DNA of 40,460 bases, taken from IMG/VR virus record IMGVR_UViG_3300024346_000177, positions 1-40,460 of that record; one strand, written 5' to 3'. The stretch's first letter is position 1. The number at the start of each line of letters is the position of its first letter. Below, piece by piece: positions 1 through 40,460 of this stretch. This DNA is from a virus. The translations under genes were made by a program, and so were the position numbers. Below the pieces are notes generated by a model. It worked only from the letters and a program-made list of their open reading frames with translations, searched no databases and had not been told where the DNA came from.

Positions 1-24
1 CAATACGTAATATATTTGGTGTAA
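1..24 (+). CDS. 3' end of an upstream gene (possible)
   Basis: Reading frame 1 runs from the window edge to a TAA at 22-24 and would encode the last residues QYVIYLV of a gene lying mostly outside the window. The stop sits two bases before the ATG of the next gene, which matches the tight packing elsewhere. The frame of the next gene is also open to the window edge, so this short stretch could instead be part of that gene. Confidence 0.3.
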   Translation, partial: QYVIYLV

Positions 25-26
25 TC

Positions 27-3000
27 ATGGCTAACGCAGATGTGTACATTAGATTATTAAAAGATGTACATACAAAATCGTTTGAGGCGTCATCAAAAAG
101 AAAAGACTTAGTTAACAACTATAGTAATGAATCTGAAGGTGATAACATTTATCCTTGGCCTGAAATTAGAAAAATTACATCAAATAAACAAAGTGTTATT
201 GCATATCCTGGTGATTCAGATTTAAGGGCAATATTACGTGCTGATGATAAAACAATGTGGCCTGAAGTTGATTTTATTGAAAACTACCAATCAGTTGCGA
301 CAAAGAGAACTGACCCATTGGCAGAAAAAGAAGGTGGAGTGGGTGCGATTAATTATGTATTTGAAAGTAATTCACCCGATATTAATTTAAATAAAACCGC
401 GACATTATTTCAAATTGAAAGTAGTCAACCATACATGGATAAATCTATGGCAGGATTACTTTTTGAGATATTTGAAAGAGCAAGGTATTCAACATTGTTG
501 GATTCATATAATAGTCAAACCATAATTGAGTTGGCAAATAATGAATTTGATAATTTACAAAAAATATTAGAAGAAGATTTTGATATTGTTGATATAATGA
601 AAACCATCAACAGTGCATCAACATTGACTGATTATATGTTATCATTTTCACCATTTGATAGATATCCATATTTCCAAGATAAATTACCAACAATACCATA
701 TATAAAAAATTTGGAGGAGTTTCCGTTTAAAATATCTCAATACAATATTGATTCAAATCCGTCAAGAAATGAAAATTATACTAAATTAATTGAAGAATTA
801 AAAAACTATCAACCTGAGAGTTATAGAAAAAACATATATCCATTTAATTCTAGTCTTTATTTAAATTATTTAAATAAAACAGATTATAATTTAGACGATT
901 TAAATTTAAGAAACATTACTAATGTTGATACAACAGAAGGTTTAGTAAGTACTTCACGTAATTCTGAAATGTGGATTAAGTCTGGATATACTAAGAATTT
1001 ATTTTTACAAAATTTTAATATTACACAAAGTAATGGTAAAACTAACATTCTAAACACGCCATATTTTCACAAACAACTTTATACGGATTTTAAAAAAAGT
1101 AGTCCATTAGGAAAATATTCGGGTTCGGCATATCTTTTATTAAATTCTTTACCATTTAAAGATTTAGAAGATAAAGTACTTCAGGACCAAACAAGAATGT
1201 CGAGTTTATTTAAAGAAATTGGTGCGTCTCATTATGTACCATATCATTTAATGTTAAAGTGGGGTTCAATATATCATAGATATAAAAAGAAAATTTTAGA
1301 AGACGTTGATATACTATCAGGTTTTTTAACAAACAATATTACACAACCAATTAGTGGAAGTACTCTTTTTGATTATGGAGTTGGAAGTACATACACTATA
1401 AATTCAGAATCAATTACTCATTCATCTAGTAAACATATTGGATTACATCCTTTTTATGATTCAATATTTCATCAAATAGTAAACAATTACGCAATATCTG
1501 ATACGGGTTCTACAATTTTTAATGCAAATGTAACCGGTGGAACTATAAATGCTAAAACCGAAACTTATGGTGATGGTATAAAGTATTACACCACATTTGT
1601 TAATAATTCAAAAACAGATCCTGACCTTTACAAATATTATACCTTATTACCTTCAGTAGGTGGTAACCCAAAAGAAAGTGCACCTTATAGTGTTTCGGAA
1701 TACAATTCAAAAATACAATCAAGTTTTAGAGTTGTTTGGGTTGACGATGATATTAAAACAACAGATTATAGTGGAGCAACTTTTCCAAGTTATAATCAAT
1801 ATGTTAAATCATATGTTAGTGGAACCATCAAAACAGATGATAATAAATTTGGATTAAGTTCAGACTATAGAAAAGTGATGGATTTAATTGGAACTTTTAG
1901 TCCATCAATATTAGATGAATTTGAATCTTGTTTTATAGAATTTTCAACAGAGAAAGTTAATGAAGAAATACCTTATCACAAATTTCCACCGTATACGGGA
2001 ACAACAAAGGAGGTTTACACATTAAAATATGATAAGTTTCAAGATTTATTAAAAGAAATTGTTACTGTACCAATAGACACCCAAACCGACCCGGCCGATT
2101 CTGGTGAGTTAATTAAAAGTTTAAAAACTAAACAATTAACTAAATTAGAATTAATAACTGCAGAAATGTTAAAGGCTGATAATTTAATCAAATTAACAAT
2201 GGGTAATCCAAAAGAGATTAACCCACATGTTTGGTATGGTTTGGCTAAATTTGATAATGTTAACACATTTAATTATGGAACATATAATTTAACAACACAA
2301 TCAGGAGATACAAAATATGTGGAATTATATGTTGGACCATATGTAAGCGGAACCTCTATTAATAACGAATATTTAAATTTTTTCAAAGATTTAAATATTG
2401 AACTTAGTGAAAGTAATGTTCTTCAATTTAGACCATTAATACTAATATATGCTGGTTATATTAAAAATGGAGGTACAAATACGTTAACCGCATTTAGAAC
2501 ATATCTTACAGATAATGTACTAACCAAAGCATCGGATAGATTGTCAATTTATTTAGTACAGTTAATTGGAAAATTTAGTTCATTAAAAACAAAAGAAAAT
2601 AAAAATCAATTAACTGTTTTTAGTGGATTTAATGATCAAATCCTAAAACTTGAAGAATATAATTATTTTAAAACATTTAATGATAAATGGGTTTCAGGTA
2701 ATTCATTAGGTAGTAGGTCATTAATGGAAGAATTCTTATTCTTTGATAAGGCGAACAAAGATATTGGTGACGTTGCATATATAAGTTTGGAAAAATTATT
2801 ACCATTAGATGACCGTAAAAATGATAAGGCAAATTTATATGGTGTAATATCCATGTTAATTCAAGGAACGGGTTTTGACATGAGAGCATTACCTGCATAT
2901 ATTAATTTTTATGGAACTAACGTTAATGGTAAATCTAAAACAACATCTTCTAAAAAAGTCGCAGAAAATTTGTTTGGAACATTTTTAGATGTTGATTACC

Positions 3001-4307
3001 AAGAATCATCACCAAAAATTATTATTCAATATACAGGACCTACATCAAAAAGATTGGAGTTGTCTGACATTGAGGCAAAAGAAAATAAATTTAAAAACGA
3101 TAGTGGTAACTTATTTGCAAACGCACAAAGTCCACTTGTTGTAACAATAGATGCTGGTAACCAAGTCGGTGATTTATATAAATCAAATAAGGTGGTTGCT
3201 TTTGAAGTAAGTGTTGGGGATGAAAATCAAGCATTATTTAAAGGAGTTCAACTTGACCAATCATCTCAAAGAGAAACAACTGAATCCATGGCGGCAACTG
3301 AAAATTTAGGTCGTTCAGAATCGGGTGCTGGTGTTTATCAATTAGACACAAGTTTGTTTGATATATATAGATTGAGATCATATACTTGTGAGGTAACGAT
3401 GATGGGTAATGTAATGATACAACCAACAATGTATTTCTATTTGAAGAACATACCAATGTTTAGAGGTTCATATTGGATAACCGAAGTTTCACATAATATA
3501 AAACCTGGTAATATATCAACCGTATTTAAAGGAACAAGAATACCATACACTTCTTTACCTGACCCAAAAGATTCTTTCTTATCAAGTTACAGAGTGTTAT
3601 TTGATAAAATTACCAAGGCGGCTCAAAATAGAGTTAAGGAAGAAAATTTAGTATTATCAGGAGATACAAAAACTGAAAAAATACTTAATACGGAGAACGG
3701 ATCACTAATTATTGATATGGGTGACCCTAAAGTTGCACCTAAAGGAGAAAAATTACAATCCACATCAGGAGTTAATGAATTTGGAGTTAATTGGGGTGGT
3801 AGAAACGGTGAAAAATATATTCAAGAAGTTGAATATAACGGTACCAAATATCTTAGGGCAATTGCTTGTGTTATGGGTGGTAAAAATTACGAACCAGCTT
3901 ATGACATTGAAATGGGAATTATAAATCGAATCACCACTAAAACGGTAAAATCGGGTGTAGTTGAAAGACCGGGTAAAATATATTGGCAAGACATAAAGGA
4001 TAACAAAAAAAATCAATTCTATTCAATGAAGTTTGATTTATCATCGTCTTATCCAAGTTTAATTATAAGTGCTGAAACAACATTTGTAAACCCAAATGGT
4101 AAAACACCTAAAACGATTACAGTTAAACCATTACAAAATCAATACCCAACCGACAATGTCGAAATTAGACCTGACAATATATGGGGTCCAATTAATAGAG
4201 GACCAAATGTCGCTGGTTTTGGTGTTTCTTTATCCAAGAAATTAATGACTGATTTAGGGTTAACTGATGGTCAAGTTGTTTATTTTACAATGAAGAAGGG
4301 ATATTAA
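27..4307 (+). CDS. very large tail/baseplate-hub-like structural protein (1426 aa)
   Basis: This is probably a virion tail protein. I do not recognise most of its length. Residues about 1115-1175 look like the end of a baseplate-hub or tail-tip domain (T4 gp27, late-control gpD, XkdQ, VgrG type): a 'MGNxxIQPxxYFYL' strand is followed by 'FRGSYWITEVSHNIKPG' and a final 'STVFKGTRIP' strand. That pattern is usual where the hub folds around the tail tube. The C-terminal part (about 1240-1426) forms a separate beta-rich region ending in 'GQVVYFTMKKGY'. No signal peptide or membrane segment is seen. The chosen ATG at 27 follows a possible upstream stop at 22-24, but the frame is open to the window edge, so the real start could lie upstream. 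It is far longer than typical hub proteins, which suggests a fusion or insertion. The tail role is moderately supported; the exact subunit is inference. Confidence 0.6.
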   Translation: MANADVYIRLLKDVHTKSFEASSKRKDLVNNYSNESEGDNIYPWPEIRKITSNKQSVIAYPGDSDLRAILRADDKTMWPEVDFIENYQSVATKRTDPLAEKEGGVGAINYVFESNSPDINLNKTATLFQIESSQPYMDKSMAGLLFEIFERARYSTLLDSYNSQTIIELANNEFDNLQKILEEDFDIVDIMKTINSASTLTDYMLSFSPFDRYPYFQDKLPTIPYIKNLEEFPFKISQYNIDSNPSRNENYTKLIEELKNYQPESYRKNIYPFNSSLYLNYLNKTDYNLDDLNLRNITNVDTTEGLVSTSRNSEMWIKSGYTKNLFLQNFNITQSNGKTNILNTPYFHKQLYTDFKKSSPLGKYSGSAYLLLNSLPFKDLEDKVLQDQTRMSSLFKEIGASHYVPYHLMLKWGSIYHRYKKKILEDVDILSGFLTNNITQPISGSTLFDYGVGSTYTINSESITHSSSKHIGLHPFYDSIFHQIVNNYAISDTGSTIFNANVTGGTINAKTETYGDGIKYYTTFVNNSKTDPDLYKYYTLLPSVGGNPKESAPYSVSEYNSKIQSSFRVVWVDDDIKTTDYSGATFPSYNQYVKSYVSGTIKTDDNKFGLSSDYRKVMDLIGTFSPSILDEFESCFIEFSTEKVNEEIPYHKFPPYTGTTKEVYTLKYDKFQDLLKEIVTVPIDTQTDPADSGELIKSLKTKQLTKLELITAEMLKADNLIKLTMGNPKEINPHVWYGLAKFDNVNTFNYGTYNLTTQSGDTKYVELYVGPYVSGTSINNEYLNFFKDLNIELSESNVLQFRPLILIYAGYIKNGGTNTLTAFRTYLTDNVLTKASDRLSIYLVQLIGKFSSLKTKENKNQLTVFSGFNDQILKLEEYNYFKTFNDKWVSGNSLGSRSLMEEFLFFDKANKDIGDVAYISLEKLLPLDDRKNDKANLYGVISMLIQGTGFDMRALPAYINFYGTNVNGKSKTTSSKKVAENLFGTFLDVDYQESSPKIIIQYTGPTSKRLELSDIEAKENKFKNDSGNLFANAQSPLVVTIDAGNQVGDLYKSNKVVAFEVSVGDENQALFKGVQLDQSSQRETTESMAATENLGRSESGAGVYQLDTSLFDIYRLRSYTCEVTMMGNVMIQPTMYFYLKNIPMFRGSYWITEVSHNIKPGNISTVFKGTRIPYTSLPDPKDSFLSSYRVLFDKITKAAQNRVKEENLVLSGDTKTEKILNTENGSLIIDMGDPKVAPKGEKLQSTSGVNEFGVNWGGRNGEKYIQEVEYNGTKYLRAIACVMGGKNYEPAYDIEMGIINRITTKTVKSGVVERPGKIYWQDIKDNKKNQFYSMKFDLSSSYPSLIISAETTFVNPNGKTPKTITVKPLQNQYPTDNVEIRPDNIWGPINRGPNVAGFGVSLSKKLMTDLGLTDGQVVYFTMKKGY

Positions 4308-4326
4308 TAATAATTGAGATATTTAT

Positions 4327-4533
4327 ATGAATATGAGAAATAATTTAGATAACACAATAGACAATTTTTTAACACCTAAAAACGTTAAAAAAGTTTCCCA
4401 TGACGGAATGGAAAGGGAAGAATGTGATATGGTAACAGGAGAATGTTACACTATCAGAGAAAAAGACGGAATCGTTGAAAGAATAAATAAAAGATATATT
4501 ACCGATGACGGTAGACAATTATTACAAGATTAA
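4327..4533 (+). CDS. small hypothetical protein (68 aa)
   Basis: I do not recognise this charged 68-residue protein. It has two cysteines in a 'EECDMVTGECYTI' segment (about residues 36-48), a mostly polar composition, and no membrane segment. It lies 19 bases after the hub-like gene and 3 bases before the next gene, so it is very likely co-transcribed with both. Met1 (4327) and Met3 (4333) are both possible starts. An AT-rich TATTTATA overlaps the first ATG. Confidence 0.6.
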   Translation: MNMRNNLDNTIDNFLTPKNVKKVSHDGMEREECDMVTGECYTIREKDGIVERINKRYITDDGRQLLQD

Positions 4534-4536
4534 GCC

Positions 4537-5187
4537 ATGTTAGAACAAAAACTACAAGAAGAATTAAATCGTTACAAAGCCATCAATAGATATGGTAAAA
4601 CGATGATAATGGAACAAGATGCTCTTGGTGGTGAATTACCTCCACCTGCAGACCCTGCGGCTGCACCTGCTGACCCAGCGGCATTACCTACAGATGTTCC
4701 AGCTGCAGATCCTGCAATGGACCCTATGGCTGACGCAGGAGCGGCACCAGCATTACCTGAAGGTGATACTACAGAGGAAATTGATATTACTGATTTAGTC
4801 GATATGACTAAGAGTATCAAAAAAGATATTGAAACTAATAAACAAGACCACGGTGCGGTTGTAAGTAAAATGGACGATGTGTTTACCAAATTAGGTGACT
4901 TAGAACAAAAACTTGCTCAAATGGACCAAGTTATGGCTAAAATTGACCAATTAGGCACTCAAGTTCAACAGATGAAACCTGAAACTCCAGTTGAGAAATT
5001 AGAAATGAGATCTTTAGATTCATATCCATTCAACGAAAAACCACAAGAATTTTTCGCTCACAAACAAGGTGAAATGAGACAAAGTGGTAAGAACGAATAT
5101 ATCTTAACTAAAGACGAGGTAAGCAATTACTCTCCTGACCAAGTTAAAACATCTTTTAATCCAACACCTGATGAATATCAATTCTAA
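4537..5187 (+). CDS. Pro/Ala-rich coiled-coil protein of unknown function (216 aa)
   Basis: The protein has three visible parts. A short helical N-terminus spans about residues 1-28. A Pro/Ala/Asp-rich low-complexity stretch (about 34-75) is built from repeated 'ADPAA'-like units. A heptad-bearing helix (about 80-150) follows, with regularly spaced Ile/Leu/Met as in 'DLEQKLAQMDQVMAKIDQL', and likely forms a coiled coil. The C-terminal 60 residues are polar and end in 'PDEYQF'. The design, flexible linker plus oligomerising helix, suits a virion or scaffold-type protein, but no function can be assigned. Its last 17 bases overlap the start of the Dps-like gene, which suggests translational coupling. 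The Pro/Ala-rich stretch uses more GC-rich codons than its neighbours because of its amino acid content. Confidence 0.7.
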   Translation: MLEQKLQEELNRYKAINRYGKTMIMEQDALGGELPPPADPAAAPADPAALPTDVPAADPAMDPMADAGAAPALPEGDTTEEIDITDLVDMTKSIKKDIETNKQDHGAVVSKMDDVFTKLGDLEQKLAQMDQVMAKIDQLGTQVQQMKPETPVEKLEMRSLDSYPFNEKPQEFFAHKQGEMRQSGKNEYILTKDEVSNYSPDQVKTSFNPTPDEYQF

Positions 5188-5542
5188 TATAAATTTTTTA
5201 TTAGGGTTAAGTGCTCAGTTAAAGGTGATGCATTGGCAAACTAAAGGTTATTCAAGACATCAAGCTTTTGGTAGTACGTATGACACTTTGAGTGATTTAA
5301 CGGATACTTTCGTTGAAGTTGCAATGGGAAAATATGGTCGTTTTAAGTTAGATGATGAGACAAATACAATAACATTAGTTAATTTATCAGAGTTAAAACC
5401 TGAGGAAATGGTTAATACTGTGAAAAATGCTCTTATCCAATACAGCGAACAATTTGAACCAACCGATACGGACATTTTAAACATTAGAGATGAAATGTTG
5501 GGTTTATTTAACAAATTATCATATCTATTAACTTTAGAATAA
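5171..5542 (+). CDS. short Dps/ferritin-like protein (123 aa)
   Basis: The N-terminal half resembles the first two helices of Dps (ferritin-like, iron-binding DNA-protection) proteins: 'LKVMHWQTKG' followed by a helix containing 'DLTDTFVEVAMG'. His21, His30, Asp45 and Glu49 fall close to the Dps metal ligands. The His30-Asp45 spacing (15) and Asp45-Glu49 spacing (4) equal those of E. coli Dps H63-D78-E82. At 123 residues it is shorter than usual Dps (about 160), and the second helix pair is reduced. Proteins of this type (DUF5856-like, from memory) occur in large T4-like phages. The start overlaps the preceding gene by 17 bases, and a terminator follows 28 bases after the stop. Iron or DNA binding is inferred, not shown. 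Confidence 0.65.
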   Translation: MNINSNINFLLGLSAQLKVMHWQTKGYSRHQAFGSTYDTLSDLTDTFVEVAMGKYGRFKLDDETNTITLVNLSELKPEEMVNTVKNALIQYSEQFEPTDTDILNIRDEMLGLFNKLSYLLTLE

Positions 5543-5570
5543 TATTTCAAAACATTTTTAAAAATAATTG

Positions 5571-5598
5571 AACCGGATTTCTTAATTCGGTTTTTTTT
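5571..5598 (+). terminator. intrinsic terminator after the Dps-like gene
   Basis: A 9-bp stem (5571-5579 with 5584-5592, one G-U pair) and a 4-base loop run into eight T residues (5591-5598). It ends the transcription unit that starts upstream of the window and separates it from the SSB-led replication block. Confidence 0.85.
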
Positions 5599-5630
5599 AT
5601 TTATATTTTACTATAACAGTTTTATAAATA
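5598..5630 (+). promoter_or_regulatory. candidate promoter region upstream of SSB
   Basis: The 45 bases between the terminator and the SSB ATG carry TATTTATA (5598-5605) and TATAAATA (5623-5630). TATAAATA is identical to the T4 late -10 element. A new transcript must start somewhere after the terminator, so a promoter here is expected. Which element is used is inference. There is no Shine-Dalgarno sequence before the ATG at 5644, only A/T-rich sequence. Confidence 0.4.
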
Positions 5631-5643
5631 AAAATTTTTAATT

Positions 5644-6492
5644 ATGTCAACATTTGATGCAGTACTAGCACAGTACGAGAAAAACAAAAATGCCACAAGT
5701 GGCAATTCTAACAAAATGTCCTCAGAGGACAGAATGAAGCGTTATTTCACTACCGTATTACCTAAGGGTTCTAAGGGAGAAGAAAGACGTATTCGTATTT
5801 TACCTACAAAAGATGGTGGTTCACCATTTGTTGAGGTTTATTTCCACGAAGTTCAAGTGGATGGAAAATGGGTTAAATTATATGACCCTAAACAAGAAGG
5901 AAAACGTTCACCATTGAACGAAGTTCAAGAAGCTTTAATGGCTACAGGTGTTGAGGCAGATAGAGAAACTGCTCGTCAATATCGTTCTCGTAAATTCTAT
6001 ATCGTAAAAGTTATAGATAGAGACCACGAAAATGATGGTGTTAAATTTTGGAGATTTAAACACAACGCAAAGGGTGACGGTATCTTAGACAAAGTATTCC
6101 CAATCTTCCGTAACAAAGGTGATATTACTGACCCTGAAAAAGGACGTGATATGATTTTATCTTTAACACTAACTAAAGCTGGTACAGGTAAAGAATACAC
6201 AGTAATCAATTCAGTTATTCCTGAAGATGCGGGTCCGTTACATGCTGATTCTAACGTGGCGAAAGCTTGGTTAGATGATGAATTAACTTGGTCTGATGTT
6301 TACTCTAAGAAAGGTGAAGATTATTTAGAAATGGTTGCAAGAGGTGAAGTTCCACGTTGGGATTCTAATCAAAACAAATTTGTTTCAAGTAATAACATTA
6401 CTGACGAAGAGACAATTTCAGCACCTAAAAAATCTACTCCTGTGGTTGACCCACAAGAAGATGAAGAGGTAGATTCAGAATTACCATTCTAA
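5644..6492 (+). CDS. 32: single-stranded DNA-binding protein, gp32-like
   Basis: This protein likely coats single-stranded DNA during replication and recombination, partnering the UvsX and helicase encoded just downstream. The N-terminal region (about 1-35) is polar and basic, as in the cooperative arm of T4 gp32. The core (about 35-200) carries the aromatic/basic pattern of the phage OB-fold family, for example 'EERRIRILPTKDGG' and 'KFYIVKVIDRDHEND'. The C-terminal 45 residues are acidic and end in DSELPF. Length (282 aa) is close to T4 gp32 (301 aa). It has no cysteine at all, so the gp32 zinc ribbon is missing. The DSELPF tip resembles the DDDIPF/DDDLPF tail of bacterial SSB rather than the T4 tail. 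It is the first gene after a terminator and is followed by a strong hairpin before uvsX. Confidence 0.85.
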   Translation: MSTFDAVLAQYEKNKNATSGNSNKMSSEDRMKRYFTTVLPKGSKGEERRIRILPTKDGGSPFVEVYFHEVQVDGKWVKLYDPKQEGKRSPLNEVQEALMATGVEADRETARQYRSRKFYIVKVIDRDHENDGVKFWRFKHNAKGDGILDKVFPIFRNKGDITDPEKGRDMILSLTLTKAGTGKEYTVINSVIPEDAGPLHADSNVAKAWLDDELTWSDVYSKKGEDYLEMVARGEVPRWDSNQNKFVSSNNITDEETISAPKKSTPVVDPQEDEEVDSELPF

Positions 6493-6501
6493 TTAATTTA
6501 T

Positions 6502-6531
6502 GATGTTCCCGACACCAATGTCGGGAACATC
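6502..6531 (+). promoter_or_regulatory. perfect 13-bp hairpin between SSB and uvsX
   Basis: Bases 6502-6514 and 6519-6531 are exact inverted repeats around a 4-base loop (ccaa). The stem is GC-richer than its surroundings. It is followed by cttt and then an A-run, so it lacks the usual U-tract. It lies 9 bases after the SSB stop and 16 bases before the uvsX ATG at 6548. It could be a partial terminator, an mRNA 3'-end stabiliser giving more SSB than UvsX, or a translational control element. Confidence 0.75.
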
Positions 6532-6547
6532 CTTTAAAAACAAAAAC

Positions 6548-7528
6548 ATGGCAGGTATAAAAAAGACTGATTTTTCAGCAATTAAAAAAAAGTTCTCAAA
6601 AGAGGCAGAATATAAACCAGACCGTTTTTTCGATTTGGGTGATGCTTTCTTAGATGCAACAGGAATTCCTGGCCCCGCAATGGGTCACATCAATATGTTA
6701 TTAGGACATAGTGATACGGGTAAAACAACAGCACTTGTAAAGTCAGCTGTAGATGCTCAAAAGAAAGGTATTGTTCCTGTATTTGTAATTACAGAACAAA
6801 AATGGAGTTGGGACCATGCAGAATTAATGGGTTTCAATAAAGATGGTGATTATCTTTTTAATAGTGATTTCGAGTACATCGAACAAATCACAGAGTATAT
6901 TAATGAATTATTAGATGCTCAAGAAAAGGGAGACTTACCTCACGATTTATTAATACTTTGGGATTCAGTAGGTTCAGTTCCTTGTAAAATGACTTACGAT
7001 GGTAAAGGTGGTAAACAACACAATGCGTCGGTATTAGCCGATAAAATTGGAATGGGTATCAACCAACGTATTTCAGGGTCAAGAAGGACAGATAAACCTT
7101 ATACAAACACATTAATCATTGTTAATCAACCTTGGGTAGAATTACCCGATAATCCTTTTGGACAACCTAAGATTAAAGCAAAAGGTGGAGAAGCAATTTG
7201 GTTAAACTCAAGTATTGTATTCTTATTTGGTAATCAAAAAGGTGCGGGTACAACTAAAATCTCAATCACTAAAGATAAGAGAAAAGTTAAAATTGCAACA
7301 AGAACAAAAATCTCTATCATGAAGAACCACATCAATGGTTTAGGATATGAGGATGGACGTATCTTGGTTACATCTCACGGATTTATGGGTGGAAGAGAAG
7401 AAGGAGAAGAAAAGAAATCTCTTGAAGAATACAAAAAAGAATGTGGAGAATACATCAGTAAGATGTTAGGTGTTAGTGTTACAGACATCGCAGACGTAGA
7501 AGTTGTAACAGAAGAGTCAGATCTATAA
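6548..7528 (+). CDS. uvsX: UvsX, RecA-like recombinase
   Basis: This is an ATP-dependent strand-exchange protein of recombination-dependent phage replication that works on SSB-coated DNA. Using the ATG at 6548 (326 aa), Walker A is GHSDTGKT at about residues 53-60 and Walker B is 'LLILWDS' at about 134-140. It is followed by RecA-core segments including 'LIIVNQPWVELP' (about 189-200) and 'KAKGGEAIWLNSS'. The length is about one fifth below T4 UvsX (391 aa). The C-terminus is Glu-rich. The longer reading frame starts at 6500, but those extra 16 codons fall inside the 13-bp hairpin, so 6548 is preferred. It lies between SSB and the RNase H-like gene in one operon. Confidence 0.93.
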   Translation: MAGIKKTDFSAIKKKFSKEAEYKPDRFFDLGDAFLDATGIPGPAMGHINMLLGHSDTGKTTALVKSAVDAQKKGIVPVFVITEQKWSWDHAELMGFNKDGDYLFNSDFEYIEQITEYINELLDAQEKGDLPHDLLILWDSVGSVPCKMTYDGKGGKQHNASVLADKIGMGINQRISGSRRTDKPYTNTLIIVNQPWVELPDNPFGQPKIKAKGGEAIWLNSSIVFLFGNQKGAGTTKISITKDKRKVKIATRTKISIMKNHINGLGYEDGRILVTSHGFMGGREEGEEKKSLEEYKKECGEYISKMLGVSVTDIADVEVVTEESDL

Positions 7529-7537
7529 AATTTTTAA

Positions 7538-8560
7538 ATGTCCGTTTTACTTGTTGATGGAGATAATTTACTTACGATTGGTTTCTATGGTGTCAAGAAT
7601 ATGTTCTATAGGGGACAACACATTGGAGGGATTTATCATTTTCTCAATACTCTTAGGAGAACGTTTGAGTTATATCACTTAGACAAGATAGTTGTATTTT
7701 GGGACGGATTTGAAGGTTCTCAAAATAGAAAAAAAATCTACGTTCATTATAAAGAAAATAGACGACAAAGACTTAGGACTGAAGAAGAATTAAGTTCATA
7801 CTCATACCAAAGAGAACGAGTTAAACAATATCTTGAAGAGTTATTTGTAAGACAAGGTGAGTATGAATTTTGTGAGACAGATGATAGTATTGCTTATTAC
7901 ACGCAAAATTCACCTAACGAAAAGAAAATCATTTATTCATCTGATGGAGATTTGACACAGTTAGTGTCAGACAATACGGAAATTTACAATCCGTCCCATC
8001 ACAAATTATACAAACAAAATGATACGATAGTTTACGACCACGAAGAAATCTTAATTGAAAACGTTAAGTTAGTAAAAATGATGTGTGGTGATTCCTCAGA
8101 CAACATCGCAGGAATTAAAGGAATGGGAGTAAAGAAATTTATATCTCTATTTCCCGAAATTAGAGCCGAAAAGATATCCGTTCAACAAGTTAAAGAAAGG
8201 GGTAATCTCCTTTTTGAACAGGACAAACACAACAAATTAATTGCAAATTTATTAACAGGAGTTACAAAGTACGGCGTATTCGGTGAAGAGTTCTTCGACG
8301 TAAACAATCGTATCGTTAGTTTGGATGAACCATTCTTAACTGACGAGGCTGAAGAAAATATTACATTGTTAATTAATGAACCATTAGACCCCGAAGGTCG
8401 GTCATATAAAAATACAATGAGAATGATGATGGAAGATGGATTGTTCAACGTATTACCAAAATCAGACGATGCGTGGACAAAATTTTTAAACCCATTTCTC
8501 CGTTTAACAAGAAAAGAAAAAAACAATAAAAAAACGATAAAAATCAAAAATTATGAGTAA
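7538..8560 (+). CDS. rnh: 5'-3' exonuclease / RNase H of the FEN family (T4 rnh-like)
   Basis: This likely removes RNA primers and 5' flaps during lagging-strand synthesis. The acidic catalytic set of the FEN/5' nuclease family is complete: Asp7 and Asp9 (VDGDN), Asp56 (FWDG), Glu113, Asp115 and Asp116 (ETDDS), Asp136 and Asp138 (SSDGDL), and Asp185 and Asp188 (GDSSDN). A helix-hairpin-helix-like 'GIKGMGVKK' (about 192-200) follows. Length (340 aa) is near T4 RNase H (305 aa). The last 30 residues are strongly Lys-rich. The ATG at 7538 follows A/T-rich sequence without a Shine-Dalgarno motif. The gene overlaps the next by 8 bases, which suggests translational coupling. A stand-alone 5' exonuclease activity is the main alternative. 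Confidence 0.88.
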   Translation: MSVLLVDGDNLLTIGFYGVKNMFYRGQHIGGIYHFLNTLRRTFELYHLDKIVVFWDGFEGSQNRKKIYVHYKENRRQRLRTEEELSSYSYQRERVKQYLEELFVRQGEYEFCETDDSIAYYTQNSPNEKKIIYSSDGDLTQLVSDNTEIYNPSHHKLYKQNDTIVYDHEEILIENVKLVKMMCGDSSDNIAGIKGMGVKKFISLFPEIRAEKISVQQVKERGNLLFEQDKHNKLIANLLTGVTKYGVFGEEFFDVNNRIVSLDEPFLTDEAEENITLLINEPLDPEGRSYKNTMRMMMEDGLFNVLPKSDDAWTKFLNPFLRLTRKEKNNKKTIKIKNYE

Positions 8561-9002
8561 TCAACAACCAGACATTACAAAATTCGAATTTGTTCTAACA
8601 TTAGAAGGGAACATAATCTGTCAAAGATACTTCAACGTAAAAGATCACGTTGACCAAGCAAGACGTTCCATGGACTTACACTATTATTTAAAAAATATTT
8701 GTGAGGATATTAGTGATGATTTAAAAATAAAAAGTTCCAATTATTTGTGTGAAAATCAGAATTATTTCTTATCTTCCGACTATGTGGAAGATTCACCAGA
8801 GAAAGACAGAGAACATTTTTTATTAGAAATTAAGTTGGAAGACGATGTATTTATTCAAAGGATATTCCCCGCATATTATTACCACCCAAAGGTTAGATAT
8901 ACGGTTGACATACGTCCAAAACTCAAAAGAATTTTATCAGATTTAACTGACATTTTATCATCTGAAGAGTTGGAGACTACATATTTGAACTACGAGTTAT
9001 AA
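8553..9002 (+). CDS. hypothetical protein in the replication operon (149 aa)
   Basis: I do not recognise this acidic, mixed alpha/beta protein. It has strands 'KFEFVLTLEGNIICQRYF' near the N-terminus and a C-terminal helical, Leu-rich segment. No catalytic motif, metal-binding pattern or membrane segment is visible. It is embedded between the RNase H-like nuclease (8-base overlap) and the replicative helicase (27-base gap). A role as a small replication accessory, such as a helicase loader (gp59 position) or assembly factor, is possible from context only. Confidence 0.75.
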   Translation: MSNQQPDITKFEFVLTLEGNIICQRYFNVKDHVDQARRSMDLHYYLKNICEDISDDLKIKSSNYLCENQNYFLSSDYVEDSPEKDREHFLLEIKLEDDVFIQRIFPAYYYHPKVRYTVDIRPKLKRILSDLTDILSSEELETTYLNYEL

Positions 9003-9029
9003 TTAAAAACATATATATAAAAAATAAAC

Positions 9030-10412
9030 ATGGAAGAGAGGAATTTTGGGTATTTAGGGTTTTCATTTCAACAATCCCTAATTAAAGCAATAGTTGAAGA
9101 CAAGAAATATGCCGAATCGATAATTGATGTATTAGAAACTAAATTTTTTGAGAACGCCTCATTTAAATTTATAATTGAGAACATTAAAGAGTTATATAAG
9201 ACCTACAATAGAATTCCCGATTACAATACACTGGCCCAAAAAATTATGGCCGAAGGCGGTAATAAAGATTCCTCTAAGGTACATCTTGACACGTTGGAAT
9301 CAATAAAGGAAAATGAAGACCAAATTGCATATGTTAAAGACACGGCTCTTAATTTTTGTAAACAACAAAATTTAAAAAGAGAACTTAAAAGTGTTCAAAA
9401 TATTATTGAAAGTGGTGAGTTTGAGGCTTATAACAAAATTGAACAAATCATTCAAAAGGCATTACAAATCGGTATTACAAATGACGAAGCTCATGATGTA
9501 TTTTTTGATATTGATGGAGCGTTAGAAAAGGACTTTAGACACCCATTACCGACAGGTATTGTTGGAGTTGACAACTTACTTAAAGGTGGATTGGGAATAG
9601 GAGAATTGGGGGTTGTATTGGCACCTACGGGTACTGGTAAAACTACCTTACTTACTAAGTTTGCTAATACCGCTTATAACTTAGGTTATAACGTTGTTCA
9701 AATATTCTTTGAAGATAATCCGGGTAACATTAAAAGAAAACACTACACCATTTGGTCAGACATTGCACCTGACGAACAACCTGAATTTAAAGACTTAGTA
9801 AAGGAAAAAGTTGAAGAGGCTCAATCTCGTTCTACAGGTACTTTAAAATTATTAAAGTTGGCGAGTGATAATGTTACGGTTTCTGAAATTAAAAATAAAA
9901 TCAGAAAAATGAATTCAGATGGTATTAAAGTAGATTTATTAGTCTTAGACTATGTTGATTGTATTTCATCTGATAAATCAACAAACGGTGAAGAGTGGAA
10001 AGGTGAAGGTTCTGTTATGAGAAGTTTGGAATCTATGACAGGTGAATTTGAAATGGCAATATGGACTGCAACACAAGGTAATCGTGAATCGATTTCATCT
10101 GAAGTTGTAACGGGAGACCAAATGGGAGGTTCAATTAAGAAAGCACAAATTGCACACGTTATTTTATCAATAGGTAAAACATTAGAACAAAAAGAACATA
10201 ACTTAGCCACTTTAACATTACTTAAATCACGTATTGGTAAAGATGGTGTAGTATTTCAAAACTGTAAGTTCAATAACGAATATTTGGTAATTGATACCGA
10301 ATCACAAAATACTTTATTAGGTCACGAACAAGATGAAGTTGAAAAGAGAAAAAATAGAGTTGCCGATATCTACAAAAAGGCACAAGAAAAAAAAGTAACG
10401 CAAATTAAATAA
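9030..10412 (+). CDS. 41: replicative DNA helicase, DnaB/gp41-like
   Basis: This is a RecA-fold hexameric helicase that should unwind the fork and recruit the primase encoded at 38397. The N-terminal 150 residues are helical, as in the DnaB N-terminal/linker region. The motor starts near 'LPTGIVGVDNLLKGGLG' (about 173-189), with Walker A 'APTGTGKTT' at about 198-206. A catalytic acidic residue lies in 'IFFEDN' (about 225-230), and Walker B 'LLVLDYVD' is at about 302-309. 'WTATQGNRE' follows as the sensor-like segment. The length of 460 aa matches DnaB-type helicases (T4 gp41 is 475 aa). The C-terminus is Lys-rich. The gene is separated by 6 bases from the nrdB ATG. Confidence 0.92.
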   Translation: MEERNFGYLGFSFQQSLIKAIVEDKKYAESIIDVLETKFFENASFKFIIENIKELYKTYNRIPDYNTLAQKIMAEGGNKDSSKVHLDTLESIKENEDQIAYVKDTALNFCKQQNLKRELKSVQNIIESGEFEAYNKIEQIIQKALQIGITNDEAHDVFFDIDGALEKDFRHPLPTGIVGVDNLLKGGLGIGELGVVLAPTGTGKTTLLTKFANTAYNLGYNVVQIFFEDNPGNIKRKHYTIWSDIAPDEQPEFKDLVKEKVEEAQSRSTGTLKLLKLASDNVTVSEIKNKIRKMNSDGIKVDLLVLDYVDCISSDKSTNGEEWKGEGSVMRSLESMTGEFEMAIWTATQGNRESISSEVVTGDQMGGSIKKAQIAHVILSIGKTLEQKEHNLATLTLLKSRIGKDGVVFQNCKFNNEYLVIDTESQNTLLGHEQDEVEKRKNRVADIYKKAQEKKVTQIK

Positions 10413-10418
10413 TTGAAC

Positions 10419-11393
10419 ATGAAAGAAAAAATATTAATGGAGAATCCCCATAGATTCGTTTTGTTCCCTATCGAGCATAATGATTTATGGAAAATGTATA
10501 AACAACAACAAGCTTGTATATGGACAGCGGAAGAGATTGATTTAGGTCAAGACGTAACAGATTGGGAAAATAAACTGAACTCAGATGAACAACATTTCAT
10601 TAAACATGTGTTGGCATTTTTTGCAGCGTCTGATGGAATTGTAAATGAGAATATTGCTGAAAATTTTGTAAACGAAGTACAATATACTGAAGCTAAAATG
10701 TTTTACGGTTTTCAAATTATGATGGAAAATATTCATAGTGAGACATACTCATTATTGATTGATTCATATATTAAAGACAAAGAAGAACAATTACATTTAT
10801 TTCACGCAATAGATACAATTCCTGCAATTCAAAAGAAAGCAGAATGGGCTGTGAAATGGATTAGTTCAGAATCTTTTGTTGAGAGACTAATTGCATTTGC
10901 TGCGGTTGAGGGTATTTTCTTTTCAGGATCATTCTGTTCAATATTTTGGTTGAAGAAAAGAGGTTTAATGCCAGGGTTAACATTCTCAAATGAACTAATC
11001 TCAAGAGACGAGGGAATGCATTGTGATTTTGCTTGTCACCTATATAATAACCATATTGATAATAAATTAAGTGAAAAGAAAATTAGAGAGATTATCTGTG
11101 GAGCTTTGGAAATTGAAAAAGAATTTATTCTTGAAGCGTTACCTGTTAGATTAATTGGTATGAATTCAGAATTAATGGCCCAATATCTTGAGTTTGTAAC
11201 AGATAGATTATTAACGGCATTAGGATGTTCAAAAGTGTACAATTCTACAAATCCATTTGATTTCATGGAGAATATTGCAATACAAGGAAAAACAAATTTC
11301 TTTGAAAAACGAGTTGCAGAATATCAAAAGATGGGAGTAAATAACAACGGTTCCGAAGATTTAGATTCGGCATTTGGTGACGTAGATTTTTAA
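10419..11393 (+). CDS. nrdB: ribonucleotide reductase class Ia, beta subunit (NrdB)
   Basis: This is the radical-generating small subunit that, with NrdA downstream, converts ribonucleoside diphosphates to deoxyribonucleotides. With the ATG at 10419 (324 aa), the di-iron and radical residues are in place: Asp72 (AASDGI), Glu103 and His106 (ENIH) and Tyr110 (HSETY), the expected tyrosyl radical. The pattern '[21 protein letters not shown]' is close to the mouse R2 sequence. The C-terminal tail 'AFGDVDF' resembles the R2 tail that docks into the large subunit. The frame also contains a TTG at 10413, but 10419 ATG is a better start. The gene follows the helicase by 6 bases and precedes nrdA by 16 bases. 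Confidence 0.95.
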
Positions 11394-11409
11394 AAAAATT
11401 AAATATAAG

Positions 11410-13851
11410 ATGAAAGTAAAGAAAAGAGATGGTTCCCTTGAGGAAATGAGGTATGATAAAATTACGAGAAGAATTAGTATTTTTTGTAGCGATTTAAATT
11501 TAGAATATATTGACCCAACATATGTCACATTAAAAGTAACACAAGGCATATACGACGGGATTACAACAACAGAGTTAGACGTATTAGCGGCAGAGACTGC
11601 AGCATCGATGACAACAACACATCCAGATTATGCTAAATTATCTGGTAGATTGGCGGTTTCTAATTTACATAAAACAACACCAAAGAAATTCTCACAATGT
11701 ATTAAAGAGTTGTATTCTTTTACTGAACCAAAAACAGGAAAAGAATCGTCATTAATATCAAATGAGGTTTATGAGTTTGTAATGAGCAATAAAGAATCAC
11801 TTGATGGAGCAATTCATCAAGAGAGAGATTTAGATTTTGATTATTTTGGTTTTAAAACATTAGAACGTTCATATCTTTTAAAAATTGGTGGACGAGTTGT
11901 TGAGAGACCACAATATATGTATATGAGAGTTGCCGTTGGAATATGTAAGGGTGATGTTCAAATGGCATTAAGAATCTATGATGACTTATCCCAGCACTAT
12001 TACACTCATGCGACTCCAACGCTGTTTAATGCCGGCACAAAGAGACCACAAATGTCATCTTGTTTCTTAATTGGTAATAAAGGAGATGATATTAACGGAT
12101 TATTTGATACTATTAAAGACGTTGCAAACATTTCTAAGTGGGCTGGTGGTATTGGATTACACGTACATGATGTTCGTGCTAAAGGAGCTTATATTAAAGG
12201 AACTGGCGGAGAATCTGATGGTATTGTACCAATGATGAAAACATATAATGAAGTTGCTCGTTGGATTAATCAAGGTGGTAAACGTAAAGGTTCGTTTGCG
12301 GTTTATCTTGAACCATGGCACGCGGACGTTTTTGAATTTATTGATTTAAGAAAAAATACGGGTAAAGAAGAAATGAGAGCAAGAGATTTGTTCTTAGCAA
12401 TGTGGACACCCGATTTATTTATGCAACGTGTTGAACAAGATGGTGATTGGTCTTTATTTTCACCAGACGAAGCTCCTGGTTTATCTGACGTATATGACAC
12501 ACCTGAAGAAAAAAAATTCACTAAGTTATATGAATCATATGAAAAGGAAGGAAAGGCAAGAAAAGTAATTAAGGCGAGAAAATTAATGGATGCAATTTTA
12601 ACTTCTCAAATTGAAACGGGAACACCTTATATGTTATATAAGGACCCGGCAAACTATAAATCAAATCAAAAAAACTTAGGTACAATTAAATCTTCAAATT
12701 TATGTACCGAAATTATTGAATACTCTTCACCAACAGAACAAGCTGTTTGTAATTTGGCATCAATCGCATTGCCTAAGTATATCATTAACGGTGAATTTAA
12801 TCATCAAATGTTATATGAATATACCTACCAAGTTGTAAAAAACTTGAATAACGTAATCGATTTAAATTTTTATCCAACCGAAGAAACAAAACGTTCAAAT
12901 TTCAAACATCGACCTGTTGGTTTAGGGGTTCAAGGTTTAGCTGATGTTTTTTGTTTATTGGGATTACCATTTGAAAGTGAATTGTCAGATACATTACAGA
13001 CGGATATTTTTGAAACAATTTATTTTGCAGCATTAACATCATCTAAAGATTTGGCAATAGAATTTGGACCGTATGAATCCATAGTTGGTTCACCTATTGA
13101 AAAAGGTATTTTCCAATATGAAATGTGGGGTAAAAAAGATTCAGATTTGTCAGGTCGTTGGGATTGGAAATTTTTAAGAAAAGAAATTAAATCTAAAGGT
13201 GTCAGAAATTCATTATTAGTTGCTCCGATGCCAACAGCATCTACTGCACAGATTTTAGGAAATAATGAGGCGTTTGAACCATTCACAACTAACCTTTATT
13301 CTCGTAGAACATTAGGTGGTGAGTTTATTGTTATCAACAAACATTTAGTTAAAGAATTAATTAAATTGAATGTTTGGAATGATAACTTAAAAAATAAATT
13401 AATCATGGAAAATGGTTCAGTTCAAAATATTCCTGAAATACCTACTGAACTCAAAGAAAGATATAAAACGGTTTGGGAAATGTCACAAAAGAGAATTCTA
13501 CAAATGGCGGCAAATAGAAGTGTCTTTATTGATCAATCTCAATCTTTAAATTTATTTATTGATAACGCAACCAAACCCAAATTATTGGCAGCCCATTTAT
13601 TTGGTTGGAAATTAGGATTGAAAACGGGTATGTATTATTTAAGAACGAGAGCTGCGGTGGACGCGTTAAAAGGATTGGGTATTGACATGTCAAGTTCAAA
13701 ACCCGTAGAACAAAATCCTGGTCAACAAGCTGCGGTGTTCTTATCAACCCCAACAAATAACACATTAATAAGCGAAGAAACTCCGGAAATGGAAATGACA
13801 ACCATAAAACCAACAGATTCTCCATTTGATTGTGATGGGTGTGGTTCTTAA
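11410..13851 (+). CDS. nrdA: ribonucleotide reductase class Ia, alpha subunit (NrdA)
   Basis: This is the catalytic subunit of the aerobic reductase. An N-terminal ATP-cone ('VKKRDGSLEEMRYDKI', about residues 1-95) indicates allosteric activity control. The redox pair Cys218 (MSSCFLI) and Cys447 (QAVCNLAS) is present, as are Asn430, Cys432 and Glu434 (SNLCTEI) of the radical site and Tyr742-Tyr743 (MYYLRTR) of the electron path. The C-terminus ends in CDGCGS, supplying the CxxC (808/811) that shuttles electrons from thioredoxin or glutaredoxin. Length 813 aa and spacing match the eukaryote-like class Ia group closely (mouse 792 aa). It is complete, with no intein or intron. It is the last gene before a terminator, so dNTP supply is co-expressed with replication genes. 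Confidence 0.96.
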   Translation: MKVKKRDGSLEEMRYDKITRRISIFCSDLNLEYIDPTYVTLKVTQGIYDGITTTELDVLAAETAASMTTTHPDYAKLSGRLAVSNLHKTTPKKFSQCIKELYSFTEPKTGKESSLISNEVYEFVMSNKESLDGAIHQERDLDFDYFGFKTLERSYLLKIGGRVVERPQYMYMRVAVGICKGDVQMALRIYDDLSQHYYTHATPTLFNAGTKRPQMSSCFLIGNKGDDINGLFDTIKDVANISKWAGGIGLHVHDVRAKGAYIKGTGGESDGIVPMMKTYNEVARWINQGGKRKGSFAVYLEPWHADVFEFIDLRKNTGKEEMRARDLFLAMWTPDLFMQRVEQDGDWSLFSPDEAPGLSDVYDTPEEKKFTKLYESYEKEGKARKVIKARKLMDAILTSQIETGTPYMLYKDPANYKSNQKNLGTIKSSNLCTEIIEYSSPTEQAVCNLASIALPKYIINGEFNHQMLYEYTYQVVKNLNNVIDLNFYPTEETKRSNFKHRPVGLGVQGLADVFCLLGLPFESELSDTLQTDIFETIYFAALTSSKDLAIEFGPYESIVGSPIEKGIFQYEMWGKKDSDLSGRWDWKFLRKEIKSKGVRNSLLVAPMPTASTAQILGNNEAFEPFTTNLYSRRTLGGEFIVINKHLVKELIKLNVWNDNLKNKLIMENGSVQNIPEIPTELKERYKTVWEMSQKRILQMAANRSVFIDQSQSLNLFIDNATKPKLLAAHLFGWKLGLKTGMYYLRTRAAVDALKGLGIDMSSSKPVEQNPGQQAAVFLSTPTNNTLISEETPEMEMTTIKPTDSPFDCDGCGS

Positions 13852-13883
13852 GATAATTGTGTGATTATTGAAATAGTATATTA

Positions 13884-13907
13884 AATCCAACTTAGGTTGG
13901 ATTTTTT
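13884..13907 (+). terminator. intrinsic terminator after nrdA
   Basis: An 8-bp perfect stem (13884-13891 with 13896-13903) with loop ttag is followed by six T residues (13902-13907). It closes the SSB-to-nrdA block. The following baseplate block therefore needs its own promoter, presumably in the 37 bases before the gp25 ATG. Confidence 0.85.
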
Positions 13908-13941
13908 ATTTATTACCATTTTAGTATTGTTTATATTTATT
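13907..13941 (+). promoter_or_regulatory. candidate promoter/leader of the baseplate block
   Basis: Between the nrdA terminator and the gp25 ATG (13945) there are two copies of TATTTATT (13907-13914 and 13934-13941). The same or a nearly identical octamer precedes several other structural genes here. A transcription start is expected after the terminator. The assignment of the octamer as a promoter element is inference. Confidence 0.35.
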
Positions 13942-13944
13942 GTA

Positions 13945-14397
13945 ATGGCAGTAACATATGGTATAGATTTCCCATTTAGGGATAGTCTTCAAGGTAAGTT
14001 TATAAAAATGACTAGTAGTCCTGAAAGGGAAATTAGAGCAAATCTAATTCATCTTTTATTGACAAAAAAGGGAAGTAGGTATTATCTACCTGATTTTGGA
14101 ACTAGATTATATCAATATATTTTTGACCAAAACGATAGTGTGACCTTTAATTTAATTGAAGATGAAATTAGGGAATCTGTAAAAAAGTATATACCGAATT
14201 TAGATATCAATTCAATTTTGGTTATGTCAGCGGAAGATGACCCTGACCACACAACGACATTTACAGAAAATGAAGATGAAAGACTTTTTAGAGTAAGTGA
14301 CAATGCAACTAAACCATACACTGCGGTGGTTAAAATAAACTACACAGTTAATAACGGAGCTTTTTCATCTTCGGACTTTATAATATTAAACATATAA
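13945..14397 (+). CDS. 25: baseplate wedge subunit gp25-like (GPW/gp25 family)
   Basis: This is a small baseplate wedge protein whose homologues nucleate sheath assembly in contractile tails. Residues about 25-64 carry the family signature: 'REIRANLIHLLLTKKGSR', then 'YLPDFGTRLYQYIFDQ'. Length is 150 aa (T4 gp25 is 132 aa). The open frame extends upstream to a TTG at 13897, but that codon lies inside the terminator hairpin and would add a hydrophobic leader that the family lacks. The ATG at 13945 is therefore chosen. The next gene starts one base after the stop, and the order gp25-gp6 is the same as in T4. Confidence 0.9.
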   Translation: MAVTYGIDFPFRDSLQGKFIKMTSSPEREIRANLIHLLLTKKGSRYYLPDFGTRLYQYIFDQNDSVTFNLIEDEIRESVKKYIPNLDINSILVMSAEDDPDHTTTFTENEDERLFRVSDNATKPYTAVVKINYTVNNGAFSSSDFIILNI

Positions 14398-14398
14398 A

Positions 14399-16231
14399 AT
14401 GGCTAAAAAAATATCATACGCAACCAGAGATTTCGCTGGATTAAGACAAGAGTTAGTAAACCTAACTACCGAATACTATCCTGATTTAATCAAGAACACA
14501 AACGACGCATCCATATTTTCGGTATTATTGGATTTGAATGCTGCGGTTGCGGATAATTTACATTTTCATATTGACAGAGTTTGGCAAGAAACTATGTTGG
14601 ACTTTGCACAACAAAGACAATCGTTATTTCATATTGCAAAAACATATGGTATTAAGATACCGGGTAATAGACCATCAGTATCTTTAGCTGATTTCTCAAT
14701 AAATGTTCCTGTTAGGGGAGATAAGGAAGATGAAAGATATTTGGGTACAATTAGAATTGGCGCTCAAGTTTCAGGTGCGGGTCAAATATTTGAATCTATT
14801 ACTGATATTGATTTCTCAAGCCCTTTTAATGACAAAGGTGAACCAAATCGATTAAAAATACCAAATTTTGACAGCAATAACACATTGGTATCATATACCA
14901 TAACTAAAAGAGAACCTGTCGTTAATGGGGTCTCAAGAATATACAGAAGGGTTATTACAGAATTAGACCAAAAACCTTTTTTAAGACTTTATTTACCTGA
15001 ACAAAATGTTTTAGGAGTTACTTCGGTTATTCATAAGGATGGTACAAGTTTTAATGCAAATCCAACATCAAGTGAATTTACTACGATAACAAATAAATGG
15101 TATGAAGTTAAGTCTTTAATACAAGATAAAGTTTTCATACCCGACCCAACTGCGGTATCTGATAAAGATAATTTTAAGGCGGGAAAATATATTGATGTTG
15201 TTAATAAATTTTATACGGAACATACCCCTGAAGGTTATTATTCATTGACATTTGGTTCAGGAAATGTGGACCCATTAGATAATTTAGACAATTACATGAA
15301 TGGTTCACTTAAAGTAAACTTAGCAAGTTATTTGAATAACATGTCTTTGGGGTCAATACCAAAAGCCGGTACCACATTATTTGTTAAGTACAGAATCGGT
15401 GGTGGAAAAAGTTCAAACTTAGGTGTGAATGTTATTAATAGTGTGGATGATGTTGAATTTAACGTAAACGGTCCAAACGGAACTGTTAATAGTCAAGTAG
15501 TTAGTTCATTAAGAGTATCCAATGTAACTCCCGCTATTGGTGGTGCAGATCAACCAACAATAGAAGAAATTAGAAACATGGTTGCATATAATTTTGCGGC
15601 ACAAAATAGAGCGGTAACATTAAATGATTATAAATCATTAATTGAGACAATGCCATCTACATTTGGTGCACCGGCTAAAGTTAATGTGATGGAAGAAGAT
15701 AATAAAGTTAGAATTAAATTACTGTCATATGATGATTTGGGTAATTTGACTGACACAGTTTCTAACACATTGAAGAATAACATCATAAATTATCTTTCTG
15801 AATATAGAATGATAAATGATTATATAGACATTGCAAGTGGAGAGGTTATCGACTTTGGTTTAGAGATTGATTTACATATTGATAAAAACGAAAACCCAAC
15901 TGATATTGTTAGAACGGTTATTCAAAATACAACAAGTTTCTTTGCTATTGAAAAAAGAAAAATGGGAGACCCATTGTTTGTGGGAGATTTAAAAAGAGAA
16001 ATTGGTAACGTTGGTGGAGTAACTAACGTAATTGATGTTCGTGTTTTTAATAAAATTGGTGGTCAATATTCTTCAACTGAAGTGGCTCAAGCATATAGTG
16101 ATACTTTGACAAAAGAAATTTTACAATCAGATATGACCATTTTTATGAAATCAAATCAAATATTTCAAATTAGATTTCCAAATATTGATATAAAAGTTAG
16201 AACTAAAACATTAGGAACGACTACATATTAA
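14399..16231 (+). CDS. 6: baseplate wedge protein gp6-like (baseplate J family)
   Basis: This is a wedge protein that with gp25 and a gp7-like partner forms the ring of the contractile baseplate. The N-terminus 'YATRDFAGLRQELVNLTTEYYPDL' and the following 'ASIFSVLLDLNAAVADNLHF' (about 30-60) are typical of phage gp6/J proteins. So are a mid-region 'QPTIEEIRNMVAYNFAAQNR' and a downstream 'VTLNDYKSLIETMPSTFGAPAKVNVMEED' segment (about 385-440). Length 610 aa compares with T4 gp6 at 660 aa. No membrane segments are seen. It sits directly after gp25 (1-base gap), which supports the call. A 57-base gap with a hairpin follows. Confidence 0.88.
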   Translation: MAKKISYATRDFAGLRQELVNLTTEYYPDLIKNTNDASIFSVLLDLNAAVADNLHFHIDRVWQETMLDFAQQRQSLFHIAKTYGIKIPGNRPSVSLADFSINVPVRGDKEDERYLGTIRIGAQVSGAGQIFESITDIDFSSPFNDKGEPNRLKIPNFDSNNTLVSYTITKREPVVNGVSRIYRRVITELDQKPFLRLYLPEQNVLGVTSVIHKDGTSFNANPTSSEFTTITNKWYEVKSLIQDKVFIPDPTAVSDKDNFKAGKYIDVVNKFYTEHTPEGYYSLTFGSGNVDPLDNLDNYMNGSLKVNLASYLNNMSLGSIPKAGTTLFVKYRIGGGKSSNLGVNVINSVDDVEFNVNGPNGTVNSQVVSSLRVSNVTPAIGGADQPTIEEIRNMVAYNFAAQNRAVTLNDYKSLIETMPSTFGAPAKVNVMEEDNKVRIKLLSYDDLGNLTDTVSNTLKNNIINYLSEYRMINDYIDIASGEVIDFGLEIDLHIDKNENPTDIVRTVIQNTTSFFAIEKRKMGDPLFVGDLKREIGNVGGVTNVIDVRVFNKIGGQYSSTEVAQAYSDTLTKEILQSDMTIFMKSNQIFQIRFPNIDIKVRTKTLGTTTY

Positions 16232-16244
16232 AATGTTTTTTCTG

Positions 16245-16279
16245 TATAATAATAGAAAATCGGATAGTTTCTATTTATT
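16245..16279 (+). promoter_or_regulatory. hairpin and TATAAT/TATTTATT elements before the 1715-aa gene
   Basis: The 57-base gap holds a TATAAT (16245-16250), an 8-bp inverted repeat (16251-16258 with 16268-16275, 9-base loop) and TATTTATT (16272-16279), nine bases before the ATG at 16289. There is no T-run after the hairpin, so it is not an obvious terminator. A promoter or RNA element is possible. The evidence is compositional only. Confidence 0.3.
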
Positions 16280-16288
16280 ATAAGAACC

Positions 16289-19200
16289 ATGCAGAAACAT
16301 AGAATCTCAACAAATATAGGTAAAGACCAAAGAGTCACAGTCGAAATCAAACAAGATTACGATTTGCTTGAAATTTTGTCTTTAAAATTCAGTCAACAAG
16401 ACGTCTATACATCACTTTGTGCTGATTATGGGGTTGTTTGTGGTAGGGTAACCGCAAATGACGGGTTTGGTATCCCAAACGCTAAAGTATCGATTTTTGT
16501 ACCTCAATTAACTATACATTCGGATGACCCGGTTATATCTGCATTATACCCATACACATCAATATCAGAAAAAGACGAAAATAACTATCGATACAATTTA
16601 TTACCGGCAAGAAAACAACATGGTGGACACGTACCAACCGGTACATTTCCCGACCAAACTGATATTTTAACAAGAGAGGAATACTTGGAGGTATATGAAA
16701 GTTATTACACATATACCGTTAAGACTAATGAATCGGGTGATTTCATGATTTGGGGGGTTCCTTTAGGTCAACAAACAATAAATGTTGATATTGATTTATC
16801 TGACATTGGATGTTTTTCTTTAAGACCATATGACTTTATTAAAAAGGGAGTTGGTATTGACCAATTTGATAGGTACTACAATTTCAAATCGGGTTCAGAC
16901 ATGGATGGTTTACCACAAATTGTTAATTTTCAAAAAACAGTTGAGGTTTATCCGTTTTGGGGTAATATGGATTTATGTCAGATTGGTATAACAAGAACCG
17001 ATTTTGACTTATTAGATAAGGGAATTAAAATTGAACCAATATCATTGATTTTAGCTTCCACGATTACAGATGATAATGGAGATGCAATTAAAAGAAGTGG
17101 TGTAATTAGACGTAAGTCCGGTTACAAATGTAATTTACAAACAACAGAAGGTAGAATTGAGGCGGTTAGATATACAGGTAATAAAATATTTGGTTCTGAT
17201 AAAGTTACGTTATATCCTGAGTTAGAATATTTTAATCCGAGTGAATCTATTGATACCGATGGAACGGCAATGGTTGTCTTACCAATGAACATGGAGTATG
17301 TTTATACAAATGAATTTGGTGAACAAGAAATAACAAACGATATAAATAAAGGAATACCAACCACAACGGTTGCACGTTTTAGATTTACCTTAGATGGCAA
17401 TAACGATAAAACAGGTACTGCAAAATATTTGGTTCCACAAATTAGAGAATATACAAAAGATACATTAGGACAAAATAATAGTGGAGAATATAATGAAACA
17501 TTATTAACAACATATCAATTCTCAAATATATTTGAAGATTATTTGAACATTGTTCCACCAACAGACCTAACTTTAGATACTAATCATCTAATGAATGGAG
17601 CATATGAAAGTCATAAAAGTGCTGCGATGTTAGGTACATGTTCTGGTTGTGATTTAGGTGTTCCACAAGATGTTTTTTATAAATTTATTTTTGGTAAGGT
17701 ATATACAGTTTCATCATTTCAAGGGTCACACTATGAAACATCTGGAATAGAAAACTTTTTAGGATTATCAAGGAAAGATGCGTTTTTAGGAATTAAAGAA
17801 ATTAGACCAAGTGTTGAAGATGATTGTGCATCTAAAGCAAATTATTTCCCAACAAATTTTGGATTTAGAAATAGAATAAAATTTGGATTAATTGTGTCAG
17901 AAATATTATTGTTTTTACAATATATTTTTACGGTGGCTTATATTTTTATTATTGAAACCTTAGCGGGTACTTTATGGACTATAGCGAGATTTTTAGGACC
18001 TAAAGATTATACCTTCTCTAACCACCCATTTTTTGATCTTGCAACTAGATTTATAAAATTAGCATATGATTTACAAGAATCGGGGCAAACCGTTTTACCG
18101 TTGACAACATATCCTGATTGTGAAGAATGTACATCAGATGTTGATACTGTTGACCCTTCAAATAATACGACATTTGTCATTGAAGAAGGGTGTAGAAAAT
18201 ATGATAAATTTTATAATGAAAATTTAGTTTACGCATATATATGGTCAAATAATAATAGTTACGGAACAAATACGGTACCATCAAATAGTGGTAATAAAAG
18301 TGGATTCGTTAGTGAGTTTAATTCCAAAAGAATTTCTTATAATTATTTAGGAACAATAAATCCATATCATTTATTAGGTAAACCATATTATCCAAGTACA
18401 CCTAATTTAAAAGAACAATTAGTTAGTCCTGGTTCTGGTTGGACAATAATGGCCGCGGTTGTTGGTGCAACCGGTACTAATATTAACATTGACGTTTCGG
18501 GAACAAATTATGATGTTTTAAATGTGTTTAATACAACAACAAGGAGACTACCAAACGTTGTTGAGACTGAAGGTGGAGAATTTACATATAATAAAAAAAC
18601 AAAATCAGGATTAACTGAAATTAGAGATGGTGTTATAACCGTTGTACCCGTAATTGACGGACCATCAAAAAGTATAGATGTAATTAAAGAATGGTATAAA
18701 AGAAAAAGAGTTGGTGTATTTTTCTGTGGTGGTGTTGTTAACTATTCATTTATAGATAATTGGTTAAATGGTATTTTATATTTCTTCAAATTTGATAAAA
18801 GAGTTAGATGGGATGATGAAGCCGCATTAGATTTAAATCAAAGAGGTACAAAGTATCCAAGAGAATTGGTTTTCTTTAATGTTTTAGACAAAGAGTTTTA
18901 TTATAGGGCAACACCATATAATCCAACAAGTGGATTTATTGGACAACAATATTCAGGGTACAAAGAAATTTTACACCCAACAACATTTTATGACGTTGGT
19001 GTTAGAGATGAATTTTTGTTTGAAATATGTCAAGATCCAAGAGTTGACCCAACCTGTTCAGTTGTTAGAGATATTAATGCAACATCTTATCAAGATCCAG
19101 CAAATATTGTGGAATATGCAATTAACTATAGATTAGATACAAATAATGGAAATTTTGATGTTGGTGATTTTTTCACAGGGACAGGAATGGGAACTAATGT

Positions 19201-21436
19201 GAATGTATTTGACGGAGATATTACACAACTTATGTCAATAAATTGTGAGGCAGGAATTGAGGCATTTGATTTAGATAGTCCACATTATTTCTTTTATAAT
19301 GGAGAAATAATGGACCCTGAAGACTCTACTTTAAGTGATTTTTTTACCGACGGTTCTGGAAATTATGGTCCAATACCAATAGATTTAAAATTTGATAATA
19401 ATGGTGCATTTATCAGACAATGTTTAAATTTTAGATTAGGTGATTATTCACAGAAAGTACCTTTTTATTTATGGAATAAATTAGGTGAAGGTTTTGGATC
19501 ATTCGATTCAAATTTATTAGATGACCAACAATGGGATAAAACATCTATTGCCTCGATGAAATTACAAAGATTATTTTCTGTAAGTGATTCATCAAGTACA
19601 ACCACAAATTATGTTATGGCGGATGGTGAAGAAGAGTACTTGTTAAAACCAATTACTAAAACACATGATGGTCATTTTTTTGATGGTGATTATGCGGATA
19701 TGTTGGAGAGATTTGAAAACATTAGTCGCTTTGCTCCAATTACCACCACTAATGGTGCTGTTGGTTATGTTGAAGGTGATATATGGTTACATGTTACATT
19801 AGGTACAACAAAAAATCCATTGGCAGGTGACATATATGTTGTTGTAAATAAAACTTGGGTCAAAGAAACAAATCAATATGTTTCTGGTTCTAAAGAAACC
19901 TTCTTATTCAAAACAATAAATAACTACACAGGAAGCAAACAAGTACTATCAACACCGTTCTTATTTTATTTTGGTTTGAGACCAGATAAAACATCTTTAG
20001 ATACCTTAATAAAATATTACGGACCTAAAGGTGCGTTCCCATCAACAGATTTTTGTTTAGATGTTATAACACCAATACCAACTTTAACTCCAACACCTAC
20101 ACCAACTTTAACACCAACTCTAACACCAACACCAACTCCAACAAAATCTGTATTTGACGTTGAACCAGGATATTATTATTATGCGATGGGAGATTGTAAT
20201 GATTTGAAATATTCTGGTACTGAAAGAACAATTTTTGGATTTGGGGCACCATTAGTAATTCCTGTTTGTATGAGTAATGCACAAATAACTCAATGGTATT
20301 CAACGGCAAATTTTGCACAACAAACTTTATATATTGATTATGATTCCCCATGTGGTTTTGGTGAAGGTTATGTTAGTCCTATAATTGCTAGAAGTTCAAC
20401 ATCAATTACAGAAAATTCAATATATAGTATTGGAGGTAAATGTTTGTTAGCCATTGGAGTTGAAACAGAATATGTAACATCATGGACTGTTAATTTAGAT
20501 GGTCAAACATCTGTTGGAACAGGACAGGCCGCTTGTAGTAGTTGTGACCCACCATTTACAGGATTTACAGCTACAGGATATAGTGGAATAACTTGCGATA
20601 CTGGTGAAAATGTTGTGGTATATTCAATTTTCGGAGCACTCACAATAGACAGAGTCTATGGAATACAGATGTATAGTGGAGGAACGGTAATTGGGGACGC
20701 TAAATGTATGACGTTAAAATCTAATTTAGGTCCACAATATACATTTACAGATCCAGTTGCAGACGGAATAACTGGATATGGTATTAGTGACTCAGGACCA
20801 TTTATTTTAGGTCAACCAATGTTCCAAGGATACGCGGATTGTGCGAATTGTAATCTTAGTGAAAAGAAATATATGATTACTGGTGATAGATGTGATATTA
20901 CAGGTAGCGTGACGATTTGGTCATCAACCTTACCAACAGTAGTAAGTGGTGACACAATGACGGTGAGTGTTGGTGGAACTTTAGTATGTTTCCTTGTAAC
21001 ACAAGCAGATCAATTTACTTCGGCGGTTTATAATGATGTTGGTTTTGCAATAGTGGATACTGGTTGTGACTGTAATGGAAATAGTGGAGGTTCAAATGTA
21101 AATGTAACAAATGTAAATACATCATCAGAATCATACAGCTTAACTAGTGAATGTCAATCACCTCAGAATGAATTTTATTCTGAAACTATTATAGACGAAA
21201 TAGAAATAACATTTAGAGGTGTAAATAACACTTTAGTAGTACCTAATGAAGCTGTTCAATATAGAACAAATGGTGGAGTTTGGGTTCCGTTAACAGTTAC
21301 AACATCTAGTATAACATTATCGGTAACCTTGACATATGGTGATAGAAGTGTTTGTGAAGGTGGAGGAACTTTTGCAGATACATTAGATATAAAAGTAGGT
21401 ACAATAACGGTTCTTAATTATGTTGCGGGACAATAA
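16289..21436 (+). CDS. giant baseplate/tail protein with Thr-Pro linker and C-terminal modules (1715 aa)
   Basis: This is likely a baseplate-anchored structural protein. Its place after gp25-gp6 corresponds to T4 gene 7, but I see no firm gp7 similarity. Near the N-terminus, 'VCGRVTANDGFGIPNAKVSIFV' (about 49-70) and 'TNESGDFMIWGVPLGQQ' (about 147-163) form a carboxypeptidase-regulatory-like beta-sandwich, interrupted by an insertion. Residues about 530-565 are strikingly hydrophobic ('FLQYIFTVAYIFIIETLAG') and could span or touch a membrane. A Thr-Pro linker (about 1262-1286) separates the main body from a C-terminal region (about 1287-1715) of beta-rich modules with CxxC pairs ('CSSC', 'CANC') and 'CDC', like those of the next fibre genes. 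It likely forms the base of the adhesin apparatus. Confidence 0.65.
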   Translation: MQKHRISTNIGKDQRVTVEIKQDYDLLEILSLKFSQQDVYTSLCADYGVVCGRVTANDGFGIPNAKVSIFVPQLTIHSDDPVISALYPYTSISEKDENNYRYNLLPARKQHGGHVPTGTFPDQTDILTREEYLEVYESYYTYTVKTNESGDFMIWGVPLGQQTINVDIDLSDIGCFSLRPYDFIKKGVGIDQFDRYYNFKSGSDMDGLPQIVNFQKTVEVYPFWGNMDLCQIGITRTDFDLLDKGIKIEPISLILASTITDDNGDAIKRSGVIRRKSGYKCNLQTTEGRIEAVRYTGNKIFGSDKVTLYPELEYFNPSESIDTDGTAMVVLPMNMEYVYTNEFGEQEITNDINKGIPTTTVARFRFTLDGNNDKTGTAKYLVPQIREYTKDTLGQNNSGEYNETLLTTYQFSNIFEDYLNIVPPTDLTLDTNHLMNGAYESHKSAAMLGTCSGCDLGVPQDVFYKFIFGKVYTVSSFQGSHYETSGIENFLGLSRKDAFLGIKEIRPSVEDDCASKANYFPTNFGFRNRIKFGLIVSEILLFLQYIFTVAYIFIIETLAGTLWTIARFLGPKDYTFSNHPFFDLATRFIKLAYDLQESGQTVLPLTTYPDCEECTSDVDTVDPSNNTTFVIEEGCRKYDKFYNENLVYAYIWSNNNSYGTNTVPSNSGNKSGFVSEFNSKRISYNYLGTINPYHLLGKPYYPSTPNLKEQLVSPGSGWTIMAAVVGATGTNINIDVSGTNYDVLNVFNTTTRRLPNVVETEGGEFTYNKKTKSGLTEIRDGVITVVPVIDGPSKSIDVIKEWYKRKRVGVFFCGGVVNYSFIDNWLNGILYFFKFDKRVRWDDEAALDLNQRGTKYPRELVFFNVLDKEFYYRATPYNPTSGFIGQQYSGYKEILHPTTFYDVGVRDEFLFEICQDPRVDPTCSVVRDINATSYQDPANIVEYAINYRLDTNNGNFDVGDFFTGTGMGTNVNVFDGDITQLMSINCEAGIEAFDLDSPHYFFYNGEIMDPEDSTLSDFFTDGSGNYGPIPIDLKFDNNGAFIRQCLNFRLGDYSQKVPFYLWNKLGEGFGSFDSNLLDDQQWDKTSIASMKLQRLFSVSDSSSTTTNYVMADGEEEYLLKPITKTHDGHFFDGDYADMLERFENISRFAPITTTNGAVGYVEGDIWLHVTLGTTKNPLAGDIYVVVNKTWVKETNQYVSGSKETFLFKTINNYTGSKQVLSTPFLFYFGLRPDKTSLDTLIKYYGPKGAFPSTDFCLDVITPIPTLTPTPTPTLTPTLTPTPTPTKSVFDVEPGYYYYAMGDCNDLKYSGTERTIFGFGAPLVIPVCMSNAQITQWYSTANFAQQTLYIDYDSPCGFGEGYVSPIIARSSTSITENSIYSIGGKCLLAIGVETEYVTSWTVNLDGQTSVGTGQAACSSCDPPFTGFTATGYSGITCDTGENVVVYSIFGALTIDRVYGIQMYSGGTVIGDAKCMTLKSNLGPQYTFTDPVADGITGYGISDSGPFILGQPMFQGYADCANCNLSEKKYMITGDRCDITGSVTIWSSTLPTVVSGDTMTVSVGGTLVCFLVTQADQFTSAVYNDVGFAIVDTGCDCNGNSGGSNVNVTNVNTSSESYSLTSECQSPQNEFYSETIIDEIEITFRGVNNTLVVPNEAVQYRTNGGVWVPLTVTTSSITLSVTLTYGDRSVCEGGGTFADTLDIKVGTITVLNYVAGQ
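20072..20145 (+). repeat. Thr-Pro linker repeat in the 1715-aa gene
   Basis: About 25 codons of alternating Thr and Pro with occasional Leu connect the body of the protein to its C-terminal modules. It is the shortest of the Thr-Pro tracts in this window. Confidence 0.85.
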
Positions 21437-21452
21437 ATAAAAAAATATAAAA

Positions 21453-23216
21453 TTGGAAGAAAATAAAAAAATAGTATTACCAAGTAAAAAGTTCGCCAAC
21501 GCTCCTGACGAAGAATTAGATTTAAAATTAAATCTTGATACTTCAGAATCTTTGCTAAGAATCGGTGAAAGGGATATTGTATTAGATGTTGCCAAGTTAT
21601 ATTCTAAAGAAAGAAACGATTCCATTAATTATAAAATATATGGTAAGTTAAAAATGGTTTTTCGTAATCTTTATTGTGGAAATACAGATTATACTTATTT
21701 GAAAGATAGATTATATTTGATTGGGGACGGGACCACAACCGACCATACAGGTTTTTTACCGTACGATGAATTTGCATTCATGAGACGTGATGTTTATAGA
21801 GAAGTAAATTTACCTATAACAAGTAACACAGTACCAACTGGTTTTACAAGTAACATTGTTAAATCGGGGTCAACAGCACATACAAATGTAACACCAATTA
21901 ATGCTCCATACCAAAATTGGAATTTATATTTAAGTTATGTATATAGTGGGGACACTAATTTCCCAATGAAATATAGTTTAACTGGCAGTACATATAGTGG
22001 TTTTACCGCTAATGATGGAATACCATTTAGGGTAACATATACAGGTGGAACATATTACGAATTAACAAGTCCTGTTGAACATGGAATGACTAATGGTGAT
22101 TATATAGTTTTATCGGGAGGAACATTTACAGGTAATGCATCGGGAAGAACATATTCAATAACAAGTGTTGGTAACGAAATTTATGGTTCAGAAAAATATG
22201 TTGTTAATATTCTTAAATCACAAATACCTAAAACTAAAATTTTTAATACCATTATGTTTGGTAAGAGATGTTTAGATATAAATAATATAATAGGTTCAAC
22301 ATCAACTTATTATGTACATAAACATAAAACATTAACAAATGTTAATGGATATATTTTAGATAAAGTTGGATTTGAAACTCCAATATGGGAAGATGAAAAA
22401 AAATTAATATTTGAAAATTTTTCAGGTGACAATGATGTTTTGGTTGAAAGAAATAGAATGGAATCAGTTTTATATGATTTTAAAGAACCATTTAAATTAA
22501 GTGGGTTAACAAACAATTTAGGATTTACACCAACAGAAGTTTATGTAACCGCATTGTTTAGAAATGGAAATGGATATTTTAATTACCCACCAAAAGTTGG
22601 TTACAAATTTAATTTTCATGATACATGGATTGACCAACATTTTAATGGAACAACATCAATAGAAAATGGAATGCAAGGAAATACCACAACATTTACTGGT
22701 GCAACATCTGGTTTTACGTTTACTGGTGGTACAGAACTATCAGTTGGTACAGTATTAAACGGTGCCTTTGTTGAATATAATCCAAAGGAGATGAAAGAAA
22801 GAATTGTAAGTGAATCTTTTCATAAAATAACAAACCCAACAACGATTTTTGATTATGGGCAAACTGTTGGGTCATCAGGAGCATCAATTAATAATTTAGA
22901 AGGATTAATATATCAACCACATTACCGAGTTAAATTAAGAGAGTTGTCACCATATGTTGAAACCGCAACAACCAATGATATTTTTAATTTACCTGAAAAC
23001 ACAAATTATGATGCAGATGAAAATGTTTGGAGATGGAGAGATTTATATGACCAAGGTTATGTTGACCAAGATGGTTATGGTACTAATTTTCCGTTTGTAA
23101 ATGGTACACACTATGTTAGAACAAATATTAATTTCTATTTAAGAAATGAAAGATATTATACGAATAAACAGGATGGAGTAACCAACTTCAACAATAGAAA
23201 AAATATTAATTGTTAA
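21453..23216 (+). CDS. unknown virion structural protein (587 aa), TTG start
   Basis: I do not recognise the fold. The N-terminal 90 residues are charged and helical ('PDEELDLKLNLDTSESLLRI'). The middle is rich in Gly, Thr, Ser and Tyr, as is usual for beta-structured tail proteins. The C-terminal part contains 'VWRWRDLYDQGYVDQDGYG' (about 531-549), which may be an attachment motif. No ATG lies near the 5' end: the frame opens at 21441 after an in-frame TAA, and the TTG at 21453 is the best start. The gene abuts the following fibre gene with no gap. By position it could be a connector between the baseplate and the three Thr-Pro fibres, possibly a gp8-like role; this is inference. Confidence 0.65.
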   Translation: MEENKKIVLPSKKFANAPDEELDLKLNLDTSESLLRIGERDIVLDVAKLYSKERNDSINYKIYGKLKMVFRNLYCGNTDYTYLKDRLYLIGDGTTTDHTGFLPYDEFAFMRRDVYREVNLPITSNTVPTGFTSNIVKSGSTAHTNVTPINAPYQNWNLYLSYVYSGDTNFPMKYSLTGSTYSGFTANDGIPFRVTYTGGTYYELTSPVEHGMTNGDYIVLSGGTFTGNASGRTYSITSVGNEIYGSEKYVVNILKSQIPKTKIFNTIMFGKRCLDINNIIGSTSTYYVHKHKTLTNVNGYILDKVGFETPIWEDEKKLIFENFSGDNDVLVERNRMESVLYDFKEPFKLSGLTNNLGFTPTEVYVTALFRNGNGYFNYPPKVGYKFNFHDTWIDQHFNGTTSIENGMQGNTTTFTGATSGFTFTGGTELSVGTVLNGAFVEYNPKEMKERIVSESFHKITNPTTIFDYGQTVGSSGASINNLEGLIYQPHYRVKLRELSPYVETATTNDIFNLPENTNYDADENVWRWRDLYDQGYVDQDGYGTNFPFVNGTHYVRTNINFYLRNERYYTNKQDGVTNFNNRKNINC

Positions 23217-26200
23217 ATGGAATTTCTTAGAAAAAATGTTGATTTAAATATTATTCTTAATCAAGAAACTGATTTCCAAACTAACGCGGGTTGGCAAGAG
23301 AATTTAGTTGCATTTGAAGATGAGATTTTATCAACAATACTTAATCCTGTTGAAAACTACGAAACAGTTAGATATATCCATAAACCTTATGTTTCAAGTG
23401 GGGTTACACAAACCGATATTTGGTTTTATTTTTATTTTTCTACAAGTGGAAACACACCAAACTATGTTCAAGATTATTCCGTACAAGGAATAACATTATT
23501 AGAAAATGAAAAAATGATGAAACAATCATCAGAAAGTTTTTTCAGATTAGAATTTTTTAAAACACCAGGTATTTTAAATAATAGTGGACATACAATAGGT
23601 TATGAACCACCAACAAGACAAAACAGAAAATTAGTTTTTGCAAAAAACCTTGCATTACCATTAGGTGAAAAATATTATTACACACCATTAGGTGGATATG
23701 TTCATTTGCCAGTTTTTAAAGGTTCAAATTATGAGAACAAAGAAAACATGTATTTCTTTTGGTTCCAAGACGAAAGTGTTTTAACTGAAACAAATTTAAG
23801 TGGAACTACTACAGGAAACTCTTTCTTTATGACCGCTAAATTCTTCAATGCAAAAGATGGTAGTATTCAAGATTTCGCAAATGATTGTTTTACTACCGGA
23901 TATACATTGAATGAACAAAGTGATATGTATTATCAAGTTGATATTGATAAAACAGATTATTCATATCAAGTTTATTATTATAACGGTGTAAATAAATGTG
24001 ACCAAGTTGGAATTACTGGTAAACCGGTTAGTTTTTTTGAAAAAGGAGGAGGAAATCGTCCTAATGGAATAAATATTTATTTATGCCCTAACGTAACAGT
24101 AACCCCAACAAATACTGTTACACCAACTGTAACACCTACCGTTACGCCAACAATAACTGTAACACAAACAATTACAAATACAAAAACGCCAACAAAAACA
24201 CCGACAGCAACACCGACAAATACGCAAACGGCAACACCAACTGTAACACCAACTAATACTGTTACACCTACAAATACGGTTACTCCAACGGAGACAATTA
24301 CGCAAACACCAAGTGTTACTGTTACACCTACAAATACGGTTACTCCTACAACAACTGTAACACCAAGTAATACTGTAACACCAAGTGTTACTGTTACAAC
24401 AACCGTTACACCAACAACAACTGTTACTCAAACAACAACCGTTACACCTAGTGTTACTGTAACAAATACCGTTACTCCATCAAATACCGTTACTCCAAGT
24501 GTTACTGTAACAAATACCGTTACTCCAAGTGTTACTGTAACAAATACTGTAACACCTAGTAATACTGTAACACCAAGTGTTACCCCAAGTGTTACACCAA
24601 CAAAAACGGTAACTCCAACTGTTACACCCACATCAACTGAACCTTGTTATGGATTTAATTTAACACCTGTTTTTGATACAACATGTGACGCTAGTGGAGA
24701 CCCAATAACAGCTTATAAAAATACACCAGGTGCCATTTTAGTTAATGATGTTTTAAGAAATAGTTGTGGTGGTACTACATTAGATACAGGACATTATAGT
24801 GATGGTACATACCGTTATACTGTTAATGTTGGAACTGTGACACACAAAGACCTTTGTCCTACACCTCCAAGTCCTACACCTACACCAACTTTAACAAAAA
24901 CACCAACACAAACACCAATTACGTATAATTCCTACTTTGTGGAAGTTCATACTTGCGGTCAATGTGAATATGGAAATAATGGTTTTGGTGGATTAGGTAG
25001 TTATGTTAGATTCCCAAGTACTTATACACCAACTATTGGTAAATTCTACAGGGAATCGGATGGAATTAATCTTTATTCATATAAGATTGTAAATTATTTT
25101 TCAGGTTCTACTAATGGTACTATATTGATCACAACACCATATGATAGTTGTTATGTTGCTTGTGGACAACCTCTACCATCATCAACCCCAACACCAACTT
25201 TAACAAATACACCAACTCCAACAATAGACCCTAATTTCTATTATTTAGCACACGAATATGAGTGTAATGCGGAAGGAAATTGTGAATATATAAGTGAATT
25301 TTATATTGCAAATAATGTTAGTTTAACAGTAAATGAAACATCACAACGATATAGATTAGACCCAACATCAGGATTAATTTTAAGAGTAATGTCTGCTACC
25401 ACACCACAATCACCAGCGTTAATTACAACAATGAGCGGAGCGGGTTATATATCTTGTAGTTCATTGTGTACCCAACCTACACCAACACCAACAGGAACAC
25501 CAGCATCAACACCAAATACCACGCCATATGCAACACCGGTATCAACATCAACAGCGACATCAAGACCAGTTAATTTTACATTAACTACGAGTGAATGTGG
25601 TGCGGGTGGTAATGGTACAGATAAAATAAGTATATCTTTTAATAACTATACAGGTGGTTATAGTGGATACTATTCACATAATCAGACATATTACGCGTCA
25701 TCGGCCGAAGCAATTGCTGGATCATGGACTGCGGTACCTTTTCAATCAAACTACACTACTACAACAATATTTCAAATACCTTTTGGTACATGGTATTTTG
25801 GTGTGAGAGATTTTTATAATACATCTAATGTTACAGTTAAATCATTTACAAATAACTGTGTTACTCAAACACCAACTGTAACACCAACACCAACTGTAAC
25901 ACCACCAATTATATATAACAAATATTATGCGGAAACTCATATTTGCGGTCAATGTGAATATGGGAATAGTTTTATTGGTGGATTAGGTGGTTATGTAACT
26001 TTTGCGAATTTCACACCGACTATTGGTAAATTCTATTTACAATCAAGCGGATTCCAAGATTATTCATATAAGATATTAAATTATTTTAGTGCAGGTTCTA
26101 GTGGTGATTTCATGTGTGGAACAACACCTTATGATAGTTGTTACGATGCTTGTGGTCAACCTTTACCATCACAAACACCAACATCTACACTAACACCAAC

Positions 26201-26552
26201 ACCAACAGTAACTCCACCAACAGCGGCATTGTATGGTTATTATAGAAGTATGGGATTAACGGATTATGATGATTTATGTACAAACGGGATTGGATATATA
26301 ACTAACTCACTTTGGTATAGTACTGGAATAACATTTGCAAATGCTATTGCGTACACTAGGGTTTACTCAGACAACAGTTATACACCATTTAATGGATTAG
26401 ATTTATGGTACGCGGTAACCCAAGACCCTTTATTTAACACAATAGATGGTGTACAATTCAATGCAATTAAAATTGACGCAGATGGATATATTATATCAAC
26501 AGCACTTAAGACTTGTGGTGGTGGCGGAGGTTCCGGTGGAGGACAAACATAA
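23217..26552 (+). CDS. modular Thr-Pro-repeat fibre/adhesin 1 (1111 aa)
   Basis: This is likely a receptor-binding appendage. An N-terminal structural domain (about 1-290, 'MEFLRKNVDLNIILNQETDF') is followed by a Thr-Pro/Thr-Val linker (about 294-474). Several small modules follow, separated by short Thr-Pro spacers: a Cys-bearing module (about 475-550), a 'CGQCEYG' module (about 572-655), an 'YECNAEGNCEY' module (about 670-750), a module at about 780-880, and a second 'CGQCEYG' copy (about 901-985). The last domain spans about 1000-1098. The protein ends in CGGGGGSGGGQT. The two CGQCEYG copies share the 'TPYDSCYxACGQPLPS' end. It starts at the base after the preceding stop. No signal peptide is seen, as expected for a virion protein. 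Confidence 0.72.
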   Translation: MEFLRKNVDLNIILNQETDFQTNAGWQENLVAFEDEILSTILNPVENYETVRYIHKPYVSSGVTQTDIWFYFYFSTSGNTPNYVQDYSVQGITLLENEKMMKQSSESFFRLEFFKTPGILNNSGHTIGYEPPTRQNRKLVFAKNLALPLGEKYYYTPLGGYVHLPVFKGSNYENKENMYFFWFQDESVLTETNLSGTTTGNSFFMTAKFFNAKDGSIQDFANDCFTTGYTLNEQSDMYYQVDIDKTDYSYQVYYYNGVNKCDQVGITGKPVSFFEKGGGNRPNGINIYLCPNVTVTPTNTVTPTVTPTVTPTITVTQTITNTKTPTKTPTATPTNTQTATPTVTPTNTVTPTNTVTPTETITQTPSVTVTPTNTVTPTTTVTPSNTVTPSVTVTTTVTPTTTVTQTTTVTPSVTVTNTVTPSNTVTPSVTVTNTVTPSVTVTNTVTPSNTVTPSVTPSVTPTKTVTPTVTPTSTEPCYGFNLTPVFDTTCDASGDPITAYKNTPGAILVNDVLRNSCGGTTLDTGHYSDGTYRYTVNVGTVTHKDLCPTPPSPTPTPTLTKTPTQTPITYNSYFVEVHTCGQCEYGNNGFGGLGSYVRFPSTYTPTIGKFYRESDGINLYSYKIVNYFSGSTNGTILITTPYDSCYVACGQPLPSSTPTPTLTNTPTPTIDPNFYYLAHEYECNAEGNCEYISEFYIANNVSLTVNETSQRYRLDPTSGLILRVMSATTPQSPALITTMSGAGYISCSSLCTQPTPTPTGTPASTPNTTPYATPVSTSTATSRPVNFTLTTSECGAGGNGTDKISISFNNYTGGYSGYYSHNQTYYASSAEAIAGSWTAVPFQSNYTTTTIFQIPFGTWYFGVRDFYNTSNVTVKSFTNNCVTQTPTVTPTPTVTPPIIYNKYYAETHICGQCEYGNSFIGGLGGYVTFANFTPTIGKFYLQSSGFQDYSYKILNYFSAGSSGDFMCGTTPYDSCYDACGQPLPSQTPTSTLTPTPTVTPPTAALYGYYRSMGLTDYDDLCTNGIGYITNSLWYSTGITFANAIAYTRVYSDNSYTPFNGLDLWYAVTQDPLFNTIDGVQFNAIKIDADGYIISTALKTCGGGGGSGGGQT
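24100..24640 (+). repeat. Thr-Pro repeat tract in fibre 1
   Basis: About 180 codons are dominated by T-P-T-N-T-V and T-P-S-V-T-V units. Synonymous codons vary (aca/acc/acg/act, cca/cct), so the tract is conserved mainly as protein. Short stretches such as the NTVTPSVTV unit near 24460-24560 recur almost unchanged in DNA. The long antisense frames across it are a by-product of the repeat. Confidence 0.9.
24931..25180 (+). repeat. CGQCEYG module, copy 1
   Basis: This is an in-gene duplication. A module of about 83 residues begins 'YFVEVHTCGQCEYG' and ends 'TPYDSCYVACGQPLPS'. Its partner lies 990 bases downstream (25918-26170). A 21-base identical stretch (24953-24973 and 25943-25963) marks the shared start. 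Confidence 0.85.
25918..26170 (+). repeat. CGQCEYG module, copy 2
   Basis: This is the second copy of the duplicated module, beginning 'YYAETHICGQCEYG' and ending 'TPYDSCYDACGQPLPS'. The middle has diverged more than the ends, consistent with a surface or binding function in the centre and a fixed scaffold at the ends. Confidence 0.85.
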
Positions 26553-26598
26553 TGATAAAAAAAAATAAAAGAAACATATAGTTAATTATTTATAAAAG

Positions 26599-29500
26599 GT
26601 GAGAAAAATTAAACATTCAATAAACAGAAAATCAATTCCCAATGTGAAATTAGTTTCACTAACGGGTAAGACATGGTTTGATGCGGACGGAAGTTTATTT
26701 GAATGGTCAGGAAATACAGGTAATTTACCTACGGGATTAACACCAACAACCGGTTATACTGTTTATAACGTAACTGGTGGAACTGTAAATGATGGTTATT
26801 ATAAATGGGGAATACCTACAGGTGACACATGGAATTTAGTTATTGGTACGGGTACAACAGAACAAGAAATACAAAATCATGTTAATAGTCAAATATATGA
26901 TACTCATCAAGTACCATTATTTTTAGAATCATCGGTTGATGAATATGGTCCAATGGTTGATTTTGATGGTGATGTTGAACAAAATACAATTACCGCCAAT
27001 TTTTCATATGATATTAGTTGTACGGATTATACTATCACAGTTTATAACACCACAAATTTTGGTAAATTAAAACAACTTAAAGACGCAACATATTCGGTAC
27101 AATTTAATGGTGGTACAAAATTATCAATGAGTGCAAACCAACCACTTGTTAAAAATGTATCTACAAATGGTGTACAAAATATAAAAATTACGTTGGACTC
27201 AGCTTTCTTAACTTCTCAAGTTGTTAAGAGTGTTAATGTAGATTGTACCCAATTTGTTAATGCATCACCAACTCCAACAACCACTGTAACTGCAACAAAT
27301 ACTGCAACACCAACTGTAACACCAAGTGTAACTGCAACAAATACAAGTACACCAACGGTAACGCCAACTCAAACACCAACAAATACTATAACACCTACAA
27401 ATACTATTACACCAAGTATAACACCAACAAATACTATTACGTCAACTGTTACTCGAACAAGTCTTGCTACGAGAACACCAAATAGTACATCAACACCAAC
27501 AAATACTGCGTCAGTTACACCAACACCGACTAATACTGTAAGTATTGGATTAACACCAACCGCAACACCAACTTTCACACCGACAAACACCACAACACCA
27601 ACTGTTACACCAACAATTACAAATACAAGAACGCCAGCATCGACACCAACACAAACGGCGACTAATACTCAAACACCAACGAATACTGTTACACCAACAG
27701 TTACTGAAACGCCTACGCAAACCCCAACCAACACTGTTACACCAACCAACACTGTTACACCAACGGTTACGGAAACCCCAACAGAAACACCAACACCTAC
27801 GGTGACTGAAACTCCTACGCAAACGCCGACCAACACGATTACACCAACTGAAACACCAACAGAAACACCAACACCAACGGTGACAGAAACTCCTACGCAA
27901 ACCCCAACCAATACTGTTACACCAACAGAAACACCAACACCAACGGTGACAGAAACTCCTACGCAAACCCCAACCAATACTGTTACACCAACAGAAACAC
28001 CAACAGAAACACCAACACCAACGGTGACTGAAACTCCTACGCAAACTCCTACTAATACAGTAACACCGACTAATACTGTCACACCTACTGAAACTGTTAC
28101 ACCAACAGTTACAGAAACGCCTACTCAAACGCCAACTAATACTGTCACACCTACTGAAACTGTTACACCAACAGTTACAGAAACGCCTACTCAAACACCT
28201 ACCAATACTATTACCTCAACAAACACCGTAACACCTACGGTGACAGAAACACCTACGCAAACACCGACTAATACTATTACGCCAACAAATACTATTACCC
28301 CAACCGAAACTCCAACAGAGACACCTACACAAACTCCAACAGAGACACCTACGCAAACGCCAACGAATACTGTTACACCAACGAACACTGTTACACCTAC
28401 TAATACAGTAACTCCAACGAATACAATTACACCAACTGAAACACTTACACAGACCCCAACGAATACTATAACTCAGACAGTTACTGAAACTCCTACGCAA
28501 ACTCCTACTAATACAGTAACACCGACTAATAGTATTACACCTACCGAAACTGTTACACCTACGGTGACAGAAACACCTACGCAAACTCCAACCAATACCG
28601 TTACACCAACGAATACTATTACACCAACTGTAACGCCAACAGTTACTCAAACATTAGACTGTGTGGTGGGCGCTACGTTTACTGAAATTTACGAAGTACC
28701 ATCACCATCATTGACACCAACTAATACTGTTACACCAACACCAACAAACACACCAATACCAACAAGTACTCCGTTACCTAATTTACCAAATTATGAAGGA
28801 CAAAGAACGATTAGTAATGCAATTTGTAGAGCTTCGGATCCCGCATTTGTTACTGATTATTTTAGAAATTATGATGGACATAGCGATAAATTAAATTGGT
28901 TAAACATTATAAATCCTGAAGATAATTCGGTATATAATGTAAGTGAATTGAATGTTAAACAAATATATAGTGGTAATGGTCAACAACTATTACAACGTTA
29001 TGGTGGTGTAAATAATGATGCTTATGCAAGAACAGATTTAAGTTATTATGGTTTATCAACTAACACATTTTATTATGTGAAATATGATGTTTATTGTGTT
29101 AATGATTGTGGATGTGATGTGACACCTGTAGTTGTTGATGCGGTTGGTCAATTCAGAATTTTTAACTTATCAGTTGGGGCGTCAACATCGTCACCTGTTA
29201 AATATAGTACAAATACAAGTGGTCAATATGCATGTTATCCATTCAACGAAACAAAAACAATTCACTATAATATCGCCGAAACTAATATTAATATAGGTGC
29301 ACCATTAGTTGTTGGGTCAACAATTTATTTAGATGGACCTCATACAACTACAGCACCTGCAGGGGCGTACGTTATGAGAAATAATAACAAATATATTGTA
29401 AACTCAAGTGGTGTGGTAACATCTATTGAAACAAATGTTTGTACAACCCCACCGACATTCTCACTTGACTTTAAAAAGGACACATTTACTGTCAATGTGG

Positions 29501-29664
29501 GTACCCCACAAAACACACTAGTTGTTGGAAATTCTTATAATTTATACAACGGTGATTGTAGTGTTGCCACATTAAGAGGTACTGTACAAAGTAGTAGTGG
29601 GTCGGCTGGTAACATAACAATAACATTAACAGATTGGACATTTTATTGTGATAACATAACATAA
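26599..29664 (+). CDS. modular Thr-Pro-repeat fibre/adhesin 2 (1021 aa), GTG start
   Basis: This is likely a second receptor-binding appendage. The N-terminal domain (about 1-220) starts '[17 protein letters not shown]' and contains beta-rich segments. Then comes the longest Thr-Pro tract of the window (about 222-730), interrupted once by a short '[18 protein letters not shown]' stretch. The C-terminal 290 residues hold small modules with paired Cys, including one with '[14 protein letters not shown]' and '[17 protein letters not shown]' (about 900-955). A similar pattern occurs in fibres 1 and 3. No ATG is available near the start. GTG at 26599 is chosen, and an ATT at 26608 behind AAAGGTGAG is a less likely alternative. 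No membrane segment or catalytic motif is seen. Confidence 0.7.
27861..27992 (+). repeat. two perfect tandem 66-base units
   Basis: Bases 27861-27926 and 27927-27992 are identical, each encoding 22 residues of the Thr-Pro pattern. The copy boundary at 27993 continues identically for about 13 bases before diverging, so the perfect tract is slightly longer. This is consistent with recent unequal exchange or slippage. Confidence 0.85.
28069..28196 (+). repeat. 62-base direct repeat, period 66
   Basis: Bases 28069-28130 are repeated exactly at 28135-28196, again with a 66-base period. This copy pair uses different synonymous codons from the 27861-27992 pair, so the two duplications are independent events. 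Confidence 0.85.
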
Positions 29665-29688
29665 GAAATGATAATTATTAAATAACAA

Positions 29689-31998
29689 ATGAGATACTTT
29701 TATGTAAAAATTACCACTGGGACATCACAAGGTCCTTACAACATCTACTACGATGGTGTGAGTACTAACTATGCCACTTTGGTATATACTAGTTCAAATG
29801 CCGTAAACGTATCTTATTCTGATTTAACAACTACGTTAGGTGTTTTAGTTTCTATTCCATTAGGTTCATCAACAATAACATTACAAAACACAAAAGAAAA
29901 TTGTTTATTTGATGTTGTTTATTCGGTACCAACACCAACCCCTACACCAACACCAACAACAACCGCAACACCAACTGTTACGCCTACAAATACGATAACA
30001 CCAACCGTTACTATTACTCCAACAAATACTGTAACTCCAACAAATACTGTAACTCCAACTAATACTATCACACCTACAGTGACAGTTACGCCAAGTGTAA
30101 CACCAACGAATACGGTAACACCTACTAATACTGTAACGCCAACAAATACAGTAACGGCAACACCACCGTCTACACCCGCATCAACACCGGCTTCAACACC
30201 AGCATCAACACCGGCGGTTACACAAACTACTTCATTTATAACAAGCATTTCATTCTCTATTGGATATAATACAACTAATCCAGGATTAAGTTATGGTGGA
30301 TATTCAACACCTTTAGATTCTTGTGTTAGTGGGATTCCAAATATTGTGGGAGTTTATTGTCTTCCTCCTGGTTTAGTAAATGGTGCTGTACTTTATTTAG
30401 ATGCTGCTAGAACTCAACCGTTTGTTTCAACAGGTGGATATTTTATTGCAACAGGAGGAATTGGAATTCAATATTACTTCCAATACACATCATCCGCTGG
30501 TAATATTATAAATTGCAATACCTTACCATCACAAACACCAACCAATACACCAACGTTAACACGAACACCGGCATCAACACCTGCGTCAACACCAAATTCA
30601 ACACCACCATCTACACCGAATTCGACGCCAGCATCAACACCTGCGTCTACACCAGCATCAACACCTGCGTCTACACCAGCATCAACGCCAGCGTCTACAC
30701 CAACATTACCGGCACTTTCGTTGTCTGTAAGTTCAACAACGTTACAAACTTGTTGGAATACTAATAACGCATCGTTCACAGTAAGTGCTACTGGTGGTAA
30801 TGGTGCACCATATGAATATTCAAGAGATAATTCAAATTGGCAATCAAGTGCAACATTTAGTAGTTTGGCGGGTACAACATATACCGCATATGTTAGAAAT
30901 AATAATCGTTTAGGTACCGTTGCAAGTACCTCTGTTAGTAGTTTAGCTAGAAGTCAACCATCTGCAAGTGTTCAAGCGGCAGGTTTCACTAGTTGTTGGA
31001 ATAGTTCAGATGGTTCATTAACATTAAGTGCTTCTGGTGGTTCTGGTGGATACACATATAGTATTAATAATGGGGCGTCGTATCAATCAAGTACCGAATT
31101 CAATAACTTAACTTCAGATACATACTACTATCGAGTAAAAGATAGTAATGGTTGTGAGTCACAGTCATTAGAACAATATGTTTTAGTAACAAATACACCA
31201 AACGCAACATTTACATCTACAAATATATCTTGTAATGGAGGTTCAGACGGAACCATAGCAACCGCGATAATTGATTCTAATGGAGTTTACTATAGATATA
31301 ATGCGGGAAGTAGTTTTACAAACACAGGTGGAACCAGATATTTTGTTGGTCAGTCTAGAGGAAGTTTAACTGCAGGTTCATATACATTTAGAATTTATAA
31401 TTCACCTGAAACATGTTATAAAGATTATACAATTACATTAACTCAACCAACACTACAAACGGCGTCTATTACAAATGTAGTGGGAGCAACAAGTGGTGAC
31501 AATGGTTCGTTAACCATATCTTCAGGTGGAGGAACATGGAATAAAACATATAGATTATATAAAGATAGTGTAACACCATACAATGACTACCCTACGGATA
31601 ATTTAGTTGCAACTTACAGTAACGTAACCGCAGGTTCACCATCATTTAATGTAACAGGTTTAGCTTGTGGATATTATTGGTTACAAGTTACCGATGCAAA
31701 TGGATGTACAACAAATACAATAACATATCAAGTTACTTGTCCTCAAATATATTATATATATCAAGTTATACAATGTAGTAACAACTACATCACATATATG
31801 ACATCACCAGATTTATTACCTTATCAGTTCTTAGGCGGAACAAAAGCGGTTAAAATTAACAGTATATGTTATCAAATTGATTATTACACCACCTCAACGT
31901 ACAATCAAGAATCTTTACATTTGGTAGATGGTCAATATGCTACAATTTACAACACATGTAATGATTGTGTAGGTGGCGGTGGAGGAGCCTCAATTTAA
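29689..31998 (+). CDS. modular Thr-Pro fibre/adhesin 3 with SprB-like repeats (769 aa)
   Basis: This is likely a third receptor-binding appendage. A short N-terminal domain (about 1-80) is followed by a Thr-Pro tract (80-180), a Cys-bearing module (about 181-280), and a second low-complexity tract of T-P-A-S units (281-341). Next come about four beta-sandwich-like repeats (about 341-684) resembling SprB repeats of Bacteroidota adhesins. Key segments are '[13 protein letters not shown]', '[13 protein letters not shown]', '[10 protein letters not shown]' and '[14 protein letters not shown]'. A final Cys-bracketed module (685-769) ends [13 protein letters not shown]. SprB is the surface adhesin of Flavobacterium gliding. 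A phage fibre built of such repeats could come from, or mimic, host surface proteins. That origin is inference. Confidence 0.75.
29929..30230 (+). repeat. Thr-Pro repeat tract in fibre 3 (first)
   Basis: About 100 codons of T-P-T-N-T-V-type units turn at the 3' end into T-P-A-S-T-P-A-S units. It separates the small N-terminal domain from the first module. Confidence 0.88.
30532..30711 (+). repeat. T-P-A-S repeat tract in fibre 3 (second)
   Basis: About 60 codons are mostly T-P-A-S and T-P-N-S units, with alternating gca tca / gcg tct codon pairs recurring as short exact DNA repeats near 30649-30700. It links the first module to the SprB-like repeats. Confidence 0.88.
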
Positions 31999-32048
31999 AA
32001 AAAGATTTTAACTTTATATAGTTCTTAAAATTAATTACATTAGATAAA

Positions 32049-32070
32049 CCTTATAAAGATATTTATAAGG
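32049..32070 (+). promoter_or_regulatory. perfect 9-bp hairpin upstream of the 201-aa gene
   Basis: Bases 32049-32057 and 32062-32070 are exact inverted repeats with the loop gata. The right arm contains TATTTATA (32060-32067). It lies 13 bases before the ATG at 32084, within an 85-base gap after the last fibre gene. No T-run follows, so a promoter or leader element is more likely than a terminator. Confidence 0.5.
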
Positions 32071-32083
32071 GTAACTAAATAAT

Positions 32084-32689
32084 ATGGCGGACTCATTAGG
32101 TTCAATAACATTTACAATTCCTTATACTTCAAGTGAGATTACACAAACTTACTTGAATGACTACGATTATTCAAAAACAGGATTTACTGCCACATCCACA
32201 GGATATACGTTTATTGCTATTGGTACAAGTAGATTATCAGAATTAAAAAAATATGGTTCAGGTGGTTATACTCAATCATTAACGTCAGGTTCAATGAGTG
32301 ACGGAACAACATACACTGGATATACCATTGATACACTTAATTTTCAAGATTTTTCAGATGGCACAACTCAAATTACAGGAACCACACCAAATTTTAGACA
32401 TACAACAACAGGATTTACTATGAGTGGTGCAACCGACGGGTTTTCTACCAAATTTGGATACACCACAGGTAACACTACAAATTTTGCAACTGAATACGTA
32501 ATAAATAATATGTTAACTCGAAACGAACATTTCTTGGGGTTTGTGGAACAACCTACCGTCTATTCGGATGTTTTTGTGGAGAGGGGAAAACAAGGAGTGA
32601 TGGAGAATAACCTTCGATTGGGGGAGATTGACAACATGGGAGAATTAAGCGTTTATGGAAATAAATTCTTTACGATTAAAAAACAATAA
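32084..32689 (+). CDS. unknown virion structural protein (201 aa)
   Basis: I do not recognise this protein. It is rich in Thr, Gly, Ser and Tyr, with many 'TGFT' and 'TGYT' turns typical of beta-structured phage tail proteins. The C-terminal 60 residues are more conserved-looking, with 'VYSDVFVERGKQG', 'ENNLRLGEIDNMGEL' and 'YGNKFFTIKKQ', and may be an attachment domain. It heads a second group of structural genes after the three fibres and is followed after 25 bases by another structural gene. Confidence 0.65.
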   Translation: MADSLGSITFTIPYTSSEITQTYLNDYDYSKTGFTATSTGYTFIAIGTSRLSELKKYGSGGYTQSLTSGSMSDGTTYTGYTIDTLNFQDFSDGTTQITGTTPNFRHTTTGFTMSGATDGFSTKFGYTTGNTTNFATEYVINNMLTRNEHFLGFVEQPTVYSDVFVERGKQGVMENNLRLGEIDNMGELSVYGNKFFTIKKQ

Positions 32690-32714
32690 GATTTATATTT
32701 ATTAATAAAAGAAA

Positions 32715-33635
32715 ATGGCAGTAGGATCATATGGTATAATTAGACCGGCGGACGTTTCACCATCAGATGTGGAGATTTTATATCATTACACAGCTAATAG
32801 AACATCCACGGCCGAGGTAACATTAAAGAAATTAGTATCTGAGGATATATTGACACCTGTGTATCATAATGATGAAACCACAGATTCAACAACCGCACCT
32901 AATAATGAAATTATTGGGGGATTGTATAATTTGAAATTAAAATCTGCGGATTTCTCAGAATTAGGAATTTACACATTACATATTAGACCAAAACAAATTA
33001 GAACTTCAATTACAGATTGTGGTGTTTTGGCTGCATTACCATCGGTTAGAGGATTAGTTATTGATTTGACAAACGTACCTTCACTCGATAAAAATAAGTT
33101 CACACCACAGGGTTTAGTGGGATATAGAGTTGAATATATTAATAGTGCAAATAATCAAAAAGTCCCCAATTTTTACAGGGTAGTAACATCTTCTTTCTTT
33201 TGTGAACCAGTTGTTTCTAACTTAACAACAACAACAGAAAAGGCTATAAGATATCGTTATAAGGATTCTGCGACAAACTTAATGTTTTTAACATTAACAC
33301 CATCTTCAGCACCTTCAAGTAGACCAAATGTGGTTCCATTTATTGGTGAACCAAGTCAAAAAATTATATTAACAAATACCTTCTTTAACCCAACAACAGT
33401 TGAGGTTGAAATGGTTGAACATGATTCATCAACATTGGCACACGCACTTTACGGTAATCAATCTAAGGCGGTTGCACCTGGTATATACACAATTTACGAT
33501 GAGGCTAATAACATCTACAAACAATACAACTTATTTGAAATTAAGGATGAGTTTAATAATAGTCTTTTCGAGGTTAGAGAAGAAAGAACAAATATTGATG
33601 AGACTTTAAATTTAGATAATATCACTAACGCATAA
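32715..33635 (+). CDS. unknown virion structural protein (306 aa)
   Basis: I do not recognise the family. The sequence is a mix of short strands ('GLYNLKLKSADFSELGIYTLHI', about 75-96) without membrane segments or catalytic motifs. It contains two well-separated cysteines. Position among baseplate genes, composition, and the one-base overlap with the following baseplate-like gene (TAATG at 33633-33637) suggest a baseplate or tail-tip component. The ATG at 32715 is preceded by TATTTATT (32696-32703) and A-rich sequence without a Shine-Dalgarno motif. Confidence 0.65.
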   Translation: MAVGSYGIIRPADVSPSDVEILYHYTANRTSTAEVTLKKLVSEDILTPVYHNDETTDSTTAPNNEIIGGLYNLKLKSADFSELGIYTLHIRPKQIRTSITDCGVLAALPSVRGLVIDLTNVPSLDKNKFTPQGLVGYRVEYINSANNQKVPNFYRVVTSSFFCEPVVSNLTTTTEKAIRYRYKDSATNLMFLTLTPSSAPSSRPNVVPFIGEPSQKIILTNTFFNPTTVEVEMVEHDSSTLAHALYGNQSKAVAPGIYTIYDEANNIYKQYNLFEIKDEFNNSLFEVREERTNIDETLNLDNITNA

Positions 33636-36058
33636 TGACAGTAGTAAAAAGAAGAGTTCCAAGTTTGGCCGCAAGCGGTAATCAAACCTTTAGTGATAGT
33701 TTAGTCGGTGTACAAATTACCGACGGAAGCTCACAACTGGCGAACACGAACTTTGCTGTTGATAAAATTATACCAGAAAAAGATAGTAAAAATTTTAAAA
33801 CATCACCATTTTCTGAATTTTTAACATTAGATAATTTAAAGACTGAAGAAGATGTTCCATCTACTCAAGACGGAAGTATTCAAAAAGATGAAAAAATAAA
33901 ATTTAAAGGTGGAATTGATGATGCAGCTAAATCACTTTATGGTTCATTAAAACAAAGATTAAATGTTTCTATTGGTAAAATTATTACAAAATTTCCAGCA
34001 TCAATATTAGTAGATAGTGATAGTCTTGTTAAATCATCAAACTATACCGCATCAGGAATCACATATAACACCGGTTCAACAAGTACAGATTTTTATGTTC
34101 AAAAATCAATTTTATATAATCCGTTTGATGTTGTTTTAGTTACACCAAGTAGTAATACAACACCAGTAACTAAAAATAAAATTAGAAATTTCTATTCTTC
34201 ATATAAAAAATATGTAGTTGATTATAGTGGTCAGACTTATGATGTATTAAATTATACAGAACCTGATGCAAACAATTTAATAAAATTAAGAGTATCGGGA
34301 AAACCATTTGGTACAGGTTCAACAATTAATGATAATTTTTTAATAAGACCAAACGATACGATTAATGAGGAGTTCTTTAAAAATTTAGATGACTTAGAAG
34401 AACTATTATTAAATAGAGAATCTAATCCTAAATTTACCGCATCATTTAAAGTACCTAGAGATAGTTTTGACCAAACGACAACGGATATAATTTCTGTTGA
34501 CGTTTCATGGCCATTATCAAGAGACGGATGGAACCCACAAATTATTGGAACCAACTACGAATATTATGTTAGTAGGTTAAGTGACCTCGCCGATGAGATT
34601 GATGATTACAAATCAAATTTAATTGTTAGATTTTTAACGTCACCACAACTATTTGAATTTGATACCGAAGACCGAAAGGCAGAATCGGTATTTCAATTAT
34701 ACGGACAATCTTTTGATAAAGTTAAAAAATATATAGATAACATCGCCTTCATGAGGAATGTTAGTTATGATGGATTAAATAATGTTCCCGATATTTTATT
34801 AAAAAATTTATCAGAAACATTAGGATTATCTACCGTTAATTTATTTAACGAGAAAAGTTTAAAAGATACATTACATACAAGAACGGACACACAATATTCG
34901 GGAGTGTCGATTGGTAAAACATTAATTGAAGCTGAATATGAATTTTATAGAAGATTATTAACAAACTTAGCTTACCTATATAAATCAAAAGGTACAAGAC
35001 AATCTTTAGAATTTTTTTTAAAATTTTTAGGGGCACCAAATCAGTTAATTAGAATTAATGAATTTGTATACGATGTGAAATCTAAGATTAATTTAAATTA
35101 TTCTGGTGACACATATGAAACAGTACAAGGAACAAAAATAGATACGGAAGTCACTGGATTCACATCAACAGTTGTTACGTATAATATTGTTGGTGGAAGT
35201 ACACAAACGGGTAATACTTATAATACTGGTTTAATAACAGGTTCGACAAATCTAACATTAGATGAATACCCTATTGATGAGAACGGTTTACCAAGGAAAG
35301 TTACAAGTTTAAATTCTGACATCTATTTCCAAAAAGGTTCAGGTTGGAATAACATTACGTTAGACCATAGGTCATCAAATATAATTGATAATGAATTATC
35401 AATATTAACAGGTAGGACTAAAACAATAAAAACAAAACCAAAAGATTATACGTATGGTGAAGACTATTTTGATAGTTTCAGAACTTTAGATGGTCTTGAT
35501 TATGGTTTTGAATTAGAAAAAAGAATTGACAATAAAAAAGTAAGTGTTAGTAATGATGAAACATTATCTAAATTTATTTTAAATAGAAAAAATATTGAGG
35601 TTTATTTGGTACCGTCACAAGGAATTGAATATGACATATATAGACAAGGTAGAAATGAAGAATTAACGTTTGGTAATTTAACACCCCAAACCGGTAGAAC
35701 CTTTGAAAATTTTATTGACACCGTATTGGGTCAAGTAATTACTAATTCAAACAGTGTTAAATTTAGTAAATCTTATACGGCATTAACTAAAGTCTTTTAT
35801 GAATACTCAACTAATACGGGATTTACTCCATATAATTTTACATCGGTAAATGAATTCATTAATAAAATGAGTCCATATTGGATTCAAGTTGTTGAACAAT
35901 TTGTTCCTGCAACTACATTATGGACAGGTGGTAATTTAATTGGAAACAACATTTTTAATAGGTCAAAATACGATTATAGAAAACCAAGATATGGTATCTC
36001 ATATACTGGTAACACAACTTACGAAAGTGGTACATATAATTGTGAAGAAATAGAATAA
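33635..36058 (+). CDS. baseplate protein with P2 gpI-like region (807 aa)
   Basis: This is probably a baseplate wedge component. Residues about 312-480 look like the phage P2 gpI / contractile-injection-system wedge family. A helical stretch 'LADEIDDYKSNLIVRFL' is followed by 'FYRRLLTNLAYLYKSKGTRQ' and 'SLEFFLKFLGAPNQLIRINEF' (about 463-483), matching the 'KGT...LLG' pattern of that family. In contractile systems this family corresponds to the T4 gp7 position next to gp6. The N-terminal 300 residues and the C-terminal 320 are not recognised; the latter ends in 'SPYWIQVVEQFVPATTLW' and a Tyr-rich tail. The gene overlaps the previous one by one base. Confidence 0.65.
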   Translation: MTVVKRRVPSLAASGNQTFSDSLVGVQITDGSSQLANTNFAVDKIIPEKDSKNFKTSPFSEFLTLDNLKTEEDVPSTQDGSIQKDEKIKFKGGIDDAAKSLYGSLKQRLNVSIGKIITKFPASILVDSDSLVKSSNYTASGITYNTGSTSTDFYVQKSILYNPFDVVLVTPSSNTTPVTKNKIRNFYSSYKKYVVDYSGQTYDVLNYTEPDANNLIKLRVSGKPFGTGSTINDNFLIRPNDTINEEFFKNLDDLEELLLNRESNPKFTASFKVPRDSFDQTTTDIISVDVSWPLSRDGWNPQIIGTNYEYYVSRLSDLADEIDDYKSNLIVRFLTSPQLFEFDTEDRKAESVFQLYGQSFDKVKKYIDNIAFMRNVSYDGLNNVPDILLKNLSETLGLSTVNLFNEKSLKDTLHTRTDTQYSGVSIGKTLIEAEYEFYRRLLTNLAYLYKSKGTRQSLEFFLKFLGAPNQLIRINEFVYDVKSKINLNYSGDTYETVQGTKIDTEVTGFTSTVVTYNIVGGSTQTGNTYNTGLITGSTNLTLDEYPIDENGLPRKVTSLNSDIYFQKGSGWNNITLDHRSSNIIDNELSILTGRTKTIKTKPKDYTYGEDYFDSFRTLDGLDYGFELEKRIDNKKVSVSNDETLSKFILNRKNIEVYLVPSQGIEYDIYRQGRNEELTFGNLTPQTGRTFENFIDTVLGQVITNSNSVKFSKSYTALTKVFYEYSTNTGFTPYNFTSVNEFINKMSPYWIQVVEQFVPATTLWTGGNLIGNNIFNRSKYDYRKPRYGISYTGNTTYESGTYNCEEIE

Positions 36059-36079
36059 TAATATAAATATCTATAAACT

Positions 36080-37591
36080 ATGAGCTTTTTAAATACAGGA
36101 TATTCAGCAACGGTTGCTGCAAGATTAACACAAAAGGGTAGAAACTCTATTGCGAAAGGTAATTTTGTTGTAAGTTACTTTGCGGTGGGAGATTCTGAAT
36201 ACAATTATAGTGGTGGAACGTCAAGTCAAAACGTATTGGCGCCGTTTGATAAAGATAGTCATGTAAAATATCCATTGTGGTATACAAGTGGAAGTACGTT
36301 TTTTGGAATACCTGTTGATGGCTCAACAAAAACTATATGCAATAATTTAGTTACCGCAAATAGTGATTGGACATTGAGTACAGTTTGGGATAAAAATCCT
36401 ATTGGGGATGCCTCAAATTCGTATACAACAAATCCATATGTAGGTGTTAAAAATTTATTAGGTTATTCATCATCTTCAGGACAAACATATAACACAGGTA
36501 CAACAATATATGATACCACAGGAACCGCAGTGATTATTTCTCCTGAAGAACAAAAGGCAATTGCGATATTACATTATACACAGAATGGAACTACAAGTGA
36601 CCCATACAGATTTTTTAAGTATGATGATTACATCTGTATAGATAACACAACAGGTCAAACATCGTTTAATGTTACATTGACCTCAATTATGTATCACAGA
36701 TCATCATTGGGAACATCTGGTGCAACATTTACAATGGGAACCGTTGATAAAAAAATGGTATCTAATTATAATTCAAGATATGAATTACCATACAGAGATT
36801 TAGTAGATTCACAAACTAATAGAGTTGGTAAAATATTTCACAATCAAAAACTTGTAGTATTTGATGATGAGGAAATTGTTGCAGCATTAGATACATCATC
36901 ATCAAGATTTTATACATTAACGGCACCAAAGGTTGATGTTATTGTAACCAATAATGATTATATAACCACATTAACAACAGGAAAAACACTTTGGGTTACA
37001 TATAAATTTAGTGGCGGTACAGTATCAGATGATTTACCTTGTAATTATTTTATGAAAGTAACAGGATCAACTAACAATGAGAATGTTACCGTTAAATTTA
37101 ATAGTGGTGGATTTAAACATTTAAATAGTGGTTATACCGCAACAGAATTTCATATATTACATCAATTAACAGATAATGGCGTTCAACCAACACCAAATTT
37201 ATGGAAGATTAGAAACTATACAAGTGACTTAGGTTCAATAAATGATTTAAAAACCGGATTTACGTTTACTATTAATCAAACCAAATTTGCTGACACAACA
37301 ACATATTCGTCAGGTCTATCTTCTTTTGGAACAGATAGGGCATTGACAGGAGCCACAATAGGTGGTACAGTTACATTGGTAAGATCAAGTGATATTGAAG
37401 AAATGGTGTTTAATTTAAATCTTCCATCAGATAAATTCACAACATCTCAAAACCCAACATTTACAGGTACATCTAAAATAACTGAAGTGGCATTACTTAA
37501 TTCCAATAAAGAAACATTGGCCATGGGTAAATTAGCCTCTCCGGTAACAAGAAGTGGTAATCAGGTAATTCAAGTTAAAATAGATTTCTAA
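36080..37591 (+). CDS. unknown tail/baseplate structural protein (503 aa)
   Basis: The N-terminus 'ATVAARLTQKGRNSIAKGNF' followed by 'SYFAVGDSEYNY' resembles the start of conserved structural proteins in large myoviruses, from memory rather than from a search. The C-terminus 'KITEVALLNSNKETLAMGKL' followed by 'QVIQVKIDF' resembles the closing strands of tail-collar/fibre-base proteins. The middle is Thr/Ser/Tyr-rich and beta-like. No signal peptide or catalytic motif is seen. It is the last gene of the structural block. A weak AT-rich hairpin follows. Confidence 0.65.
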   Translation: MSFLNTGYSATVAARLTQKGRNSIAKGNFVVSYFAVGDSEYNYSGGTSSQNVLAPFDKDSHVKYPLWYTSGSTFFGIPVDGSTKTICNNLVTANSDWTLSTVWDKNPIGDASNSYTTNPYVGVKNLLGYSSSSGQTYNTGTTIYDTTGTAVIISPEEQKAIAILHYTQNGTTSDPYRFFKYDDYICIDNTTGQTSFNVTLTSIMYHRSSLGTSGATFTMGTVDKKMVSNYNSRYELPYRDLVDSQTNRVGKIFHNQKLVVFDDEEIVAALDTSSSRFYTLTAPKVDVIVTNNDYITTLTTGKTLWVTYKFSGGTVSDDLPCNYFMKVTGSTNNENVTVKFNSGGFKHLNSGYTATEFHILHQLTDNGVQPTPNLWKIRNYTSDLGSINDLKTGFTFTINQTKFADTTTYSSGLSSFGTDRALTGATIGGTVTLVRSSDIEEMVFNLNLPSDKFTTSQNPTFTGTSKITEVALLNSNKETLAMGKLASPVTRSGNQVIQVKIDF

Positions 37592-37599
37592 AGCTTTAC

Positions 37600-37625
37600 A
37601 TTTAAACTTATTAGGTTTAAATTTT
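37600..37625 (+). terminator. weak AT-rich hairpin, possible terminator
   Basis: An 8-bp perfect but AT-rich stem (37600-37607 with 37615-37622), with a 7-base loop, leads into four T residues. It lies at the boundary between the structural block and the recombination/replication block. Stability is low, so it may act only as a partial terminator. Confidence 0.4.
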
Positions 37626-37630
37626 ATATT

Positions 37631-38239
37631 ATGATTACAGATGTAAAATTTAAAAACAAACCAAAAATTCTTGGTTTGGATATAAGTACAAAAACCATAG
37701 GTTTTGCTTTATTTGATATAAGTGGTTCTAAATTATTGGAATTAACTCACTTCTCACCAAAAATCAAACCTCAACCAGAAGATAAGTTAGAAGAACTTAT
37801 GATGAAAGCAAATGCATTTCAGAAAGTTTTGGACAATTATAAAGACATGGGAATAACTCGTGTTATCATCGAAGAACCATTATTGAATTCAAATAACGTT
37901 TATACCGTAGGTACATTACTAAGATATAATACATTAATTTGTAAACTTATTTACGATAATTTTCAAATCGTACCAACATTCATATCAACATACAATGCAA
38001 GAAAATTCGCATTTCCTGATTTGGTTGGACCAAATGATAAAGGACGTAATGTTTTATTTGGAGGTTATCCAAAAGATATCGACAAGAAAAAAGTAATATG
38101 GGAACATGTTAATGATGTTTGTCCTGATATTAATTGGTTAAAAGGAAAGAATGATGTTTTGAAGAAAGAAAATTTTGATATGGCGGATGCGGTAACCTGC
38201 GTTATTGGTTATTTCAACATGATTAAACAAGAAAAATAA
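37631..38239 (+). CDS. RuvC-like Holliday junction resolvase
   Basis: This is an RNase H-fold nuclease that likely resolves branched DNA before packaging. The acidic residues of the RuvC family are visible: Asp17 in 'ILGLDISTKTIGFALFD', Glu81/Glu82 in 'VIIEEPLL', and Asp183 and Asp186 in 'FDMADAVTC'. Length 202 aa is a little above bacterial RuvC (about 173 aa). T4 uses the unrelated endonuclease VII for this step; no such gene is seen in the window. The ATG at 37631 follows the weak hairpin by a few bases. A regulatory or structural role without nuclease activity is unlikely given the intact acidic set. Confidence 0.85.
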   Translation: MITDVKFKNKPKILGLDISTKTIGFALFDISGSKLLELTHFSPKIKPQPEDKLEELMMKANAFQKVLDNYKDMGITRVIIEEPLLNSNNVYTVGTLLRYNTLICKLIYDNFQIVPTFISTYNARKFAFPDLVGPNDKGRNVLFGGYPKDIDKKKVIWEHVNDVCPDINWLKGKNDVLKKENFDMADAVTCVIGYFNMIKQEK

Positions 38240-38396
38240 TATCCGGCAACTCATATTTTACTATACGAGTTGTTTGTGTTATACTTATTAATAGGACGGG
38301 ACAAGGCATAAAAAACTTTGTTTGGTTGGTAGGGAGGCTCGGTGGTGCGGGTCTCCCATTTTTTTTTATCATATTTTTTTCTTATAATTCTACTGT
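38240..38396 (+). other. 157-base non-coding region, candidate small RNA
   Basis: This is the longest gap in the window. It contains a 6-bp hairpin (38247-38252 with 38267-38272), a G-rich stretch of unusual composition (38291-38357) and a strong terminator. Part of it may be a phage small RNA ended by that terminator. It may equally be just the 3' untranslated region of the resolvase gene plus the primase promoter. No tRNA cloverleaf and no clear Bacteroidota promoter (TTTG and TAnnTTTG at proper spacing) could be found by eye. Confidence 0.35.
38332..38367 (+). terminator. strong intrinsic terminator before primase
   Basis: A 10-bp stem (38332-38341 with 38348-38357, including two G-U pairs), a 6-base loop and nine T residues (38359-38367) form a classical terminator. 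It is the most GC-rich hairpin in the window. The primase gene therefore needs a start site within the 29 bases that follow, or depends on readthrough. Confidence 0.85.
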
Positions 38397-39338
38397 ATGA
38401 ACAATCAAGAAGTAGATTATAGTGCAGTTTTCGAGATACTAGAAGATATTTTTGGTGACTATAAAAATCATAGTGACTATAAATCTCAGGTTAGTTTTGA
38501 TTGTCCAGTTTGTTCATACGATATAAAAAGTTTAGACCACGGGGATGGAAAGGGTAATTTAGAAATCAATTACAGGTATGGGGTTTATAAATGTTGGGTG
38601 TGTGCTGAATCACATGAAACACATGGTACCATATATAAATTAATTAAAAAATATGGTAACGCTAAACAACTCAAAAAATATCTTTTATTAAAACCTGAAG
38701 AACAAGATGAGGGAGTAAAAAAAGTATATAATCAGATTAAGTTACCATCAGAATTTATTCCTTTTAGAGATGCAAGTTTTGGAATGAAATTAACTCCTGG
38801 TTATAAACAAGCATACAACTACATTAAAAGAAGAAACATTACTGATTTAATGTTACAGATTTATAACATTGGATTTTGTGCTACGGGAATATATGAAAAT
38901 AGAATTATAATTCCATCGTATGATGAGAACAATAGAATAAATTATTTCATTGCTCGTTCATACTTGAACAATACAAAAATGAAATATAAAAATCCACAGG
39001 CACAAAAAGAGATTATAATATTCAACGAGAAATTAATTGATTGGAATGAAACTGTTTATATAGTTGAAGGTGCATTCGACAGTATATTCATTCCAAATGC
39101 AATTCCAATGTTAGGTAAATTTATGAGTGAACATTTATTCAATAAACTTTACAATAACGCAAAAAAAATTATAATAGTGTTAGACCCTGATGCATATAAC
39201 GACCAAGAGAGATTGTATCATAGATTGAATTGTGGTAAGTTAATGGGTAAGGTGTGGTCAATAAAATTAGAGGGGGATAAAGATATTGCCGATTTAAAAG
39301 GTGATTTAAGTGAGTATAAAATAAAAAAAATAGAATAA
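38397..39338 (+). CDS. 61: DNA primase, gp61/DnaG-like
   Basis: This likely makes RNA primers for lagging-strand synthesis together with the helicase at 9030. The N-terminal zinc-binding domain has Cys36-x2-Cys39 (CPVC) and Cys66-x2-Cys69 (CWVC), followed by His73/His76. The TOPRIM core shows 'VYIVEGAFDSIFI' with the acidic residue near 224, and 'IIIVLDPDAY' with the Asp-x-Asp pair near 263-265. A middle motif 'NRIIIPSYDENNRINYFIARS' is typical of DnaG-type catalytic cores. Length 313 aa is close to T4 gp61 (342 aa). The start codon lies 29 bases after a strong terminator's T-run, without a Shine-Dalgarno motif. The next gene starts immediately after the stop. Confidence 0.9.
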   Translation: MNNQEVDYSAVFEILEDIFGDYKNHSDYKSQVSFDCPVCSYDIKSLDHGDGKGNLEINYRYGVYKCWVCAESHETHGTIYKLIKKYGNAKQLKKYLLLKPEEQDEGVKKVYNQIKLPSEFIPFRDASFGMKLTPGYKQAYNYIKRRNITDLMLQIYNIGFCATGIYENRIIIPSYDENNRINYFIARSYLNNTKMKYKNPQAQKEIIIFNEKLIDWNETVYIVEGAFDSIFIPNAIPMLGKFMSEHLFNKLYNNAKKIIIVLDPDAYNDQERLYHRLNCGKLMGKVWSIKLEGDKDIADLKGDLSEYKIKKIE

Positions 39339-40208
39339 ATGAATTTAAAAGACATCTCATTAGAGATTAATGACTTATTAGAAAAAAGAAGAAAAGAATT
39401 AGAGTTAACCTTTATTGAAGAGGAACACATCTATTATATGAAAGATGTTGATGGTGAAATTAAAAAGAACTTCCCATCGGTATCTAAAATTATAAAAAAA
39501 TTCTATAAACCATTTGACGCTGACGGTATGGCGTTAAAGATGTCTAAAGGTGATCCTGAAGGGCAAGCAAATTTGCTTGCGGAATGGAAACAAGCTGGTG
39601 ACCTATCAACTAATATGGGTAGTAGAGTTCACTTTGAATTGGAATCTGATTTGATTGGTCGTTTTGATAACTACAAAGAAGTTAGACAACCATTATTTGA
39701 CATCAATGAAGAACAACAACGTAAGAGTGACAACATGATTGTTGCGGGGAAACAATTTCTTGATTTAATGTTAGAACGAGGTGGGGTGTTATTAGATACT
39801 GAAATTGTATTAGGTGACCCAACCGAACAATACACAGGACAACCTGATAAAGTTTGGTTAATGGAAAATAAAACTAAAGATGATTTTGGATTTGTTATTA
39901 CAGATTGGAAGACGAATCAACCAAAGAACTTTGAGGTACATCATTATACAGGTAAATTATATCCACCGTTTAGTGAATATCATGACAATGCATTAAGTCA
40001 TTATTATTTACAACTACCATTATATGGTAGATTATTACGTAAGATGTTAGAAGGAACAAAATATTCTGATACTAAATTATTAGGTGGTGTAATTGTTTTA
40101 TTAAAAGAAGACGGAACATTTGTTGAATATAAAGTTCCACCACAAATTAACAACACAATTCAAACAATGGATTTAACAAAATATATTTCAAGATGGTCAA
40201 AAAAATAA
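39339..40208 (+). CDS. PD-(D/E)XK (RecB-like) exonuclease
   Basis: This is a nuclease of the RecB/PD-(D/E)XK superfamily, likely acting in phage recombination or host DNA breakdown. Motifs in order are: 'MGSRVHFELE' with His98; Glu155; Asp170 in 'YTGQPDKVWL'; 'VITDWKTN' with Asp189 and Lys191; and 'YYLQLPLYGRLL', whose Gln225 and Tyr229 form the RecB-type QxxxY helix. There are no cysteines, so it lacks the iron-sulphur cluster of Cas4/AddB relatives. Length is 289 aa. It starts at the base after the primase stop and overlaps the gp47-like gene by 16 bases, so it is part of a replication/recombination operon. Its exact polarity and substrate cannot be read from sequence. Confidence 0.85.
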   Translation: MNLKDISLEINDLLEKRRKELELTFIEEEHIYYMKDVDGEIKKNFPSVSKIIKKFYKPFDADGMALKMSKGDPEGQANLLAEWKQAGDLSTNMGSRVHFELESDLIGRFDNYKEVRQPLFDINEEQQRKSDNMIVAGKQFLDLMLERGGVLLDTEIVLGDPTEQYTGQPDKVWLMENKTKDDFGFVITDWKTNQPKNFEVHHYTGKLYPPFSEYHDNALSHYYLQLPLYGRLLRKMLEGTKYSDTKLLGGVIVLLKEDGTFVEYKVPPQINNTIQTMDLTKYISRWSKK

Positions 40209-40460
40209 TTCACATAGCAGATTTACATATTCGTACAATTCAAATGCATGATTTGTATAGAGAACAATTCGAAATATTATTAAATGAATTAAGTGTAAAA
40301 TTCTTAGAATGGGCGGATGAAAATATATCGCATAACGAAATTAGAATTGTTATTGCGGGTGATATCGCACATCAAAAAATTAATATCTCAAATGAACAAT
40401 TATTATTAACGAGTTGGTTTTTAAAAGAGTTAACTCGTTTTGGTAAGGTTGTAATTATAC
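40193..40460 (+). CDS. 47: gp47-like recombination nuclease (SbcD/Mre11 family), 5' part
   Basis: The N-terminal 89 residues of a calcineurin-type phosphoesterase are present before the window ends. 'KKIIHIADLHIR' gives the Asp10-x-His12 metal motif, and 'RIVIAGDIAHQKINIS' gives the Gly-Asp motif. In T4, gp47 pairs with the ATPase gp46 to resect DNA ends for recombination-dependent replication. A gp46-like gene is expected just downstream of the window. The gene starts 16 bases before the stop of the PD-(D/E)XK gene, in another frame, which suggests coupled translation. It is truncated only by the window edge. Confidence 0.88.
   Translation, partial: MVKKIIHIADLHIRTIQMHDLYREQFEILLNELSVKFLEWADENISHNEIRIVIAGDIAHQKINISNEQLLLTSWFLKELTRFGKVVII

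Follow-up and report, generated by a model that had tools for sequence, protein, structure and literature searches.

Evidence for in-register turnover of a Thr-X dipeptide tract in a probable tail-fibre-like phage protein

In phage T4, duplications in the tail-fibre adhesin gp37 reportedly expand the host range, to judge by the title of a 1996 paper by Tetart et al., cited in PMC9603124 and PMC8573959. The locus described here resembles this case in that a short part of a probable tail protein has been duplicated in frame, in a phage with T4-type genes. It differs in that the receptor-binding tip is duplicated in gp37, with a known phenotype, whereas the duplicated region is a linker here, and is known from its sequence alone. 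The locus lies in a window of 40,460 nucleotides, which is the whole stretch of DNA analysed, and corresponds to positions 1 to 40,460 of the IMG/VR virus record IMGVR_UViG_3300024346_000177.

The tail-fibre proteins of Escherichia coli prophages contain collagen-like or coiled-coil segments that vary in length by whole repeat steps (PMC3368898). The likeness to the present locus lies in the low-complexity stalk between the fibre domains and in the whole-step length differences among relatives. In the prophage fibres, however, the steps are of three residues (collagen) or seven (coiled coil), whereas the step in the window is the two-residue Thr-X, in a tract with neither Gly-X-Y nor coiled coil, and tracts of this type reach 471-611 aa; the comparison concerns architecture and length change, rather than sequence. 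In the crAss-like phages, BACON domains form tandem repeats in tail-associated proteins (PMC6949934), which also represents a tandem expansion in a protein of this kind, but one of folded domains rather than low-complexity dipeptides.

Low-complexity regions of prokaryotes and phages have been attributed, as is the tract described here, to slippage and recombination, and the longest such region in a survey of 102 phage proteomes was of 115 aa (PMC6821194). By contrast, the tracts of the window and its relatives keep a strict Thr register over as many as 400-600 aa, a length that is therefore unusual in relation to the maximum of this survey. Literature searches for Thr-Pro or Thr-X tracts in phages recovered no relevant paper in the collection searched.

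The Thr-X tract and the gene that contains it

The features of the locus are listed in Table 1. The ORF that contains the tract is found inside a cluster of tail and baseplate genes, in which the gp25-like and baseplate wedge genes precede it.

Table 1. Coordinates of the Thr-X tract, its exact repeats, and the associated features of the window
Feature	Position	Strand	Remarks
ORF containing the tract	26599..29664	+	1021 aa, GTG start; encodes a probable tail-fibre-like virion protein; follows the gp25-like and baseplate wedge genes
N-terminal region of ORF 26599..29664	26599..27246	+	Conserved across 7 aligned relatives
PKD/Ig-like domain, residues 132-216	26992-27246	+	Last 85 residues of the N-terminal region; weak PKD support
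Thr-X dipeptide tract, 471 aa	27256..28668	+	Joins the N-terminal region to the C-terminal domain
Exact 66-bp tandem array, 2.3 copies, 153 bp	27853..28005	+	87-bp match: 27853-27939 = 27919-28005
49-bp exact repeat, distance 456	28027..28075 and 28483..28531	+	Absent from the original prediction
Second exact period-66 duplication, 62-bp match	28069..28196	+	28069-28130 = 28135-28196; also present in IMGVR_UViG_3300046805_000353
Second short Thr-X linker, 27 aa	28699..28779	+	
C-terminal domain	28780..29664	+	Predicted beta-rich, low confidence
Thr-X tract, 112 aa, in upstream neighbour ORF 23217-26552	24081..24416	+	
Thr-X tract in downstream neighbour ORF 29689-31998	29928..30160	+	

The Thr residues of the tract occupy alternate positions almost without exception, with one parity holding 221 of the 223 Thr found in the 463 tract residues analysed. 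The original prediction, which was made from the sequence alone, described this region as a Thr-Pro tract, which is accurate insofar as Pro is the main partner of Thr (82 pairs), but the array is of a broader Thr-X type, in which V, N, E, Q, and I are the other principal partners. The same alternation is visible in the DNA: of the lags tested, those divisible by 6 give an identity of the tract with itself of 0.49-0.62, in comparison with 0.19-0.35 for the others.

A 13-residue motif is present in 10 copies, at successive spacings of 102, 78, 66, 78, 84, 66, 66, 240, and 84 bp. The 66-base period that had been proposed for the tract holds for both of its exact duplications, but not as a general period, given that only three of the nine motif spacings are of 66 bp. 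The 66-bp unit is local, and what stays constant throughout is a register of 6 bp (two codons). The idea of a conserved structural period of 22 residues was rejected, given that the spacing in the window varies between 66 and 240 bp, and is different in each relative.

Judging by its composition, the tract is best read as an extended linker rich in Thr and Pro. No collagen-like Gly-X-Y repeat was found in the 463-residue tract, which contains a single Gly. The general O-glycosylation system of the Bacteroidota recognizes the motif D-(S/T)-hydrophobic, and this target is absent from the same 463 residues, in which there is no Asp. Three antisense ORFs (27550-28194, 27669-28082, and 28216-28650) were discarded as shadows of the repeat, which translate only to low-complexity mirror sequence.

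The neighbours and the architecture of the ORF indicate that its product is likely to be a tail-fibre-like protein. It is filed here as fibre-like by context, and not as a member of a family, because no known tail-fibre family was matched. The Pfam search of ORF 26599-29664 returned no match, and the search of its protein against 50,697 phage records was equally negative, while the only PHROG match was phrog_15511, a group of unknown function, with the best stretch falling within the low-complexity part. Searches of the PDB by sequence gave no credible match, and the C-terminal domain was absent from the bacterial and archaeal genome collection searched.

The structure models of the N- and C-terminal parts have a low mean pLDDT (43 and 46), and it is on these models that the test for a trimeric beta-rich fold rests. 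The best Foldseek match of residues 132-216, in a low-confidence model, is a PKD-containing chain (E 0.0027). Pfam PKD_4 is matched in two relatives, at a marginal level (best E 0.019), and the PKD motif WGDG or WGDD is present in the relatives L005, L006, and L012.

Thr-X tracts are also found in both neighbouring ORFs (Table 1) and, in a short form, in ORF 16289-21436. The downstream ORF 29689-31998 combines SprB repeats (PF13573, E 1e-12) with TPAS-type tracts, and the SprB family, which is named for the Flavobacterium gliding adhesin, provides a weak hint of a Bacteroidota host. The nearest phage records by the baseplate wedge protein, at 25-29% identity, are an uncultured 484-kb phage, the Flavobacterium phage immuto, and the Microcystis phage Mel-JY01, and the 20 kb on either side of the baseplate gene in these records yielded no Thr-X tract.

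Elsewhere in the window, the small and large subunits of a class I ribonucleotide reductase are encoded at 10413-13851, immediately before the baseplate genes, and a small ORF at 5171-5542, upstream of the gp32-like gene, corresponds to DUF5856 (PF19174, E 3.5e-17), which is of unknown function.

Exact copies and a one-unit length difference

The original prediction held that bases 27861-27926 are identical to 27927-27992, and that 28069-28130 recur at 28135-28196. Both matches were recovered, the second at exactly 62 bp, and the first as part of a longer match of 87 bp at a distance of 66. The chance level was established by 1000 synonymous-codon shuffles, which leave the protein sequence and codon counts of the tract unchanged. 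In these shuffles, the longest exact repeat had a mean of 24 bp and a maximum of 45, and the longest exact repeat at period 66 had a mean of 16 and a maximum of 38. The observed copy of 87 bp exceeds the overall maximum, and the protein pattern therefore does not explain the exact copies. A hairpin was considered as a possible driver of slippage, given that the array folds better than the shuffles (z -3.6), but this involves only 4-5 bp stems, which are counted twice in duplicated sequence, and the hairpin was thus judged to be unconvincing.

Outside the exact copies, Thr residues separated by 22 positions use the same codon 33% of the time, versus 32% expected from codon usage, which places the older copies at or near synonymous saturation, with the protein pattern being kept. 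The prediction of a single protein pattern with many synonymous changes was right in this respect, and the shuffle test and the codon saturation together support the view that old repeats have been maintained at the protein level, with recent exact duplications on top. When the copies of the 13-codon motif in the window are compared in pairs, the number of identical codons varies between 4 and 13, which indicates a range of ages, with a few very recent copies.

With regard to a possible codon choice against perfect repeats, the identity of Thr codons two and four residues apart (0.31 and 0.26) is near or slightly under the expected 0.32. The motif copies share 7.3 and 6.6 of 13 codons within genomes, and 7.0 between the window and the relative L003, a likeness that is no higher within genomes than between them, and which thus argues against a general concerted evolution.

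When the N- and C-terminal regions were used to search IMG/VR, they recovered the record IMGVR_UViG_3300046805_000353 (L002, L008, and others), which differs from the window by 23 substitutions and one true indel over 15.6 kb, with zero substitutions from 22575 to 33229. The indel is of exactly 66 bp, with positions 27853-27918 of the window missing from the second record, which encodes a protein of 999 aa, rather than 1021. The 66-bp change may represent either a gain or a loss, because at the corresponding place in L003, whose N-terminal region is 88% identical, two diverged copies are present at a 66-bp spacing.

The original prediction of ongoing length change, which was to be sought in copy-number variants, is supported by this single pair of records, one exact 66-bp unit apart (a collapse of the short allele being possible), and by independent exact duplications in the relatives. 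As for the 23 substitutions, 19 are found in 36000-37000 and four in 33230-33329, and the first 10.6 kb are free of them, a distribution that looks like patchy recombination.

Tracts in related phages

The contigs fetched provided 53 non-redundant Thr-X tracts with a length of 100 aa or more, and each was compared with 200 synonymous shuffles. The longest exact repeat was longer than in all 200 shuffles in 29 of the 53 tracts, and reached p<0.05 in 40. The repeat spacings range from 18 to 582 bp, and are multiples of 6 in 52 of the 53 tracts, a regularity that is for the most part a consequence of the protein pattern, and so does not independently prove a mechanism. On average, the tracts of the relatives adhere to the Thr-X register at 97%. 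L003 has its own exact duplication, of 71 bp at a distance of 84, and one tract differs by 6-bp steps between L025 and L028, which are 97-98% identical.

The total Thr-X length varies from 141 to 1040 aa among the complete N-terminal homologues, which contradicts an invariant tract length in all the relatives, the observation that had been expected to count against the original prediction, with several sets of near-identical records keeping a single length. The tract length is unchanged in four such sets (L087/L089/L090/L092, L098/L099, L054/L058, and L055/L068/L069/L071), and L020 and L073, which are 94% identical, align with no gap over 14.4 kb. The change in length appears to be real, yet too infrequent to separate most of the records of one phage. 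The longest tract found, of 611 aa, is located at L054:8244 (- strand), in a 174-kb viral contig, and is of equal length in L058, which comes from another record.

Probable turnover in register and its alternatives

In this large phage with T4-type baseplate genes, the folded modules of the probable tail-fibre-like protein are most likely separated by an extended Thr-X linker or stalk, probably a disordered one, and it is this linker that is turned over in register. There is good support for the turnover of its repeat in frame. The built-in 6-bp register (ACN NNN) would allow misaligned copies to pair in register, so that the segments exchanged would always be a whole number of two-codon steps. 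Segments would then be added or removed by replication slippage or unequal homologous exchange, leaving both the reading frame and the Thr register unshifted. The window encodes gp32-like, UvsX/RecA-like, and RuvC-like proteins, which may supply the recombination functions. New copies would be identical at first, and would subsequently undergo synonymous drift, with selection keeping the Thr-X composition.

The tract provides a natural and easily scored system for the rate at which a virus alters the length of a low-complexity linker, for which the relatives supply dozens of tracts with recent duplications, and in which two records of one phage are one unit apart. If the length or the joints affect host range, the tracts would reveal the remodeling of attachment proteins by large uncultured phages.

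The length of the tract may itself be adaptive, with the gain and loss of units tuning how far the fibre reaches or how flexible it is, and hence the host range, as in contingency loci. The variation from 141 to 1040 aa among relatives that keep the register at 97% on average is consistent with this reading, as is the expansion of host range reported for the gp37 adhesin of T4. In T4, however, it is the receptor-binding tip that is duplicated, and not a linker, while one length is retained in most of the near-identical records, and the neutral length drift of a tolerant linker fits the same data, so that an adaptive role of length seems rather doubtful.

The N-terminal region of the ORF is joined via Thr-X tracts to unrelated C-terminal parts in L005, L006, L007, L012, and others, and in L010 and L011 the C-terminal domain of the window is preceded by another upstream region, to which it is joined at Thr-X tracts. 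The tracts lie at the joints between exchangeable modules, a pattern of modular exchange. A stronger reading, which is rather unlikely, is that the Thr-X tracts, being found in four structural genes of the window and in many related phages, have evolved as recombination joints, where in-frame and in-register exchange would alter the length of the linker and swap the terminal domains.

It is quite unlikely that the length difference is an assembly artefact, in which one copy number exists everywhere and one of the two records has collapsed or expanded the repeat. The two-copy state is marked by its own junction 23-mers, which are absent from IMGVR_UViG_3300046805_000353 and must derive from reads; as this junction is unique from 23 bp, repeat collapse cannot make it from the one-copy sequence. 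The usual reads for such data are of approximately 150 bp, and would span the 87-bp repeat. The one-copy state, on the other hand, is distinguishable only with words of at least 89 bp, and this allele could thus represent a collapse if the longest word of the assembler were shorter. Contig ends are, in addition, enriched in Thr-X tracts (9 of 29 downstream ends, versus 12.8% expected, p=0.008), but the exact duplications beyond the synonymous null are found in many independent contigs at varied spacings, which collapse cannot make. The concern that the exact copies are an artefact hardly applies, then, to the two-copy allele, but does extend to the one-copy allele.

It is also improbable that two ancestral copies were made identical in the window by gene conversion, rather than newly duplicated, given that, despite the two diverged copies of L003, the one-unit allele would require an additional loss, and the motif copies are not more alike within a genome (7.3 and 6.6 of 13 codons) than between genomes (7.0).

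Another type of higher-order repeat was observed at L096:8805-9498, where a 69-bp unit is present in 10 copies, with a NCEFDVDLGVVTATPTPTP-like module alternating with short Thr-X segments, and a comparable module, INC(V/S)FGISV, is found in L004 and L007.
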